Assembly (NCBI RefSeq): GCF_016758115.1
Contig: NZ_WIVG01000005.1
Location: 1-64,000, forward strand
Direction: 5' to 3'
Source: Lactococcus garvieae
Lineage (GTDB): Bacteria; Bacillota; Bacilli; Lactobacillales; Streptococcaceae
DNA: 64,000 nucleotides
Shown here piece after piece: positions 1 to 64,000 of this stretch. Both the position numbers and the translations under genes were made by a program. Positions within the stretch are counted from its first letter, which is position 1. Each line of letters starts with the position of its first letter. The notes under the pieces were generated by a model. It saw only the letters and a list, made by a program, of their open reading frames with translations, had not been told where the DNA came from and made no database searches.

Positions 1-40
1 CTCATTTTTTAGCGAGTACCACCGCAGAGTTGACAGAGCC
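1..40 (-). repeat. ISL3-type terminal inverted repeat (outer edge at 40)
   Basis: Read on the minus strand from 40 this begins GGCTCTGTCAACTCTGCGG, the style of ISL3-family insertion sequence ends. The body of that IS would lie to the left, outside the window. The same end recurs at 60315-60350 (about 33 of 38 bases shared) and, facing the other way, at 39-76. Confidence 0.55.
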
Positions 41-76
41 TCTGTTTACTCTGCGGTGGTAAACCGATAAAATGAG
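39..76 (+). repeat. Second ISL3-type end, facing right
   Basis: The sequence CTCTGTTTACTCTGCGGTGG matches the inner part of the 1-40 end in inverted orientation, so two IS ends abut around position 40. The IS remnant it belongs to runs rightward into the transposase fragment at 122-265. The two ends together can fold as a hairpin of 13 bp (ACCACCGCAGAGT with its complement). Confidence 0.5.
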
Positions 77-91
77 TTTAAAAACACGAGA

Positions 92-117
92 AAGTCATCA
101 AAAGCTGATGACTTTTT
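92..117. terminator. Hairpin with T-run
   Basis: AAGTCATC and GATGACTT form a stem followed by TTTTTTAG on the plus strand. It lies between the IS end and the transposase stop codon. Confidence 0.5.
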
Positions 118-121
118 TAGT

Positions 122-265
122 TACGCTTTGTGAGAATTTGTTGGAGCAAAATCCGTTTTCTAAGATGATCAAAACGCCCAAAACCAAAGGCAATACGCTT
201 GATGAGTTTACAGAGATTGTTCTTACCTTCGAGAGCGTCGTTGGAATAGGGCGAAATAAGACCTC
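122..265 (-). pseudogene. ISL3-family transposase C-terminal remnant
   Basis: The minus strand from about 265 to the stop at 122 translates to a C-terminal fragment containing PYSNDALEGKNNLCKLIKR, followed by GFGRFDHLRKRILL. This is the hallmark C-terminal pattern of ISL3-family DDE transposases (YSN-x2-EG-x-N near the catalytic glutamate). Only about 47 residues remain and a hairpin replaces the upstream part, so the gene is dead. It sits directly inside the IS end at 39-76, as expected for the 3' end of such a gene. Confidence 0.6.
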
Positions 266-307
266 GTGAAATGCTCTGCTTGTGTTTAAGCAGATGAGGT
301 TTTTTTG
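262..307 (+). terminator. Nested hairpin with T-run
   Basis: CCTC...GAGG encloses GCTT...TAAGC and is followed by seven T residues. It marks the break point of the transposase remnant. Confidence 0.45.
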
Positions 308-781
308 GGGGTATCGAAGGACTACTAAACGCTATTAGTAGAGTGATTTAGTATTTGATAGAGCCTTAAAAATTTTGGAAGGGAGAAACTTAGTGATCCC
401 TTCTTAGCTACTAGTTATACTGGGAGAAATATTCCTCATATTTTTGTTTAATTTAGATTTATACTGATATTTTTTAACAGCTAAAAGATACTTTAGCTGT
501 TTTATTTTTGGTAGTGGAGCTGTTTATGTAGCACTGCTGATAAATGTCAGATAATTTCTATAGATTACTTTACTATGAAAATAGAGAGCCGTATATGCTA
601 GTTTTTTTGTCAAGATGTCAGTTTACAATCTGGAACTTAAAAAATGTCGAGATTTTCTATTATGTTTTAGAAATTTAAGTTTTACATCTATGTCTTAGAG
701 TACGGTAATGTATCCCAGTAACAGCTATAGTTAAGCAACTTTTACGTTCAAGTATCTAGCTATATCTGACTACATTTGATT
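308..781. other. Gene-free stretch left of the island
   Basis: I see no open frame with a ribosome binding site here. The stretch is AT-rich and stop-rich on both strands. Its last ~45 bases weakly resemble the sequence downstream of rpsD (62800-62845). Confidence 0.5.
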
Positions 782-809
782 AAAAGGTTCATAAAAAGTG
801 TCATAAATT
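782..809 (+). repeat. attL: left 28-bp direct repeat
   Basis: It begins AAAAGGTTCATAAAAAGTG and is identical over 28 bp to 16979-17006. A 24/28 match lies at 62846-62873 downstream of rpsD. Confidence 0.8.
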
Positions 810-824
810 TTTACTAGGCAAGGG

Positions 825-852
825 GGCTGTATATCAGTGATATACGGCTTTT
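825..852 (+). terminator. Terminator just inside attL
   Basis: GCTGTATATC and GATATACGGC pair around AGT and are followed by TTTTTT. The same arrangement (att-like sequence, then this hairpin) recurs at 62889-62920. Confidence 0.7.
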
Positions 853-928
853 TTATTTGTTTGAACACGCGCATTAAGTGCTTTATTATCTTGTACCTGT
901 TAAGTTAACAGATACGGAACGTTCTTTA

Positions 929-990
929 TGTTACAATTGAGATAGACAGATAAATCACAGAACCCAGCCCATTGTCAGTGGGCTTTTTGT
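929..990 (+). ncRNA. Tiny transcription unit 1 (extended -10 plus terminator)
   Basis: An extended -10 element TGTTACAAT (929-937) is followed after about 28 nt by the hairpin AGCCCATT-gtc-AGTGGGCT and T-run (966-989). The predicted transcript is about 45 nt and contains AGATAAATCA (948-957), which unit 2 shares at the same distance from its -10. I see no open frame in it. An sRNA, decoy or abandoned leader are all possible. Confidence 0.4.
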
Positions 991-1278
991 TTTTAGAATC
1001 TTTATTAAAGAGTTTAATCACGCGCATTTAGCGCTTTATTTTACTTGGTTTACTATAGTGTGACTTTCACTTTTTATTAGAAAAATATGAGGTCATCTCA
1101 TTATTTTACACCCCCTTTACTTTTTAAAATTCTGTGCAACTTTTTTCGTGACTCCTCCTACCCTATCCTCCAATGAAAAATATTTTTTTATTTTGGATAG
1201 GGGGGGCTTAAAATAGAGGTTCATATCAAATACAGATAAGAGTTTCACTGTTTAAATAAGCGCTAAAGTATCTATCTG

Positions 1279-1344
1279 TGTTATAATAATTACGGTAGAT
1301 AAATCATATGCCTAAGTCTCGCGTCCACAAGTGGGCGTTTTTTT
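1279..1344 (+). ncRNA. Tiny transcription unit 2 (paralogue of unit 1)
   Basis: An extended -10 TGTTATAAT (1279-1287) precedes AGATAAATCA (1297-1306) and the hairpin CGTCCAC-aa-GTGGGCG with seven T (1322-1344). The predicted RNA is about 45-50 nt. The hairpin differs in sequence from unit 1 while promoter and spacing are kept. Confidence 0.4.
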
Positions 1345-1495
1345 ATTTGCTTTGTATCAATAGGCAGAAACGCTCCATAAGCTCACAGTTTGAACGCTGT
1401 GAGCTTTTATTATGGTCTAGGTATAAAAATATTAAAGAGCGAGTAAAAGCGCGTGAGAACGTAAAAAGCCTGTTCTTCATAACGGACTTTTAACC

Positions 1496-1819
1496 CTATT
1501 TCTCGCCATATTCTTTGGCTATCTTTTTGACTTGTTTAATAGGCTCAGTACATAAGCGTTGAACTGCACTATAAGACATCTCTTTTTGTTTTGCTACTTC
1601 GTTAATGTTTAACTCATCCACGAACCGCAACCTTATTAACTCTATAACTTCCTCGCTTAGAGGTTCAAAGATTTCGTCTAACTTATCGATTGTTTGCCTG
1701 TTCTTCTTAATCTGTGTATCATCTCCGCCGAACCGTTTAATATAGTTCTCCGCACGGCTGGTAGACTTTTGTATAAATCCTAGTAAGTAGAACCGTATCA
1801 AATATTTGTAATCGCTCAT
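1496..1819 (-). CDS. ArpU/RinA-like phage transcriptional regulator
   Basis: This is a 107-residue protein starting MSDYKYLIRF, after an AAGGAG ribosome binding site. A longer frame to 1879 exists but runs through a hairpin and lacks a site. The C-terminal half, around residues 55-100, has the sigma-region-4-like helix-turn-helix pattern LSEEVIELIRLRFVDEL followed by NEVAKQKEMSYSAVQRL. That pattern is typical of the small ArpU/RinA/DUF722-type regulators that activate late or packaging genes in Gram-positive phages. It is the leftmost gene of the island, transcribed toward attL, with no late genes left to control inside the element. It may act on a helper phage or be a remnant of a longer late module. 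The family call is from sequence pattern only. Confidence 0.6.
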   Translation of the reverse strand: MSDYKYLIRFYLLGFIQKSTSRAENYIKRFGGDDTQIKKNRQTIDKLDEIFEPLSEEVIELIRLRFVDELNINEVAKQKEMSYSAVQRLCTEPIKQVKKIAKEYGEK

Positions 1820-1834
1820 GGTAGAATGCTCCTT

Positions 1835-1896
1835 ATGATATAATAATGGTGTTAGTAACATAGTATTTGTCAAGCCCATTGCCAGCGGGCTTTTTG
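1835..1896 (+). ncRNA. Tiny transcription unit 3, divergent from the ArpU-like gene
   Basis: An extended -10 TGATATAAT (1835-1843) is followed by the hairpin AGCCC...GGGCT with a T-run (1873-1895), giving a predicted RNA of about 45 nt. It leaves divergently from just upstream of the gene at 1496-1819. Its hairpin resembles that of unit 1. Confidence 0.35.
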
Positions 1897-1939
1897 TGTT
1901 TGAATAACTCGCGATACCTTGTACTAACCTTATACTAAT

Positions 1940-2023
1940 GGTGTAACTGTTGGTGTAGAGATAGGTGTAACATCTGGTGTAAGGTTAGGTGTAGAAGTTA
2001 GTGTAAAACCTGGTGTGGCAACC
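1940..2023 (+). repeat. Seven 12-bp iterons (GGTGTA-N6)
   Basis: GGTGTA (AGTGTA once, GGTGTG once) starts at 1940, 1952, 1964, 1976, 1988, 2000 and 2012, an exact 12-bp period with variable second halves. Downstream are further ACCTTACC/ACCTTAGC/ACCTTGC repeats (about 2021-2630) in a T-rich tract. Iterons like these mark replication origins or regulatory arrays. The matching reading frame has no start codon, so coding is unlikely. Confidence 0.7.
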
Positions 2024-2729
2024 TTACCAAAACCTTACCATATTTTTGTACGCCTTTGCTTTAGGACTTTTTTTGTCAACAAAAGTCAACATTTTTTTAA
2101 CAACCTTAGCCTAACCTTAACCCCCTAAAGTCTCTGTACCTCCCCAAAATCTCCCTGCTTACCTTACCGTAACCTTACCGTCTGAGTGAGGACAAGGGCC
2201 CTATATTATGCACTTTTAGATAATAAATATTGCTCCTCCACCTTAGGGAAAACTTAGGGGGATGTTAACATCATTTTTTTGCTCACAACTTACTTAAGCC
2301 ATTTTTGGCTTCTGCTCATTGTTCAATGATACGTGCCTAGCTTATGCTCTCATATTACTATAAATAATTAACCAGCGCATTTTTGCGCGCGTTCATTTAC
2401 ATAATGAGTCTACAAATATTACTGAGAGAACTTTTTCCCCAGCTAAATTTGAGGACACCGCAATTTTACTCATGTTTTTATGTCCCTTTCTCACTAAAAT
2501 AAATGACAAGTTTTAACAGGTTTTCGTCTCTCTTTTTATGGTGTCCGAAATGTCCGGATGATTGTTTTTTTTTGCTCACATTTGCAACTCATCAATATCT
2601 CCTACCTTGCTAAAACCTTGCTAAAAAATATGGGGTGAACTTTTGAGAGGTTGACCTATTTTTAAGAAAAAGGTAAAACAGTTGCGCGTGAGGTGCATGT
2701 TAACCAGTCGTACCCCTAAACTATGAAAA
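2024..2729. other. Gene-free, T-rich tract with ACCTTACC-type repeats
   Basis: No plausible gene is seen. Pairs of ACCTTACC-like octamers spaced 11-12 bp apart occur near 2021-2040, 2100-2116, 2160-2182 and 2602-2623 among long T-runs. With the iterons this makes a low-melting, repeat-rich block of the kind found at satellite and plasmid origins. Confidence 0.45.
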
Positions 2730-2751
2730 GCCCAGTCCATGGACTAGGCTA
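2730..2751. terminator. Bidirectional terminator
   Basis: AGCCCAGTCCATGGACTAGGCT is a near-perfect palindrome with a T-run on the plus side and TTTTC on the minus side. It can end the leftward operon after the gene at 2756-2995. Confidence 0.6.
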
Positions 2752-2755
2752 TTTT

Positions 2756-2995
2756 TTATTTATCAAAGAGCGAAATCTCTCCGCCCGTGTCCTCCCCGTC
2801 ATATCTTACACCCGTCTTATGCTTGCGCTGTAGTGGTCTTGCTCTAAAGCCTAAGAAGGAGTTATCCGCATTAAAGGAGTCACGCTTGTTTATCTGTTCT
2901 GGGGAAAGTAGCTCAAATTCTTCGGCCAATTGTTCTAAGCCTTGACTGGGTATGCCTGCTATAAAGTCACAGACCTTGATTATCTTGTTTAGCAA
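2756..2995 (-). CDS. Hypothetical protein, last gene of the leftward island operon
   Basis: This 79-residue protein has a TTG start at 2995 (MLNKIIKVCDFIAG) and an AAAGGA site about 11 nt upstream. It is not recognised. The C-terminal half is basic and polar, with RARPLQRKHKTGVRY, and the protein ends in GGEISLFDK. It is the last frame before the terminator at 2730-2751. The position after the replication gene suggests an accessory of the replication or packaging-interference module, but nothing in the sequence shows this. Confidence 0.45.
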   Translation of the reverse strand: MLNKIIKVCDFIAGIPSQGLEQLAEEFELLSPEQINKRDSFNADNSFLGFRARPLQRKHKTGVRYDGEDTGGEISLFDK

Positions 2996-3174
2996 TAGTT
3001 ATTGTTCCTTTCCCTTTCTGGTTTCTGTGATGTGTCTGCTTACAAATGCTAAGGTATCGCCGCGCAATCTCACAGGCTTTTCTTTCTAGGGTCGCCCAAT
3101 TTTGTCCTACCCTTTCCTTTGGAGCGTTGCGGACGATTATAGGTGATGTTCTATTTTACCTTGTGGCTTTCTCC
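2996..3174 (-). pseudogene. Possible degenerate reading frame
   Basis: The minus strand holds a frame without a usable start that reads protein-like (IIVRNAPKERVGQNWATL, then ERKACEIARRYLSICKQ). It begins just after the stop of the 57-aa gene at 3175-3348 and could be a frameshifted continuation or an independent small gene with an unusual start. Confidence 0.25.
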
Positions 3175-3348
3175 CTAGACTCGCTTAACGGTGACGATAC
3201 TCCGCAAGTTAAATATCTCGTCTTCAATGGTTAAGGTCTTACGGGTAGTGTTGAGTGCTTTTTTAAGTTGATTGTAAAAAGTTTCATCATATTCTCGGGT
3301 GATGTAATTTTCTCCTGTGGTACAGATAACTACTTTCCTATACTTCAT
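3175..3348 (-). CDS. Small 57-aa hypothetical protein
   Basis: Reading from ATG at 3348 to TAG at 3175 gives 57 residues, beginning MKYRKVVICTTGENYITREY and ending RSIVTVKRV. A clear AAAGAGGTC ribosome binding site lies 7-8 nt upstream. It sits in the leftward operon downstream of the replication gene. The central stretch YDETFYNQLKKALNTTRKTL is amphipathic. I do not recognise a family. Confidence 0.5.
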   Translation of the reverse strand: MKYRKVVICTTGENYITREYDETFYNQLKKALNTTRKTLTIEDEIFNLRSIVTVKRV

Positions 3349-3370
3349 AAATAGACCTCTTTTCTTTAAA

Positions 3371-3750
3371 ATTGGTATAGCTTATTTTCCCCCTTTTTTG
3401 GAGTAGAGAATTTTTAGTTATTTTTTTAGTATTTTGAGTATTTTCACGCCTCTTGGATACCAAAAAGGGACACCTCATAAACCGCACTGTTGAGCCTAGA
3501 ATACTCAAAATACCGAAATTTTGGTATTTTTCTCTTAAGAGAGAGAAGAAAAGAATATATGAATAAAAAAATTGGTATAGTTTCATTAAAAAAGATGTAG
3601 AGTAGATAGATACAATAACTTATAAATTTGTATCTCTTATAGAGAAATACCGATTTATTGGTATTATTGGTATTCTTTACTTTAGTAGTGCTATTTGAGC
3701 TTATTGGTAAAATAGTATACTTTGGTATTTTTAAGGCATTTGAATACCAT
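3371..3750. repeat. TTGGTAT-box array in AT-rich DNA after the replication gene
   Basis: About ten copies of TTGGTAT or its complement ATACC(A/G)A occur, for example at 3372, 3510-3530, 3572, 3646-3675, 3700, 3722 and 3743. Two pairs form palindromes: 3507-3530 (AAAATACCGAAA, then TTTTGGTATTTT) and 3646-3665. The tract is very AT-rich and lies directly downstream of the replication gene, where Gram-positive satellite origins usually sit. Confidence 0.55.
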
Positions 3751-3754
3751 TTTC

Positions 3755-5464
3755 TCAAGGCGGGGGAGTTATCTCCATTAAGCTTTCAAGGTAAGCAATC
3801 ATAGCCTTACCTGCTCGGCTTGCATTGGCAATGACAAAGGCTTTCTTAGAGGTGTAGCGCTGTTCCTGCTGGAGAAAAACCTTCCTATTGACCTGTTTCC
3901 AGCCTATATTAAACAAGGCTTGTTTGCGACGTTCCCCCTTTCTGCTCCCTTGGTAAGTGTCCTTAAGAAGCTGAACCAGCTCGGGATATTCGCCGTAATA
4001 AATCACATCAATGCCCTTGCTTCGTTCTTCAAGAATAAAGACTTGCACATCGTCAAATTCAAAAGTTTCGCTGTTAAAGTTGTTCATCTCAACATTTTTG
4101 AAATTAAATTGATAGTCTTCTGTTTTCCAGTAGAGGAAAGAGCTGATTAAGGCAGCCACTCCCGCGCTTGCTTTAGCTGTTCGACTGGTGCTTTCCTTGG
4201 TGTGTTCGGTAAAAGCTTCCCAGTAAGGTTTAAAGATTGCTTCACGAACCTTGTCGCTCTCGCCTTTTGGCCTATCTCTAAAAGAAATATTTACGGCTCG
4301 GCTGTTCATGTCTGAGGAAAGCAAGACCGCCTCATTACTGTCTATGGCAAGAACACCCGTCAAATTGACGTCCGCATAGTTTTGGCCAATTAAACGGGCA
4401 GGATGTCTACTTTCAGTTGCCAATATTTTAAGGTAGCGTTCTAGCTCCCGGTTAATTTCGCCTGCTTCGGTCACAAGTAACATCTCCCCACCGTCATAGC
4501 TTGCCCAGGCAAAGTCACTCATCTTGCCTTTGAGACTGTCTATGTCTATATCTTTGGTTTCAAAGATTGAACGGATAACCTTATGCCTGAGCCCTTTTCC
4601 TGTACGTACACCCGATTTACTGATAAAGAAACGGGTTTTTGTAATCTCGCGACAAGCCACAAGCATAGTGTAGACAGGTTGTAGCTTTGCATTGTGTAAG
4701 CTGTCGGGGTCATCAATAACCCTATCAAGGTAATTATCATAGGTCTTCATACAGTCCATGACCTCCCGCCATGTACAATCGAAAACCTTGAAATAGGTTT
4801 CGTCATCTTGAATCGTTCGGTCTGGCATAAGCTTTTTCTCTTGTAGATCAAGTTGAAAGTCCTGACAGGCGATAACTGCTGTTTTTATTTCCTTAATCGG
4901 CTTTAACTCTAAATGTTCATGGATAAACTGGATAATGTCCACAAGCTCCCGAGTAGAGAACCTGTTCCCCTTTCCGCCCACCTTATAACGGCGAGAAACT
5001 TCAAATTCTGAAAGCAATTGAAATTGACTGTTGTTAATCAAGTACAGCGCCTTGTTATAAAAGGCAATTGTCCCAAAGAGATAGTCTAGAATTGTCCTTA
5101 TGTATCGAGGTATGGGCTTGTTTGATGTGACCACTTCGATTTTTTCCGTGCCGTCTTCTACTCTCTTTTCTTTCGTGTTTGCGCCCCCATAGAAGATAGA
5201 CAGGGTGCTTATGCCGTTGTTTAAGAAGAGACTAGGGCGTTTGACCCGTTTCTTTTCTGCCCCGTCAATCTGGATGTAGGGATATTCATACAGGTCATTC
5301 TGCAAGACTTGAACAAAGTCCAAAGCCTTAGGTATTTCTGCACTGTCCACATTGTCGAACTGTTCCCAAGGCAGGGTTTTAACCTTGTCTAAGTTTTTGA
5401 CAAGTTGCCCTCTTACCTTTTTTAGTTCTTCCAGTTCTTTTATTCGTTGTTCTGTTCCTGTCAC
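3755..5464 (-). CDS. Satellite replication protein, SF3/D5-helicase-like
   Basis: This is a 569-residue protein. I place the start at GTG 5464: the upstream gene's TGA overlaps it (GTGA) and GGAGG lies 7 nt before it, whereas the ATG at 5491 has no site. The centre carries ISKSGVRTGKGLR (around residues 290-302), a Walker A variant as in superfamily-3 and D5-type helicases. It is followed by GGEMLLVTEAGE (around 325-336), a candidate Walker B. A DNLYEYPY-like N-terminal region may carry primase or DNA-binding activity. In satellites such a protein melts the element's own origin, and repeat-rich DNA follows the gene at 3371-3750. The family is inferred from these motifs; overall homology could not be tested. 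Confidence 0.65.
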   Translation of the reverse strand: MTGTEQRIKELEELKKVRGQLVKNLDKVKTLPWEQFDNVDSAEIPKALDFVQVLQNDLYEYPYIQIDGAEKKRVKRPSLFLNNGISTLSIFYGGANTKEKRVEDGTEKIEVVTSNKPIPRYIRTILDYLFGTIAFYNKALYLINNSQFQLLSEFEVSRRYKVGGKGNRFSTRELVDIIQFIHEHLELKPIKEIKTAVIACQDFQLDLQEKKLMPDRTIQDDETYFKVFDCTWREVMDCMKTYDNYLDRVIDDPDSLHNAKLQPVYTMLVACREITKTRFFISKSGVRTGKGLRHKVIRSIFETKDIDIDSLKGKMSDFAWASYDGGEMLLVTEAGEINRELERYLKILATESRHPARLIGQNYADVNLTGVLAIDSNEAVLLSSDMNSRAVNISFRDRPKGESDKVREAIFKPYWEAFTEHTKESTSRTAKASAGVAALISSFLYWKTEDYQFNFKNVEMNNFNSETFEFDDVQVFILEERSKGIDVIYYGEYPELVQLLKDTYQGSRKGERRKQALFNIGWKQVNRKVFLQQEQRYTSKKAFVIANASRAGKAMIAYLESLMEITPPP

Positions 5465-5790
5465 TCCGTATCCTCCAACTGTTCCAGCCAATCCAACTCC
5501 GCAAGATTATAGCCGTCCACTGCGCGTGAAATACTGCTTCCCGTGCGCATTTTCTTAAGAATACCTAGCCGTCTTTCTTCTTCGCTCGTAGGGATAAAAT
5601 AGCCGTCATCTACTGAGCCAATTGCACAGCCCATGCTCTGTAGCCTCTCTATCCTAGCTTGTAAGCCTCGCCCTGTGAGGTTGAGTTGTCGTTCTAGAGT
5701 GTTAAGCTTAATGGCTCGGTCAATCCCTTGATGTGACTTCATAGCCTCTAGAATAGCTTGGTCTGTTTTTGAAAAATCTGTAAGTTTCAT
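5461..5790 (-). CDS. Winged-helix DNA-binding protein of the replication operon
   Basis: This is a 109-residue protein whose stop overlaps the start of the replication gene (GTGA) and whose ATG overlaps the stop of the 62-aa gene (TAATG), so all three are translationally coupled. Residues 8-70 (QAILEAMKSHQGIDRAIKLN, then ERQLNLTGRGLQARIERLQSMG) have the periodicity of a winged helix-turn-helix with a recognition helix near GRGLQARIERL, followed by a beta-hairpin-like GYFIPTS. The family is not named. It may be a replication initiator partner or operon regulator. Confidence 0.55.
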   Translation of the reverse strand: MKLTDFSKTDQAILEAMKSHQGIDRAIKLNTLERQLNLTGRGLQARIERLQSMGCAIGSVDDGYFIPTSEEERRLGILKKMRTGSSISRAVDGYNLAELDWLEQLEDTE

Positions 5791-5978
5791 TATTTCCCCT
5801 CCCTGCCTTTACTCCATATTTTGTCAATTTTAGCGTACAAAGCGTTTGTAAATTCATCCGCTAAATTGTTTATAGTTTCATAAGTTACATCGTTTAAAAC
5901 CGTTCGTTTCTGGATGGAGTTGAGCAATTTAGACAATTTCCGTCTCATTTCAGCTTTTTCTTCTGCGGTCATATTCAT
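5790..5978 (-). CDS. Small 62-aa helical protein, first of the replication trio
   Basis: It starts at ATG 5978, with AAGGAG 9 nt upstream. The protein is charged and helical (MNMTAEEKAEMRRKLSKLLN ... KIDKIWSKGREGK) with no cysteines or membrane segment. It is coupled by TAATG to the next gene. The family is not recognised; position suggests a role in replication of the island. Confidence 0.45.
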   Translation of the reverse strand: MNMTAEEKAEMRRKLSKLLNSIQKRTVLNDVTYETINNLADEFTNALYAKIDKIWSKGREGK

Positions 5979-6084
5979 GTTGCCATTCTCCTTAATTTCG
6001 TTTATTTTGTTAAAAAAGTACCGTTTTCGATAGGTACACAGACTTCTAAAGTCCGCTTAGTATTATTTATCGCCTAACAATGAC

Positions 6085-6106
6085 AATCGCCAAATTTGCC
6101 ATTATA
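6085..6106 (-). promoter_or_regulatory. Palindrome overlapping a leftward -10
   Basis: AATCGCCAAATTTGCCATT is a near-perfect palindrome whose right edge overlaps a minus-strand TATAAT (6101-6106). It lies about 110 bp upstream of the replication trio. No good -35 is visible, which would fit an activated or repressed promoter. Confidence 0.4.
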
Positions 6107-6144
6107 CGATAATTTTTCGCCATGTTTTTTCTGTACTTGTTTAC

Positions 6145-6164
6145 CTTGTATAAGTCCTTGCCTG
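6145..6164 (+). repeat. 20-bp direct repeat, copy 1
   Basis: CTTGTATAAGTCCTTGCCTG is identical to 15735-15754 upstream of the integrase, in the same orientation. The two copies precede the two functional ends of the element's life cycle (replication and integration), so a shared regulator or an integrase/excisionase arm site is possible. Confidence 0.7.
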
Positions 6165-6170
6165 ACTTTT

Positions 6171-6452
6171 TTATTTAAGTGATAAAAATTTGCGTATCTC
6201 GTCCCTGTCGTAATAGACTTTACGTGTGTTTTCAATGGGAGGCTCGTATCGTTTTAAGCCCTCATCTTCCCACTTGTCCAATGTCCCCCAATCAATATCA
6301 AGTTCTTTGAGAACTATACTTTGAGGGATAAGCCCAATCTGAGAGTGTTTTTTATCGTCTTCTTGATTGATAAAATCTTGAATAGCTTCAAGTATGGGAC
6401 GCGCAATATCACGCGCCAATGTCTTTATAAACTCTTTGTCAAAGATGTTCAT
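6171..6452 (-). CDS. Excisionase/MerR-like HTH protein
   Basis: This is a 93-residue protein with a GAGGGGG site before ATG 6452. The C-terminal half (PQSIVLKELDIDWGTLDKWE, then ENTRKVYYDRDEIRKFLSLK) matches the helix-turn-helix-17 / excisionase layout: a short HTH, then the tail in which a basic strand ends in a YYDRDEI-like motif. It overlaps the preceding XRE gene by 14 bp. Small proteins of this type act as Xis or as minor repressors on islands. Which it is here cannot be decided. Confidence 0.55.
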   Translation of the reverse strand: MNIFDKEFIKTLARDIARPILEAIQDFINQEDDKKHSQIGLIPQSIVLKELDIDWGTLDKWEDEGLKRYEPPIENTRKVYYDRDEIRKFLSLK

Positions 6453-6654
6453 CTTTGTCCCCCTCGTCTATTAATTGCGCTACAGTAACTCCGAAATATT
6501 TTGCAATGGTTGATAATTCGCTTAGTTTAGGTGTCCTCTGACCGTTTTCCCAAGTAGAAAGAGTAGATTTTGCTTTACCTAAGGCTTTTCCTAATTCTTC
6601 TAGTGTCATTTTGTTGCTTTTTCTTAAAACTCGGAAATTTTTTGCGAAATTCAT
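6439..6654 (-). CDS. XRE-family HTH regulator
   Basis: This is a 71-residue protein. The start is MNFAKNFRVL at 6654 (AAAGGCGG upstream); a longer frame to 6717 lacks a site. Residues 5-60 form a canonical XRE helix-turn-helix (TLEELGKALGKAKSTLSTWE) with an acidic tail. It follows the 156-aa gene with 1 bp between and overlaps the next gene, so it belongs to the leftward operon. Confidence 0.75.
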   Translation of the reverse strand: MNFAKNFRVLRKSNKMTLEELGKALGKAKSTLSTWENGQRTPKLSELSTIAKYFGVTVAQLIDEGDKDEHL

Positions 6655-6655
6655 A

Positions 6656-7126
6656 TTACACCGCCTTTCTGTCTGTTGTAAGTTCAAGTACTGCAGTATT
6701 GAGCTTACTAATATCAATGTTTAATGCATGGGCTAGTTCTGCTCTATCGTTTTCTGTTAGCGCTCCGATATTGTTCCGGTGTTTTCTGCGTTGTCGTTCC
6801 TGTCTGACCCCACGGCTAAAGGCGATTTCGTAAATAGTCTCATAGGCAAAAAGTCGATACCATTCCGCCCAAAAGTTGCCAATAGAATCAGAAGCCAATC
6901 TTTGTATATCTTTTTCTACAAGTTCAGCAAGCACATATAATCCGTCTGGTAATTTCGAGTTTTTACTTGCCCTATAAATTTCTTGTCTGACTTGATGACG
7001 TTCTAAAAAGCCTCTGCGAACAGTTATTTTCTTGGGCAAGACGCTTTTGTTTATAACATGGGTATGCTTGGAAGTTTTGAGAATTACAGTATTTTTCATA
7101 GGCATAACTTTCATTTTTTTCATCAT
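6656..7126 (-). CDS. Hypothetical basic protein of the island
   Basis: This is a 156-residue protein starting MMKKMKVMPMKN at 7126, with GGAGGTG 7 nt upstream and an ATGA overlap with the preceding gene. It is strongly basic in two blocks (KKITVRRGFLERHQVRQEIY and SRGVRQERQRRKHRNN), which suggests nucleic-acid binding. The middle (NFWAEWYRLFAYETIYEIAF) is aromatic. No family is recognised. Confidence 0.5.
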   Translation of the reverse strand: MMKKMKVMPMKNTVILKTSKHTHVINKSVLPKKITVRRGFLERHQVRQEIYRASKNSKLPDGLYVLAELVEKDIQRLASDSIGNFWAEWYRLFAYETIYEIAFSRGVRQERQRRKHRNNIGALTENDRAELAHALNIDISKLNTAVLELTTDRKAV

Positions 7127-7305
7127 GCTTGCACACCTCCGATATATTCCACTTGGTAACAATCCCCTAAGAAAGTGAATGTGACAATGCTTTTCCCGTC
7201 AAAGAGTTTGTCTGTATTGTCGTCTACTTCGATATGGTGGCGGGCTTTAGGCAAGCACTGAGTAAATAAAAGTTTTGCTTCGTCTATGCTTATATATTTT
7301 TTCAT
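7123..7305 (-). CDS. Hypothetical 60-aa protein
   Basis: I choose ATG 7305 (MKKYISIDEAKLLFTQCLPK) with GGAGGA 9 nt upstream; the earlier start at 7332 has none. It ends with ATGA coupling to the next gene. The C-terminal residues TFTFLGDCYQVEYIGGVQA suggest a small beta fold. Not recognised; similar small proteins sit after regulator genes in lactococcal islands. Confidence 0.5.
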   Translation of the reverse strand: MKKYISIDEAKLLFTQCLPKARHHIEVDDNTDKLFDGKSIVTFTFLGDCYQVEYIGGVQA

Positions 7306-7324
7306 TTCTTTTTTTCCTCCAATT

Positions 7325-7376
7325 TGGTACAATTAGAGCAGAAAGCGCGTGATTGTCACGGGTTTTCTGCTTATTG
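7325..7376 (+). ncRNA. Tiny transcription unit 4, antisense between operon genes
   Basis: An extended -10 TGGTACAAT (7325-7333) is followed by a long hairpin, GCAGAAA with TTTTCTGC enclosing CGTGA-ttg-TCACG (7338-7370), then TTATTGTTTT. The predicted 35-40 nt RNA runs opposite to the operon, in the gap between the Rha gene and the 60-aa gene. The hairpin could also act on the leftward transcript. Confidence 0.35.
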
Positions 7377-7378
7377 TT

Positions 7379-8056
7379 TTAAAAGCTGTCCTCGCTCGCC
7401 AAAGTTTCGGACAGTTTTTTTGTTGCAATTTTTTCCAGCATTTCCTTAATAAACTTGTATTCAAGATTAGCCATAATAAGACCAATAGCAACTTGTTCAA
7501 GCTCTAAATAAGTTTTTTGTTCCGTTGATGTCAGTAAATTAAGCATGATGTCTTGGGTTACATCTCGCGCTTTGACTTCCTTTACAGCTTGTCCAGTCGC
7601 AAGCTTAATTAAAAGATTGTTCATAGTAGGGTATGGAAACTTAGGAGCATTCTTCCAGTTGTGAATAGCTTGGTTAAGTGTACGCTTCACAGCTTTTTCT
7701 TTAATTCGGCCAATCTTTCGGGCTTGTAGCTCTTTTTCCATTTCGTCAAATCGCTTCACAAGAGCCAGTTTAAAAGCTCGGACTGCTTCAGTATTATCAA
7801 GCCATGTAATAAGTAACATTGCTTGATTACGATTGAGTTGATAAATTTTTGTAGGACGACCACCTCTTGACCTTTTGTGAGGTTTTGTCATTTCAAATGA
7901 CAAAACTCCCAACTCTTCGAGGTCTTGCTTATTATTATCAATCAGCTTACGAACTGAAATTCTATTAAGTCCAGCATGCTTTGCAATAATAACGTGATTA
8001 GTTACAACGGCTGCTTTACTCATATCTGGACTCGTTAAAAATGTTAATTTTTTCAT
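7379..8056 (-). CDS. Rha-family phage regulatory protein
   Basis: This is a 225-residue protein with AAAGAGGAAG before ATG 8056. The N-terminal ~90 residues fit the Rha domain: TNHVIIAKHAGLNRISVRKL, then GRPTKIYQLNRNQAMLLITW, as in phi-80 Rha and related phage regulators. The C-terminal half (KRFDEMEKELQARKIGRIKE and onward) is helical and resembles the P22 AR C-terminal / ORF6C-type extensions. Such proteins act as antirepressors or early regulators. It is the second gene behind the leftward early promoter. Confidence 0.75.
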   Translation of the reverse strand: MKKLTFLTSPDMSKAAVVTNHVIIAKHAGLNRISVRKLIDNNKQDLEELGVLSFEMTKPHKRSRGGRPTKIYQLNRNQAMLLITWLDNTEAVRAFKLALVKRFDEMEKELQARKIGRIKEKAVKRTLNQAIHNWKNAPKFPYPTMNNLLIKLATGQAVKEVKARDVTQDIMLNLLTSTEQKTYLELEQVAIGLIMANLEYKFIKEMLEKIATKKLSETLASEDSF

Positions 8057-8181
8057 TCTTCCTCTTTCTAGCGCACGCGCTTTAGTTTCTGTTTGGACAT
8101 AGCATTTATAGCCTGCTTGGGGCTTGTTGTTCTTTTAGTGGTTTTTAGCAATCGCTAGGCATAGGTTTTAGTCAGTAAAGG

Positions 8182-8388
8182 TCAGTTGATTTTGTAAGCT
8201 TCACATACTGCGCTGATGAAAATATTCGCATATGGTGTACCTTTCTGTTTGCCTAAAAGAATTGCGGATACATCTTGTTTAGGGTATCCAGTCAATCGAA
8301 CTAAGGCTTGTTGTGTCCAGCCTTTCTCTGACAAAAATTGTCTAATTTTTATGCGGTATTCGTTCATATTCTTTGTAGTGTCAATCAT
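8182..8388 (-). CDS. Cro-like HTH regulator, first leftward gene
   Basis: This is a 68-residue protein. MIDTTKNMNEYRIKIRQFLS starts at 8388 behind AAAGGA; the longer frame to 8469 runs through the promoter. The HTH is KGWTQQALVRLTGYPKQDVS. It is transcribed divergently from the CI-like gene and lies behind the leftward promoter at 8595-8623, the standard place for a Cro/Str-type protein of a phage or island switch. Confidence 0.75.
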   Translation of the reverse strand: MIDTTKNMNEYRIKIRQFLSEKGWTQQALVRLTGYPKQDVSAILLGKQKGTPYANIFISAVCEAYKIN

Positions 8389-8450
8389 TGTTAAGTGTTC
8401 CTTTCTTTTTGTGTGTAAGGTGTTTTGTAAGTATATTTGTGTGTTTTCAT

Positions 8451-8479
8451 TTGACAAATGAGTACACATTTACTACAAT
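8451..8479 (+). promoter_or_regulatory. Rightward promoter for the CI-like repressor
   Basis: TTGACA (8451-8456), 17 bp, then TACAAT (8474-8479). The -35 region is part of the 16-bp operator TTGACAAATGAGTACA. Confidence 0.75.
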
Positions 8480-8594
8480 GAATGTATAGTAAAAATCGTA
8501 TAGAAAAATTGCTTAATAAACTAATATCAATGGCTGGCGGGCTTATTGAATTTGTTTATAAGGGCTTTTTGCTTACGATTTATCTTACAAGATT

Positions 8595-8623
8595 ATTGTA
8601 TAATATCTGTACTCACTTGTCAA
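8595..8623 (-). promoter_or_regulatory. Leftward early promoter
   Basis: On the minus strand TTGACA (8623-8618), 17 bp, then TACAAT (8600-8595). It points left toward the Cro-like gene, facing the rightward promoter, so both transcripts overlap across about 8487-8588. Confidence 0.75.
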
Positions 8624-8682
8624 ATTTTAAGTACATATTTGCTACAAATAATTTTCTTGTACTTTCTGAAAGGGCGCTACTA

Positions 8683-9069
8683 ATGAATTTGTACGAAAAA
8701 ATAAAAGAGCTTGCAGCTAAAAAAAATATATCAATAAGACAATTAGAAGAGAAATTACAACTTGCTAATGGAACTATAAGGCGCTGGGGTAAGACTAACC
8801 CTTCTACTAGTGCTGTTACAAAAGTTGCTGACTACTTCAACGTATCAATAGACTATTTGCTTGGGCGCGAGGAAGCAAAGCCTGTAAGTGAGCCTATAGA
8901 CTTGGCAGAAGTCGCAAATTCTGATGATGACGCTATCTTTGATAGTATTCTTAGCGCCGGAGGTCGTCCCTTGACGGACAAGGACAAAGCCATGATTAAA
9001 CTTGTATTTGCTGACCGCTGGGAAGAATTACAACAAAAAGCAAAAGACTTGAAAGATAGTGAAAAATGA
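8683..9069 (+). CDS. CI-like repressor
   Basis: This is a 128-residue protein. The start MNLYEKIKELAAKKNIS at 8683 (GAAAGGG upstream) is preferred over a 67-residue N-terminal extension that crosses the operators. The N-terminal XRE HTH (ISIRQLEEKLQLANGTIRRW) ends with the typical FNVSIDYLLGRE. The rest is acidic and short, and lacks a LexA-like peptidase domain. The next gene is an ImmA-like protease, so induction probably works by proteolysis in trans, as in ICEBs1 and TP901-1-like systems. Confidence 0.8.
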   Translation: MNLYEKIKELAAKKNISIRQLEEKLQLANGTIRRWGKTNPSTSAVTKVADYFNVSIDYLLGREEAKPVSEPIDLAEVANSDDDAIFDSILSAGGRPLTDKDKAMIKLVFADRWEELQQKAKDLKDSEK

Positions 9070-9078
9070 GGGCGATAG

Positions 9079-9633
9079 ATGAAACAAGAAGAACTAATCG
9101 CCCTTGTAGTGGATAAGGTTGAGAAATTAGGTATAGACTATAGACCCTTTGAATACGATAATCAAAGAGCTTGGATAGATACACGTCTTTGTATTGGAGG
9201 TTATAACCCAAACACAGCCACACCCTTTGACCATGCACACGAATATATGCATGCCTATTACAATGACAATAGACGTCAAGGCGAGTGCGATACAGTAAGC
9301 CGCGCAGAACGGAGAGCCAACAAAGAGGCTATCCTTATGTTGTGGGACTGGTTCGTCCAATGGGGTGGCACTTTCGATGATATACCCCACTTCTGCAAAG
9401 TGACAGGATGTCCGTATCAAATGACAGACAGACTTATTCGGTCAATGTGCTATGATGTGAGCGACAAGAGCTTTAAAGAGTGCGCAGTTGAATACGTCAG
9501 TCAATTTGATGTCATCACGCGCGATACTCTCAATATCTACAACTTTTTAGACTATTACGGCTATCATCATAATGCTTATGATGAGGCAAAAGCTCTACTT
9601 TTTGAGCTGTGCTGGTTCGAGTTAGCAGTGTAA
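9079..9633 (+). CDS. ImmA/IrrE-family metallopeptidase
   Basis: This is a 184-residue protein 9 bp after the repressor, with GAGGGCGAT before ATG. Zinc motif HEYMH (residues 54-58), with a downstream E77 in AERRANKEA as the likely third ligand, is the ImmA/COG2856 arrangement. ImmA proteins cleave their neighbouring repressor on derepression signals. The pair therefore forms the inducible switch of the island; the target assignment comes from gene order. Confidence 0.75.
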   Translation: MKQEELIALVVDKVEKLGIDYRPFEYDNQRAWIDTRLCIGGYNPNTATPFDHAHEYMHAYYNDNRRQGECDTVSRAERRANKEAILMLWDWFVQWGGTFDDIPHFCKVTGCPYQMTDRLIRSMCYDVSDKSFKECAVEYVSQFDVITRDTLNIYNFLDYYGYHHNAYDEAKALLFELCWFELAV

Positions 9634-9749
9634 AAGAACAGACCTTATTACAGGATGAGGATTTTTTTGAAATAAGGGCGTATCTGTATCGCTTTAAACC
9701 TTTATAAATAGAGTATTAAAAAAGAAGATTAAGGAAAATTTAAGGAAGA

Positions 9750-11762
9750 ATGAACGAAAAAGTAAAATGGGCGAATGAAGATTCCGTTAATGATTGGGTC
9801 AATGAACAACTTAAAGCAATAGGATTAAAAAGGGATATTGATTTTTTTACAGAATCAAATATGACAGACTACCTTAAAGAATCTCTTAAAGGTTCCGCTA
9901 AAACCCTCAAAAAAACGAATTTTGGAAAGCCAGATTTTCATACACTCAAATATGATATCCCTGTTGTTATTGAAAACAAATTTAAGCAAACCAAACTTAT
10001 TTCTCAAACAAAAGACGGTATAAAATTTGATGATAAGGCAATAAGTGGGTATGCTGTGAATGGTGCATTATACTACGCTCGCAATATGATTTCATCAGGG
10101 CGATATAGCGAAGTCATTGCTATCGGTTGTGCTGGAGATAGTCCTACTAATATTGAATTTAAAATTTACTATGTTTACGGTTTTGGTGAGAATTCTTTTA
10201 AAGAAATGGAAGAGTATAAAACTTTTGATTTTCTCTCAAGTAAAAATACTTTTAAAGAATTTATCAAAGACGCTACACTTACTGAAGAAGAAAAACATGA
10301 CATTTTAATTCAATCAAAAGAACAACTTGCTAAATATTCAAAAGCATTAAACAAACTTATGCATAATCATAATATAACTGCTCCTCAGCGCGTGTTATAT
10401 GTATCAGGTATGCTTTTATCAATGCAGGATGTAGATAAGCGTAATCAAGGTTTAGCTCCTGAAGATTTACGAGGAAGAGCTGGGAAACAATCAGACGGAG
10501 CACTTGTTGTTGCTCAAATAGAAGTCTTTTTGGATAGTCGAGAACTTCCTATCCCTGAAGATAAAAAAAGATTAATGCTGTCCTCATTCAATGAAATAGC
10601 TAAAGACTCCGATAGAGATAAACCAACTGTTTTAGACAAAGAAGTAAGCAAATTTATTTCTGAGGATAAAGCTTCTGCCAATAAGCAAATATTTACTTTT
10701 ATCTATGAGTACATTTTTAAATCAATAGACGGTATGGCTGGAACTTTAGATATTATGGGAGAAATGTATTCAGAGTTTCTAAAATACGCGCTAGGAGACG
10801 GAAAAGAAATAGGAATAGTGCTTACTCCCCCTTATGTAACTAAAATGATGGCTCAAATTCTTGGAGTTAATAAAAATTCACGAGTTATGGACTTAGCAAC
10901 GGGCTCGGCTGGATTCCTTATTGCTTCCATGGAATTAATGATTGCGGATGCAGAAAGTCAAGGGCGCAAAGGTTCTGAAGCAGCAGAGAATAAAATTAAA
11001 GAAATTAAAGAAAAACAACTCTTAGGAGTTGAGCTTAATGCAGAAATGTTTACGCTGGCTGCTACTAATATGATTCTACGGGGGGATGGTTCTTCTAATA
11101 TACAAAAAGGTAATACTTTCGATACTCCCGCAAATCTTTACGATGATTTTCAAGCTGATACTTTGCTTCTAAACCCACCTTTTAGTTTTGAAGAAAACGG
11201 TATGCCTTTTATTAAGTTTGGTTTAGAACGTATGAAAGAAGGCGGTTTAGCCGGAATCATTATTCAAGATTCCGCAGGTTCAGGAAAAGCTGTTAATTCC
11301 ACTCAAGCCATGCTTAAAAATAATCAACTTGTAGCTTCTATTAAAATGCCCGTAGACTTGTTTATGCCTATGGCTGGGGTACAAACATCTATTTATATTT
11401 TAAAACATACAAATAAACCTCATGATTTCGATATTCCCGTAAAATTTATAGATTTTAGAAATGATGGCTACAAGCGAACAAAACGTAATCTACAAGAAAT
11501 TGATAGTCCAACAGCTCGTTATTCTGATATTGTTAAAATCTATAAAGCAGGTAAGAATGCAAAGAATTTACAGGCAGATTGGAATTTAGAGGAAATCTAT
11601 ATAGAAGACCAAATCACAAATTCTGGTGCTGATTGGAATTTTGACCAACACAAAAAAATAGATACAAAGCCAACTTTTGATGATTTTAGAAAGACTGTTT
11701 CCGACTATTTAGCTTGGGAAGTAGAACAGATTTTAAAAAGTGAGGATTTCTCGGGAAAATAA
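9750..11762 (+). CDS. BcgI-like type IIB restriction-modification subunit (nuclease plus N6-adenine methylase)
   Basis: This is a 670-residue protein; TTAAGGAAGA precedes ATG 9750. The N-terminus has a PD-(D/E)xK nuclease signature: P61-D62 followed by E75-N-K77 (IPVVIENKFKQ). The central and C-terminal part is an HsdM-type gamma-class methylase: DLATGSAGFL (SAM motif I, around residue 380) and LLNPPFSF (catalytic NPPF, around 475). Carrying both activities in one chain next to a two-domain specificity gene matches the BcgIA architecture (about 637 aa), not a type I HsdM. Such enzymes cut on both sides of a bipartite site and methylate it in the same complex. It is cargo of the island and probably excludes phages. 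Confidence 0.75.
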   Translation: MNEKVKWANEDSVNDWVNEQLKAIGLKRDIDFFTESNMTDYLKESLKGSAKTLKKTNFGKPDFHTLKYDIPVVIENKFKQTKLISQTKDGIKFDDKAISGYAVNGALYYARNMISSGRYSEVIAIGCAGDSPTNIEFKIYYVYGFGENSFKEMEEYKTFDFLSSKNTFKEFIKDATLTEEEKHDILIQSKEQLAKYSKALNKLMHNHNITAPQRVLYVSGMLLSMQDVDKRNQGLAPEDLRGRAGKQSDGALVVAQIEVFLDSRELPIPEDKKRLMLSSFNEIAKDSDRDKPTVLDKEVSKFISEDKASANKQIFTFIYEYIFKSIDGMAGTLDIMGEMYSEFLKYALGDGKEIGIVLTPPYVTKMMAQILGVNKNSRVMDLATGSAGFLIASMELMIADAESQGRKGSEAAENKIKEIKEKQLLGVELNAEMFTLAATNMILRGDGSSNIQKGNTFDTPANLYDDFQADTLLLNPPFSFEENGMPFIKFGLERMKEGGLAGIIIQDSAGSGKAVNSTQAMLKNNQLVASIKMPVDLFMPMAGVQTSIYILKHTNKPHDFDIPVKFIDFRNDGYKRTKRNLQEIDSPTARYSDIVKIYKAGKNAKNLQADWNLEEIYIEDQITNSGADWNFDQHKKIDTKPTFDDFRKTVSDYLAWEVEQILKSEDFSGK

Positions 11763-11763
11763 A

Positions 11764-11824
11764 TCGCCAATCTATGCAAGATAAGCTTGAACAGCTTGAA
11801 AAGAAGTATCGTATAGATTGGCGA
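11764..11824 (+). promoter_or_regulatory. Inverted repeat covering the specificity-subunit start codon
   Basis: TCGCCAATCTATGC (11764-11777) pairs with GTATAGATTGGCGA (11811-11824): 14 pairs, one G-U, loop 33 nt. The ATG at 11774-11776 lies inside the left arm and no strong ribosome binding site is visible, so folding would hide the start. Confidence 0.6.
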
Positions 11825-12925
11825 GAATATAGAATAGGTGATTTGTTTGAAATTAAGAATACCTTTAGTTTTAATAAAGATAAGCTTGTTCCTGGGAATG
11901 AGTATGACTATATAACTCGAACTTCTCAAAACCAAGGAATCTTACAAAAAACTGGATTTGTCAATCTGGAAAATATAAATCCTGCAGGCGTCTGGAGCTT
12001 GGGATTGTTACAAATGGATTTTTTCTATCGTCAAAAGCCTTGGTATGCAGGGCAATTTGTAAAAAAAGTGCTTCCTAAAATTGAACTCTCCAAAAGAGCA
12101 GTTCAATATTTCACAGTTTTACTAAATAAACAGAAAGCTGGTTTACTTTCAGGCTTAGTTCGAGATGTTGATAAAACATTTAAAGAAGCAATAGTAAATC
12201 TTCCAACTCACAACAATGAAATAGCGTTTGATTACATTGAAGAGTTTGTAAATACGCTCGAGGCGGAACGTCTCGCTACGCTCGAGGCGTACTTATTGGC
12301 AACAGGTTTGAAAAATACAGAACTTACTTCTGAAGAACGCTCAGCCCTTGATAAACTAGGGGGGGCAGGTTCTGTTAAGTGGCGTGATTTTAGAAATGAT
12401 GAATTGTTCGATGTTTCACCGTCAAAATCTTATTCTGGTTTTAATGATGATAAAATCTTAGTTAAAAATGGAAAAACGCCTTATGTTTCTAATCAGTCAC
12501 AAGATAATGGTTATATTGGTTGGAGCAATTTGGAGCCATTGAATGAAGAAAATGTTATTACTTTGAGTGATACATGGCAGTCTGAACGAACTATTTTTTA
12601 TCAACCCAAAGCATTCATCGGAAAAAGCCATCTACAAGTAATGACCCCACTTATGGAGGGATTTGATATGTATTCTGCAATGTTTATCATCTCAAGTTTT
12701 AGAAAATCAATTTTGAAAATAAATTATGATTATGGAACGAAGTTCAACCGTGCTAAGATTAAAGCAACTAAAATTCAGTTACCAGTAAAAGAAGATGGAT
12801 TGCTTGATTTTGAGTTTATGACGACCTTGATTAAAGCCATGCAAAAAGTTGTTATTAAAAACGTTGTAATATATTTGGATAAGCGTATAGCTTTAACTGA
12901 CGAGGCCGTTAAAAAGTTTCATTAA
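11774..12925 (+). CDS. BcgIB/HsdS-like specificity subunit
   Basis: This is a 383-residue protein 11 bp after the nuclease-methylase gene. Two target-recognition halves are visible, each starting W-R-(E/D)-(Y/F)-R: WREYRIGDLFEIKNTFSF (residue ~17) and WRDFRNDELFDVSPSKSY (residue ~208). Between them is the helical spacer ending TLEAERLATLEAYLLATGLK. The layout and length fit BcgIB (about 341 aa) and type I HsdS proteins. Each half reads one part of a bipartite DNA site. The spacer is encoded by a 24-bp period repeat (12254-12289). The start lies in a stable hairpin. Confidence 0.75.
   Translation: MQDKLEQLEKKYRIDWREYRIGDLFEIKNTFSFNKDKLVPGNEYDYITRTSQNQGILQKTGFVNLENINPAGVWSLGLLQMDFFYRQKPWYAGQFVKKVLPKIELSKRAVQYFTVLLNKQKAGLLSGLVRDVDKTFKEAIVNLPTHNNEIAFDYIEEFVNTLEAERLATLEAYLLATGLKNTELTSEERSALDKLGGAGSVKWRDFRNDELFDVSPSKSYSGFNDDKILVKNGKTPYVSNQSQDNGYIGWSNLEPLNEENVITLSDTWQSERTIFYQPKAFIGKSHLQVMTPLMEGFDMYSAMFIISSFRKSILKINYDYGTKFNRAKIKATKIQLPVKEDGLLDFEFMTTLIKAMQKVVIKNVVIYLDKRIALTDEAVKKFH
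12254..12289 (+). repeat. 24-bp-period repeat inside the specificity gene
   Basis: ACGCTCGAGGCG occurs at 12254-12265 and 12278-12289, encoding TLEA-ERLA-TLEA in the spacer helix. It is more GC-rich than its surroundings. Confidence 0.65.
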
Positions 12926-13037
12926 GTTTTAAACTTTAGTATTTCTTAACAAGATAAAAAGCGCCTAAGCGCGTGCTAACCTCCCTCTTAATTTGTTCAT
13001 AAGAGAAAAAGCAATAAAAATAAAGAAAGGAGAACCT

Positions 13038-13313
13038 ATGGGAGTCTCTCGTATAAGTTCAAACAGTATGGTCGCTCAAGAAGCTGTCTCTAAACTGACA
13101 CGGCTTGACGGTGCTGTTCTTCAAAATGAAAAGGTAGAATTTTCAGGCAGTACAGTAGCTTGCATGGAAGCAGGGCAAAAACTTACCAATCAAATGCTTA
13201 ATGCTTTGGGAGATTTTGTCGGAAGTGTTGAAAAGCAAGCCCATAAAATCACAGGCTTGGCACAAAAGATAGAACATGACGATAAAGCAGACAGTCAAAG
13301 CTGGGGGTTCTAA
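13038..13313 (+). CDS. LXG-associated helical protein Lap1-like (DUF3130/TIGR04197)
   Basis: This is a 91-residue protein. MGVSRISSNSMVAQEAVSKL starts at 13038 behind AAAGGAGA; the longer frame lacks a site. It is small, helical and WXG100-sized. The pattern SNSMVAQEAVSKL with MLNALGDFVGSVEKQAHKI fits the SACOL2603-type effector family (DUF3130), which pairs with LXG toxins and helps target them to the type VII secretion system. It is the first gene of a four-gene module, joined by TAATG to the next. The assignment rests on pattern and gene order. Confidence 0.7.
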   Translation: MGVSRISSNSMVAQEAVSKLTRLDGAVLQNEKVEFSGSTVACMEAGQKLTNQMLNALGDFVGSVEKQAHKITGLAQKIEHDDKADSQSWGF

Positions 13314-13666
13314 TGGCAAAAGAAAAACATGCAGAAGCCTTGTTTCTTTTAAATCGAGAGCTTGCACAAGAAGAACAGTCTCAAGATGAGTTATATCAAG
13401 AAGAAAAGCATATCTATCATCAAGTGGAGCAGTTTCAAGAAGATATTAACCGTCTTTTTAGGCAAGAAGAAAGCTATTATTCTGAACTTCAAAAACAAGG
13501 CGTTTTATCCTCTCCTATGGACTTTGCCTTGAATGAAATAAAGAGAGAAATAAGAGATCTGACTGAGCGACAAAAAGAGCTACTTACAAATGCTTATCGT
13601 TTGGAGAGAAACAAGAAGCAAGCCAAAATAGAACAACTTCAAAAAGAAAGGACGCATTTGCTGTGA
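13313..13666 (+). CDS. LXG-associated helical protein Lap2-like (DUF3958)
   Basis: This 117-residue protein is almost entirely charged coiled coil (LNRELAQEEQSQDELYQEEK, then RLFRQEESYYSELQKQG). The size and the position between a DUF3130-like protein and an LXG toxin match Lap2/DUF3958 proteins, which bind the LXG domain as targeting partners. Its ATG overlaps the upstream stop and its stop overlaps the downstream GTG, so the three proteins are probably made in fixed ratio. Confidence 0.65.
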   Translation: MAKEKHAEALFLLNRELAQEEQSQDELYQEEKHIYHQVEQFQEDINRLFRQEESYYSELQKQGVLSSPMDFALNEIKREIRDLTERQKELLTNAYRLERNKKQAKIEQLQKERTHLL

Positions 13667-15021
13667 AATATACTAAGAATGACGGTCAGCTTTTAAGCTC
13701 CGCCCTTAAGCATAATCTAAAAATAGCAAATCAGATTGTAGAAGATGTTCAAGGGGGAGTCAACCACCTTTTAAACCTGTTAGAGTCTGGGGCTTTATCT
13801 GGGCAAGCCTATCATGCTGCAGCTACTCTTTTCAAAGAGATTGTAACCCCCGCCGTTCAAAAGCTGAAAGAATCAACGCGAACAATCAAGGCAGAACTCC
13901 AAACTTTTGACCAAGCCCGCCGTCAATTTGACACTTACCCCGACCCTGTTTATGACGAGGAAGTCTATGAGCGCCTTTTAGAGTTAAAACGCCAACAAAA
14001 AGCGAGAGTTGACCTCCAGCTTGACATGTTTAACAGCTTGTTAGTCACGGGGCTGGCTAAGGAGGCAATAAAGGACTTTGTCTATGAGGGGCAAAGGCTA
14101 CAAAGCGTATCTGCACACTATGAGCAAGAAATTCAAGAACTTGAAAATAAACTGCGTATCTTGCATGACTTTTCAAGTGCGACCGCGGGACTTTTTCAAG
14201 AGAGTCTGCAGGCTTTCCAAAGTGCTATGCATGGTGCAAGGGCATTAAGCTGGGGGAGTTTTGACTCTCGGGGACGGTTTAGAATGCCCTCGGATGTAGA
14301 CTTGTCTTGGTATAAAAAGATGACAGGAAAATCAATCAGCAAGAACTTACTCCATGCCCCGAAACACATCAAACTTGGTGAGATAGAAATGGCTAAGGTT
14401 TCTCAAATGAATGCGAAAACGCAAGCACGTCTTAAACGCCTTGCCAAGGAAGCTGGGCTTACTTTAGCAGAAGCTATGGCTCTTTATATTGAGGCTTCTA
14501 GGACAGTGCTTACAAAGACTGGAGAGGGGGCAGGTAATGTTTGGGATTTTATTTCTAAGGAGTTTGGAAAACTAAACCCGCAAAATAGAGTTAAAGGCGG
14601 GGATATTATCAAAACAGTTGTTTATTATACAAATAGTGGTGAAGTAAAGATAATTTATAATGAGACCCAAAATGTAGTACTTTCTTTTGGTGGTGGGGTT
14701 ATGGCCAACATGAATAAGTTTAACGGCATTAATGCTGACTCTGGTGTAGAATATGTAGCACCTCAAGAACAATCTAAAGGCTGGAAGAAAGGGCAAGAAC
14801 AACAAGCAGAAAAAGGACAAATGACCTTAGATATTTTAGGAGATTTGACATCAGCCAAAGATTTTGTTAATTCCTATAAATTTGAGGAAAAGGAAAGTAT
14901 ATCCGGAAAAGAGTATCTTGATAATCTTGCCAAGGAAAAAGAAAGAAAACTCCAAGAAGAAGCTATAAAAGCACAACAAAGAATATCTGGCGGAGGAAAT
15001 CCAGCCAGTCTAGGGTCATAA
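13663..15021 (+). CDS. LXG-domain type VII secretion toxin with unrecognised C-terminus
   Basis: This is a 452-residue protein with GTG start 13663 (GTGA overlap). Residues 1 to ~200 are the helical LXG-type targeting domain (GALSGQAYHAAATLFKEIVT, then DTYPDPVYDEEVYERLLELK). The remainder (residues ~235-452) should be the toxic part. It contains NAKTQARLKRLAKEAGLTLA, then GGDIIKTVVYYTNSGEVKII and a glycine-rich LSFGGGVMANMNKFNG, and ends lysine-rich. I recognise no nuclease, NADase or lipid II phosphatase motif. The gene is followed after 3 bp by a likely immunity gene. No secretion machinery is on the island, so export would need a chromosomal T7SSb elsewhere. Confidence 0.7.
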   Translation: MKYTKNDGQLLSSALKHNLKIANQIVEDVQGGVNHLLNLLESGALSGQAYHAAATLFKEIVTPAVQKLKESTRTIKAELQTFDQARRQFDTYPDPVYDEEVYERLLELKRQQKARVDLQLDMFNSLLVTGLAKEAIKDFVYEGQRLQSVSAHYEQEIQELENKLRILHDFSSATAGLFQESLQAFQSAMHGARALSWGSFDSRGRFRMPSDVDLSWYKKMTGKSISKNLLHAPKHIKLGEIEMAKVSQMNAKTQARLKRLAKEAGLTLAEAMALYIEASRTVLTKTGEGAGNVWDFISKEFGKLNPQNRVKGGDIIKTVVYYTNSGEVKIIYNETQNVVLSFGGGVMANMNKFNGINADSGVEYVAPQEQSKGWKKGQEQQAEKGQMTLDILGDLTSAKDFVNSYKFEEKESISGKEYLDNLAKEKERKLQEEAIKAQQRISGGGNPASLGS

Positions 15022-15024
15022 GAT

Positions 15025-15420
15025 ATGGATAATGGAACAGATTTTGAAAATAAAATTATTGATGAAATTAAAAATTTGATTATTTCGGACAGCTCTTTGA
15101 CGTATGGTGAACGAAATACTTTTGATCGGTTTATTATAAAAATAGAACAAGGTGAATCTTTTGAAAATGCTGTGGGGAAGCTTTTAAAAAACTTAAAAAG
15201 ATTGGAAAATAAAGAAATCCAAGTTTCCGGTCTTACTCCTGGAGCAAAAAAAATCTTTGAGCAATTGTATGGTAAGTATGATATTCCTATAAAAACCGAT
15301 AATTATTCTGTTTTTACAGGCTCTGGTGCAGGTAGAAGATTAACAAATAAAGAACTAATTCAGGTTACTATATTCTTGGTTATTGTTATCTTAGCCTATA
15401 TCTTGTATCAAATATATTAA
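15025..15420 (+). CDS. Putative immunity protein with C-terminal membrane anchor
   Basis: This 131-residue protein lies 3 bp after the LXG toxin. The N-terminal ~105 residues are acidic and soluble. Residues ~110-129 (QVTIFLVIVILAYILYQIY) form one transmembrane helix, with no residues after it. There is no signal peptide, so the soluble part should face the cytoplasm (tail-anchored). Position and single-copy pairing indicate the immunity gene for the LXG toxin. The membrane anchor suggests the toxin acts at or near the membrane. No family is recognised. Confidence 0.6.
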   Translation: MDNGTDFENKIIDEIKNLIISDSSLTYGERNTFDRFIIKIEQGESFENAVGKLLKNLKRLENKEIQVSGLTPGAKKIFEQLYGKYDIPIKTDNYSVFTGSGAGRRLTNKELIQVTIFLVIVILAYILYQIY

Positions 15421-15530
15421 AAATAAGAGTATTGAGGGACTCCCCACATTTTTGTGTTGAGTAAATTCTAATGTTGTTAGTCTTTTTTGATTAACAGGTC
15501 AGATTTTGTATAAATGCTGTCATGTTATAG

Positions 15531-15595
15531 CATTTGATATTTTATGAAATAGATAGTCCTGTCTATGTTCTATTTGATATTTTAGCGAATAGACT
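15531..15595 (+). repeat. Direct repeat pair, 40-bp period
   Basis: ATTTGATATTTTA is perfect at 15532-15544 and 15572-15584, with flanking GAAATAGATA / GAATAGACT similarity. Two such sites near an integrase are typical of arm-type binding sites. Confidence 0.6.
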
Positions 15596-15734
15596 AAAGG
15601 TTTAATATCACGCGCATTTAAAACAGTATAGGCGCGTGAGTAACTGCTATGTGCAAAGCTGAACCACGTTAAAAGCTGAATAATAATCGCTGTGTTGTTT
15701 TATATAAATTAAATTCTATATATCATCTTTTTAT

Positions 15735-15754
15735 CTTGTATAAGTCCTTGCCTG
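15735..15754 (+). repeat. 20-bp direct repeat, copy 2
   Basis: This is identical to 6145-6164. It ends 28 bp before the integrase ATG. Confidence 0.7.
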
Positions 15755-15782
15755 GTATTAGTACAAAAGAAAGAGGTTGATT

Positions 15783-16973
15783 ATGAAAATAGAAACAATC
15801 ACAAAAAAAGACGGTACAACAGTGTACCGCACAGCAGTTTATCTTGGTGTTGATAGTCTAACAGGGAAAAAAGTCAAAACCTATGTCACTGCTAAAACAA
15901 AGAAAGCTTTAAAAAGTCTTTCTGATATAAAGATAGCAGAATTTGAACGAAACGGCAAGACTCGACTGAGGAAAAAAGTAGAGTTTGATAATTTCGAGAG
16001 CTTGGCCAATGCTTGGCTAGAGGACTACTTGCTTACAGTAAAATCAAATAGTCAAGCAATGATGAAATCACACTTTAAACGCTATATTATCCCTGCCTTG
16101 GGCAGTTATAAGGTTGAGAAGATAAGCGCACCGCTTTTACAGTCAATCGTCAATGACTGGGCTAAAAAAGCCAATACAGCTTCAATAAGTAAAGGGAAAC
16201 GCCCTGCGGGGGCTTCCTCTAACTATGGTGTCTTGTTGAACACTGTACAACGAATCTTAGACTATGCTTTTCAATTGGGGGTTATTTCAAATAATCCCGC
16301 TCGCATGGTTATTGCACCACGTTTAAAGGCGAGAGGGAAACAGAAGCTAAAATACTTGGATAAAAAGCAATTAAAAGCATTCCTTAATTATCTTGATAGC
16401 CTAGAGCAGACAGACAAGAACGTCTTTTCAGTTACCTTGTACAAGTTGTTACTTGATACAGGTTTGCGTATAGGGGAAGCCTTAGCCCTCAACTGGTCGG
16501 ATATTGATTATAATGACAATATCATCCATGTTAGTAAGACCGTTGACAGGCTGGGGAAAGTACAAGACAGCCCTAAGTCTAAGAGCGGTGTTCGTGATAT
16601 ATCTGTTTCTCAACGTACAATGCTTATGCTTAAGCAGTGGCAAAATAGGCAAAGAATCTTACACCAAAAGCATAGGCTATCCACTCATATTGTTTTTTCA
16701 TCATCAGTTGGTGGCTATCTGTCTAGGGGATGTGTATCTCGCACGCTAGATACTCACTATAAAAATGCAGGTCTAGCCCTCACAGGCTTTCATGCTTTCC
16801 GTCACACTCATGCAAGTCTTTTACTTAATGCTGGAGCAGATTATAAAGAAATTCAGCATAGATTAGGTCATGCAAAGATAGGGATGACAATAGACACATA
16901 CAGTCACCTTGCGCCCGATAAGGCAAAAGAGACGGCCTCGATTTATGAACAAGCGCTTAAAAATTTGGGGTAA
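15783..16973 (+). CDS. int: Tyrosine-family site-specific integrase
   Basis: This is a 396-residue protein. ATG 15783 is 6 nt after AAAGAGG; the TTG at 15777 lies too close. Domains in order: an N-terminal AP2-like arm-binding region (TKKDGTTVYRTAVYLGVDS, residues 5-60), a SAM-like core-binding domain (FESLANAWLEDYLLTVKSN, ~70-170), then the catalytic domain with R in DTGLRIGEALAL (~226), HxxR in HAFRHTH (~337-343), LGHAKIGMT and the Tyr in DTYSHL (~374). It resembles Tn916/phage Int of Gram-positive bacteria. It ends 6 bp before attR and should recombine the 28-bp core. Confidence 0.9.
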   Translation: MKIETITKKDGTTVYRTAVYLGVDSLTGKKVKTYVTAKTKKALKSLSDIKIAEFERNGKTRLRKKVEFDNFESLANAWLEDYLLTVKSNSQAMMKSHFKRYIIPALGSYKVEKISAPLLQSIVNDWAKKANTASISKGKRPAGASSNYGVLLNTVQRILDYAFQLGVISNNPARMVIAPRLKARGKQKLKYLDKKQLKAFLNYLDSLEQTDKNVFSVTLYKLLLDTGLRIGEALALNWSDIDYNDNIIHVSKTVDRLGKVQDSPKSKSGVRDISVSQRTMLMLKQWQNRQRILHQKHRLSTHIVFSSSVGGYLSRGCVSRTLDTHYKNAGLALTGFHAFRHTHASLLLNAGADYKEIQHRLGHAKIGMTIDTYSHLAPDKAKETASIYEQALKNLG

Positions 16974-16978
16974 AACTC

Positions 16979-17006
16979 AAAAGGTTCATAAAAAGTGTCA
17001 TAAATT
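16979..17006 (+). repeat. attR: right 28-bp direct repeat
   Basis: This is identical to attL (782-809) and follows the integrase stop by 5 bp. Beyond it lies the chromosome leading to comX. Confidence 0.8.
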
Positions 17007-17031
17007 GATAAAGTACATCATTCTACAATAT

Positions 17032-17073
17032 AAGCTAGGGGCTTAACAAAGCCGTCTCTAGCTGTTTTTTCTA
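17032..17073 (+). terminator. Terminator after the integrase and attR
   Basis: AGCTAG...CTAGCT encloses GGCTT-aaca-AAGCC and is followed by GTTTTTT. It insulates comX from island transcription. Confidence 0.65.
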
Positions 17074-17237
17074 TTAAGTTTCCTTATTTATTTAAGAAAT
17101 AAAAATAATTTGATAATCATTTTTACGCGAAGCTATGGTATTCTACTGTTAGGAGTAGAGATAAAAAAGAGGGAGGAAATTTATCATATAGTTAGTGATT
17201 AAAAGGTATTTGAGAATTAGAGAGGAGATGGAGGCAG

Positions 17238-17726
17238 ATGCTGAATAATAACTTGGATAAGGAACAGTTGGAAGAAATATTTCATTCGGTTCAACATATT
17301 GTATGGAAGAACAGTCATTTAATTAAGATAAATCTTTGGACAATGGATGATTATCGACAGGAAGGACGTTTGGTTCTCTATAAATTGCTTGAGGATGGTG
17401 TGACTCATGAAAAACTATATTGTCATTTTAAAGTACGGTATAAACAAAGACTAATAGATATAAAAAGAAGAGAGCGAGCGTTTAAGCGGGGTTTTGACTG
17501 TGGGAGTGGTCTGGATATATACGAGTGTTCAGATGCCTTGGAAGGTAAAGCTGACACTCCTGAACACATGTTGATTTCAGCAACTCTGCTCGAAGAGGTT
17601 CTTCAACGTTTGAGTTTGAGATATCGTAAGTTACTGAAAAACCATCTGTCAGGCGGTGAATTACATAGGATGGAAAAGTATCGTTTAAAAGAGAAAATAA
17701 AGCAAATATTATATGAAAAAGAATAA
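17238..17726 (+). CDS. comX: ComX competence sigma factor
   Basis: This 162-residue protein has GGAGATGGAGG before ATG 17238. It has ComX landmarks: HLIKINLWTMDDYRQEGRLV (sigma region 2; compare the LWELSDWDQEG pattern of streptococcal ComX), then CHFKVRYKQRLIDIKRRERA, and a region 4-like HTH in the last 50 residues (LLEEVLQRLSLRYRKLLKNH). ComX directs RNA polymerase to the late competence (DNA uptake) genes. Length is usual for Lactococcus (about 163 aa). The island ends about 230 bp upstream, so comX keeps only that much native upstream DNA. No frameshift is seen. Confidence 0.85.
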   Translation: MLNNNLDKEQLEEIFHSVQHIVWKNSHLIKINLWTMDDYRQEGRLVLYKLLEDGVTHEKLYCHFKVRYKQRLIDIKRRERAFKRGFDCGSGLDIYECSDALEGKADTPEHMLISATLLEEVLQRLSLRYRKLLKNHLSGGELHRMEKYRLKEKIKQILYEKE

Positions 17727-17962
17727 CCTTTGCGACAAGCCTGATAAACTTAGGAACGTAATTTTTGATGAAAATAAATTATTTTAATAAAGGTAAGCAA
17801 GCTTTTACGGTTTTAGAATAAAATAATACTAGAGTCACCGTTTCATTCTCATAATTTTTTGTGCATTTATCGTGCCAGATAAAGCTTGTAAAGAAAGTTT
17901 TGCCTAAATTGTGATATAATTACTTTATTAGTGAATAAAAAAATATAGGAGATTTCCAGAAA

Positions 17963-19159
17963 ATGGCAAAATTGACTGTTAAAGATGTAGATCTTAAAGG
18001 TAAAAAAGTTCTTATTCGTGTGGACTTTAATGTCCCACTTAAAGATGGTGTAATTACTAATGATAACCGTATTACTGCAGCTCTCCCAACAATCAAGTAT
18101 GTACTTGAACAAGGTGGACGTGCAATCCTCTTTTCACACCTCGGTCGTGTTAAAGAAGAAGCAGACAAGGCTGGAAAATCTCTTGCTCCAGTGGCAGCAG
18201 CTTTGAGTGAAAAATTGGGCAAAGAAGTTGTCTTCCCAGGTACTACACGCGGTGCTGAGTTGGAAGCTGCTATCGCTGAATTGAAAGATGGCGATATCTT
18301 GCTTGTTGAAAATACTCGTTTTGAAGACGTTGACGGTAAGAAAGAATCTAAAAATGATCCTGAACTTGGTAAGTACTGGGCTTCGCTTGGAGATGGTATC
18401 TTTGTAAATGATGCATTTGGTACTGCTCACCGTGCACATGCTTCAAACGTAGGTATTTCTGCAAACGTTGATAAAGCAGTAGCCGGTTTCTTGCTTGAAA
18501 ATGAGATTGCCTATATTCAAGATGCTGTTGAAAATCCAGTTCGCCCATTTGTAGCAATCCTCGGTGGTTCAAAAGTTTCAGATAAAATCGGTGTTATTGA
18601 AAACTTGCTTGGTAAAGCAGATAAAGTTATCATCGGTGGTGGTATGGCTTATACATTCTTCAAAGCACAAGGCATCGAAATTGGTGATTCTTTGGTTGAA
18701 GAAGATAAGCTTGACTTGGCCAAAGAATTGCTCGAAAAAGCAGACGGTAAACTTATCTTGCCAGTAGACTCAAAAGAAGCTAACGCTTTTGCTGGTTATA
18801 CTGAAGTAAAAGATACTGAAGGTGAAGCAGTTGATCCAGGTTTCCTCGGTCTTGATGCCGGTCCTAAGTCAGTAAAACGTTTTGCTGAAGAACTTAAAGG
18901 AGCTAAAACTGTTGTTTGGAATGGTCCTATGGGTGTCTTTGAAAACCCTGACTTCCAAGCTGGTACTATCGGTGTAATGGATGCAATCATCGCGCAACCA
19001 GGCGTGAAATCAATTATCGGTGGTGGTGACTCAGCAGCAGCAGCAATCAACCTCGGTCGTGCAGATAAATTCTCATGGATTTCTACAGGTGGTGGAGCTT
19101 CTATGGAACTTCTTGAAGGTAAAGTTCTTCCAGGGCTTGCTGCTCTCACAGATAAATAA
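17963..19159 (+). CDS. pgk: Phosphoglycerate kinase
   Basis: This 398-residue glycolytic enzyme transfers phosphate from 1,3-bisphosphoglycerate to ADP. Landmarks: RVDFNVPL (20-27), SHLGR (59-63), [20 protein letters not shown] (~318), and the nucleotide-loop GGGDSAAA (~352). The ribosome binding site AGGAG lies before ATG. An extended -10 TGATATAAT lies about 40 bp upstream. Codon use is biased as for a highly expressed gene. A hairpin terminator follows (19200-19228), so it is monocistronic. Confidence 0.97.
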
Positions 19160-19199
19160 TCACATGAAAAATAAACCCTCGTCTTGTCAGACAGATTAT

Positions 19200-19228
19200 A
19201 GCTGAAGTCTTTTGACTTTGGCTTTTTT
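19200..19228 (+). terminator. pgk terminator
   Basis: AGCTGAAGTC-tttt-GACTTTGGCT is followed by TTTTTT. Confidence 0.75.
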
Positions 19229-19404
19229 CTATAGTCGAATGATGAATAAGGAGAGGGATAGGGGTAAAGGAAGTAGGCCTATAAATTTCCTGTGTCTTGA
19301 TTTAAATTAATAAATGAAATGACAAGGTTTTTATCTGAGGGCAGTAAGCATTGTATGACGTAAATAGGCTGCCTTTAAATTGAGGGATGAACGACTTTTT
19401 TTGA

Positions 19405-19416
19405 TACAATAATATC
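19405..19416 (+). promoter_or_regulatory. Extended -10 immediately before a start codon (leaderless)
   Basis: TGATACAAT (19402-19410) ends 6 nt before the ATG at 19417 and no ribosome binding site exists, so transcription should start at the ATG. Confidence 0.55.
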
Positions 19417-20586
19417 ATGAAGAAAATCACAGTAAAAAAACAGGCAGCAATAAAACTTCGTCGTACTTTTCCGTTAATTGTTGCGGATGATTTGAAGTTT
19501 CTTCCAAAAGAAGATTCTTTTGTTGACTTTGTTGATGAGAAGGAAAACTTTTTGGGGAGAGGATACTTATCCAAGCAAAATAAGGGGGCAGGCTGGGTCT
19601 TAACCCAAGCACAAGAGGACATCAATCAAAGTTTTTATAAAAGAAAGTTTGAGAATGCCAAAAATGACCGACTTTCTTTTTTTCAAGATGAGTTGACAAC
19701 AGCATTTCGCTTATTTAATGGTGAAGGTGATGGTTTAGGCGGGGTAACTGTCGATTATTATGCAGGTTATGCTGTCTTTAGTTGGTACAATGCTTTTATT
19801 TATGCACAAAGTTCAGATATTATCGCTGCTTTTCAGTCCGTTTACCCAGAAATTAAAGGAGCTTATGAGAAAATTCGCTTTGAGGGGCTGCACTTTGAGA
19901 GTCGTTTTCTCTATGGTCAAGCAGCTCCAGAGCCTTTAGCGGTAAAGGAAAATGGTGTTACTTATGCAACTTATCTGAATGAGGGCTTAATGACCGGTAT
20001 TTTCTTGGATCAGAAAAATGTTCGAGGAGCTTTGGCAAATGGTTTAGCTGTGGGTAAGACACTTCTTAATATGTTCAGTTACACGGGTGCTTTTTCTGTA
20101 GCAGCTGCCTTTGGTGGGGCTAGCCAAACAACCTCAGTGGATCTAGCAAAGCGTTCTTTGGACAAAACACGTGAACAGTTTGAAATGAATGGTATTGCCC
20201 CAGAAACTCAAAAAATATATGTCATGGATGTCTTTAACTACTTTAGCTATGCCAAGAAAAAGGAGTTGTGCTATGACATTGTTGTCTTGGATCCACCAAG
20301 TTTTGCACGAAATAAGAAAAAGACCTTTTCTGTTGCTAAAAATTATGGAGAACTGGTTCAGCAATCTGTGGACATCTTGAATAATAATGGCCTTTTGATT
20401 GCTTCTACAAATGCTGCGAATATCGGTCGGAAAAAGTTTAAAAAAATGGTTCAAGAGTCTTTGGAAGATAAAGGTGTAAGTTACGTTATTTTTCAAGAGG
20501 AACACTTGCCTTCAGATTTTAAGGTGTCTCAAACGTTTCCAGAAGGTGACTATCTTAAGGTCTTATTTATCCAGATAAAAAAATAA
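19417..20586 (+). CDS. Class I SAM-dependent rRNA methyltransferase (RlmI-like)
   Basis: This is a 389-residue protein. An N-terminal PUA-like domain (FVDEKENFLGRGYLSKQNKG) is followed by an RlmI/YwbD-type methyltransferase: NMFSYTGAFSVAAAFGGA (motif I, ~215-232), and VVLDPPSFARNKKK (~287-300), the DPPSF motif shared with m5C rRNA methylases. E. coli RlmI makes m5C1962 in 23S rRNA; the target here is by homology only. The gene appears leaderless. It ends in a strong terminator at 20623-20672. Confidence 0.85.
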   Translation: MKKITVKKQAAIKLRRTFPLIVADDLKFLPKEDSFVDFVDEKENFLGRGYLSKQNKGAGWVLTQAQEDINQSFYKRKFENAKNDRLSFFQDELTTAFRLFNGEGDGLGGVTVDYYAGYAVFSWYNAFIYAQSSDIIAAFQSVYPEIKGAYEKIRFEGLHFESRFLYGQAAPEPLAVKENGVTYATYLNEGLMTGIFLDQKNVRGALANGLAVGKTLLNMFSYTGAFSVAAAFGGASQTTSVDLAKRSLDKTREQFEMNGIAPETQKIYVMDVFNYFSYAKKKELCYDIVVLDPPSFARNKKKTFSVAKNYGELVQQSVDILNNNGLLIASTNAANIGRKKFKKMVQESLEDKGVSYVIFQEEHLPSDFKVSQTFPEGDYLKVLFIQIKK

Positions 20587-20622
20587 GATTTGAAAGTGGC
20601 TGGGCCGACGGCCTTGAAAATG

Positions 20623-20672
20623 AAAAATGCTTAACCATATGCATAAGAATGCAGAGATTAAGCATTTTTTTA
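20623..20672. terminator. Long hairpin terminator
   Basis: AAATGCTTAA and TTAAGCATTTTTTT pair across a 27-nt loop. Confidence 0.7.
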
Positions 20673-20784
20673 ATACGTTTTGAGTAAAATCGGTTAAAGT
20701 CTACTTTTGTCTCAAAAAGGAAATATATCAGTGGCCAATGCCGTACTGATACTAATCTCTCTTTTCTTAAAGTTTAGGGTTATA

Positions 20785-21819
20785 TTATATAGGCAAGAAA
20801 CTGCTTACTATAATCAAGAAAATCAGAAGAACAAGCCCAATAACCCAAAATTTATTGTGGGAGAGTAGTGCGGCATATTCACGAATGAGTGCTGTTGGTA
20901 AGAAATAGAAGGCAGTTGGAGCACCAACACCTTCCGCCTTAAGATGGACCCTCCGAGCATATAAACGTGCTCGAAGTACATGATAGTTATTCGTTGAAAA
21001 AATAATAACAGGATGCCGTTTATTATATTCAGAATGGTGTTGCCAATCCTCCTCAATAAGACGCTTTGAGAAAAGCATGTTTTCATAAGTTGTTGTTGAC
21101 TGGTCTTCCATGATAATATTTTCTTCAGGAATATTTTGAGACAGGAGATATTTTTTCATAGCAAATGCTTCGGAAACGGGCTCATCATCACCTTGCCCAC
21201 CACTGACAATAAATTTAGAAGCAGTATTTTTATAAAAATACTCAATTCCCTTGTCTAAACGACTTTTTAAAAGCGGCGGAACCTCTTCGCTAGAAATTCC
21301 TGATCCAAGGACGATAATGTAGTCAATTTGTTTTTTTACTGGGAACATCTGATACATCCAAGAATAAAGCAAGTAGGCCATGAAGATGAAAGTAAGAGTT
21401 AAATCAAGCAGCAAGAAGAATATTAAAATAATGCTGAGAAATAAAGGAACATTTATAAGCCCTGATACCAATACTAAGAAGAGAGGGAAGCTGACAATGA
21501 GATTCAGTCCTAAAGCAGCAGAAAGTTTGGCAGTCAGACTTTTTCCTTCTCTGGTCCGCATCGTTTGTGAGTTTAGGATGAGATAAATACAAAGAGCTAA
21601 AAAAACCAAAGGAATGAGAAAATAAAATATTCCCAGAGAAATCGTGGAGCCGTGAGTCGTTTTCTCATCAAGAAATGCTAGTCCCAAGAGCAGAAGGGTA
21701 AAGAAAGAGAGCATTAGACCTGCAGCTAAAAGTAGTCCACCTATGATGCTTCGATCTTTAAATCTTATAAGCAGATAACCTATGGCAGCAATGACTAGAA
21801 AGAACATTAAATAAAACAT
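20785..21819 (-). CDS. YdcF/ElyC-family membrane protein (DUF218)
   Basis: This is a 344-residue protein. ATG 21819 is chosen because TTGGAGGATATA directly precedes it. Five hydrophobic segments fill the first ~150 residues and one more closes the C-terminus (FWVIGLVLLIFLIIVSSFL). The DUF218 domain between them has IIVLGSGISSEEVPPLLKSR, then VSGGQGDDEPVSEAFAMKKY and MEDQSTTTYENMLFS, the usual conserved blocks. Family members (SanA, ElyC, YdcF) affect envelope integrity; the chemistry is unsettled. It stands alone and convergent to the methyltransferase gene. Confidence 0.85.
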   Translation of the reverse strand: MFYLMFFLVIAAIGYLLIRFKDRSIIGGLLLAAGLMLSFFTLLLLGLAFLDEKTTHGSTISLGIFYFLIPLVFLALCIYLILNSQTMRTREGKSLTAKLSAALGLNLIVSFPLFLVLVSGLINVPLFLSIILIFFLLLDLTLTFIFMAYLLYSWMYQMFPVKKQIDYIIVLGSGISSEEVPPLLKSRLDKGIEYFYKNTASKFIVSGGQGDDEPVSEAFAMKKYLLSQNIPEENIIMEDQSTTTYENMLFSKRLIEEDWQHHSEYNKRHPVIIFSTNNYHVLRARLYARRVHLKAEGVGAPTAFYFLPTALIREYAALLSHNKFWVIGLVLLIFLIIVSSFLPI

Positions 21820-22537
21820 TATATCCTCCAATAACTAAGTCCAGTATAACATGTTTACAAGCTTTGAAACTAGAATTTTGTATTGTTTTAAACATCTTGA
21901 AAAAATTTACCACGGACCTGCAAATAGTTACAAAATTTTATGACGTAACTGTCTTAAAAGTGCTTGGAAAAGGTATTTTCTTTGACTTAATGAGAATAAA
22001 ATGAAGGGAAGGAAACAAAATAGATCTACTTGTGGATGATTGCAAGTAAAAGATGAGAGTACCAGACATCAGCTTTCAAAAATGGACATATAATATTCAG
22101 ACGAGGACAAAAAAGAAAAGCACCCGTCTACTGTGCTTTTTAAGGTATAAGAAACATTGATAAGTTATTTATGCAGCTGCCTTTATGCTTGATAAGGCAT
22201 CTAACAAAAATGTTTTAAAAATCTCAGTATATAAGTCGGGGCTACTGGAAAGGAGTTGGGGCAAAAGTCGGTTTTTGATCAGTTTTAGCAAAAATAGAAA
22301 AAACAAAAATGCTCAATCAGGGCATTATCTGCCGAAATTTAGCGTTTTTTTCATTATTTTGGACTTTTGCCCCAGCCTCTTTTTATACGACATATAGATA
22401 TAATTCTATTTTTATTGCACAATATATTGTGTTTTAAAAAATATGTAAAGTTTTTCAGCAGACTCATATAAGTCTGGGATTTTTTTCTTTTAAAATATTT
22501 TATATTTTTTCTAAATAAACAATCGGGCATGTCTTAT
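21820..22537. other. Intergenic stretch with terminators and a palindromic element
   Basis: No gene is supported. It holds a terminator (22116-22143, AAAGCAC...GTGCTTTTT), the 134-bp palindromic element (22249-22382) and another hairpin (AGACT...AGTCT with T-run near 22461-22490). Confidence 0.5.
22249..22382. repeat. MITE-like element with 21-bp inverted ends
   Basis: The ends are AAAGGAGTTGGGGCAAAAGTC (22249-22269) and its near-perfect complement (22362-22382). The interior is AT-rich and non-coding. Such small palindromic elements are often transposase-mobilised repeats. Confidence 0.5.
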
Positions 22538-23521
22538 TTAAATCAAGTTACAACTGTTCCCATCCATCTTTTTATCCTTTAAATTCAAGAAACTATAGGT
22601 AGTTTCGGAAAAATATTCTTCACCAGCTTTAAGCATAACTTTTTCTAAGTTATTAGCTGGGTATTGTGTTTCAAAAGTAATTCCAGAATATTTTGGTTTA
22701 TTCTCGAAATGTATTTGTGGCTGATTCAAGGTAAATACGACAGCTGCAGGTAATGTGGTATTTATTTTAACAGCTCGTCCACTTTGAGGATGACTGATTA
22801 TCCCTACTTTTTTCTTGTCTAATGAAAAAGTAGTGTCTAAACCATCAAAAGTGCTTAAATTTTTTAATGATTTTCCATCTAAATCTGAAAAATCAAGTAT
22901 ATCATCCTTTGTGATTTTGGAACTGCCGATAATTACTTTTTCTGTATTTTCTACAAAATATTGATTGCTTGAGAGATAAAGAGTGTGACTTTCAACAGTC
23001 TCTTGATTGTTTCCGCTCAAATTAAAATAGATATGATTGGTTGGGTTGAAATGAGTCTTTTTGGTCGCAGTAGCCGATATAGTCATTTTTAGCTGCAAAT
23101 GCTGATTGATAGAATAAATGACCTTTACTTTCAAATGGTTTTCAAGATCGTTTAAAGTAAAGATAAGCTGGGTTTCATCTGGTAATTCATCAATTTCAAA
23201 GTCCCAAATTTTCTTATCGTATCCAGTATTTCCACCATGGAAATGATAAGGTGGTCTGTTTACTTCGAGAGAGGTATCATTAATTTCATAGCGACCAGCT
23301 AAAGGACCAATGATACTCCCTGAAAAAGTTCTGTTTTTTATCCAGTACTGTCGTGAATGAGGGGCTAGTGTTATATTTTCCAAATTACCCATACAATCTG
23401 AAAATTTTATTTCAAAGATAGAGGCACCGAGACTTGCAAAAGTTATTTCAAATTTATCACGGATATTAAACGTGATAAAATCAATGCTTTCTTTTGTTTT
23501 CTCTACAGAATAATTAATCAT
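22538..23521 (-). CDS. Aldose 1-epimerase-family protein (mutarotase)
   Basis: This is a 327-residue protein with AAGGAG before ATG 23521. GalM landmarks: RPPYHFHGGNTGYDKKIWDF (~80-100), FNPTNHIYFNLSG with the catalytic-type His (~160), and GITFETQYPANN with the catalytic Glu (~290). It interconverts alpha and beta anomers of an aldose or a sugar derivative. It faces away from the catabolic genes starting at 23649, sharing their intergenic control region. The exact sugar is unknown. Confidence 0.8.
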   Translation of the reverse strand: MINYSVEKTKESIDFITFNIRDKFEITFASLGASIFEIKFSDCMGNLENITLAPHSRQYWIKNRTFSGSIIGPLAGRYEINDTSLEVNRPPYHFHGGNTGYDKKIWDFEIDELPDETQLIFTLNDLENHLKVKVIYSINQHLQLKMTISATATKKTHFNPTNHIYFNLSGNNQETVESHTLYLSSNQYFVENTEKVIIGSSKITKDDILDFSDLDGKSLKNLSTFDGLDTTFSLDKKKVGIISHPQSGRAVKINTTLPAAVVFTLNQPQIHFENKPKYSGITFETQYPANNLEKVMLKAGEEYFSETTYSFLNLKDKKMDGNSCNLI

Positions 23522-23612
23522 ATTTTTACTCCTTTTTTATAATCATAACATATTGTTGAATTTTATTTTCATAAAGATTGACACATTTTGAAAGAAATGC
23601 TATTACATAAAA

Positions 23613-23626
23613 TGTAAGCGCTAACG
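23613..23626 (+). promoter_or_regulatory. cre-like site (CcpA)
   Basis: TGTAAGCGCTAACG matches the catabolite-responsive element consensus TGWNANCGNTNWCA except for its last base. It sits 23 bp before the start of the FAD oxidoreductase gene. A LacI/GalR-family operator would look similar. Confidence 0.65.
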
Positions 23627-23648
23627 AAAAAGCAAGGAGTAAATGATA

Positions 23649-25043
23649 ATGAAAACAAATTATGATGTGATCGTTACAGGTGGTGGCATGTCTGGTGCCT
23701 TCGCTGCGATTGCAAGTGCACGAAATGGAGCTAAAACGCTGATTATTGAGCAGTATGGCTATTTCGGAGGTTCTTTAACAGCAAATGGTGTCGGCCCTAT
23801 GATGACTTTTTTTGCAGGAGAAAAGCAGGTTATAAAAGGTTTGGGTGAAGAGATGGTCCAGCGCATGGTCGAAAAGGGTTACTCGCCAGGTCATGTGCTT
23901 GATTCTACCAATTATATTTCGTATTTAACACCATTTTCAGCAGAAGGTTTGAAAATTGTTTTGGATGAAATGGCGCAGGAAGCAGGATGTGATATTCTGT
24001 TTCACACTAATCTTGTGTCTGTTGAAAAAACGAACAGTAAAATTTCTTCTATTACTGTATTAAACAAAGATGGACTGACAAACTTGACAGCAAAATACTT
24101 CATTGATGCAACTGGGGATGCGGATTTAGCAACTGAGGCGGGAGTTCCATTCCAACTGGGGCGTGAATCTGACCAAGCGATGCAGCCGATGACGATGAAT
24201 CTTAAAGTTTATGGTGTGGACACACAAGAGCTTAAGAACACGGTTCTGAAAGATCCAGAGAAATTCCCACGGCTCAACCGAAATCTTAATGTAATGAAAA
24301 ATACGGAAATCCTTTCATTTATTGGTTTTGATGAGGAGTTTAAAAAAGCCAAAAAAGAAGGACGTCTCAGTATCCCCCGTGAAGATATTTTATTTTTTGA
24401 AACAAATGTCCCTGGTGAATTCATTATTAATACAACACGTATTATCAACGAAAGTGGTGTCTCCGCAGAAAGTTTGACCCGCGCAGAGATGCTCGGCAGA
24501 AAGCAATGTGCAGAGTTATTTAAGTTTTTAGTTGAAGATATTCCTGGATTCAGAAATGCGAAGATAGTATATACAGGACCAAGTATTGGTATCCGTGGTA
24601 CACGTCAAATTAAAGGTGTTTATACGCTGACTAATAAAGACGTCCTGGAAAGAACGGATTTTAAAACACATATTGCTCATTCGGGTTACCCCATTGATAT
24701 TCATAACCCTAAAGGTGAAGGAACAGTTTCAGTTCATAGTGCACAGAGTGAAGAAATAGAGCATGAGAAGTTTGATGCAAGTACTTTTGATAGCTATTAC
24801 AAAATCCCATATGAAATCATGATTACTAACGAGTTAGAAAATCTCATAGTAACAGGACGCTGTGTTTCTGCTTCCTTTGAAGCGCAGGCAGCGATTCGTA
24901 CGACACCAACAATGACTGCGCTCGGACAAGCAGCTGGTCTTGCTTCTGTCCTGGCTTTGAAAGAAAATCAGTCTGTTAAAGAAGTCGATGTCTCGGCATT
25001 ACAAGATATACTTATTGCACAAAAAGCTTATATTGAAAAATAA
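23649..25043 (+). CDS. FAD-dependent oxidoreductase (FAD_oxidored family)
   Basis: This is a 464-residue protein. I prefer ATG 23649 (9 nt after GGAG) to ATG 23643 (3 nt). The N-terminus is a dinucleotide-binding fold: YDVIVTGGGMSGAFAAIAS, then an acidic strand end LIIEQYGYFGGSL. The motif FIDATGDADLATEAG (~155) and the C-terminal VTGRCVSASFEAQAAIRTTP are typical of the pfam12831 FAD oxidoreductases that oxidise organic acids or sugar acids. It is followed after 13 bp by a permease gene, so substrate uptake and oxidation are probably linked. The substrate is unknown. Confidence 0.8.
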   Translation: MKTNYDVIVTGGGMSGAFAAIASARNGAKTLIIEQYGYFGGSLTANGVGPMMTFFAGEKQVIKGLGEEMVQRMVEKGYSPGHVLDSTNYISYLTPFSAEGLKIVLDEMAQEAGCDILFHTNLVSVEKTNSKISSITVLNKDGLTNLTAKYFIDATGDADLATEAGVPFQLGRESDQAMQPMTMNLKVYGVDTQELKNTVLKDPEKFPRLNRNLNVMKNTEILSFIGFDEEFKKAKKEGRLSIPREDILFFETNVPGEFIINTTRIINESGVSAESLTRAEMLGRKQCAELFKFLVEDIPGFRNAKIVYTGPSIGIRGTRQIKGVYTLTNKDVLERTDFKTHIAHSGYPIDIHNPKGEGTVSVHSAQSEEIEHEKFDASTFDSYYKIPYEIMITNELENLIVTGRCVSASFEAQAAIRTTPTMTALGQAAGLASVLALKENQSVKEVDVSALQDILIAQKAYIEK

Positions 25044-25056
25044 AAAGGAATAAAAA

Positions 25057-26337
25057 ATGGAAACTTTACAGTTAATCGGAATTATAGTTGTTTTCCTCGG
25101 CGCAGTAGCCCTGATGATGACACGCAAGTTGCCAACAATCTTGGCACTTCCAATCATGGCAATCTTAATCTCTGTTATTGCAGGTGTACCTTTTATGTCA
25201 GAGGACCCAGAGAAATTTACCTTGGTTAAGGGTGTTCTTGAAGATGGTTCAATGCGTATGGCCACAGCTATTTCAGGCTTGATTTTTGGATCACTTTTCG
25301 GAAAAATATTGACAAAAATTGGTGTTACCGAGCTGATTATCAAAAAAGCTGCAGAGATGGCTGGTGATAAAGCATTACCGCTTGCTCTCTCTTTCTTAGC
25401 CGTAGCGTCAGTTATTTTTACAGCCTCTAACGGGCTTGGAATGGTCATTTTGGTTGGAACAATCATTATCCCAATCATGATATCTGCGGGTCTTTCTCCC
25501 ATGATTTCTAGCATCATTCTTCTTTTGGCCAATGGTATTGGGGTAACTTTCTCAGTCTCTACTCTTGCGGTATATATTGATGTGCTTGGTCTCCCCCTTG
25601 AAACGGTGACATCTTATTCTTGGATGGTGGGACTTCCCTTGATTATCATGTCTATTATCATGGTGGTTTACTTTGTAAAATTTAACGGAAAACGTAGAAA
25701 AGCTTGGGCGATGCCCGCGAATAAAGGGCGCAACAATAACGTGCGCTCAATTGCTCTAATTGCTCCAATCGTACCAGTTGTTTTAGTTTTTGCTTTCAAT
25801 GTGCCACTTGTAGCAGCTATTATTACAGGTATTCTTGCTGCTTTATTATTAAGTACTCCGAAGAATCCAATTCATGTTGTATCCTCAGCATTTGTCGAAG
25901 GGATTCAGGATATTGCTGGAGCAGCAGGCTTGATGATAGGTATTGGTATGTTGCTGAATGCCGTCATGTCAGTAGAGGTTTCAACCATCTTGGATGGCGC
26001 AATTGAGGCTATCATTCCTAACGGTCCAATCATGTTTGTTGTAGTCTTCGGTTTGCTTGCTCCGCTTGCAATTTATCGTGGTCCATTAAATGTTTGGGGT
26101 CTTGGTTCAGGAATTGTTTCCTTACTTGTTGCTGGTGGTATGAACCCAGTTATGGCAATGGTTGCTTTGCGCTTGAATTCTAACGTACAAGCAGTATGTG
26201 ATCCTACAAACTCACATAATGTCTGGGTGTCAGATTTCACAAAAACAGATGTTAATGATGTGTTGAAGAAAACGATTCCTTGGATTTGGATTTCAACAGT
26301 TATTGGTTTGATTGCTTCAACTTTCTACTTGTTTTAA
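25057..26337 (+). CDS. Organic-acid permease (GntP/CitMHS-like)
   Basis: This 426-residue protein has about 11-12 hydrophobic helices spread over its whole length, and a conserved loop FTASNGLGMVILVGTIIIPI with IFTASNG as in ion-transporter-superfamily permeases (gluconate, citrate, lactate types). C-terminal NVWGLGSGIVSLLVAGGMNP and ALRLNSNVQAVCDPTNSHN resemble the hairpin-loop regions of this superfamily. It probably brings in the anionic substrate of the neighbouring enzymes. The specific family and substrate remain open. Confidence 0.7.
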   Translation: METLQLIGIIVVFLGAVALMMTRKLPTILALPIMAILISVIAGVPFMSEDPEKFTLVKGVLEDGSMRMATAISGLIFGSLFGKILTKIGVTELIIKKAAEMAGDKALPLALSFLAVASVIFTASNGLGMVILVGTIIIPIMISAGLSPMISSIILLLANGIGVTFSVSTLAVYIDVLGLPLETVTSYSWMVGLPLIIMSIIMVVYFVKFNGKRRKAWAMPANKGRNNNVRSIALIAPIVPVVLVFAFNVPLVAAIITGILAALLLSTPKNPIHVVSSAFVEGIQDIAGAAGLMIGIGMLLNAVMSVEVSTILDGAIEAIIPNGPIMFVVVFGLLAPLAIYRGPLNVWGLGSGIVSLLVAGGMNPVMAMVALRLNSNVQAVCDPTNSHNVWVSDFTKTDVNDVLKKTIPWIWISTVIGLIASTFYLF

Positions 26338-26439
26338 TACTTAATGCGAGGTGGGAGTAAACGCTCATCTCAAGTATTTTATTTGCTGGCAAATTTGTCA
26401 GAATGTTACTAGATTTTAGAAAAGAGAAAAATAAAGAAA

Positions 26440-28572
26440 ATGGGAAAAAAGGTAAGAATTGGTATTGACGTTGGAGGAACCTTTACTGATGCAGTAGCGA
26501 TTGATAATGACAGTTATGAGGTCATTGCCAAAGTTAAAATTCCAACCACTCACTCAGAAGGTGTGGCAAAAGGAATTGTGAACATTATCGATAAAATCTT
26601 GACAGAAAATAATATTGCGCCGTCCGATGTAACTTTCATCGCTCATGGGACAACTCAAGCAACAAATGCACTTTTGGAAGGCGATGTTGCGAAGGTCGGT
26701 ATTATAGGCATGGGAACGGGTATGGATGCGCGATCTGCCAGGAAAGAAACCGCAGTTGGTGATATTGAGCTGGCACCGAACAAGTTTCTAAGCTCAGAGC
26801 ATACATTTATTGATTCTTCGAAATTAGATGATTTGGCTATTGAGACATCAATTAAAGAGTTTATGGGTAAAGATGCGCAAGTTATCGTTGCTTCTGAAGC
26901 TTACTCCGTAGATGATCCTGAAAATGAAGAGCTGGTTATCAAACAAGCGCAGGAAAAAGGTTTGTATGCGACAGGTGGACATGAAATTTCACAGCTTTAT
27001 GGTTTAAAAATGCGTACACGTACGGCGGTTGTCAACGCTTCGCTCATTCCTAAGATGATGCAAACGGCGAATATGACTGAAGATGCAGTATTGAAAACCA
27101 ATATCCAATCTAACTTGATGATTATGCGCTGTGATGGTGGCGTTATGTCAATTAATGAAGTGCGCCAACGGCCTATTTTGACAATGTTGTCTGGTCTTGC
27201 TGCAGGGGTTGCGGGGGCACTGATGTATGAAAAGGTATCAGATGGTATTTTCTTTGAAGTAGGCGGAACCTCTGTTGACATTTCTGTAATCAAAAACGGA
27301 AAAGTAATGATTAAATATGCGCAAGTCGGGGGACACAAGACTTACCTTCGTTCACTAGATGTTCGGACATTAGCAGTTGCAGGTGGCTCAATGATTCGTG
27401 CTAATGATGGCAAAATTATTGATGTCGGACCACGCTCTGCTCACATCGCGGGGCTTGATTATGAAAACTTTACAGAGAAAGAAAATCTACTTAATCCTGA
27501 AATCGCGTTTGTTTCACCACGTGAAGGTGATCCTAGCGAGTATGTGATTATTAAAGGTGAGAGCGGAAAACAATATTCATACACTCTTGCAGGTGCAGCT
27601 AACTTACTTGGATATGTTCCGGATGGTGACTACGCTCAAGGTAATACAGAAGCGAACAAATACGCATGGGAAGCTCTAGGTAATTATCTGAAAATGACTG
27701 CAGAAGATGCCGCACGCGAAGTTATTCGTTTGGCCATTGATAAGTTAGAGCCAGTTATTGATGACTTGATTGCTGAGTATGAGTTGGATAAGAATTTTAT
27801 CACCCTTGTTGGAGGAGGAGGCTCTGGAGCGATTGTTGTTCCTGCCCTTGCTGAGCGCTATGCTATGAAGTGGAAATTAGCGCAAAATGCACCATATATC
27901 TCAACTATCGGGGTTGCCTTAGCTATGGTACGCGAGCAGATTGAACGCTCAATTGTTAATCCTACAGAAAAAGATATCAAGAAAATACGCGCTGAAGTTA
28001 TTGAAAAAATTGTTCAGTCAGGAGCGAATGAAGAAACTGTAGATGTCAATATCGAAATTGATACACAAAGAAATATTGTTCGTGCCGTTGCTACAGGAGC
28101 AACCGAATTGCGCCAAAAAAATCTTGGAGCCGAAGAAGTAACAGAAGAAGAATTAAAGAAGTTAACTGCTGAAGCGCTTTCTGTTGATGCATCTACTGTT
28201 GAAAGAAAAGCTCAGATTGGTCGCTGGAGCTTGATGAATTCCTTAGTTATAAAGAAAAAACTTTTCTTTAAGAGCAAGCAAAACAATATCTGTGTCATTG
28301 ATCGCGAAGGTGTAGTACGCTTTAAGCAGAGTAATGCCCACTCTTTTGTTTTCAAGAAAAATCAAGCGGATTCAGATTTCTTACAGTTTGTTGATGAACA
28401 TACGATTTATTCTGATGCCAATGCGACCATTCCGAAAGTTTATATATTTTATAAGGAAAAAATGTTAGACTTGACAGGAATGCAGACCATTGAGCAGTTG
28501 ACATCAATCTTGGATGTTGAAACAGAAAATTTGAACGATACAGAAGAATTAATCGCGGTTGCTTACAAATAA
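26440..28572 (+). CDS. Hydantoinase/oxoprolinase-family protein (HyuA-like)
   Basis: This is a 710-residue protein. The N-terminus GIDVGGTFTDAVAID (8-22) and AHGTTQATNALLEG (~69-82) are diagnostic of the HyuA ATP-dependent hydrantoinase/5-oxoprolinase subunit with its ASKHA-type phosphate loops; a second loop FFEVGGTSVDISVI lies near 270. Residues beyond ~530 form an extra domain, not HyuB-like. The window contains no HyuB partner. Members open a lactam or related ring with ATP, or carboxylate ketones. The neighbouring oxidase and permease suggest degradation of an imported compound. Confidence 0.8.
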   Translation: MGKKVRIGIDVGGTFTDAVAIDNDSYEVIAKVKIPTTHSEGVAKGIVNIIDKILTENNIAPSDVTFIAHGTTQATNALLEGDVAKVGIIGMGTGMDARSARKETAVGDIELAPNKFLSSEHTFIDSSKLDDLAIETSIKEFMGKDAQVIVASEAYSVDDPENEELVIKQAQEKGLYATGGHEISQLYGLKMRTRTAVVNASLIPKMMQTANMTEDAVLKTNIQSNLMIMRCDGGVMSINEVRQRPILTMLSGLAAGVAGALMYEKVSDGIFFEVGGTSVDISVIKNGKVMIKYAQVGGHKTYLRSLDVRTLAVAGGSMIRANDGKIIDVGPRSAHIAGLDYENFTEKENLLNPEIAFVSPREGDPSEYVIIKGESGKQYSYTLAGAANLLGYVPDGDYAQGNTEANKYAWEALGNYLKMTAEDAAREVIRLAIDKLEPVIDDLIAEYELDKNFITLVGGGGSGAIVVPALAERYAMKWKLAQNAPYISTIGVALAMVREQIERSIVNPTEKDIKKIRAEVIEKIVQSGANEETVDVNIEIDTQRNIVRAVATGATELRQKNLGAEEVTEEELKKLTAEALSVDASTVERKAQIGRWSLMNSLVIKKKLFFKSKQNNICVIDREGVVRFKQSNAHSFVFKKNQADSDFLQFVDEHTIYSDANATIPKVYIFYKEKMLDLTGMQTIEQLTSILDVETENLNDTEELIAVAYK

Positions 28573-28597
28573 CTAATTTTTAGGAGAAGCGTATAAG

Positions 28598-29230
28598 ATG
28601 AATTACAGATTTTCAGATGAATTTTTAGCCTACTTGGAATTGAAACAAGATATGCTTTTTCATAAAATACCTGACAAAAAGATTTCATATTATATTTCTT
28701 CATCCTTGGAGAAAGGCAAGGCACTAGCTCAGAAGTATCAGGGGAACACTCTGGAGGATTTATTTAAAAAGCTAGATATCTTGGTAACTCCAGCAAAAAG
28801 CGAGGGTTCATTTTATAAAGTGAAGTTTCGCGCTCAGTTTGAGGTTGATGCAAAGGGAAACAAGGAGATTGTGATTTACAATCGTTCTATACAAGATCTG
28901 GCGGATAAAAACGATGTGACTTTCGAGGGAATGAAAAAAATTGTGCTAGCCCATGAACTTTTTCATTTTTTGGAAGAAACACTTGATGAAAGTGTTTCTG
29001 AAAACCTTGAAAGCATTGAGTCCTTTAAGTTTTTAGGCTTGTCTAGAAAGGCAAAAATATCGCGTGCTAGTGAAATAGCAGCTAATGCTTTTTCCAAAAC
29101 ATTTTTGAAGCTAAACTATTTGCCAAATTACTATGATTACCAATACATTTTAAAGACAAATCAGATGAAAGAAAATGAACTTGAAGAAGAGTATCAGAAT
29201 TTTGAAAGGGTTTTCAAAATGAATAATTAA
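28598..29230 (+). CDS. ImmA/IrrE-like HExxH protein in the catabolic operon
   Basis: This 210-residue protein lies 25 bp after the HyuA-like gene with TAGGAGAA before ATG. It contains the zinc motif HELFH (119-123) in MKKIVLAHELFHFLEETLDE and a downstream SRASEIAANAFSKTFLKL, the E-x2-AN-x2-A pattern of ImmA-type metallopeptidases. No HTH is present. It has no phage context here, so a regulatory protease for the catabolic locus is possible. A strong terminator follows (29229-29260). Confidence 0.65.
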   Translation: MNYRFSDEFLAYLELKQDMLFHKIPDKKISYYISSSLEKGKALAQKYQGNTLEDLFKKLDILVTPAKSEGSFYKVKFRAQFEVDAKGNKEIVIYNRSIQDLADKNDVTFEGMKKIVLAHELFHFLEETLDESVSENLESIESFKFLGLSRKAKISRASEIAANAFSKTFLKLNYLPNYYDYQYILKTNQMKENELEEEYQNFERVFKMNN

Positions 29231-29260
29231 AAAATCGTGTGTCAGATACACGATTTTTTA
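29229..29260 (+). terminator. Perfect hairpin terminator
   Basis: AAAAAATCGTGT pairs with ACACGATTTTTT around gtcagat. It closes the FAD oxidoreductase-HExxH operon. Confidence 0.8.
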
Positions 29261-29282
29261 AAACTAGAGTAAGGAGACATAT

Positions 29283-30155
29283 ATGAAATTATTAGGAAGC
29301 ATTGAAGCTGGTGGGACAAAGTTTGTTTGCTCTGTAGCAAATTTTGACTATGAAATTATTAAAAGCATACAATTACCAACGACGAGCCCAGAAGAAACTT
29401 TGACAGCAGTGATAAAATTTTTTGAGAAATATGAACTGACAGCCTTAGCAGTAGGTTCTTTTGGACCAATTGATATTCAAGAAGATTCTGAACGCTACGG
29501 ATTTATTACCAGTACCCCGAAATTAGGGTGGAAAAATACGGATATAGTTGGACCTCTCAAATCAGCATTGAAAGTACCGGTTGTTTGGACAACAGATGTG
29601 AATAGCTCTGCTTATGGCGAAAAGATGTTTGGCAATGGTCAGGGCACACATTCTATAGTCTACTTTACCATCGGTACAGGTATAGGCGGAGGCTCTGTTC
29701 AAGGTAATCAGTTTATTGGGGGCATTTCTCATGCTGAGATGGGACACGCAATTGTCGAACGGCATGAAAAAGATCGTGATTTTTTAGGAGTTTGTCCGTT
29801 TCACGGTAATCGCTGCCTTGAGGGCTTGGCGAGTGGTCCATCGATTAAAGCACGAACTGGCAGGAGTGGAGAAGACTTGCCGGTAGACCATGAAGTCTTT
29901 GACTTAATCGCTTATTATGCTGGGCAAATTGCTTACAATACTTATGTTAATTTGGCGCCTGAGCGGATTATTTTTGGTGGCTCAGTTTTACAATCGATAG
30001 ATATGACTAAGGTTCGTAAATATTTTAATGAATTTAATAATGGATATGTTCAAACATCTGATTTGGATGACTTGATTCAAATTAGTGGTGTAGCAGATAA
30101 CGGTTCAGCAACCTTTGGAAACTTTGCTTTGGCCTTAGAGGCACTGAAAAAATAA
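29283..30155 (+). CDS. ROK-family sugar kinase (fructokinase-like)
   Basis: This is a 290-residue protein with AAGGAG before ATG. The ATP loop GSIEAGGTKFVCSV (5-18), GTGIGGGSV (~133) and the ROK zinc motif GHAIVERHEKDRDFLGVCPF followed by HGNRCLEGLASGPS (His and three Cys) match the Gram-positive fructokinases. It phosphorylates a hexose in the cytoplasm. It sits between the catabolic operon and the RpiR regulator and has its own start after a terminator. Confidence 0.85.
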   Translation: MKLLGSIEAGGTKFVCSVANFDYEIIKSIQLPTTSPEETLTAVIKFFEKYELTALAVGSFGPIDIQEDSERYGFITSTPKLGWKNTDIVGPLKSALKVPVVWTTDVNSSAYGEKMFGNGQGTHSIVYFTIGTGIGGGSVQGNQFIGGISHAEMGHAIVERHEKDRDFLGVCPFHGNRCLEGLASGPSIKARTGRSGEDLPVDHEVFDLIAYYAGQIAYNTYVNLAPERIIFGGSVLQSIDMTKVRKYFNEFNNGYVQTSDLDDLIQISGVADNGSATFGNFALALEALKK

Positions 30156-30193
30156 AAAAACTGGAGTTGTAAATCCCAGCTCTATTACATGTC

Positions 30194-31048
30194 TTACCAT
30201 TCGTATCGCGATGAATCCGCGGCTTGGAAAGAATTGATGATTGTATCACTACTTAGTTTTCTTTGGCGCAGTGCACGATTATCACGAAGTATTGTCGCAT
30301 ATATGATATCAAAAATGAGTGAGATCATAGGTGTGTTTGAAAGAGTCAGGCTGTTATTGGCCATGACATGATCAGGCGTAATCATCTTAATATCAATCAA
30401 ATTATCAATTTTTGGATTATCATTTGAAGACAGTAGCATTGTTTTGATATTATTCTTTTTAACGTTTGCCAAGAAGGGAATGATATCTTTGGTCACAATA
30501 GATGGAACTACTGCTATGAGCAAAGAATCGCTAGTCATATTGCTAATGGAAAGTTGGGCCTCTAATGGTTCTTTCAAGTGAGTGACTTCTAAACCAATTT
30601 GCCTTAGTTTGAAGGCAAACTCATCACAGATAAAGGAAGTGGGATAAATTGATATCAAGAAGATTTTTCTAGACAGAACAATTGTAGCAGCAGCCTCTTC
30701 AATGGTTTTTTCGTCAAGCAGGGCACAGGTGTTGACAGCCATTTTTTGGTAATCAGCAGTGATATACTCAAGTAAATTGGAGTCATCAATGTCCTCTTGG
30801 TTAAGTTTTTCAAACTGAGTTGTAGATTGTGCAAGCGCAATTTTGAACTTATTGAAACCTTTGAACCCGATTTTTTTGCAAAAACGATTGATGCTAGCCT
30901 CGGAAGTATTGATTTTTTTTGCTAGTGTAGTAATTGTATTGGCAATAACAAAATCGGGATGTTCAGTTACAAATTGGCTGATTTCGTACTCACTAGTTGT
31001 AAATGTAGATTCTAGTGATTTAATTTTTAATAAGACTGCAGATTGCAT
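30194..31048 (-). CDS. RpiR/MurR-family transcriptional regulator
   Basis: This is a 284-residue protein with GAAGG before ATG 31048. The N-terminal HTH (TITTLAKKINTSEASINRFCKKIGFKG, residues ~39-65) is the RpiR signature, and the C-terminal SIS domain (residues ~110-245) would bind a sugar phosphate. It is convergent with the ROK kinase gene and divergent from the SGNH hydrolase gene, so it probably regulates this locus in response to a phosphorylated sugar. Confidence 0.85.
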   Translation of the reverse strand: MQSAVLLKIKSLESTFTTSEYEISQFVTEHPDFVIANTITTLAKKINTSEASINRFCKKIGFKGFNKFKIALAQSTTQFEKLNQEDIDDSNLLEYITADYQKMAVNTCALLDEKTIEEAAATIVLSRKIFLISIYPTSFICDEFAFKLRQIGLEVTHLKEPLEAQLSISNMTSDSLLIAVVPSIVTKDIIPFLANVKKNNIKTMLLSSNDNPKIDNLIDIKMITPDHVMANNSLTLSNTPMISLIFDIIYATILRDNRALRQRKLSSDTIINSFQAADSSRYEW

Positions 31049-31142
31049 AGTAAGGTCCTTCTCCCTATTGTGTAATTCATTATATCAAATTTAAACTATT
31101 TATGAAATGGGAAGGGAAATACATGAAAGGGTTGGAAATAAA

Positions 31143-31793
31143 ATGGATTGGTCTGGAAAAAGAGGGCAGTGGTTTGGGGATTCAATTAGTGAACAGGATG
31201 GTAAACCTTATTCTGATACAGGTGAAATTGCTATTGGTTATCAAACTCTAGTAAAACGTGCACTGGGATTCAGTCATTTGGAGAATTTGGCGATATCTGG
31301 GCGACCTGTAGCGAATGGTTCTGCAAATGGTTCAGGGACAGTTTCGACTGTTTTAGAGGAGTATATCCCGAGTGACTTAGTCGTGATTGCAGGTGGAACT
31401 AACGATTATCGTTTAGATCGAAAAATCGGTAAAATAAGAAAGGAAGGCTTTGATGAGGACACTTTTATTGGTGCCTTTCAAACAGCAATAGAACATATTA
31501 AAAAAACTAATCCTAACCAAGTAATTGTCCTAATGGCACCGCTTCAGCGTGACAAAGATGGCTATAACTGTCAAAACCCTAACCTGATTGGCAATTACTT
31601 GAGAGACTATGTTAGAGCAATTCTAGAAATTGGTAATTATTATGACTTACCTGTGTGGAATGGATATGAAAAATCAGGTGTTAATGAGGCAAATGTGGGT
31701 CAATTCACTTATGATGGCTTACATTTGAATAATAAGGGATATGAGCGAGTTTGTGCAAGTTTGATTGTTTTTTTGGAAAGGCTAAATTGCTGA
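31143..31793 (+). CDS. SGNH/GDSL hydrolase
   Basis: This is a 216-residue protein; ATG 31143 is chosen for its GGGTTGG upstream, though ATG 31107 is possible. Catalytic blocks: GQWFGDSIS (Ser in GDS), VVIAGGTNDY (Asn block) and YDGLHLNNKG (Asp-x2-His). No signal peptide is visible, so it is cytoplasmic. It could deacetylate a sugar or release an acyl group from the substrate of this locus. Confidence 0.75.
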   Translation: MDWSGKRGQWFGDSISEQDGKPYSDTGEIAIGYQTLVKRALGFSHLENLAISGRPVANGSANGSGTVSTVLEEYIPSDLVVIAGGTNDYRLDRKIGKIRKEGFDEDTFIGAFQTAIEHIKKTNPNQVIVLMAPLQRDKDGYNCQNPNLIGNYLRDYVRAILEIGNYYDLPVWNGYEKSGVNEANVGQFTYDGLHLNNKGYERVCASLIVFLERLNC

Positions 31794-31865
31794 ATTTTGG
31801 GAAATAAATGGTTATCTCAATAATGCAAGAGGCATAAGTTGAGGATGTTGTGCTTTAATTATGAA

Positions 31866-32456
31866 TATATATAGGTGTGGATAATCTGGTTTGGAAGGAT
31901 ATTTATTTCAAGACAGGGATTGTGGATTGGAGCCATCGCCTTGAGAAAGATTCTCAATCTGGGAAATAATGCGTGTCAGAGGTATGAAAAATAAATACCG
32001 TTTCCGTTATCTCCAACTGAACGAAAGCCTCTTAGAGGAGTTACGTCAGTGGAAGAAGGAGCAGAAGGTTCTTCTGGCAAAAATGAATATTGAGCAAGCA
32101 GAAAATTAGTTTCTCTGTAGCTTTACCAGTCTGATGCCGTGGTGTCCACCAATCTTTAGAGAGACTGGCTCAATCGAAAATTGAGGAAGGTGGAGCAGGT
32201 TTACAACTTACCTCATATGACCCCTCATGGTTTCAGACACACCTTTATCTCTGATTCTCTTAATGCAGGTGTCAATCAATTCTCCTTAAAGGGGATTGTG
32301 GGACACTCTCCTGTATCCAATGTGACAGAGCATACCTATGGACATGTGAATGCGCAGGCTCAAAAGTCTGTTTTTGAAATGGTTGAAACCGCGCGCAGGG
32401 GATGGTACACTCTGGAAAAAAAGAAAAGCACCCGTCGTCGAAAACTAGTGCTTAAA
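31866..32456 (+). pseudogene. Decayed tyrosine integrase beside tRNA-Leu
   Basis: Three frames carry fragments: DNLVWKDIYFKTGIVDWSHR (about 31880-31960), KNKYRFRYLQLNESLLEELRQ (about 31985-32109), and the catalytic end HMTPHGFRHTFISDSLNAG plus GIVGHSPVSNVTEHTYGHV (32181-32456). Stops and frameshifts break the gene. It ends 12 bp from the 3' end of tRNA-Leu, the usual spot for an integrase that used that tRNA gene as its target, so an element once sat here. Confidence 0.7.
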
Positions 32457-32467
32457 CCTTGTTATAA

Positions 32468-32553
32468 TGCGGAAGGCGGGACTTGAACCCGCACAGCCAA
32501 GATAGGCCACAGGATCCTTAATCCTGCGCGTCTGCCAATTCCGCCACTTCCGC
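32468..32553 (-). tRNA. tRNA-Leu (anticodon AAG)
   Basis: It runs from GCGGAAG at 32553 to CTTCCGC plus discriminator A at 32468, 86 nt with a long variable arm as in leucine tRNAs. The anticodon stem CAGGA/TCCTG encloses loop TTAAGGA, giving AAG. CCA is not encoded. Confidence 0.9.
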
Positions 32554-32635
32554 GAAATGGTACCTTAACATGATACCATTTCGATAAGAGGAATGCAAGA
32601 ATTAACTTATTTATAGAATTTTTTAGTGTAAGTAC

Positions 32636-33904
32636 TTAGTATTTCATATAAGAAGACATTTCGGCGGCATGGTTGCCTGCAACATGTCCTGTAACAAAGG
32701 CACAGGTGATATTATATCCCCCAGTATAGCCGTTTATATCCAGAAGTTCCCCTGTTATATATAAGCCAGGGATTAGCTTACTCTCCATCGTTTTAGGGTT
32801 AATCTCTTTGAGATGAACACCACCGCCAGTGACAAAGGATTTTTCGATAGGGAATGTTTTGCTGATTTGAATGGATAGAGATTTGAGAAGGGAGCAGAAC
32901 TTTTCGAGCTGCTTTTCCGTTAACTGTTTAGCAGGTATATCTGTATCAATTTGGGCTTGATGCAGTAAGAAAAGTAAAAAGCGTTCTTGAGTCAGTGAGG
33001 CAAAGGCATTTTTTACAACTTTATTATTGCCGTGTGCCGTTTGCTTTAATTCATTGAGGAGCTGTGCAGTAGATATGTCGGGAAAACTGTCGAGAAGGAC
33101 AGTTACAGTTTCAGCTCCCTTGGCAAGTTCTTGATTAATAAAACTTGAACAACGTAGAGCAGCTGGGCCACTGATGCCAAAGTGGGTAAAAATCATATCC
33201 ATCCGGTGTTCAACGAGAGTTTTTCCCTTGCTGTTTAACACACTCAACCGAATATCACGAAGGGAAATGCCTTGTAAAGTTCGCTCACTGATAAATTTCT
33301 CTGAGGAAACAAGAGGAGCTTCTGTGGGGTAAAGAGGCGTGATAGTATGCCCTGCCTTTCTCGCCAACTTATACCCATCACCAGTTGAACCTGTTGAGGG
33401 GTATGCCCGTCCTCCTGTAGACAGAATAACGCATGGGGCTTTGAAACTGTCACTTTCTGTTTCCAGCCCTTTGATTGTCCCATCTTTAATATTGAGCTGA
33501 GTGACAGCAGAACTCGGAAAATAGTCAACACCAAGTTCTTGTAACTTATCAAAAAGAGCATCAACGATTGTTTTGGATTTATTAGTTATGGGAAACATTC
33601 TTCCATGGTCTTCTTCTTTAAGAACTATGCCATTTTTTTCAAAGAAATCAATAATATCAAGATTGGAAAACTGGGTAAAAGCACTGTGCAAAAAGCGCCC
33701 ATTGCCAGGGACGTGGGCGATGATTTCTTCAACTGAATGACTGTTTGTAACATTGCAGCGCCCGCCGCCAGTCATCAGTAACTTTTTTCCCACTTTTGGA
33801 TTTTTGTCTATTAAAGCTGTATGTGCTCCATTTTCAGATGCAGCTATAGCTGCCATCATGCCTGAGGGACCAGCACCAGCAACGATTACATCATATTTTT
33901 TCAT
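32636..33904 (-). CDS. BaiN/HI0933-family flavoprotein (YhiN-like)
   Basis: This is a 422-residue protein. N-terminal FAD fold YDVIVAGAGPSGMMAAIAAS with the acidic end LIDKN; the family-specific LLMTGGGRCNVTNSH (~43-57); STGGRAYPSTGSTGDGY (~165); and the C-terminal GLYITGELLDINGYTGGYN. BaiN-type proteins are NAD(P)/FAD oxidoreductases of unclear physiological role, some acting on bile acids. No ribosome binding site is seen: a minus-strand TGGTATAAT ends 6 nt before ATG 33904, so the mRNA is probably leaderless. Confidence 0.85.
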   Translation of the reverse strand: MKKYDVIVAGAGPSGMMAAIAASENGAHTALIDKNPKVGKKLLMTGGGRCNVTNSHSVEEIIAHVPGNGRFLHSAFTQFSNLDIIDFFEKNGIVLKEEDHGRMFPITNKSKTIVDALFDKLQELGVDYFPSSAVTQLNIKDGTIKGLETESDSFKAPCVILSTGGRAYPSTGSTGDGYKLARKAGHTITPLYPTEAPLVSSEKFISERTLQGISLRDIRLSVLNSKGKTLVEHRMDMIFTHFGISGPAALRCSSFINQELAKGAETVTVLLDSFPDISTAQLLNELKQTAHGNNKVVKNAFASLTQERFLLFLLHQAQIDTDIPAKQLTEKQLEKFCSLLKSLSIQISKTFPIEKSFVTGGGVHLKEINPKTMESKLIPGLYITGELLDINGYTGGYNITCAFVTGHVAGNHAAEMSSYMKY

Positions 33905-34043
33905 AGTTTAATTATACCATTCCAGTTGTGTTGCATTTATTCAGTAAGAAGAGGGACGTCAGGGAGATACAAAACTTAAGAGTAATTTCTTGGCCTAAAA
34001 AGAGTTTGGGTATGCAGTTTTCAGACTGTTACGGGTCTACGAG

Positions 34044-35546
34044 TTATAGTAAATCATGTCTAGCTAGGAACTCATGTGCAACAGCAGCGGGATCTTTTTG
34101 TTCAACATTGACCGCATAGTTCATGTTAATCATTTCTTCATCGGTGATTGCCCCTGCAAGTTTATTTAAAATCTGTTCCAGTTGAGGATATTTTTTGAGT
34201 AGATTTTTGCTCATCAATGGAGCAGCCTGATAAGGTGGAAAAAGTTTTTTGTCATCTTTGAGCACGGTAAGCTGGTATTGCTTGATTTGACTGTCAGTAG
34301 AGTAAACTTGGGCCAGATCGATATTGTTACTGTTTAATGCATTATAGATAAGGCTTGTCTGCATTGTTTTGACATCAAAGTTTAAGCCATAAAGACTTTG
34401 AAGTCCCTTGTAGCCGTCTTGACGATTTGCAAACTCTAAGTCAAAGCCAGCTTTAACAGCAGGAAGTTTATGAAGGTCTGAAATAGTTTTAAGATTATAT
34501 TTTTCTGCATAGTGAGTTTTAACAGCTAAGGCATAAGTATCTTGAAATTTCATCGGTAAAAGGTAGGCAAGATTATCTAGCTTGTCAATACCTGCGCGTG
34601 CTTCTTCATAAACTGTTTGGGGGTCAGTTGATGTGGTTGGATGTTTTAAGAAAGTTGTCAAGATAGTTCCTGAAAATTCTGGGTAGATATCGATTTTATT
34701 AGATTTTAGGGCATTGTAGAGGAAGGTAGTATCCCCAAAGTTCGGCTTAAGAGTCACCTCAATATCACTGTTTTTTTCAATCACTTCCTTGTACATATTA
34801 ATCAGCAAGGTAGGTTCAGCACCAAGCTTACCAGCAATGGTAATTTTTGGATGATTGTTTGCCTGAGGATTATAATAAGAGGCTAATAAGAGTAGAAGTC
34901 CAGCAAAGAAACTTATCAGTATGGTTTGGAGCTTGGCTTTTTCCAAGAAGCGAAGCAAGGTTGAAAATATAACAGCCAGCAGTGCAGAAGAGATAGCCCC
35001 AATTAAGATAAGATTGACATCGTTAGAGTTGATACCTAAAAGGATAAAGTTTCCAAGCCCTCCTGCTCCGATAAGGGCGGCCAATGTTGCTGTTCCGATA
35101 ACCATAATGCCACTGGTTCTTATGCCGGCCATGATAAATGGCAGGGCAAGCGCCAGTTCAAACTTCATTAAACGTTCACGCCGATTCATACCAAAGGCTC
35201 TTGCAGCCTCAATCAGGGAGCTATCAATCTGTTGAAGCCCTGTATAGGTATTTTGGATGATTGGAAAGAGAGCATAGACCACCAGAGCAACAATAGCAGG
35301 TAACGAGCCAATCCCAACGAAGGGAATCAAAAGTCCTAATAAGGCCAAGCTAGGGATGGTTTGAAAAATCCCTGTGATTTGCAATAGAGGCTCAGCTAAT
35401 CTCGAATAACGTCTTAAGAGTAATGCCAGAGGAAGTGCAATTAGTATGGCGATAAAAAGCGAAACTAAAGAAATCTGGATGTGTTGCAATAAGGCAAGCC
35501 AAAACTGAGACTCCTGCTGTTGAAAGGTGTTAATCAGACTGTTCAT
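34044..35546 (-). CDS. Fused ABC permease and substrate-binding protein (OpuC/EgtU type)
   Basis: This is a 500-residue protein. Residues 1 to ~215 are a membrane permease domain with about six helices and an EAA-like loop (IEAARAFGMNRRERLMKFELA). After a further helix (~TILISFFAGLLLLLASYYN), residues ~233-500 are a binding protein of the glycine-betaine/OpuAC type (KITIAGKLGAEPTLLINMYK, ..YPEFSGTILTTF). The fusion and length match the pneumococcal EgtU ergothioneine importer and the choline/betaine OpuC proteins. The ligand cannot be told from sequence reading. It overlaps the ATPase gene by 17 bp. Confidence 0.8.
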   Translation of the reverse strand: MNSLINTFQQQESQFWLALLQHIQISLVSLFIAILIALPLALLLRRYSRLAEPLLQITGIFQTIPSLALLGLLIPFVGIGSLPAIVALVVYALFPIIQNTYTGLQQIDSSLIEAARAFGMNRRERLMKFELALALPFIMAGIRTSGIMVIGTATLAALIGAGGLGNFILLGINSNDVNLILIGAISSALLAVIFSTLLRFLEKAKLQTILISFFAGLLLLLASYYNPQANNHPKITIAGKLGAEPTLLINMYKEVIEKNSDIEVTLKPNFGDTTFLYNALKSNKIDIYPEFSGTILTTFLKHPTTSTDPQTVYEEARAGIDKLDNLAYLLPMKFQDTYALAVKTHYAEKYNLKTISDLHKLPAVKAGFDLEFANRQDGYKGLQSLYGLNFDVKTMQTSLIYNALNSNNIDLAQVYSTDSQIKQYQLTVLKDDKKLFPPYQAAPLMSKNLLKKYPQLEQILNKLAGAITDEEMINMNYAVNVEQKDPAAVAHEFLARHDLL

Positions 35547-36381
35547 ATGTATTCACCTCCATACTTTTCAAGACATCTGTCAAGGGAGTATCACCTGAAA
35601 AATGATTGTCTGCAAGAGTTTTTTCAAGGTTTTTTAACTTATATCGAGAGAAATCTTGCTGATAGTCAGTAAAAAATTCAGCGACAAATGGATTAGCAGG
35701 TGCATTTAAAATCTCCTGTGGTTTACCAATTTGCTGGAGCCTGCCTTCTTTGAGTATAGCGATACGGTCAGCCATTGCCATTCCTTCAGACATATCATGT
35801 GTGACGAAAACCGTCGTGATTTGCAAAGTTTTTTGCAAGTCTTTAACAAGTTCTTGTAACTGCTTACGTGATATAGGGTCTAGGGCCGAAAAAGGCTCGT
35901 CCATTAAAATAATTTTAGGCTTGCAGGCGATAGCTCTTAGAATACCAATTCGCTGTGCTTCACCTCCAGAGAGCTCATGGGGATAACGGTTGAGATACTT
36001 ATCTGCGTCAAGCCCAACCAGTGGCAGAAGTTCAAGAACACGCCGACGGATTTCGCTTTTGCTCCAGCCTTTCATTGCAGGAATAATCCCGATATTTTCT
36101 AAAACAGTCATGTTAGGAAAGAGCGCTATCTGTTGAAGAACGTAGCCTATTTGTAGACGGAGTTCTCGTAAATTGATGGTTTGGATATCTTGTTTGTCAA
36201 TAAAAATCTGTCCTTGATTTGGGTCAATCAACCGATTAATCATCTTAAGTAATGTTGTTTTCCCGCCGCCAGAAGAACCAGCAAGTACAAAAAATTCATG
36301 ACTTTCAATAGAGAAGTTAATATCTGAAAGTACAGCCTTTTCTCCGTAGCTTTTGGTGACATTTTTGAATGTAATAGTCAT
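35530..36381 (-). CDS. ABC transporter ATPase (OpuCA/EgtV type)
   Basis: This is a 283-residue protein. Walker A GSSGGGKTT (34-42), signature LSGGEAQRIGILRAIA (~140-155), Walker B KIILMDEPFSALDP (~158-170), and the H-loop TVFVTHD. Unlike OpuCA of Bacillus it has no CBS domains after residue ~240. It powers import through the downstream fused permease. A minus-strand TGTTAAAAT ends 6 nt before ATG 36381 and no ribosome binding site is seen, so translation is probably leaderless. Confidence 0.85.
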   Translation of the reverse strand: MTITFKNVTKSYGEKAVLSDINFSIESHEFFVLAGSSGGGKTTLLKMINRLIDPNQGQIFIDKQDIQTINLRELRLQIGYVLQQIALFPNMTVLENIGIIPAMKGWSKSEIRRRVLELLPLVGLDADKYLNRYPHELSGGEAQRIGILRAIACKPKIILMDEPFSALDPISRKQLQELVKDLQKTLQITTVFVTHDMSEGMAMADRIAILKEGRLQQIGKPQEILNAPANPFVAEFFTDYQQDFSRYKLKNLEKTLADNHFSGDTPLTDVLKSMEVNTYEQSD

Positions 36382-36479
36382 AGCACAATTTTAACATTTT
36401 CTCTTTCACTTTTTTGCTCAAATGACTCACTCTTTCATTGAAAACTAAAAGAGTAAAAAGAAAAATCCTACTTGAGGAT

Positions 36480-37493
36480 TTATTTAAAAGCATTTTCTAG
36501 TGTTTCAATGACCGCCAGAATTTGCTCATCTGAAACTAACTTTTCTTCACCGTGGACTAAAGAGTTATAGGCTGAATCATAAACACGACCGTAATCCCCA
36601 GAAACTGTCGGGATTGTCTTTGCGATACGATCGCCGTTTTGGTTATAATAAGTTAATTGTGCGAAGTCTTGAGGTGTATCGGCACCAAAACCTTCGTCTC
36701 CTGGAACTATTCCTGCCTTGAGATCATTTTCCTGCTGATCAACATGCTCTTTAATTAATGTTCCCCTAGAACCATAAATCACCCATTTTGGACGACTGAC
36801 AGCAGCTAGTTCTGTGGCTTGCACAGTTGCTCGGAAATTTTTATAAATCAAGTTGACAGAGAAGTAGTCATCTGTAGCAACCGCGTCACGTGTAGAACGT
36901 ACGTCGTATTGAACGGTTTCAGGTTTACCAAAGAGTGAAACCATCTGATCCACCAGATGGACACCATGGCCGTACCAAGCACCGTCGAAATTCTCTCCCA
37001 GACTTGCATCTGCTGGACGATAGTGATCCATTGTTACAGTTAGGTCAATCAAATTCCCTAAATAGCCTGTTTCCAAAACCTTTTTAACCGTCAGAAAATC
37101 GCTGTCAAAGCGGCGGTTTTGGAAAGGCATAAAGAAGAGATTTCTTTCTTTGGCAAGTGCAACCAGTTCTTTGGCCTGCTCTAAAGTTTCTACCAGAGGT
37201 TTATCGCAGATAACATTTTTTCCTCCAAGCAGCAGTTTTTTACTGGTTTCATAGTGGGCAGAACCGGGGGTGACAACAATAACTAAGTCAATGCTCTCGT
37301 CCTGAATAATGTCGTTAATATCTGTTGAGAAGACTGTACCATTTGCCTCAAGCACAGCTTGCTCAGGACGTTTGCCTAAGGTACGATTAACGATGCGCGA
37401 AATGTTGAAGTGGTCACGAATTTTAACGTAGGGGATGTGATAACGATTGGTTGATTTGCCAAAGCCGACATAGGCGATGTTTAATTTTTTCAT
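36480..37493 (-). CDS. Gfo/Idh/MocA-family oxidoreductase
   Basis: This 337-residue protein has an N-terminal Rossmann fold (LNIAYVGFGKSTNRYHIPYV, which has GFGKS rather than GxGxxG), DKP motif VICDKPLVETLEQAKELV (~93-110), and the C-terminal substrate domain. It reduces or oxidises a sugar-like substrate with NAD(P). It is coupled (ATGA) to the 49-aa gene upstream and lies in one direction with luxS, possibly the same transcript. Confidence 0.85.
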   Translation of the reverse strand: MKKLNIAYVGFGKSTNRYHIPYVKIRDHFNISRIVNRTLGKRPEQAVLEANGTVFSTDINDIIQDESIDLVIVVTPGSAHYETSKKLLLGGKNVICDKPLVETLEQAKELVALAKERNLFFMPFQNRRFDSDFLTVKKVLETGYLGNLIDLTVTMDHYRPADASLGENFDGAWYGHGVHLVDQMVSLFGKPETVQYDVRSTRDAVATDDYFSVNLIYKNFRATVQATELAAVSRPKWVIYGSRGTLIKEHVDQQENDLKAGIVPGDEGFGADTPQDFAQLTYYNQNGDRIAKTIPTVSGDYGRVYDSAYNSLVHGEEKLVSDEQILAVIETLENAFK

Positions 37494-37639
37494 GCTTTTT
37501 TCTCTTTTTTCTTTTGAGACAAATATTGTTTTTTTAATGCCTCAATTTTGGCTAATTTGTCAGTCTTAGTTTTTGAATTTTTTTCGTGGAATTTTTGGAC
37601 AGCAGCTTGTCCCTTATAATCTAGCTGGTATTTTCCCAT
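37490..37639 (-). CDS. Small 49-aa basic protein coupled to the Gfo/Idh gene
   Basis: ATG 37639 has AAGGAAAGGAAG upstream, and the TGA stop overlaps the next ATG (ATGA). It begins MGKYQLDYKGQAAVQKFHEK and ends in a lysine-rich coil (ALKKQYLSQKKKEKKA). It is 19 bp downstream of luxS. No family is recognised; the strong site and coupling show it is a real gene. Confidence 0.65.
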   Translation of the reverse strand: MGKYQLDYKGQAAVQKFHEKNSKTKTDKLAKIEALKKQYLSQKKKEKKA

Positions 37640-37658
37640 GACTTCCTTTCCTTAACTT

Positions 37659-38138
37659 TTAGTTTACTGGTCGGCGCTCAAAAGCATCAGACGAGATGCC
37701 TTTGCTTAGGATTTTTTTCGCCCACTCTTTCGCTGAAAACAGTGAATGATCTCGATAGTTTCCACACTCTTTTTCTGAAACACCAGGAACATCGTCCCAA
37801 GTAAAGCTATCTCCCGCAAGCTCTTCCAAAGAAGAAGTGATAACTTTGGCAATTTGTTCAGAACTGGGTTGGCCCCACATAATCATGTGGAAACCCGTGC
37901 GACAGCCAAACGGTGAGAAGTCAATCATACCATCAATACGATCGCGGATTAAACTCGCCATTGCGTGTTCAATGGTATGTAAGCCACTTGTTGGTATTTC
38001 TCCATGATTGGGCTGGATAAAGCGAACATCAAAGTTTGTGATGCTATCTCCTTTAGGTCCAGTTTCTGTCCCGATTAAACGTATATAGGGTGCTAAAACT
38101 TTTGTATGATCAAGTTGGAATGATTCGACTTCAGCCAT
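37659..38138 (-). CDS. luxS: S-ribosylhomocysteine lyase LuxS
   Basis: This 159-residue protein has the metal site H54-x2-E57-H58 (HTIEHAMAS) with Cys125 ([10 protein letters not shown]), and FGCRTGFHM with Cys79 as the catalytic residue. It cleaves S-ribosylhomocysteine to homocysteine and DPD, the precursor of AI-2, in the activated methyl cycle. AGGAG lies before the ATG. Length is normal. Confidence 0.95.
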
Positions 38139-38589
38139 TGTTTTTCTCCTTTTTCCTTATTATTTATGAACAGTAAAAAATTTTAACTTTTCATTTGATA
38201 ATTTGTTCTTATTGTAGTGTTCTCATCTTTTAGGCTCTGCCTAAACAAACACCCTTATTATAACACATTCCAGCTTAAGTGTTTTTCATCTGGACTTTTT
38301 GTAGTTTTGATTATTGGATAAGACCAGCGTGTATGGTTTCACGTAAAACAATGGCAGTGAATTTTAAAGGGGCTTTCTTTGTCCAAGTTTTCCGAAAAAA
38401 CTGTTGTATAATTACTAAATAGTTTTAACTTAAAAGAGAGGGATATTTAAAAAAGACGGGAGGATATACTTAAAAATAGTCTAAAATACTTGACGAGGGA
38501 AATACTGTGTTCTGTAATCAAGTAATACAGCAGGGTAAATTTCTCCTTTTTTCTGCTGCAGCAGAAGTTGTAAACGATTTGACTGCTGT

Positions 38590-38875
38590 TGATTAAAAAG
38601 GAACAAAGCAAGCCTTTGCACTATCTTTAGCAGATGTGGTAAAACTTTCCCAACCGAGTAGCGCATTTTCTAATCATGCGGAGCGTGTGACAGGTGGGCA
38701 AGGTGATAATCATGGCTGGTGGCTACGTACTCCTGGGATTTCAGGTGATGGCTGGCGTGTGGATGTTGCGGCTAATGGGCGGGCTGGTCAGCTTACTCGC
38801 ACTGGTCATGTAGACCTTTCTTTAGCATTTATGGGCGTCCGTCCAGCACTTATTATCTACCAGCCAGAAGCTTAA
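38590..38875 (+). pseudogene. Fragment of a DUF6273-type protein
   Basis: The plus strand reads GTKQAFALSLADVVKLSQPS, then HAERVTGG, NHGWWLRTPGISGDGW and MGVRPALIIYQPEA. The WWLRTPG ... VRPALII pattern is that of DUF6273 domains in large surface or phage-like proteins. It lacks a start, a stop breaks it upstream and no ribosome binding site exists. Confidence 0.6.
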
Positions 38876-39059
38876 AGAAATCATTTAGCCCTTCCTCTAA
38901 AATTCCTGCATTTCAGTGGTGAAACGGGTGAGATGCGGGAAACACCTGTTCTTTGTTCTTCCAACATCCGCGTTCTCCTTCTACACTTCCGAACCAAATT
39001 TTTTCGTCTCCTTTCATAAAGTGATAGAATAAAGCGAGAAGTAAAGAAAAGGAGAATTT

Positions 39060-39905
39060 ATGGCACTTACAGAAACTTACACTCTTTCAAATGGTATGGA
39101 AATTCCCAAAGTTGGTTTTGGGACATGGCAATCAAAAGATGGCGAGGAGGCCTATCAAGCGGTCAAAACGGCTCTAGAAGTTGGTTATCGTCATATTGAT
39201 ACAGCTGCCGTTTATGGCAATGAAGAATCCGTGGGACGTGCAATTAAAGACAGCGGGATTGCACGTGATAAATTGTTTATCACCACAAAGCTTTGGGATC
39301 TTGGAACAACTGAAGATGCAAGAGCGGCACTTGATGAAAGTTTAGAAAAACTCGGCTTAGACTATGTTGACCTTTATTTGATTCACTGGCCGAATCCTAA
39401 AGCCTTCCGCCCTAATTTTGCTGAACGAAACGCAGCTGTCTGGAAAGCGATGGAAGATGGCGTGAAAAATAATAAAGTGCGTGCGATTGGTGTGTCAAAC
39501 TTCCATCCCCGTCATTTGGAACCATTACTTGAAGTTGCTGAGATAAAGCCTGTTGTTAACCAAATCATGGTCAACCCCTCAGATCAGCAAGAAGAGGTCG
39601 TTGCTTTTAATAAAGCACACGATATCTTGACAGAAGCTTACAGCCCACTCGGTACAGGCAAAATTTTTGCCATCACTGAACTTACTGATATTGCAGATAA
39701 ATATGAGAAAACAGTGGCACAAGTCGTTTTACGTTGGAGCCTACACAAAGGTTACCTCCCATTACCAAAATCTGTAACAGCAAGTCGTATCAAAGAAAAT
39801 GCTGACATTTTTGATTTTGACTTGTCAGATGAAGACATAGCCTTTATCGACAGTCTTCATGGCAAAGCGGGCCTTGCTCGAAACCCAGATGAAGTCAATC
39901 ATTAA
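39060..39905 (+). CDS. Aldo/keto reductase
   Basis: This is a 281-residue NADPH-dependent carbonyl reductase. Landmarks: VGFGTWQSKDGEEAYQAVK, DTAAVYGNE (catalytic Asp and Tyr, ~47-54), TKLWDLG (Lys, ~77), YLIHWPNP (His, ~109), AIGVSNFHPRHLEPLL. AAAGGAG lies before ATG 39060. It belongs to the 2,5-diketogluconate reductase-like bacterial AKR group; substrate unknown. Confidence 0.9.
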   Translation: MALTETYTLSNGMEIPKVGFGTWQSKDGEEAYQAVKTALEVGYRHIDTAAVYGNEESVGRAIKDSGIARDKLFITTKLWDLGTTEDARAALDESLEKLGLDYVDLYLIHWPNPKAFRPNFAERNAAVWKAMEDGVKNNKVRAIGVSNFHPRHLEPLLEVAEIKPVVNQIMVNPSDQQEEVVAFNKAHDILTEAYSPLGTGKIFAITELTDIADKYEKTVAQVVLRWSLHKGYLPLPKSVTASRIKENADIFDFDLSDEDIAFIDSLHGKAGLARNPDEVNH

Positions 39906-40026
39906 TAGGTATATCCTGAAAAAGTACACCAAATTGAAAGATTTGAGTGTCTTTTTTTATAATTTGCAGAATATGTACAATAAGAATAAGGGAATATTAA
40001 AAGAATGTTTTATTTTAAAAAAAATA

Positions 40027-40055
40027 TTGCCAAAAGAGAATGAAAGCGCTATAAT
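40027..40055 (+). promoter_or_regulatory. ald promoter with cre-like box
   Basis: TTGCCA (40027-40032), 17 bp, then TATAAT (40050-40055). TGAAAGCGCTATAA (40041-40054) resembles a cre site and overlaps the -10, so CcpA could block the promoter. Confidence 0.65.
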
Positions 40056-40095
40056 ATACTTGATAAAATTTTCACAAAAGGAGAAACAATTAAGT

Positions 40096-41190
40096 ATGAA
40101 AATTGGTGTAATTAAAGACCCAAAACAAGGTGAAGCACGTGTAGGGATGACCCCAGAAAACGCGAAAATTCTCGTTGAAGCAGGGAACGAAGTGCTTGTT
40201 GATAGAAATGCTGGTGCGGGTTGTGGTTTTACAGATGATCTTTACGAGGCAGCTGGAGCTCAAATCGTAGATACAGAAACTGCTTGGGAAGCGGAGCTCA
40301 TCGTTAAAGTTAAGGAACCGATGGAATCTGAATATAAATACTTTAAACCAGGTCAAATTATCTGGGGCTTCCTTCATCTAGCAGCTAATAAAGCCTGTGT
40401 TGAAAAAATGATGGAGGTGGGTGTAACAGCTATTTCTGGTGAAAACATCTCCATCAATGGTGTTCTGGAGTTGCTCAAGCCAATGTCAGCTATTGCAGGA
40501 CGACGTGCAGTAAACATTGGACAATATTACCTTGAAAAACAGCACGGCGGTGAAGGGATTCTCTTGCCAGGTATCGCGGGTATTGAAGCTGGTACCGTTG
40601 TTATTTTTGGCGGTGGAAATGCTGCAGAAAATGCTGCTGATATAGCAGTAGCTTTAGGCTGTAAAGTTATTATCATTGAACTTGGAGATGCTCGTATCGC
40701 GCAGCTTAAAGAGCGTTATGAAGGAAAAAACGTTGAGATTGTCAAGTCAACAACAGAAGCTTTAGAAGAGAATATCAAACTTGCAGATATCTTTATCTCA
40801 ACAATTCTAATTCCAGGAGCGAAACCACCAAAATTGGTGAAAGAGTACATGGTCAAGTCAATGAAACCTGGTTCGGTCATTGTTGATATTGCTATAGACC
40901 AAGGAGGTACAGTGGAAACAATAGATCATGCAACGAATCATGCAGATCCTGTTTTCATTAAACATGGTATTATTCACTATGCAGTACCAAATATGCCTGG
41001 TGCAACACCACGTACAGCGACCATTGCCTTGGCTCAAGGTAACCTTTCTTTCCTCAAAGAAATCTCTGTTAAAGGTCTGGATGAAGCATTGAAATCAAAA
41101 GAACTCCTTTCAGGCCTGAGTGTCTATAAGGGGAAAGTAGTTTCCAAGCCTCTTGCTGATTCAATAGATGTTACTTATACAGAATTTTAG
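40096..41190 (+). CDS. ald: Alanine dehydrogenase
   Basis: This is a 364-residue protein. MKIGVIKDPKQGEARVGMTP starts at 40096 after AAAGGAG; a longer frame to 39859 crosses the promoter and is rejected. Motifs: GEARVGMTPEN, the conserved HLAANKA, and the NAD fold VVIFGGGNAAENAADIAVAL (around 172-191). It deaminates L-alanine to pyruvate and ammonia with NAD, or runs in reverse. The gene lies just upstream of threonine dehydratase, likely one amino-acid catabolic operon. Confidence 0.9.
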   Translation: MKIGVIKDPKQGEARVGMTPENAKILVEAGNEVLVDRNAGAGCGFTDDLYEAAGAQIVDTETAWEAELIVKVKEPMESEYKYFKPGQIIWGFLHLAANKACVEKMMEVGVTAISGENISINGVLELLKPMSAIAGRRAVNIGQYYLEKQHGGEGILLPGIAGIEAGTVVIFGGGNAAENAADIAVALGCKVIIIELGDARIAQLKERYEGKNVEIVKSTTEALEENIKLADIFISTILIPGAKPPKLVKEYMVKSMKPGSVIVDIAIDQGGTVETIDHATNHADPVFIKHGIIHYAVPNMPGATPRTATIALAQGNLSFLKEISVKGLDEALKSKELLSGLSVYKGKVVSKPLADSIDVTYTEF

Positions 41191-41212
41191 AAAGGGTTTG
41201 AGGAAAGAGAAG

Positions 41213-42220
41213 ATGACAAATTTAGCAAGTCTGCCTGTTACGATTAAAGATATAAAAAAGGCTCAAAATATTGTAAAACAGTATGCGCGTGAAACACCAT
41301 TGATTCAGTCGATGTTCTTAACTGCTAAAACAGGTGGAGAGGTTTATTTGAAGCTCGAAAACATGCAGTTAACAGGCTCATTCAAATTCCGTGGCGCTTT
41401 TAATAAAATTGCGCAGTTGTCTGAGGAAGAAAAAGCGCGTGGTGTTATTGCTTGTTCAGCTGGTAATCATGCACAGGGTGTTGCTTTGACATCAAAACTT
41501 TTAGGAATTAAGAGCATCATTGTCATGCCAAAGGGCGCGCCACAGGCAAAAGTAGATGCCACACGTGGATATGGGGCAGAGGTGATGCTTGAAGGTGAGC
41601 AATTTGATGACTCCAAGGCTTTCTGTGAAGCCTATGCTAAGGAAAACAACATTACTTACATCCCACCTTATGATGATACAGAAGTAATGGCTGGTCAAGG
41701 AACAATAGGTCTGGAAATTTTGGATCACCTTTGGAACGTGGATACAGTTTTGGTTCCTGTAGGTGGCGGCGGCTTGATATCAGGTGTTGCTGTTGCCTTA
41801 AAATCTTTCAATCCAAATATTAAAGTTATTGGTGTACAAGCTGAAAATTGTCATGGAATGACAGCATCGTTTAGGGCACGTAAAAAAGTTTATCACGATG
41901 AAGCACCAACGATTGCAGACGGCTGTCACGTTGCTTATCCAGGCGAATTGACATTTGAGGTTGTTAACCAAATTGTTGACAATATGGTTCTGGTTTCAGA
42001 AGCAGAAATTGAGTTGGCGATTAAAGACCTTATTCAACGTACGAAAATCGTTGTAGAAGGTGCTGGCGCTCTTACAACTGCAGCGATTCTTGCGGGGAAA
42101 GTGGATGAATATGTGAAAGACAAAAAGGTTGTTTCCATTGTATCTGGTGGTAACGTTGACTTGGCACGTATAGAAGATATCGTTGATCACTTTCTGATTG
42201 CGAATGATGAAGAACAGTAA
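41213..42220 (+). CDS. Threonine dehydratase (catabolic IlvA/TdcB type)
   Basis: This 335-residue protein has its start at 41213 behind GAGGAAAGAGAAG. The PLP lysine K58 lies in LTGSFKFRGAFNKI, the phosphate-binding glycine loop in PVGGGGLISG (~180). It lacks the C-terminal regulatory ACT domain of biosynthetic IlvA (about 400-500 aa), pointing to the catabolic form. It deaminates threonine to 2-oxobutyrate. It lies 22 bp after ald and a terminator follows (42248-42275). Confidence 0.85.
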   Translation: MTNLASLPVTIKDIKKAQNIVKQYARETPLIQSMFLTAKTGGEVYLKLENMQLTGSFKFRGAFNKIAQLSEEEKARGVIACSAGNHAQGVALTSKLLGIKSIIVMPKGAPQAKVDATRGYGAEVMLEGEQFDDSKAFCEAYAKENNITYIPPYDDTEVMAGQGTIGLEILDHLWNVDTVLVPVGGGGLISGVAVALKSFNPNIKVIGVQAENCHGMTASFRARKKVYHDEAPTIADGCHVAYPGELTFEVVNQIVDNMVLVSEAEIELAIKDLIQRTKIVVEGAGALTTAAILAGKVDEYVKDKKVVSIVSGGNVDLARIEDIVDHFLIANDEEQ

Positions 42221-42247
42221 ATCTTAACATCTTAATTATCCATAGGT

Positions 42248-42275
42248 AAAAAAGCTCTGTAATTCAGGGCTTTTT
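42248..42275 (+). terminator. Terminator of the ald-dehydratase unit
   Basis: AAAAGCTCTG-taatt-CAGGGCTTTTT with T-run. Confidence 0.7.
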
Positions 42276-42382
42276 ACGCATATTTCAGTCTTTTTTTAAT
42301 TGTGCGATAAATTACTTGAAATCACAAAGTTAACAAGATTGTATAATTTAAATTAAAATATGAGCAAACAGTCCAAAAAATC

Positions 42383-42428
42383 TTGCAAGAGTTTTTGAAA
42401 AGTGTTAAACTAATTGTAAACGGTTACA
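42383..42428 (+). promoter_or_regulatory. kbl promoter with perfect cre site
   Basis: TTGCAA (42383-42388), 17 bp, TAAACT (42406-42411). TGTAAACGGTTACA (42415-42428) fits the cre consensus at every position and covers the predicted transcription start, a position typical of CcpA repression. Confidence 0.75.
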
Positions 42429-42464
42429 GGAAATGTAGCCGAAAAGTGAAAGAAGGTTGTAAAA

Positions 42465-43655
42465 ATGACTTCAAAAGTTTTAACGGAGTTCCTCGAAAAT
42501 GGGCTTGGAAACCTAAAAGAAAAAGGTTTGCTCAACACAATTGACGTGCTAGATAGCGCCAATGGCCCAGAAATTACAGTTGCAGGCAAGAAGATGATTA
42601 ACCTTGCCTCAAACAATTATTTGGGGTTTGCTACACGGCCTGAACTTATTCAGGCAACAAAAGATGCAACAGACAAGTATGGAGCTGGTGCAGGAGCTGT
42701 ACGTACAATTAATGGAACGCTTGATATTCATATTGAGCTTGAGAAGACCATTGCCGAGTTCAAAGGTACTGAAGCTGCGATAGCTTTTCAGTCTGGCTTC
42801 AATTGTAACATGGGAGCTATCAGTGCAGTTATGAAAAAAGGAGATGCCATCCTTTCAGACGAGCTTAACCATGCTTCAATTATTGATGGCTGTCGTCTCT
42901 CAGGGGCTAAGATTATTCGTGTTAAACACCAAGACATGGCTGATCTTGAAGCGAAAGCAAAAGAGGCAACAGAATCAGGCGAATATAATAAAGTAATGTA
43001 CATCACAGACGGTGTATTCTCAATGGATGGTGATATTGCTAAACTTCCAGAAATTGTAGAAATTGCTGAAAAATATAATCTAATCACTTATGTTGACGAT
43101 GCACATGGCTCAGGCGTTATGGGTGGTGGTGCTGGTACTGTAAAACATTTTGGATTGCAGGATAAAATTGACTTCCAAATCGGTACTCTCTCAAAAGCAA
43201 TCGGCGTAGTTGGGGGATATGTTGCAGGATCAAAACTTTTGGTTGACTGGTTGAAGTCACAAGGGCGTCCTTTCCTCTTCTCAACTTCATTGACACCTGG
43301 TGCAGCCGCAGCTGCAAAAGAAGCCTTTGTATTGATGCATGATCATCCAGAATATGTAGAGACACTTTGGGACAATGCGAAATATTTCAAAGAAGAATTA
43401 CAAAAAGCTGGTTTTGATACAGGTGTATCAGAAACACCAATCACACCTGTAATCTTGGGAGATGAAGCAAAAACACAAGAGTTTTCTAAGAAACTGATTG
43501 AAAATGGTGTTTATGTGAAACCTATCGTTTTCCCAACTGTACCACTCGGAACAGGTCGTGTTCGTGCAATGCCAACAGCAGCACATACTAAAGAGATGTT
43601 AGACCAAGCAGTTGCTGTCTTTGCCAAAGTAGGGAAAGAGATTGGTTTAATCTAA
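42465..43655 (+). CDS. kbl: Glycine C-acetyltransferase (2-amino-3-ketobutyrate CoA ligase)
   Basis: This is a 396-residue PLP enzyme of the alpha-oxoamine synthase family. Landmarks: [35 protein letters not shown] (~205), and the PLP lysine in [14 protein letters not shown] (~243). With tdh 66 bp downstream it turns threonine into glycine and acetyl-CoA through 2-amino-3-ketobutyrate. The family also includes biotin and haem synthases, but the tdh neighbour decides the call. Confidence 0.9.
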
Positions 43656-43721
43656 GCTCTGTCCTAGCAAAATTATTCCTATCGTAACTAAACATATATC
43701 AAATATATTGGAGAAAATAAA

Positions 43722-44675
43722 ATGAAAAAAGTACTCATCACAGGCGCACTTGGACAAATTGGTTCAGAATTGACGGAACGTCTTCGCAATGATCTTGGAG
43801 TTGATAATGTTATCGCAACTGACATCCGCGAAGTTGAAGGAAATCCAGTTGTGACAGATGGACATTTTGAAATCTTGGATGTCATGGACCATGAAAAGAT
43901 GCTGAAGATTGCCAAAGATAATGGTGTAGACACAATTATTCATTTGGCTTCACTTCTCTCTGCAGTAGCAGAAGCGAAGCCACAATTTGCTTGGAAGCTC
44001 AATATGGGTGGATTGGTTAATGCTTTGGAAACAGCGCGTGAGCTTGGTCTACAATACTTCTCACCATCATCTATTGCTGCATTTGGCCCAAGTACTCCGA
44101 TGGACAACACACCGCAAGTGACAATTCAACGTCCAAATACTATGTATGGTGTGACGAAAGTTTCTATGGAGCTGCTTTGTGACTATTACTATACGAAGTT
44201 TGGTGTAGATACACGTGGTGTACGTTTCCCAGGATTGATTTCATACAAGACCTTGCCTGGTGGTGGTACAACAGACTATGCTGTTGATATCTACTATGAA
44301 GCAATCAAAAATGGTCACTATTCAAGCTTTATCGCTGAAGGAACTAAGATGGACATGATGTACATGCCTGATGCTATTGATGCCATTGTTGACTTGATGA
44401 ACGCACCAGCAGACAAATTAGTCAACCGTAATGCCTTCAATATTACAGCTATGAGTTTTGCACCAGAAGAAATTGCTGCTTCGATTAAAAAGTTCATGCC
44501 TGACTTTACAATGGATTACGATGTAGATCCTGTACGACAAGCTATTGCAGACAGCTGGCCAAACTCTATCGATGCGACATGCGCGAAAGAAGAATGGGGC
44601 TTCAATCCTAAATACGACTTGGATGCGATGACTAAGGATATGCTTGAAAAACTTACTGAAAAATTAAAAGGTTGA
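43722..44675 (+). CDS. tdh: SDR-type L-threonine 3-dehydrogenase
   Basis: This is a 317-residue extended SDR protein with GGAG before ATG. NAD fold VLITGALGQIGSELTERL (4-21); catalytic YxxxK in TMYGVTKVSMELL (~Y142). It is not the zinc-alcohol-dehydrogenase type of E. coli Tdh but the UDP-galactose-epimerase-like Tdh known from other bacteria. It feeds the Kbl reaction. The neighbouring permease may import threonine. Confidence 0.85.
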   Translation: MKKVLITGALGQIGSELTERLRNDLGVDNVIATDIREVEGNPVVTDGHFEILDVMDHEKMLKIAKDNGVDTIIHLASLLSAVAEAKPQFAWKLNMGGLVNALETARELGLQYFSPSSIAAFGPSTPMDNTPQVTIQRPNTMYGVTKVSMELLCDYYYTKFGVDTRGVRFPGLISYKTLPGGGTTDYAVDIYYEAIKNGHYSSFIAEGTKMDMMYMPDAIDAIVDLMNAPADKLVNRNAFNITAMSFAPEEIAASIKKFMPDFTMDYDVDPVRQAIADSWPNSIDATCAKEEWGFNPKYDLDAMTKDMLEKLTEKLKG

Positions 44676-44717
44676 GAAAACTAAGTTCACTCTATCACAA
44701 GTTTAAAAAATATGATA

Positions 44718-44756
44718 AAATTAGAGAGTAATCGGTTTCGAGATTACTCTCTAATG
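44718..44756 (+). terminator. Strong hairpin after tdh
   Basis: TTAGAGAGTAATC pairs with GATTACTCTCTAA. It has no long T-run, so it may also be an mRNA-stabilising structure. Confidence 0.5.
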
Positions 44757-44825
44757 CTAATTTTAGTAATCAACGTTAAGACAATATTAATCTTGTCAAA
44801 ATTTATCTTTTAAAGAGGAGCTCTT

Positions 44826-46184
44826 ATGGAACAAAAAAATGAAATGAAGCGTACGCTTGGTTTCTTTCCTGCCCTTACGACGGTAATGGGCACGGTTATT
44901 GGTGCAGGTGTATTCTTTAAAGCAGGTCGAGTTGCGGAACTGACGGGCCAGGCTGGATTACACATATTGGTTTGGGTACTTGGTGGTATTATTTCGATTT
45001 GTGGTGGGTTAACTGCTGCAGAGCTTGCAGCAGCTATTCCAGAAACAGGTGGGATGATACGTTATATCCAACGTGGTTTTGGTAAACGCTGGTCCTTTCT
45101 CTTAGGCTGGGCACAATCAATCATATACTTCCCCGCAAATATTGCAGCGCTTGCTGTCGTGTTTGGAACACAATTTTTGAATTTGTTTGGAATGAATGTG
45201 AGTGCGGCCAATACAGCTATTGTTGGTGTTATTGCAGCTGTTTCAGTTACCTTGATTAACTTTATCAGTTCAAAAGCTGGTGGTGCTTTACAATCAGTAA
45301 CAACCGTAATTAAGCTTATCCCAATCGCCTTGATTGTTATCGTTGGCTTACTTCGTCCCGGTGGGGTTGAGTTTCAGCTTCTGCCGATCCAGGCAGGGCA
45401 AAACTTGTCGTTGGCTTCAGCTATTGGTTCAGGTTTGCTGGCTACAATGTTTGCCTATGATGGCTGGATTTATGCAGGAAATATCGCTGGAGAAATGAAA
45501 AATCCAGCGAAACATTTGCCACGTGCGATTATCCTCGGGATTGTTGCTATCATGTTTGTCTATATCTTTGTTAACGCGGCCTACATCCGTACTTTAGGTA
45601 TCCCAACATTGATGGAAAATGATCCTAATCTTCCTGCTATGGTAGCCGATAAGATATTTGGGGGTATGGGAGGTAAACTTGTTACCATTGGTATCCTGAT
45701 ATCTGTTTATGGAACAATCAACGGCTATTCTATGACAGGTATGCGTGCTTCTTATGCTTTGGCGACAGAAAAGTCTTTCCCATTTTGGAAAACTTTCCAA
45801 AAACTTTCAGCAAGTGGTGTTCCAGTAAATTCAGGTATACTTCAAGTTGCTATTGCTGCAATCATGTTGGTTGTGACTATGTTCTCAAGCGATGCCTTTG
45901 ATTTCCTTACAAATATGTTGATATTTGTAATTTGGATTTTCTATACTATGGTCTTTATTACGGTATTTATCTTGCGTAAGAAAGAGCCAGAACTGGCACG
46001 ACCATACAAGGTGCCACTCTATCCGATTATCCCAATTATCGCAATCGGCGGTGGTGTCTTCATCTTGTTCATGACTTTGATCAGCTCAGACTATATGAGT
46101 AATCAAATTCCAGCCTTAGTTGGTGTCATCTTTACATTAATTGGTCTTCCTATTTATAGCCATTTAGATAAGAAATACCATTGA
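44826..46184 (+). CDS. APC-family amino-acid permease
   Basis: This 452-residue protein has 12 predicted membrane helices. TTVMGTVIGAGVFFKAGRVA (helix 1 with the GxG substrate loop) and AYDGWIYAGNIAGEMKNPAKH (helix 6 and the following loop) are typical APC motifs. AGAGGAG lies before ATG 44826. It closely resembles the permease at 60577 over its whole length. The neighbouring threonine-degrading genes suggest threonine, serine or alanine as substrate. Confidence 0.85.
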   Translation: MEQKNEMKRTLGFFPALTTVMGTVIGAGVFFKAGRVAELTGQAGLHILVWVLGGIISICGGLTAAELAAAIPETGGMIRYIQRGFGKRWSFLLGWAQSIIYFPANIAALAVVFGTQFLNLFGMNVSAANTAIVGVIAAVSVTLINFISSKAGGALQSVTTVIKLIPIALIVIVGLLRPGGVEFQLLPIQAGQNLSLASAIGSGLLATMFAYDGWIYAGNIAGEMKNPAKHLPRAIILGIVAIMFVYIFVNAAYIRTLGIPTLMENDPNLPAMVADKIFGGMGGKLVTIGILISVYGTINGYSMTGMRASYALATEKSFPFWKTFQKLSASGVPVNSGILQVAIAAIMLVVTMFSSDAFDFLTNMLIFVIWIFYTMVFITVFILRKKEPELARPYKVPLYPIIPIIAIGGGVFILFMTLISSDYMSNQIPALVGVIFTLIGLPIYSHLDKKYH

Positions 46185-46194
46185 TAAAATGGGA

Positions 46195-46241
46195 AAAACG
46201 CTCAAAGTTTGCACAGGAGTGCTATAACTGAGCGTTTTTTG
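46195..46241 (+). terminator. Terminator after the permease
   Basis: AAAACGCTCA and TGAGCGTTTTTT pair across a 25-nt loop. Confidence 0.7.
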
Positions 46242-46353
46242 TGTGGGATTAGTAAAGTCATTGGCTAAGGCGGAAGCAAAATGATTGAGCATAATTTGAG
46301 ACTTGACAAGGCCTCTAGCAAGTCAAGCTCTCCTATCTGCCAATCATACTAGA

Positions 46354-46548
46354 CTAAAGCTCCTCTTTTTTGGGTTTCGTACTATAAATAATTGATACGG
46401 CTAAACTTGAGCGAGTATGCTGAAACTGCTGTTCTAAAACGTAGTAACCGTCATCCGCCAGTTCTTTTAGAAAAGCATTTACTTTTTTATCGAATACAGA
46501 TGAGCTGTTTTCAGAAACGATATTTTCCATTATTGTTTTGCATTTCAT
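46354..46548 (-). CDS. Cse60-like small protein
   Basis: This 64-residue protein has AGGAGG 6 nt before ATG 46548. The core FDKKVNAFLKELADDGYYVL, then QHTRSSLAVSIIYSTK resembles the Cse60 family, small proteins first seen in Bacillus sporulation but common in lactic acid bacteria. Lactococcus does not sporulate, so the role is unknown. A second member lies at 63184-63342. Confidence 0.6.
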   Translation of the reverse strand: MKCKTIMENIVSENSSSVFDKKVNAFLKELADDGYYVLEQQFQHTRSSLAVSIIYSTKPKKEEL

Positions 46549-47068
46549 AACGAACCTCCTACTTGTTTTTTATCCCTAGTACATCTCTATGTTTCACGCT
46601 TTTAATAAGCATGGCACATAGAGTTTTTCTAAAAGCGAGATGCCACAGTTGAGAGTTTTAAGGAGAAGGGATATGCCTATAACCGTTTATCGTGAGTCAT
46701 ACACGTTTCTTATCCAAAGCTTATTTACGGAAAAAGGGCTGCTGGTTTATTCCTTACTTCTAAGGCACCCTCCTCCTATTCCTATACAAGCTCTTTTATC
46801 CCATCAGTGGTTGTACGTTTGCAGCCCCTTTATATTAATAATTATATAATATTTTTACAGATAAATGAATACGAAAACTTCATTTTTGGATAGAGAGCTT
46901 ATCCAAGACAAAACAGGGGGAACGGTCATTTTCGGTAGAACAGATACGGCTGTAATAGCTTTGATGAAACATGTTAGTTTCCTTGGAGCAATTGGGGATT
47001 ACAATCTTTATCTAGCACAAAAGCTGAGAACTGGGTGCTCCTTAATTCATTTTCTATCTATGAAGTAG
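46549..47068. other. Stretch without a supported gene
   Basis: Open frames at 46640-46849 and 46865-47068 lack ribosome binding sites and have unnatural composition. I see nothing else convincing. Confidence 0.4.
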
Positions 47069-47097
47069 TTGACCTTATTGAGGCGGTATGTTACACT
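47069..47097 (+). promoter_or_regulatory. Promoter placing the start at the ATG (leaderless)
   Basis: TTGACC (47069-47074), 17 bp, TACACT (47092-47097). The ATG at 47104 is 7 nt after the -10, and no ribosome binding site lies between. Confidence 0.6.
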
Positions 47098-47103
47098 TTG
47101 CAT

Positions 47104-47616
47104 ATGAAAAAACTACTGGTACTGATTGACTTTCAAAATGACTTTATAGATGGCTCTTTGGGAACAGCTGAAGCACAAACTATTGTTCCGAGAGTGGTTG
47201 AGAAGCTTAATACTTATAAAGAGAGTGAACGCTTGGCGACACAAGACACACACTTTGAAGACTACTTAACAACGCAAGAAGGAAAGAATCTGCCCGTGCT
47301 TCATTGTCAAAAAGGAACAAAGGGTTGGGAAATTCGAAAAGAAGCTCAGGTAGGCTTTAAACGGGTCTTTGAAAAAAATATTTTCGGTTCAATACAGCTT
47401 GCAGAATACATTAGGGATGAGAGGGTTGAACAGGTAGAACTCATTGGTATCTGTACGGATATCTGTGTGATTTCAAATGCAATGCTGATTAAATCTTTTG
47501 CACCTGAAGTGAAAATTATTGTAGATGCCTCTTGTTGTGCTGGGGTCACGCCTGAAAGTCACGGTGCAGCGCTGGAAACAATGAAATCTTGCCAAATTCA
47601 TATTATCAATGAATAA
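47104..47616 (+). CDS. Cysteine hydrolase (isochorismatase/nicotinamidase family)
   Basis: This is a 170-residue protein. LVLIDFQNDFIDGSLG (catalytic Asp, residue ~9), HCQKGTKGWEI, and GICTDICVISNAMLIK with the nucleophile-type Cys of the family. Small members deaminate nicotinamide or hydrolyse related amides. I place the start at ATG 47104, since earlier ATGs precede the promoter. The pseudogene at 59860-60270 is a decayed second member. A terminator follows at 47617-47650. Confidence 0.8.
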   Translation: MKKLLVLIDFQNDFIDGSLGTAEAQTIVPRVVEKLNTYKESERLATQDTHFEDYLTTQEGKNLPVLHCQKGTKGWEIRKEAQVGFKRVFEKNIFGSIQLAEYIRDERVEQVELIGICTDICVISNAMLIKSFAPEVKIIVDASCCAGVTPESHGAALETMKSCQIHIINE

Positions 47617-47650
47617 AGAAGAGCACATGGATCAGCTCTTTTTATTTTTC
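47617..47650 (+). terminator. Terminator after the cysteine hydrolase
   Basis: AAGAGC...GCTCTT followed by TTTATTTTT. Confidence 0.7.
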
Positions 47651-47656
47651 CTTGTA

Positions 47657-47714
47657 ACACTATATATAGTGTGCTTTCTTTTATTTTCATGAAAATAGAT
47701 ACTATATATAGTGG
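47657..47714. promoter_or_regulatory. Pair of NrdR boxes upstream of nrdD
   Basis: ACACTATATATAGTGT (47657-47672, a perfect palindrome) and ATACTATATATAGTGG (47699-47714) match the NrdR repressor box. Their centres are 42 bp apart, four helical turns. NrdR represses ribonucleotide reductase genes when dATP is high. Confidence 0.8.
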
Positions 47715-47777
47715 AAAAAGCAAAAGTTATTTGATAGAATAGAAGGCAAGGAATTAAAAAAATAGGAGAGCAAATCA

Positions 47778-50015
47778 ATGAAGGTGGTTGAAGAAAGCCT
47801 GGTAGAGGTTCAAGAAATTAGCGTTATAAAACGTGATGGACGTTCTGTAAAGTTCGACAGTAGCAAAATTTTTGATGCTTTAAAAAAGGCTGGTGATGAG
47901 GTGATACCACCAGTTTCGGAGACACGTATCGCTGAAATCTGTGATCGTGTGGTTCACGAAATTTTTACACGTTTCACGGACAATGTAAAGATTTATGAAA
48001 TTCAGAGTATCGTTGAGCATACCTTGATGGAACTCGGGGAAACAAAGTGGGCAGAGGTTTATACGACATATCGTACACAGCGCGATCTTGAAAGAAGTAA
48101 AGCCACAGATATTAACTTTACTATCGAAAAGCTTATTAACAAAGACCACACAGTTGTTAACGAGAACGCCAACAAGGACAGTGATGTTTTTAATACACAA
48201 CGTGACCTGACAGCAGGAGCAGTTTCTAAAGCAATTGGCTTGAAGATGCTTCCTCCTCATGTGGCTAATGCCCATCAAAAAGGAGAAATTCACTACCATG
48301 ATTTGGATTACTCTCCTTTTACAACCATGTCAAATTGCTGTTTGATTAACTTTAAAAATATGTTTGAAAATGGCTTTAAACTAGGGAATGCACAGGTGGA
48401 TTCACCTAAATCTATTCAAACAGCGACAGCTCAAGCTTCACAAATTATCGCAAACGTAGCGAGTTCGCAATATGGTGGTTGTTCATTTGACCGTGCTGAT
48501 GAAATTTTGGCACCTTATGCAAAATTGAACTATGCGAAGCATTTAAAAGATGCGGAAGAGTGGATTGAGCAGCCTGAAAAACGTGAAGCATATGCTAAAG
48601 CAAAGACCAAAAAAGACATCTATGATGCTATGCAGTCTTTGGAATATGAAATCAACACGCTTTTCACTTCGAATGGGCAAACGCCGTTTGTCACAGTTGG
48701 ATTTGGTTTGGGAGAAGACTGGTATGCACGTGAAATTCAAAAAGCAATTTTGAAAGTACGTATCGGTGGTTTAGGTAAGGAACACCGTACAGCAATCTTC
48801 CCTAAGTTAATCTTTACACTCAAACGTGGGCTCAACCTTGAGGTGGGAACCCCGAACTATGATATTAAGAACTTAGCGCTGGAATGCGCGACAAAGCGGA
48901 TGTATCCAGATATCTTATCTTATGATAAGATTGTTGAACTGACAGGCTCATTTAAAGCCAGCATGGGTTGCCGTAGTTTCCTTCATGGCTGGAAAGATGA
49001 AAATGGCAGGGATGTTACAGCTGGACGTAGCAATCTCGGTGTTGTTACGGTTAATCTCCCGCGTATTGCTCTGGAGGCAGCAGGCGATAAAGAAAAGTTC
49101 TGGGAAATCTTTGATGAACGCATTGCGATTGCTAAAGATGCTTTGGTCTTCCGTGTCAACCGGGCAAAGGAAGCTCAACCCAAAAATGCGCCTATCCTCT
49201 TTATGAATGGAGCTTTGGGGCGCTTGAATGCGGAAGACTCAGTAGACGAACTTTATAAAAATGATCGGGCAACTGTTTCTCTTGGCTATATCGGGCTTTA
49301 TGAAGTTGCGACAAGTTTTTATGGACCAACCTGGGAAAACAATAAGGAAGCAAAAGACTTTACTCTTGAAATAGTGAAACGCATGAATCAAGAGTGTAAA
49401 GACTGGAGTCAAGAAACGGGTTATCATTTCTCAGTGTATTCTACACCAAGTGAAAGTCTGACAGACCGTTTCTGCCGTATGGACAAAGAAAAATTTGGCT
49501 CAGTGGCTGACATTACTGACAAAGATTACTATACCAACAGTTTCCACTATGATGTACGTAAAAATCCAACACCATTTGAAAAATTGGAGTTTGAAAAAGA
49601 TTACCCCGTTTATGCAAATGGCGGATTTATCCATTATGCTGAATATCCAATGATTCAACAAAATCCTCGTGCGCTTGAAGCTGTTTGGGACTTTGCTTAT
49701 GACCGTATCGGCTATCTGGGAACAAATGCACCTATCGACCACTGCTATGAATGTGGTTTCGAAGGTGATTTCACAGCGACAGAGCGAGGTTTTAAATGTC
49801 CACAATGTGGAAATACAAATCCTCAAACTTGCGATGTTGTGAAACGTACCTGTGGCTATCTTGGAAATCCTCAAGCAAGACCAATGGTTCATGGGCGCCA
49901 TAAAGAAATATCATCGCGAGTGAAGCACATGAATGGTTCAGTAGGTGTTCTCCGAGATGGGGAGAGTATTGATAGTGAAGAAGTGGATCATGTTAAAAGT
50001 AAATTTGTGAAATAA
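47778..50015 (+). CDS. nrdD: Anaerobic ribonucleoside-triphosphate reductase
   Basis: This 745-residue protein has AGGAGA before ATG. An ATP-cone (VIKRDGRSVKFDSSKIFDAL, residues 15 to ~105) precedes the glycyl-radical catalytic domain. A zinc site of four Cys lies near 655-675 (HCYECGF ... CPQCGN), and the glycyl-radical loop RTCGYLGN near 690 marks the C-terminus. It reduces NTPs to dNTPs without oxygen after activation by NrdG. In contrast to many genomes nrdG is not adjacent: a permease lies between them. NrdR boxes lie upstream. Confidence 0.95.
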   Translation: MKVVEESLVEVQEISVIKRDGRSVKFDSSKIFDALKKAGDEVIPPVSETRIAEICDRVVHEIFTRFTDNVKIYEIQSIVEHTLMELGETKWAEVYTTYRTQRDLERSKATDINFTIEKLINKDHTVVNENANKDSDVFNTQRDLTAGAVSKAIGLKMLPPHVANAHQKGEIHYHDLDYSPFTTMSNCCLINFKNMFENGFKLGNAQVDSPKSIQTATAQASQIIANVASSQYGGCSFDRADEILAPYAKLNYAKHLKDAEEWIEQPEKREAYAKAKTKKDIYDAMQSLEYEINTLFTSNGQTPFVTVGFGLGEDWYAREIQKAILKVRIGGLGKEHRTAIFPKLIFTLKRGLNLEVGTPNYDIKNLALECATKRMYPDILSYDKIVELTGSFKASMGCRSFLHGWKDENGRDVTAGRSNLGVVTVNLPRIALEAAGDKEKFWEIFDERIAIAKDALVFRVNRAKEAQPKNAPILFMNGALGRLNAEDSVDELYKNDRATVSLGYIGLYEVATSFYGPTWENNKEAKDFTLEIVKRMNQECKDWSQETGYHFSVYSTPSESLTDRFCRMDKEKFGSVADITDKDYYTNSFHYDVRKNPTPFEKLEFEKDYPVYANGGFIHYAEYPMIQQNPRALEAVWDFAYDRIGYLGTNAPIDHCYECGFEGDFTATERGFKCPQCGNTNPQTCDVVKRTCGYLGNPQARPMVHGRHKEISSRVKHMNGSVGVLRDGESIDSEEVDHVKSKFVK

Positions 50016-50046
50016 AGGCCAGAAAATAGACGAGATTTTAAAACAT

Positions 50047-50097
50047 AAAAAATGTTCAACTGGGTTCCAAAGAGTCCTGCAGTTGAACGTTTTTTTA
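50047..50097 (+). terminator. nrdD terminator
   Basis: GTTCAACTG and CAGTTGAAC pair across a 17-nt loop, followed by GTTTTTTT. Confidence 0.75.
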
Positions 50098-50212
50098 TTT
50101 TGGCATTTTGTGTTAGAATCAGTCAATTTTCTACATTTTTTCCAGTTTCTTTCATATCAGAGTATAGGAAGGGAGGGGGTGTTAGGTTGTTAGGGAATTT
50201 TTAGATATGAAA

Positions 50213-50241
50213 TTGACAGTACTTAAGTTTTGTTCTATAAT
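50213..50241 (+). promoter_or_regulatory. Consensus promoter of the antiporter gene
   Basis: TTGACA (50213-50218), 17 bp, TATAAT (50236-50241), about 80 bp before the gene. Confidence 0.8.
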
Positions 50242-50322
50242 CTTAGTGTAACCGCTTTTTTAATTAAATATCTGAAAAATACTCTGTCTTGTCCGCAGAG
50301 TGAAAAAAATTTAAGGAGTCAT

Positions 50323-51768
50323 ATGGACACTAAAAAAATCAGATGGTTTACCGTCGCATTTATTGCCTTCAACATGGTTTGGGGGATGGGAAATGTGGTT
50401 AATAACTTTGCCCAGCAAGGGATTACTGTTGTGACCTCATGGATTTTGATTCTGGCGCTTTATTTTGTCCCTTACGGACTTATTGTTGGTCAGCTAGGGT
50501 CAACTTTTAAAGACAGTAAAGGAGGAGTGAGTTCATGGGTTGAGCGAACTTCCACAAAACGTTTGGCTTATTATGCAGCATGGACGTATTGGGTAGTGCA
50601 TATTCCTTACTTGGCACAAAAACCTCAAGCTATTTTAATTGCCTTTGGCTGGATTGGTCGAGGAGATGGTCAACTGGTAAGTTTGATGTCAGTTCCGCTT
50701 GTGGCTGTCCTTTCCCTGCTTATTTTCTTACTTTTCCTCTGGCTTGCAACCAAAGGGTTAAACACGCTTAAAGTCATTGGGGGTTTTGCCGGAACAGCAA
50801 TGTTTGTCATGAGTTTACTCTTTATTGTTATGGCAGTTAGTGTCCCATTTATCTCGAAAAACTTTGCTATTGCGACACCAGATATGGGGAATATCAGTAC
50901 CTATATTCCTAAGTTTGACTTTAGCTACTTTACGACAATCTCAATGCTGGTTTTTGCAGTGGGTGGTGCAGAAAAGATATCACCCTATGTTAACCAAATG
51001 AAGAGTCCAGCACGCGAGTTTCCAAAAGCGATGATTATATTGGCTGCTATGGTAGGAGTCTGTGCTATTCTTGGTTCAATAGCGATGGGGCTGCTCTTTA
51101 CAAGTGGAAATCTTCCAGAGGACTTGATGGCAAATGGAGCCTATGCCGCCTTCCAGATGCTGGGAGAACACTACGGCATTGGCAATAGTTTAATGTATGT
51201 TTATGCCCTTACGCAAGGTATCGGTCAAATTGCTGCACTTGCTTTTTCAATTGATGCGCCGTTGCGTATCTTGCTTGCGGATGCGGACCCACAATTTGTT
51301 CCAGCTTGGTTGCGTAAAACAACTGCTAAAGGAACGTTGATTAATGGTTTCGTATTGACAGGGATTTTGGTGAGTATCGTTATTTTAATGCCACTGCTTG
51401 GAATTGGAAACATGAACGAACTGGTCAAATGGCTGACAAACCTAAACTCTGTCGTGATGCCGATGCGCTATATGTGGGTATTCTTCGCCTTCATCATGCT
51501 TAACCGTGCGATGAAACACTTTACTTCTGAATACAAATTTATTAAGCAAAAACGTTTGGCAATGTTGGCAGGCGTTTGGTGTTTCTTGTTTACTTTGCTA
51601 GCATGTGTCCTTGGGATGGTACCAAAAGTTGATTTCGCTGCAAATCCATCTGCATGGTGGTTTCAATTGACTTCAAATATCCTGACTCCTGTCGTTTTAA
51701 TTCTTCTGGGTATGCTTCTTCCGTTTATTGCACGCCGTGAGCAAAGAAAATCAAATGATTTAGTCTAA
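50323..51768 (+). CDS. APC amino-acid antiporter (YjeM/GadC-like)
   Basis: This is a 481-residue protein. MDTKKIRWFTVAFIAFNMVW starts at 50323 behind AAGGAG; the longer frame begins at the promoter and is rejected. It has 12 membrane helices, GMGNVVNNFAQQG at helix 1 and FAVGGAEKISPYVNQMKSPA after helix 6, as in the glutamate/GABA-antiporter branch of the APC superfamily. It has its own promoter and terminator (51786-51815). The substrate is not decided. Confidence 0.8.
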   Translation: MDTKKIRWFTVAFIAFNMVWGMGNVVNNFAQQGITVVTSWILILALYFVPYGLIVGQLGSTFKDSKGGVSSWVERTSTKRLAYYAAWTYWVVHIPYLAQKPQAILIAFGWIGRGDGQLVSLMSVPLVAVLSLLIFLLFLWLATKGLNTLKVIGGFAGTAMFVMSLLFIVMAVSVPFISKNFAIATPDMGNISTYIPKFDFSYFTTISMLVFAVGGAEKISPYVNQMKSPAREFPKAMIILAAMVGVCAILGSIAMGLLFTSGNLPEDLMANGAYAAFQMLGEHYGIGNSLMYVYALTQGIGQIAALAFSIDAPLRILLADADPQFVPAWLRKTTAKGTLINGFVLTGILVSIVILMPLLGIGNMNELVKWLTNLNSVVMPMRYMWVFFAFIMLNRAMKHFTSEYKFIKQKRLAMLAGVWCFLFTLLACVLGMVPKVDFAANPSAWWFQLTSNILTPVVLILLGMLLPFIARREQRKSNDLV

Positions 51769-51785
51769 AAAGTAGTATAATATAA

Positions 51786-51815
51786 TGAGTAGTTTCGTGA
51801 GAATTGCTCGTTTTT
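51786..51815 (+). terminator. Terminator of the antiporter gene
   Basis: GAGTAGTTT and GAATTGCTC pair (with G-U) and are followed by GTTTTTT. Confidence 0.6.
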
Positions 51816-51820
51816 TAATG

Positions 51821-52013
51821 TGCTGCTATCATTGTGGCTAAAGCCACTAATGATAGACGCCAATCCCGATAGGGCCTTGTCTGAGCCCCTTATTAGCTGG
51901 GAATCAAAAAAATGTCGTTTTTGATTTCTAGTGTCATATGCTGCTATTATTGCCCCTAAAGGTACTAATGACGGGCGGTAATTCCCAGGAGAATTGTCTG
52001 AGTGTTCTCCTCC
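51821..52013 (+). ncRNA. Tandem structured-RNA-like motif upstream of nrdG
   Basis: Two ~75-nt copies (51821-51896 and 51939-52013) share TGCTGCTATyATT, CTAATGA, AATyCC and a loop TTGTCTGAG. The second hairpin is GGGC/GCCC in copy A and AGGAGAA/TTCTCCT in copy B, so the stem changes on both sides while the loop stays. Copy A's first hairpin is 14 bp. Between the copies is the stem AATCAAAAA/TTTTTGATT. It lies between the antiporter terminator and nrdG, so a tandem riboswitch-like leader or protein-binding RNA is plausible. I do not recognise the class. Confidence 0.5.
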
Positions 52014-52075
52014 TCATTGTGATTGAGGAATGAATTGATAAATTTCAGATAAAATAGAGATAGGAGTAAAGACCG

Positions 52076-52675
52076 ATGAATAATCCAAAACCACAAGAGT
52101 GGCTTGCTTCAGATTTGGAACAAGGCTATGTTTCAGATTACAAGCCTTTCAATTTTGTAGATGGTGAAGGTGTGCGTTGCTCGCTTTACTTATCCGGCTG
52201 TAAATTCCACTGTGAAGGATGCTACAACCAAGCGACATGGAACTTCCGTTATGGGAGTCCATATACAAAAGAACTGGAAGAAAGAATCATGTCAGACCTG
52301 AGTCAGTCTTATGTTCAAGGCTTGACCTTGCTTGGTGGAGAGCCATTCCTTAATACGGGTGTGGCATTACCGCTCGTCAAGCGTATACGTGCAGAGCTTC
52401 CTGAAAAGGATATCTGGTCTTGGACAGGCTATACTTGGGAAGAACTTTTGCAGGAAGATGATACGAAACTTGAACTATTGCGAAATATAGATATACTTGT
52501 CGACGGTCGCTTTGAACTCAGCAAGAAAAACTTATTGCTCCAATTTAGAGGGTCTTCAAATCAACGGATTATTGATGTGAAAAAATCTTTGGCTAATAAT
52601 CGAGTGGTTATCTGGGAGAAACTCAATGATGGAAAAGCAGCAGTGGAACAAATTCATAAGGAAAAACTGATATGA
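52076..52675 (+). CDS. nrdG: Anaerobic ribonucleotide reductase activase
   Basis: This 199-residue radical SAM protein has the iron-sulphur motif C42-x3-C46-x2-C49 (CKFHCEGC) and LTLLGGEPFLN (SAM-binding GGE). It generates the glycyl radical on NrdD. AGGAG lies before ATG 52076. Its stop overlaps the next start (ATGA). The usual NrdG is about 155-200 aa, so the length is normal. Confidence 0.9.
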   Translation: MNNPKPQEWLASDLEQGYVSDYKPFNFVDGEGVRCSLYLSGCKFHCEGCYNQATWNFRYGSPYTKELEERIMSDLSQSYVQGLTLLGGEPFLNTGVALPLVKRIRAELPEKDIWSWTGYTWEELLQEDDTKLELLRNIDILVDGRFELSKKNLLLQFRGSSNQRIIDVKKSLANNRVVIWEKLNDGKAAVEQIHKEKLI

Positions 52676-53163
52676 AGACTGTCTTAGTAATTTGTGAATC
52701 AGGCTATTGGCATGACATACGTGAAGGTTTAGCAGCAGTAGAAGTTGGTTTTCTAGGTTTTGATAAGAAAAAGCCTAGGCGTTCAGAGGTTGACCAATTA
52801 GTAGCACAAGCTGACTTTGTGATGATTCGGAATCTCAATGTTGCCCATGCTTCGGTACGATTTGCAAAAGAAGCAGCGAAATCTAGCGGTACACCTTTCT
52901 GGATAGGAAGTAATTTCGGTGTAGAAAAAATCATTGAAAAGCTTATCCTTGCCTTTCCAGATATAAAGGTACCTGAAAAGTCCATAAAGCCAAAAGCTCC
53001 AAAGAAGAAAAGTGCCCAAAAACTTTCCAGACGTTCTGCGCTTGAATCAGAAAAATATTATCAGCTTCCCAAGAAAGCAAAAAATCTTGCCTTAAAATCA
53101 GCCCTGAAAGGCGTTAAAATTGCTGAAGAGGATATTGATTTTGAAAAAATGTTTAAGTCCTAG
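52672..53163 (+). CDS. Hypothetical protein coupled to nrdG (DUF2325-like start)
   Basis: This 163-residue protein overlaps nrdG by ATGA. Residues 1-95 (KTVLVICESGYWHDIREGLA ... SSGTPFWIGSNFGVEKIIEKL) have an alternating beta-alpha pattern resembling DUF2325 proteins, a weak call. The rest is basic (KPKAPKKKSAQKLSRRSALE) and may bind nucleic acid. The coupling suggests a function tied to anaerobic dNTP supply, which the sequence alone does not show. Confidence 0.55.
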   Translation: MKTVLVICESGYWHDIREGLAAVEVGFLGFDKKKPRRSEVDQLVAQADFVMIRNLNVAHASVRFAKEAAKSSGTPFWIGSNFGVEKIIEKLILAFPDIKVPEKSIKPKAPKKKSAQKLSRRSALESEKYYQLPKKAKNLALKSALKGVKIAEEDIDFEKMFKS

Positions 53164-53211
53164 TACTGGACTTTTTTCTAAAAATGAGAGATAGCGAAAA
53201 CGCAAGGCATT

Positions 53212-53220
53212 TGGTATAAT
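53212..53220 (+). promoter_or_regulatory. Extended -10 for leaderless ecfA1
   Basis: TGGTATAAT ends 7 nt before ATG 53228, with no ribosome binding site between. Confidence 0.55.
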
Positions 53221-53227
53221 TAGTTTT

Positions 53228-54061
53228 ATGAATAAAATCCTCGAAGTAGAAAATCTGTCCTTCAAATATGAAGAAGATCAAGAAATGCCCACTTTAGATG
53301 GGGTGTCTTTTGCTGTTCAAGCAGGAGAGTGGGTTTCGATTATTGGCCAAAATGGCTCAGGAAAATCAACCACAGCTCGCGCTATTGACGGCTTACTTGA
53401 AAATGTATCAGGAAATATAAAAATTGACGGACAAATTTTAAGTTCGGAGAACATTTGGACACTTCGTCAAAAAATAGGCATGGTTTTCCAAAACCCTGAC
53501 AACCAATTTGTTGGTGCAACTGTCGAGGACGATGTTGCCTTTGGAATGGAAAACCAGGGGATTCCTCGTGAGGAGATGATTTTACGTGTGGATCAGGCTC
53601 TAAAACAAGTCAATATGTTAGAGTTCAAAGGCAAGGAACCTGCGCGTCTGTCTGGTGGACAAAAGCAGCGTGTTGCTATTGCAGGGATTATCGCATTGCG
53701 CCCAGAAATCATTATCCTTGATGAGGCAACTTCAATGCTTGATCCGATAGGACGCGCCGAAATCATGCGCGTTATCCGTGAAATTAAGGCAGAATATAAT
53801 TTGACAGTACTCTCCATTACTCATGATCTGGATGAAGCAACTTTATCTGATCGTGTTTTAGTAATGCGTGCCGGTAAAATTATCAAGTCGGCCAAACCAG
53901 AAGAACTTTTTGGTTCGGGTGAAGACATGGTTAATATTGGTCTAGATATGCCTTTTACGTCAAGCTTAGCGGAAGATTTGCGGGCGGACTTTAACTTGCC
54001 AGAAAAATATTTAAATGAAGAAGAACTGGCAGACATCTTAGCAGAAAGACTGAGAAAATGA
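53228..54061 (+). CDS. ecfA1: ECF transporter ATPase A1
   Basis: This 277-residue ABC ATPase has Walker [10 protein letters not shown] (40-48), signature [16 protein letters not shown] (~142), and Walker [14 protein letters not shown] (~162). With EcfA2 and EcfT it forms the shared energising module for vitamin S-components (folate, riboflavin, pantothenate, biotin etc.). It overlaps ecfA2 by ATGA. The mRNA appears leaderless. Confidence 0.93.
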
Positions 54062-54903
54062 TTAAATTTGATAAGGTAAATTTCACTTACCAACCCAATA
54101 CTCCCTTTGCGAGCCGTGCCCTCTTTGATATTAATTTGGAGGTAGAGGAGGGGAGCTATACTGCCCTTATTGGTCATACAGGTTCAGGGAAATCAACGCT
54201 GCTCCAACATCTTAATGGCTTGCTGCAACCCACAGAAGGTAAGGTAAATATTGACGATATTGTTATTCAAGCCAGCAGTAAACAAAAAGAAATCAAGCCA
54301 GCACGCAAAAAAGTGGGGGTTGTTTTCCAGTTTCCAGAAAGTCAGCTTTTTGAAGAAACAGTTTTGAAGGATGTTGCTTTTGGACCACAAAATTTTGGTG
54401 TCTCGCAAGAAGAGGCGCTTAAAATTGCGCGTGAAAAACTCGAGCTTGTTGGTTTAGCAGAAAAAAACTTTGAAAAATCGCCTTTTGAATTATCAGGTGG
54501 GCAAATGCGTCGCGTTGCCATTGCTGGGATTTTAGCAATGGAGCCCAAAGTGCTCGTTCTTGATGAACCAACAGCTGGATTGGATCCCAAAGCACGTATT
54601 GAGATGATGGCGCTCTTTAGTCACTTACACCAGAAAGGTCAGACCGTCGTTTTGGTTACACATAATATGGATGATGTGGCCGAATATGCGGACAAGGTGT
54701 ACCTTTTAGAAAAAGGTCGTGTTATATCATCGGGCACACCTCAGGACGTTTTTCAAAATGTTGATTTCTTAACGCAACATGAGCTTGGCGTACCTAAAAC
54801 AACGGAATTTGCTGTAAAATTGGAGCAGCGAGGCATTGCTTTTGACCGTTTGCCGATTAAACGGCAAGAGTTGATTCAAGTGCTGAAGGAGGCGAAAAAG
54901 TAG
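54058..54903 (+). CDS. ecfA2: ECF transporter ATPase A2
   Basis: This 281-residue ABC ATPase has Walker [10 protein letters not shown] (39-47), signature [16 protein letters not shown] (~143), Walker [15 protein letters not shown] and the H-loop VLVTHNMDD. Together with EcfA1 it forms an asymmetric pair. Its ATG overlaps the ecfA1 stop, and ecfT follows after 1 bp. Confidence 0.93.
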
Positions 54904-54904
54904 A

Positions 54905-55705
54905 ATGCAAAATATGCTTATGGGACGCTATATCCCAGGAAATTCGCTGATTCATCGCTTGGATCCTCGCAGTAAACTTTTAGTCATGTTTATTTTTGTT
55001 ATTGTGATTTTCTTTGCGCATGACTGGTTAGGTTATTTACTTCTAATTCTTTATACCTTCGCCGGCGTCCTTTTATCAGGAATTTCTATTTCTTATTTCC
55101 TTAAAGGCTTAAGGCCGATGATTGGTTTGATTTTATTTACAGTCATTTTTCAGATGCTTTTTACACCTGGGGAACATATTGTTTTTCAGTTTTGGATATT
55201 GAAAATATCAACAGAGAGCTTGATTAATGCACTTTATATTTTCTTCCGATTTGTGTTGATTATCTTTATGTCCACGGTTTTAACGTTGACAACACCACCG
55301 CTAACATTGGCGGACGGTATCGAAACTGGTTTAGCGCCCTTGAAGAAAATTAAAGTCCCTGTCCATGAATTAGGACTAATGCTTTCGATTTCTCTGCGCT
55401 TCATTCCAACATTGATGGACGACACAACCATGATTATGAATGCCCAAAAGGCAAGAGGAATGGATTTTGGCGAAGGAAATCTCTTGCAAAAAGTACGCTC
55501 TATTATCCCGATATTGATTCCGCTCTTCGTTTCGAGCTTCCGTCGTGCGGAAGATTTGGCGGTTGCTATGGAATCGCGAGGCTATCAAGGAGGCGATGGA
55601 CGAAGTAAGTATCGTCAACTCAAGTGGTCGAAAAATGATTTTGTTTTATTACTGAGTATTTTCATATTGGCTGCCCTTCTCCTTATATGGAATGCTTTTA
55701 ATTAA
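54905..55705 (+). CDS. ecfT: ECF transporter transmembrane component EcfT
   Basis: This 266-residue membrane protein has about five to six helices. The coupling helices carry the conserved A-R-G motifs, here NAQKARGMDFGEG (~180) and AMESRGYQGGDGRSK (~220), that contact the two ATPases. It couples ATP hydrolysis to S-component toppling. A terminator (55723-55752) follows. Confidence 0.93.
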   Translation: MQNMLMGRYIPGNSLIHRLDPRSKLLVMFIFVIVIFFAHDWLGYLLLILYTFAGVLLSGISISYFLKGLRPMIGLILFTVIFQMLFTPGEHIVFQFWILKISTESLINALYIFFRFVLIIFMSTVLTLTTPPLTLADGIETGLAPLKKIKVPVHELGLMLSISLRFIPTLMDDTTMIMNAQKARGMDFGEGNLLQKVRSIIPILIPLFVSSFRRAEDLAVAMESRGYQGGDGRSKYRQLKWSKNDFVLLLSIFILAALLLIWNAFN

Positions 55706-55722
55706 AACTGCTGCATAAATTT

Positions 55723-55752
55723 TGCCTAAAAGCCTGAATAATTTAGGTTTTT
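55723..55752 (+). terminator. ecf operon terminator
   Basis: CCTAAA...TTTAGG followed by TTTTTTT. Confidence 0.7.
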
Positions 55753-55822
55753 TTGTTTATTTATGAGTTTGTCCTTGCATTAATAAGGGTGATTTGCTAT
55801 AATAGTCAGGTAGTCAAAAAGC

Positions 55823-55896
55823 GCACCCGTGGCTCAACTGGATAGAGTACCTGACTACGAATCAGGCGGTTGCAGGTTCGAATCCTGCCGGGTGCA
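55823..55896 (+). tRNA. tRNA-Arg (anticodon ACG)
   Basis: The acceptor GCACCCG pairs with CGGGTGC, discriminator A; anticodon loop CTACGAA between CTGA and TCAG stems; T-loop GGTTCGAATCC. 74 nt, CCA not encoded. Confidence 0.95.
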
Positions 55897-55949
55897 TAAT
55901 AATTAAGTCGGGCTTGCCCGTTTTATTATTGTGAAAATCTTTATACCAC

Positions 55950-56023
55950 CGGGAAGTAGCTCAGCTTGGTAGAGTACTTGGTTTGGGACCAAGGTGTCGC
56001 AGGTTCGAATCCTGTCTTCCCGA
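55950..56023 (+). tRNA. tRNA-Pro (anticodon TGG)
   Basis: CGGGAAG pairs with CTTCCCG, discriminator A; anticodon arm CTTGG-TTTGGGA-CCAAG gives TGG; T-loop GGTTCGAATCC. 74 nt, CCA not encoded. A terminator (AACTCATCT-ttcg-TAGATGAGTT with T-run) follows at 56037-56066. Confidence 0.95.
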
Positions 56024-56036
56024 TTACCGACTAACC

Positions 56037-56066
56037 CTAACTCATCTTTCGTAGATGAGTTTTTTT
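56037..56066 (+). terminator. Terminator after the tRNA pair
   Basis: AACTCATC pairs with GATGAGTT around a short loop, followed by TTTTTTG. Confidence 0.75.
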
Positions 56067-56320
56067 GTTGGAAATGAAAACTAACCTTGTATTGCGGTCA
56101 ATGTCATTAAGTTAAGCAATAGATTCTTCGGAGTCTATTTTTATTTTGCTTTGAATTTATTAGTAATCCTATCATTCCAATATTAGGAAATGTTATATAT
56201 GTCAAATCAAATAGAAGATAGCGTGCAAAAAAGTAATTTTTTGATTCTTTGTTACATCTCGCACTTTTTTACGAATAATAGTGTGGGTATAAATAAAAAC
56301 TATTGGAAAAGAGGAAATGT

Positions 56321-56458
56321 ATGAAGAAGAAGAAACGAAGGTTGTCTATTAGACTGATGAGTATTACTTTGTTAGCCTTAGGAGGATTGGGAGTTGGTCA
56401 AGCTAAAACTTTTGAGGAGGATCTGAAAGTAAAAATAGCAGAATATATCGAAAAATAG
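56321..56458 (+). CDS. 45-aa secreted or membrane-inserted peptide of the bacteriocin locus
   Basis: ATG 56321 follows AAGAGGAAATGT; the product is 45 residues. A basic start (MKKKKRRLS) leads into a hydrophobic core (SITLLALGGLGVGQA) and an AKT-type signal-peptide end, leaving about 17 residues FEEDLKVKIAEYIEK. It is 50 bp upstream of the large membrane protein gene. It may be a signal or accessory peptide of the bacteriocin system, or a leader peptide. Confidence 0.5.
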   Translation: MKKKKRRLSIRLMSITLLALGGLGVGQAKTFEEDLKVKIAEYIEK

Positions 56459-56507
56459 TGGAAGACAAACTTTTAGAGTAAAAGAATTAAAATGAAATGG
56501 GGCTTTT

Positions 56508-58544
56508 TTGAAAAAAAGAATTTTAAAATTTAATCTTCTTATCCTTCTACTTAGCATTTTATTTGGCATGTTTATTTTTCAGGTAGAGCAATATTCAAGA
56601 AATAAGGTGCTTGATTTTTTTAGGTATACGGATAGTTATTCACCTGTAAAAAAACCTAAAAAAATACTGAATAAAGAAGATAATGACAGAACAATTGATA
56701 TTATAGAAAAAATTTCAAAACAGGAGGGATTATTTACGCTCTACAAAGTTGTAGACCAAGGGTACTTTATCAAAGAAGGGATTAATTTTAAGTTCCTAGA
56801 AAAAGCAGAGATAACCTTGTATGCACCTCATACGAGTCAAAAAACCAAGTACACCCCTCCATTGAGTAAGTCAGTCTTATCTATTGATAGTATAGAGAAT
56901 TTAAAAAATAAAAATGAATTTGAGTGGCAAGTTTTTATAAAAACAGAGGATAAAAACAAATATAAAGATACGGTAGAACAGATTAAAAATGCTTATAACA
57001 AAGCTTTTGATGAGAACTATACTTATCAAGATTTTGCAGATTTTGAAAAAAGTGAAAGTTATGAATTATCATCGGGTAGGGACATTTACAATATTTCAAG
57101 CTATTTAAAGATTGGCATAACCTTTTTTATAGTGATGTTGAGTTTTTGGATTTTCTCGGTTCATAAAAAAATTCATATTTTACGACAAAATGGCTATTCT
57201 ATCGTAGCGAGCATCAATAACTTTATCGGCAAGGGGTATGCAATTTGTATTTTTGCATCCATTGCTTTATTTATCTATTTATTAGGAACCATTTCACGCA
57301 TCTATTGTGTCAATTTTATGATCAATATTGGTCTCCTCCTATCCTTGAGTTATGTTTGGTTGATGCTGCTGGTTTATGTCGTGGAGAAGTTAGGTCGGAG
57401 AAAAAAAGAGAGTAAAAATAAAGCGGAAAAGTTATCTATTCATTTATTGCCGACAGCAATAAAACTTATTTTTCTGCTGATGTTAGTCGTAATTCACCTA
57501 GATTTAGCAAGGATTATGTATGAAGCATCCAATATCACCTTTAATAGTGAAGTGCCTAAAAAAATAAGTGAAGATAACTATCATGTTTTTTACCCCGTTG
57601 TTGTGGGAAAAAATCAACTTGAATTTGACCATGACAAGGATTCTAGAGCAGAAGAAGAGGAAGAAATTTATCGCTACTTAAACCAAAACGGAAGCTTGCT
57701 CGTAAATATAGAGCATTATAATATAAAAGAGAACGAAGTGTTTGGGAGAACGATACAACTCAACCCTAATTATTTAAAAAAATTCGAGATTTTAGATGAA
57801 AATAATCAGAGAATCCTTATAGAAGAAAGTGAAGAAAAAAGAATATTACTCATTCCCGAAAGATTCAAGGGAAGTGATGACTTAAAGAAGATAGAAGAAT
57901 ACTATTTTAAAGACTTACTCCAATTTGAGGATAAATTAACGGAGATTATCTATATCAAAGATAAACAACCTGTCTACAGTTTTGTTCCCAATAAGCCATG
58001 GATTGATGACTATCCTATTTTAGATATTTTAACACTCAAAAATAGCGACAGTTGGGACAGGAATATTTTTAATGGTGATAGGTATCCGCCAATCAAAATA
58101 AAAACAGCTGGGCAGTCAAGTGAAAAGCTTAGCGGGCTTTTAGAGAAAAACAAGTTAACGGATAATTTACCTTCTTTTGTCCCCTATGAAAAGTCAGAGA
58201 TTACGCTAATAAAAAGACTGTCCGGTTCGCTCAGCTATTTATTAATCAGCTCCTTATTGACTGTATTTGTCTTTTCTATTGTTTGCTTACTTACGACGGC
58301 CTATTTTTTCCAGTATCATAGTAAAAAATTTTATTTGCTAAGGCTAAACGGTTATTCATTTTTTGAAACTTATGCCTCAGTCTTTTTATTGTTGCTATTC
58401 GAACTAATGATGGGTTTAACTATAGCTGCATTCTTGTCTGAGATTAGCAAAGAATTTGTTATTAATATCTTTCTGGCCATGGTACTCAATGTCATTATAG
58501 TCAGTATGACTTTGTTTAGAGTTGAAAAAAGAAAGTTTAATTAA
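56508..58544 (+). CDS. Bacteriocin-associated integral membrane protein (TIGR01654/DUF1430-type)
   Basis: This 678-residue protein starts with TTG 56508 (MKKRILKFNLLILLLSILFG), an N-terminal membrane anchor. A long polar extracytoplasmic region follows, then about three helices near 205-300, one near 320-340, a second polar region (~345-560), and the last three helices (~570-675). This two-lobed layout belongs to the membrane protein that accompanies lactococcin 972-type bacteriocins, an FtsX/MacB-like ABC permease. With the ATPase at 58564 it probably gives export or immunity. No good ribosome binding site precedes the TTG. Confidence 0.75.
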   Translation: MKKRILKFNLLILLLSILFGMFIFQVEQYSRNKVLDFFRYTDSYSPVKKPKKILNKEDNDRTIDIIEKISKQEGLFTLYKVVDQGYFIKEGINFKFLEKAEITLYAPHTSQKTKYTPPLSKSVLSIDSIENLKNKNEFEWQVFIKTEDKNKYKDTVEQIKNAYNKAFDENYTYQDFADFEKSESYELSSGRDIYNISSYLKIGITFFIVMLSFWIFSVHKKIHILRQNGYSIVASINNFIGKGYAICIFASIALFIYLLGTISRIYCVNFMINIGLLLSLSYVWLMLLVYVVEKLGRRKKESKNKAEKLSIHLLPTAIKLIFLLMLVVIHLDLARIMYEASNITFNSEVPKKISEDNYHVFYPVVVGKNQLEFDHDKDSRAEEEEEIYRYLNQNGSLLVNIEHYNIKENEVFGRTIQLNPNYLKKFEILDENNQRILIEESEEKRILLIPERFKGSDDLKKIEEYYFKDLLQFEDKLTEIIYIKDKQPVYSFVPNKPWIDDYPILDILTLKNSDSWDRNIFNGDRYPPIKIKTAGQSSEKLSGLLEKNKLTDNLPSFVPYEKSEITLIKRLSGSLSYLLISSLLTVFVFSIVCLLTTAYFFQYHSKKFYLLRLNGYSFFETYASVFLLLLFELMMGLTIAAFLSEISKEFVINIFLAMVLNVIIVSMTLFRVEKRKFN

Positions 58545-58563
58545 ATTTTTAAAGGGGAAAGTG

Positions 58564-59208
58564 ATGAATAAAAACGAAATAGTCTCTCTACGTAATATCA
58601 AAAAAAAAATACAGGATAAATCCATCTTTTCAATCAATACGTTTACTGTAAGTAAGGGTGATTTTGTTACCATCAAAGGTGTGAGTGGCTCTGGCAAGAC
58701 GACGCTGTTAAACATACTAGGGATGAACGACACGGTAAGTTCAGGAGAATATTTATTTGAAGGTGTTGAAACAGCAAAGTTGAAAGCAAAAGAAAAACTG
58801 AAAATAAAAAGAAATAAAATATCATTTTTATTTCAAGATTTCGGTCTAGTTGAAGAAGAAACAATTAATTTTAATTTAGAAATAGGCCTAAAATATAGCA
58901 AATTAAGCAGGAAAGAGAAAGTAATACAAAAAAAGGAGGCACTGAATGCGGTCAATTTAAATAAAAAACTATCGACAACGATTAGCAGTTTATCTGGAGG
59001 AGAAAAACAGCGCGTAGCACTCGCGCGAATTATTTTAAAACCATCCATACTTATTTTAGCAGATGAACCTACAGGCTCTTTAGACTCACTCAACAGAGAT
59101 ATCGTCACTGATATTTTATTTCAACAATCAATAAATGGGAAAGCAGTAATCATTGTCACTCATGATGAGGAACTGGCAAAGAAAGGAAATAAAACCATAG
59201 AACTTTAA
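58564..59208 (+). CDS. ABC ATPase of the lactococcin 972-like system
   Basis: This is a 214-residue protein; MNKNEIVSLRNIKKKIQDKS starts at 58564 behind AAAGGGGAAA; the longer frame overlaps the upstream gene. Walker A GVSGSGKTT (39-47), signature LSGGEKQRVALARIIL (~140), Walker B ILILADEPTGSLDS (~158). It is a MacB/LolD-type ATPase that pairs with the 678-aa permease. In lactococcin 972 loci this pair is linked to immunity. Confidence 0.85.
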   Translation: MNKNEIVSLRNIKKKIQDKSIFSINTFTVSKGDFVTIKGVSGSGKTTLLNILGMNDTVSSGEYLFEGVETAKLKAKEKLKIKRNKISFLFQDFGLVEEETINFNLEIGLKYSKLSRKEKVIQKKEALNAVNLNKKLSTTISSLSGGEKQRVALARIILKPSILILADEPTGSLDSLNRDIVTDILFQQSINGKAVIIVTHDEELAKKGNKTIEL

Positions 59209-59322
59209 TTTTGCACTGCCCTTTTTTAAAAATCAGTCTTACAGAAGATCATGAACAATCTAAGGCTTTAAAATTCTCGGAGACACAGCAACATTGTATA
59301 TAAAAATATTTTGGAGGTAAAT

Positions 59323-59772
59323 ATGAAAAAAACGTTATATTTAGCAACTTTAGTACTTTCTTTTGGACTGTTAGGAAGTTTACTAGGGGGTTCAGTTGCT
59401 TTTGCGGACAAACTAGAGCCGTATGGGGATATCACACACACATCAGATTCTGAGGGATATATCCATTTTGACTCTAAGGGTAATATTGTAGAAAGTAATT
59501 TAGGATCTAACACCAATAAGAAAGCAAGACCAGCTATTAATCATGCTTCAGGGAGATGGGTATATTTTTCTGACCTTTATGATTTGGGAAGAAGGAAAAG
59601 AGGACATTCTAACCATTACAGCTCTAAATATCAAAGACATGGTGCGAAAGCTAAAGTAGGTACGGACACCAGAATAGCAAATGCTGTATTTAAAAAATGG
59701 GCATTTGCAACTGCTCACGGAAGATCTTCTGATACTTTTTCTTGTTGGTATAATCCGACAAACTGGTATTAA
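59323..59772 (+). CDS. Lactococcin 972-family bacteriocin
   Basis: This is a 149-residue precursor with GGAGG before ATG 59323. A Sec signal peptide (residues 1-28, MKKTLYLATLVLSFGLLGSL, cleavage after SVAFA) leaves about 121 residues rich in Gly, Ser, His, Tyr and basic residues, ending CWYNPTNWY. Lactococcin 972 binds lipid II and blocks septum formation; its precursor is 91 aa, so this protein is longer. The single Cys near the end excludes the disulfide pairs of other bacteriocins. Activity is inferred from family and locus. Confidence 0.75.
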   Translation: MKKTLYLATLVLSFGLLGSLLGGSVAFADKLEPYGDITHTSDSEGYIHFDSKGNIVESNLGSNTNKKARPAINHASGRWVYFSDLYDLGRRKRGHSNHYSSKYQRHGAKAKVGTDTRIANAVFKKWAFATAHGRSSDTFSCWYNPTNWY

Positions 59773-59859
59773 TTTTTAGGGAGATTGTTCATGGTCTTCT
59801 GTAAGGTTGGTTTTAAAGATGGGGCTTTGGGATGGAGGAGACGCTGCTGTGAAAGTTAA

Positions 59860-60270
59860 GCGTATCAGCGATGATTCCCACGGGGGCATTTGGCGATGTA
59901 AGACACATATTATGACGACTATCGGCAGTTTTTGCCTGTCAAACATTGTATTTACGAGGTGTCAGCTGGGTGTATTCGTCCTGATGGCGTTACTGATGTG
60001 GAGGATGATTTCCGCCAAGTTTTTGAGAAAGCCTCTTTTGGTTCTCCTGAGTCATCCCAATTTATCCGTACTCAAGATTATGTTCAAGTCGGGCTGAACG
60101 GTTTGGACACGGACAGCTACGTGGTGTCTAATGCTCTCATAATCAAAGTACTGTCTCCTGAAAAAAATTATTGTGGCTGATGCATGTTGCGCGGGAAACC
60201 CTTCAGAAAAGCACCAAACGGCCCAAGAGATTATGCGTTCCTACCAAATTGAAGTCCTCAATACCTCAAA
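59860..60270 (+). pseudogene. Decayed cysteine hydrolase
   Basis: Frames across 59860-60270 spell YEVSAGCIRPDGVTDVEDDF, then FEKASFGSPESSQFI, VQVGLNGLDTDSYVVSNALI, and after a frameshift ADACCAGNPSEKHQTAQEIM. This aligns with the intact hydrolase at 47104-47616 (for example GICTDICVISNAMLIK). The family Cys lies where it reads GLDTDSYVVSN, so it is lost, and frames are broken. Confidence 0.6.
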
Positions 60271-60314
60271 GTGTCACTCAGAGTTTTCCATAAGTACACA
60301 ACATATTGTGCTTC

Positions 60315-60350
60315 TGTCAACTCTGCGGTGGTAATCGCTAAAAAAGAGTG
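60315..60350 (+). repeat. Solo ISL3-type IS end
   Basis: TCTGTCAACTCTGCGGTGG followed by TAATCGCTAAAAAAG repeats the IS end at 1-40 with few changes. No transposase fragment lies next to it. Confidence 0.55.
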
Positions 60351-60368
60351 ACAGCAGTGTGTAAAAAA

Positions 60369-60392
60369 TTGCCTAAAGGCAACTTTTTAGTT
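60369..60392 (+). terminator. Small hairpin with T-run
   Basis: TTGCCT-aa-AGGCAA followed by CTTTTTAG. Confidence 0.5.
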
Positions 60393-60576
60393 GTGTGCTG
60401 AGCCCTTTTCGTGGCTGAGTTTGTCATTGTCATTTAGATTCCATAAATCAGAAATATTAAATTTAGATAACAAATGTCAGAAAATTCATGAATTATTTGG
60501 AGAATGCAAAAACATAAAGTATAATGGTGCGTAACACTAAAAATTTTAGTGAATACATAAGAAAGAAGAGATGGAT

Positions 60577-61932
60577 ATGGAAAAAGACTTGAAAAGTGAT
60601 ATCGGTTTTTTTGGTGCCTTGTCTATTGTTGTAGGAACGGTTATCGGTGCTGGAGTTTTCTTCAGAATTGCCACAATGGCTGCAGCCACACAGTCAGCCT
60701 CGCTCACTTTACTGGCCTGGATTGTAGGGGGAGGGCTAACTATTTGTGCAGGATTGAGTGTCGCTGAACTCGCGGCAGCCATTCCTGAGACAGGAGGTGC
60801 CGTAAAATACTTGGAACGAAGTTATGGAAAGATGGTTGGTTTTCTATTTGGCTGGGTTCAGGTTTTGATTTATAACCCTGGAAATATAGCTGCCTTGGGT
60901 ATTATCTTTGCTACTCAGGTTATAAATTTATTGGGCTTTCCTCAAAGCTTATTGCTACCTATTGCTATTGTCGCAGTTTTATCAATTATGGTGGTTAATT
61001 TACTTGGCTCCCGTTTTACTTCTCGTTTTCAACAAATCACTTCGATTTTGAAGCTGATTCCGATATTTTTAATTATTATGTTTGGTCTAACCACTCGCTC
61101 ACAAGTAGACGTTCAATTATTTCCTGTTCAAGCTGGAGAAAATGTCGGTCTTCTTACAGGCTTAGGTGGAGCTTTAGTCGCGAGTTTGTTCGCATTTGAC
61201 GGTTGGATGAATGTAGGAAATATTGCTGGTGAAATGAAAAATCCAAAGAAACATTTGTCAAAAGTAATCACCATTGGTTTGCTCATTATTTCCTTTATTT
61301 ATATTGCTATTAGCCTGAGCTTCTTGAAAGTTTTACCTTTGGATCAAATCGCGGGTAATGTGAACACAGCGTCAGATGCCGCTCAGCAACTTTTTGGTGT
61401 AAATGGCGGAAAACTTGTGACTATTGGCATCTTGATTTCCGTCTATGGCACACTCAATGGATATACAATGACGGCTATCCGTGTTCCCTATGCTTTATCT
61501 TTAGAGAAATCTCTTCCATTTTCAAAATATTTGAGCAAACTCAATAAGAACTCTATTCCTTTCGTCTCGGCTGCCTTGGTGGCTGGATTAGCATGTGTTT
61601 TTATGGCAGCAGGTTCTTTTGAAATATTGACTAACTTAGTCATCTTCGTGATATGGTTCTTTTCATTTCTTCTGATCCTGGCAGTTTTTATTCTAAGAAA
61701 AAAGGAGCCGGACTTGCATCGACCATACAAGGTAGTACTATATCCAGTATTGCCTGTTGTAGGAATGCTGGGTGCTTTATTTATTATGTGGACGATGATT
61801 ACACAACAACCTGTTCTTGCTATGATTGGTATTGCCATTACACTTGCAGGGATTCCGGTATTTTATTATCAAACAAAAATAAGACAAGTAGAAAGAGAAA
61901 CACCTGTCCCAGTAAAAATAAAATCTAAATAG
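60577..61932 (+). CDS. APC-family amino-acid permease, paralogue of 44826
   Basis: This is a 451-residue protein. ATG 60577 is preferred because GAAGAG lies 7 nt upstream; ATG 60571 abuts it. It has 12 helices. Nearly every motif of the permease at 44826 recurs: VVGTVIGAGVFFRI, GNIAGEMKNPKKHL, GGKLVTIGILISVYGTLNGY, LRKKEPDLHRPYKVVLYP. It is monocistronic and lies before rpsD. Substrate not known. Confidence 0.85.
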   Translation: MEKDLKSDIGFFGALSIVVGTVIGAGVFFRIATMAAATQSASLTLLAWIVGGGLTICAGLSVAELAAAIPETGGAVKYLERSYGKMVGFLFGWVQVLIYNPGNIAALGIIFATQVINLLGFPQSLLLPIAIVAVLSIMVVNLLGSRFTSRFQQITSILKLIPIFLIIMFGLTTRSQVDVQLFPVQAGENVGLLTGLGGALVASLFAFDGWMNVGNIAGEMKNPKKHLSKVITIGLLIISFIYIAISLSFLKVLPLDQIAGNVNTASDAAQQLFGVNGGKLVTIGILISVYGTLNGYTMTAIRVPYALSLEKSLPFSKYLSKLNKNSIPFVSAALVAGLACVFMAAGSFEILTNLVIFVIWFFSFLLILAVFILRKKEPDLHRPYKVVLYPVLPVVGMLGALFIMWTMITQQPVLAMIGIAITLAGIPVFYYQTKIRQVERETPVPVKIKSK

Positions 61933-61974
61933 TGGAAATGAGCCAGAGTAACAGGGGTTAAATTCTATCATAAG

Positions 61975-62003
61975 TTGACAGAGGACAGGAATTTTGCTAG
62001 AAT
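61975..62003 (+). promoter_or_regulatory. rpsD promoter
   Basis: TTGACA (61975-61980), 17 bp, TAGAAT (61998-62003). Confidence 0.75.
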
Positions 62004-62033
62004 GGTGAGGTTGAATATAGCAGTCAGCTAGAA

Positions 62034-62104
62034 AACTCGTCAACATTTTACTTGTTACGAAGTAACCGAAGCTGTAAGGCGAAAGTAAAATGCACGAATT
62101 CGAG
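62034..62104 (+). promoter_or_regulatory. Structured rpsD leader (S4 autoregulation candidate)
   Basis: ACTCG...CGAGG closes CATTTTACTT/AAAGTAAAATG, which encloses TTAC-gaa-GTAA and a second arm. The 140-nt leader before rpsD and this multi-branched fold fit ribosomal protein S4 binding to its own mRNA, as known in Firmicutes. Confidence 0.5.
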
Positions 62105-62146
62105 GCTGTCAATATTCTTCAAAAAATATTTGAAGGAGACATATAC

Positions 62147-62758
62147 ATGTCACGTTATACTGGTCCATCATGGAAACAATCTCGCCGTCTTGGCATCTCA
62201 CTTACAGGTTCTGGTAGAGAGCTTGCACGTCGTAACTACGTACCTGGTCAACACGGTCCTAACAACCGCTCAAAACTTTCTGAATACGGTTTGCAATTGG
62301 CTGAAAAACAAAAACTCCGTTTCACTTACGGTGTTTCTGAGCGCCAATTCCGTAACTTGTTCGTAGCGGCTACACGTATCAAAGAGGGAACTCTTGGTTT
62401 CAACTTTATGATTTTACTTGAACAACGTTTGGATAACGTTGTATTCCGTCTTGGCCTTGCGACTACTCGTCGTCAAGCACGTCAATTCGTAAACCACGGT
62501 CACATCCTCGTTGACGGAAAACGCGTTGATGTCCCATCATACCGTGTGGCACCTGGTCAAGTTATTTCAGTTCGTGAAAAATCTATGAAAGTTCCAGCAA
62601 TCCTTGAAGCTGTTGAAGCAACTAAAGGTCGTCCGAACTTCGTATCATTCGACGCTGAAAAACTTGAAGGCACACTCGTGCGTCTTCCAGAACGTGATGA
62701 AATCAATACAGAAATTAACGAAGCGCTTATCGTCGAATTCTACAACAAAATGTTGTAA
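62147..62758 (+). CDS. rpsD: 30S ribosomal protein S4
   Basis: This 203-residue protein starts [20 protein letters not shown] at 62147 behind GAAGGAGA; the upstream extension to 62090 falls in the leader. The S4 RNA-binding domain is at about 93-155 ([20 protein letters not shown]). It nucleates 30S assembly at the 5' domain of 16S rRNA and represses its own synthesis. Codons are strongly biased. Single-gene operon. Confidence 0.97.
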
Positions 62759-62845
62759 GCTTGTTTCTGAGTACATTAGCTTGTATCAGAGTGTCTATAT
62801 TAAGGCAAGCTTTACTTTTATGAACATATACGCCTGTATTTGATT

Positions 62846-62873
62846 AAAAGGTTCAGAAAAAATAGCATAAATT
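62846..62873 (+). repeat. Degenerate copy of the island att site
   Basis: It matches attL in 24 of 28 positions, with TTTGATT before it as at attL. It is followed by a GTATATC-gaa-GATATAC hairpin with T-run (62889-62920) and, at 63005-63023, GCGCGTTAGAAGCTTTATT, both of which also follow attL. Confidence 0.6.
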
Positions 62874-63183
62874 TTTACTAAATAAAGAGCTGTATATCGA
62901 AGATATACGGTTTTTTGTTTTAGGAAAAATAGAGCTTTATCACTACTTTTTAGCTAAATTCAAGGAGGAGTAATGTTTCTATGCTTTAATTTACTGTGAT
63001 AACTGCGCGTTAGAAGCTTTATTTATTACTGTTTTTCTATTTTGTATAGTAGCTAGGTTTGTTTATATTAGAAAAATATTTTCAGATTTCACAGTAAATC
63101 ACTGACTATTTTTATTAAATATAGTAAAATGTATGTATAATTACAACAAAAATAAACAAATTTATAAATTTGCAGGAGGAACT

Positions 63184-63342
63184 ATGCAGACTAAAACTAT
63201 TGTTAGTTACATCAGTGCTTCATCATTTGATTACAAGATGAATGAATTTTTACGAGAGTTAGAGCAACAAAGTAAAGAAGTTATAGAAATACAATGCCGA
63301 CACAACTGTTTTATGTATATGGCTACGATAATATATAAGTGA
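63184..63342 (+). CDS. Cse60-like small protein, second copy
   Basis: This is a 52-residue protein with GCAGGAGGAACT before ATG 63184; longer frames are rejected. FDYKMNEFLRELEQQSKEVI, then NCFMYMATIIYK parallels FDKKVNAFLKELADDGYYVL of 46354-46548. It lies inside the island-like segment after rpsD. Function unknown. Confidence 0.6.
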   Translation: MQTKTIVSYISASSFDYKMNEFLRELEQQSKEVIEIQCRHNCFMYMATIIYK

Positions 63343-63767
63343 TTTTACTTTCTAATTTTCAAATATCCGTTATTGTTTCTGCTGTAGAATGTGCTGTATC
63401 TGACTTATTTCATCTAAAATAAAAGAAATGTTCTCAAAAACTGAGATTCAAATTCTAAGGATTGAATAGTGATGCTATTCAATGTTATGTGCCTCATACA
63501 ATCACAGAGACATACTGGCGAGATTTAATTTCTTATACAGTATCAAAATTTTTTTGATACTGTCTTTTGAAGAAAAGTTCAGGAGAGTTTTCCTATCTGC
63601 TATTTTTATCTGATATACGTTTGTCATTCTACTCAAGGCATAGGAGAAGGTCTTGGATTCCTTAAAAAATGGAACGGTAAACCTAGTGATTTACGGGAAA
63701 TATTCAAAAATATGAGTTAACTGATGATGAACGTGCAGTCATATAATCCCCTTGTGCCTAGATACAG
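63343..63767. other. Degenerate stretch with one terminator
   Basis: CAGTATCAAAA...TTTTGATACTG with TCTTTT (63538-63562) is a terminator. After it, 63640-63765 carries protein-like scraps (GLGFLKKWNGKPSDLREIFK) interrupted by stops, probably one decayed gene with the fragment at 63768. Confidence 0.4.
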
Positions 63768-63947
63768 ATGTACGACAATTTGTATGTGCTGACCGATGCA
63801 GACTTGGCAAGAGGTATAGGAATTTCTCGCCAAAAACTAAAAAATATTTTAAAAGGCTTAAAAGATAAAAAGCATGTCATTCAGGTGAAGCAAAAACCTT
63901 CTATTCATAAAATAGCGAATGATTTCTGGAGCCAGCTAGAAAAATGA
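63768..63947 (+). pseudogene. HTH protein fragment
   Basis: 59 residues beginning MYDNLYVLTDADLARGIGIS with a helix-turn-helix (LARGIGISRQKLKNILKGLK). No ribosome binding site; upstream scraps in other frames suggest the start of the gene is lost. Confidence 0.4.
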
Positions 63948-64000
63948 AGAACCTTATTTGAAGAAGATGCTTAATGTTCGTCACATGAAAAAGCATGCTT

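Follow-up and report, generated by a model that had tools for sequence, protein, structure and literature searches.

The four-gene module at positions 13038-15420 of the window (the whole 64,000-nt stretch that was analysed) is probably a cassette for an antibacterial T7SSb effector, riding as cargo on a satellite-like island and encoding a membrane-acting toxin together with an EntA/LciA-type immunity protein. The gene order, the homologies, the island ends, the presence of T7SSb genes in the same genome and the recurrence of the toxin domain with an immunity gene can all be read from the sequence. The initial annotation of this DNA proved sound with regard to the LXG module, its satellite-like carrier, the host T7SSb, the unmatched C-terminus and the tail anchor; its view that carriage by a mobile element is unusual did not hold, and it named neither the EntA/LciA family of the immunity candidate nor the toxin-tip relic in a T7SS locus of the host. 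In the following, G000 is the window's own genome, with C2 and C86 being two of its contigs; G007, G011, G013 and G014 are other genomes compared, and L-numbers denote individual loci examined.

Module layout and the LXG protein

The module consists of four intact open reading frames on the plus strand, encoding Lap1-like, Lap2-like, LXG and tail-anchored proteins. Neighbouring genes overlap or are spaced by 3 bp, and the flanks are a restriction-modification pair (9750-12925) on one side and an integrase gene (15777-16973) on the other, which confirms the early description of four coupled genes between a restriction system and an integrase. The features are as follows.

13038-13313, +, Lap1-like targeting factor (DUF3130/TIGR04197-like), 91 aa, with an AAAGGAG ribosome-binding site
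13313-13666, +, Lap2-like helical partner, 117 aa
13663-15021, +, putative LXG toxin, 452 aa, GTG start
13663-14352, +, LXG (secretion) domain, toxin residues 1-230
14353-15021, +, candidate C-terminal toxin domain: beta-meander, variable insert, GxxYL and charged helix tail
15025-15420, +, putative immunity protein, 131 aa: four-helix EntA/LciA-like bundle (residues 3-82), linker, C-terminal TM helix (108-130)

Judged by its profile matches, the LXG assignment of the 452-aa protein is real but divergent. PF04740 matches the whole protein with E=7e-4 and residues 1-230 alone with E=1.8e-4, both below the Pfam curated cut-off; LXG is matched by 10 of 11 aligned relatives of the toxin (best E=2.6e-8), and the LxG motif is present as LSG at residues 45-47. 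The LXG identity that had been proposed from the letters alone is thus backed by a profile match at the N-terminus. This head is 22-52% identical to the LXGs of T7SS loci and orphan modules, including 44-52% to four other orphan modules. The two upstream genes are assigned as putative lap1 and lap2 by homology to their counterparts in the host T7SS locus on C2. The Lap1-like protein matches the C2 Lap1 with E=9.5e-7 (phmmer) and TIGR04197 weakly (E=0.076), while the Lap2-like protein matches the C2 Lap2 with E=2.8e-4 (phmmer), is 30-37% identical to its counterparts in other orphan modules and has no match in Pfam, where DUF3958 was the expected Lap2 family. The export motif described for Lap1 is FxxxD (PMC9600955); at the corresponding helix 2 end, the window Lap1 has IEHDD (IxxxD), and the T7SS-locus Lap1 likewise has IxxxD.

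The C-terminal domain is common to 9 further loci, each with an EntA/LciA-like gene following, a recurrence that is partly circular because the locus set was supplied by immunity neighbours, except for the window, C86, L046, L050 and L094, which came from the toxin search itself. These loci have in common a D-[DN]-I motif, a beta-meander, N-x-[TS], a variable insert, and GxxY with a charged helix tail, of which C86 retains the tail only. The invariant residues of the toxin-domain alignment (A3) are one D, one N, one G and one Y, and a conserved catalytic constellation or signature was not found. Searches of Pfam and PDB agree with the earlier statement that the C-terminus resembles no known fold, as the domain has no match in either. 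Its maximum hydropathy is 0.93, with no TM segment or glycine zipper, and a glycine-zipper or TM pore reading of the toxin was ruled out on this basis. Given a domain that lacks a recognised fold, a catalytic signature, a TM segment and a glycine zipper, a pore formed by the domain itself is unlikely. It should be mentioned that the AlphaFold model of this domain reaches a pLDDT of only 50, and with such low confidence a fold search from the model is meaningless. A profile search at the family level (335 genomes) gave no additional full-length carrier of the toxin domain, and in the order-level sample (395 genomes) the domain was found in the window's own genome only, with none outside the family. 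Judged by these searches, which returned no solved or profiled relative, the toxin domain appears to be previously undescribed.

Close relatives of the module were found in two genomes. In G011, a 49% homologue is flanked by queA- and nagB-like genes; its toxin reading frame is interrupted within the C-terminal domain, and its immunity ORF is intact. The T7SSb locus on contig C86 of G000 (L043) has a 64-aa toxin remnant matching residues 390-452 at 63%. Downstream of this remnant are genes for an immunity homologue (49%) and another EntA-like protein; together they form a toxin-tip and immunity relic within the T7SS locus of the host itself. Heads of this LXG subclass (44-46%) are joined to unrelated C-termini at L047, which adjoins an integrase and a tgt gene, at L048 on an ICE-like segment and at L049 near a repressor gene; they indicate that head and tip recombine, as in other polymorphic toxins. 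LXG modules outside T7SS loci may also include an extra YukD gene near repressor/ImmA-like genes, as observed at L050:6752-7003 (PF08817 E=4e-13) and L094:4100-4351.

DNA-level searches with the module gave no match in the phage and plasmid collections. By tblastn the toxin had no match in the phage collection, and in plasmids it found three Enterococcus records, in which 25% identity is confined to the LXG domain. In viral_contigs and genome_contigs, pattern-based scans yielded no confirmed relative, and an LXG of the window's subclass was not found in the phage and viral-contig collections. LXG matches in four 'phage' records (OR846588, PQ520030, OR850457 and OR844998) were set aside; the records are unannotated, some are only 1.5-4 kb, and they are possibly bacterial DNA. 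A separate observation concerns the Enterococcus sp. PLM3 plasmid AP025691.1 (L112), typed as conjugative, which carries an apparent T7SSb locus, in which an LXG gene (PF04740 E=5e-7) accompanies the gene of a large FtsK-domain protein.

Family and structure of the putative immunity protein

The protein encoded at 15025-15420 is placed by profile comparison in the EntA_Immun/LciA superfamily of class II bacteriocin immunity proteins, with an added tail anchor; this is homology and not proof of function. Alone, it matches Pfam EntA_Immun with E=0.016, below the cut-off, while hmmsearch gives E=3.9e-5 for the same protein. The Pfam profile matches 7 of 13 aligned family members, with a best value of 3.6e-8. 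When the LXG-linked immunity family, which was collected by a search with the first relatives of the window protein, was compared by HHalign to 17 canonical EntA_Immun proteins of the genus, the probability was 98.1% (E=1.3e-13); the window-type trio gave 93.7% (E=1.9e-7) against the same 17 proteins. Helical controls, the alignments of Lap1, Lap2 and LXG, stayed below 1% probability against EntA_Immun, which rules out chance helical likeness as the source of the similarity. A PDB sequence search with the immunity-family profile lists the lactococcin A immunity protein (LciA) first, with E=0.005.

The AlphaFold2 model of the 131-aa protein (pLDDT 85) has helices at residues 3-21, 27-41, 46-61 and 72-82 and a separate helix at 108-130. 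The last one coincides with the single TM helix of the protein, in agreement with the C-terminal membrane helix initially assigned to the immunity candidate. Foldseek aligns the model to LciA (5lfi) with an rmsd of 1.7 Å over 74 columns (prob 0.89, E=2) and also lists PedB (2ip6) with an E-value above 1; there is no Foldseek match at E<=0.001, and values above 1 are expected for a bundle this small.

LXG genes or LXG C-terminal fragments have a family member as their direct 3' neighbour at ten loci (L050, L094, L088, L085, L083, L084, L087, the window, L043 and L046), where the two genes overlap or are at most 34 bp apart; L086, L089 and L090 are stand-alone members. No small bacteriocin-like ORF was found in 13000-15800 that would link the window protein to a class II bacteriocin gene, its upstream neighbour being the LXG gene. 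The family has the traits of immunity genes, namely tandem diverged copies, stand-alone copies, and retention of the immunity gene after toxin loss at two sister loci. The TM tail is absent in some of the LXG-linked proteins, as in L050, the second copy of L043 and, by length and sequence, the first copy of L083; membrane action may therefore not be general. In G014 (L083, L084), several EntA-like immunity genes that have diverged from each other, some of them fused, stand in tandem downstream of LXG C-terminal cassettes. The genome G013, which is without an EssC or LXG match, has LXG-type EntA-like immunity genes with membrane tails (L089:4484-5020, L090:5599-6198), possibly as orphan immunity against T7SS attackers.

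The carrier island and the host secretion system

The module lies on an island of ~16 kb (782-17006), which is bounded by perfect 28-bp direct repeats and has the following features besides the module.

782-809, left att repeat AAAAGGTTCATAAAAAGTGTCATAAATT, perfect 28-bp direct repeat
3755-5491, -, satellite replication helicase (phrog_5609 E=4e-166; closest Lactococcus phage bIL311, 57% identity)
9750-12925, +, type IIG restriction-methyltransferase and specificity subunit, co-cargo (PADLOC PDLC03616 713 bits; PDLC03593 252 bits)
15777-16973, +, tyrosine integrase of the island (PF00589 E=9e-29, phrog_1 E=2e-65)
16979-17006, right att repeat, perfect 28-bp direct repeat, 6 bp after the integrase stop

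A type I reading of the restriction genes was ruled out by the PADLOC assignment of a type IIG fused restriction-methyltransferase with an S subunit. The island further encodes divergent regulators and a Rha protein, and its Rha/repressor region is 78% identical in DNA to bIL310. No capsid, tail or other structural gene was recognised among the island ORFs scanned, and a terminase or packaging-interference gene was not identified on the island. Taken by gene content, with an integrase, att repeats, divergent regulators, a primase/helicase and no structural genes, the carrier is classed as a satellite-like island of the phage satellite/PICI kind. In G007, the sequences corresponding to window positions 433-624 and 17117 onward are directly contiguous, and the island is therefore an insertion; the breakpoint is somewhat wider than the 28-bp repeats, indicating that part of the surrounding 300 bp is also missing in G007.

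Directly downstream of the island lies a ComX-like sigma-factor gene (17238-17726), which was identified by inspection and has no Pfam or NCBIfam match. The island (window 625-17116; L121) parts this gene from the sequence that trails a 5S rRNA/tRNA cluster in G007, and its position might influence competence regulation. A stretch of ~80 bp at 62838-62921, downstream of rpsD, is 82-89% like the island left end including the att core and has an orthologous copy in G007; from this likeness it is read as an old integration scar or a secondary att site.

The island itself has no secretion genes, consistent with the original reading of an effector that travels without its own machinery, and the expected T7SSb genes were found elsewhere in G000. 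Two loci on other contigs, C2 and C86, encode EssC (1363 and 1311 bits), and EsaA was also found. The order on C2 is esxA, essA, yukD, essB, essC, a DUF4176-like gene, lap1, lap2, LXG, ..., esaA, with all names except EssC and EsaA given by inspection, and the locus apparently encodes a full T7SSb. The essC gene of C86 (L043:10994-15460) has one in-frame TGA, which is due either to a pseudogene or to a sequencing error. Across 18 genomes of the genus, EssC (cut-off E<1e-100) is present in seven, comprising all six LXG-bearing genomes and one of the other 12 (p=4e-4), an association that is partly trivial, some of the LXGs being part of T7SS loci. With the count restricted to the window's LXG subclass, EssC is present in 3/3 genomes (p=0.04). 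The two EssC loci of G000 make T7SSb export of the toxin possible only.

Possible mechanism and comparison with known systems

We infer toxicity, toxin-immunity pairing, neutralisation, export and site of action as follows. Lap1 and Lap2 would bind the LXG head and pass the toxin to the host T7SSb, which would export it into a neighbouring cell, where the C-terminal domain may act at or on the cytoplasmic membrane of non-kin. Held at the inner membrane face by its C-terminal helix, the four-helix bundle encoded by the last gene would block the toxin there and so protect the producer. T7SSb export and membrane action are favoured because the known context of the immunity family is membrane-acting bacteriocins, because pore plugging of the LciA type has been reported, and because the window copy is tail-anchored. 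LciA-type proteins are reported to plug bacteriocin-induced pores from the cytosol (PMC10783117).

It is also conceivable, with a clearly smaller probability, that the C-terminal domain is a cytoplasmic enzyme, which the EntA-like bundle would bind directly as a generic helical inhibitor, the TM tail being incidental. LXG toxins with cytosolic enzymatic targets are known, such as TelB (PMC5555719). The toxin domain has no TM segment, and the immunity proteins that lack a TM helix, those already listed from L050, L043 and L083, keep such an enzyme under consideration; against it, the four invariant residues of the domain form no conserved catalytic constellation. Moreover, characterised members of the EntA/LciA superfamily guard against membrane-acting bacteriocins.

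We consider it improbable that the module is a decaying passenger, an LXG cassette acquired by the satellite, with its expression or export since lost. The module region has no clear promoter excess, the sister copies are broken (the toxin frame in G011, the tip only in C86), and one of the two essC genes has the in-frame stop noted above; however, the four ORFs are intact and coupled, the island ends are intact, and the C2 secretion locus is apparently full. Still less probable is a role of the fourth gene as a third targeting or chaperone factor, with the true immunity gene absent or elsewhere. In favour of it, the gene encodes a small helical protein and is closely linked to the LXG gene, and export of S. 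aureus EsaD uses three small partners (PMC10653861). Against a targeting factor speak the copies of the gene that are tandem, diverged or stand-alone, its persistence where the toxin is lost, membrane tails that vary, and the homology to bacteriocin immunity proteins.

Within the favoured reading of a membrane-acting toxin, a more specific and rather doubtful proposal is that this clade of LXG toxins corresponds in function to class II bacteriocins, with the T7SS as delivery route: the C-terminal domain would turn a membrane receptor, for example a PTS permease, into a leak, which the tail-anchored EntA/LciA bundle would plug or block from the cytosolic side. If this were true, polymorphic-toxin warfare would have taken over an immunity family of bacteriocins, and phage satellites would have spread it. 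The module would link two antibacterial systems of lactic acid bacteria that are usually considered apart, the small receptor-targeting bacteriocins with EntA/LciA immunity and the large LXG polymorphic toxins exported by T7SSb. If the toxin-immunity pairing is confirmed, the known mechanism of LciA offers a target hypothesis, open to direct test, for a toxin domain of no recognisable fold. The window also shows one satellite-like island that combines a restriction system with a putative T7SS effector, reliant on secretion genes that lie on other contigs of the host.

A literature search, mostly without subscription papers, gave no report joining LXG with enterocin A immunity, or type VII secretion with bacteriocin immunity; within that literature, bacteriocin-type immunity for an LXG toxin and the toxin domain of this LXG protein appear to be new. 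Mobility of the module alone is not new, since LXG genes on prophages and a plasmid have been published (PMC8321402). B. subtilis has the LXG genes yobL, yokI and yqcG on prophage-like elements and one on plasmid pBS32, with SPbeta and skin among the published carriers, likewise away from the secretion locus; those elements and the three enterococcal plasmids contradict the initial view of mobile carriage as exceptional, and the difference here is that the carrier is a satellite-like island. The Lactococcus satellites bIL310 and bIL311 are alike in size (14.5-15 kb), and the similarities of the helicase to bIL311 and of the repressor region to bIL310 are given above. The accessory genes between repressor and integrase in bIL310 are other small genes, whereas the same slot of the window island holds the restriction-modification and LXG genes. 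These satellite relatives, together with an nrdD gene that matches Lactococcus plasmid copies at 79%, suggest a Lactococcus-like host.

The TelC and TelD modules of S. intermedius, with LapC1/C2 and LapD1/D2 (PMC9600955), have the same Lap1-Lap2-LXG-immunity order and the LSG motif, with family matches that are weak but real. In contrast to these systems, the window toxin domain is unrelated to known ones by the searches run, its immunity protein is of the EntA/LciA type instead of TipC or DUF443 (TipD), and a satellite-like island, distant from T7SS genes, carries the module. TelE/TipE of S. gallolyticus (PMC10434224) includes a membrane-destabilising LXG toxin with a stretch described as weakly homologous to a bacteriocin IIc; however, the glycine zipper of TelE and its DUF5085 immunity protein are not seen in the window module. 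EntA_Immun, PedB and LciA proteins share the homologous four-helix bundle (HHalign 98%; Foldseek 5lfi, 2ip6), and the canonical EntA_Immun members sampled in the genus have 87-126 aa, compared to 131 aa for the window protein, whose upstream partner is an LXG polymorphic toxin and not a small bacteriocin, and which adds a C-terminal TM anchor.
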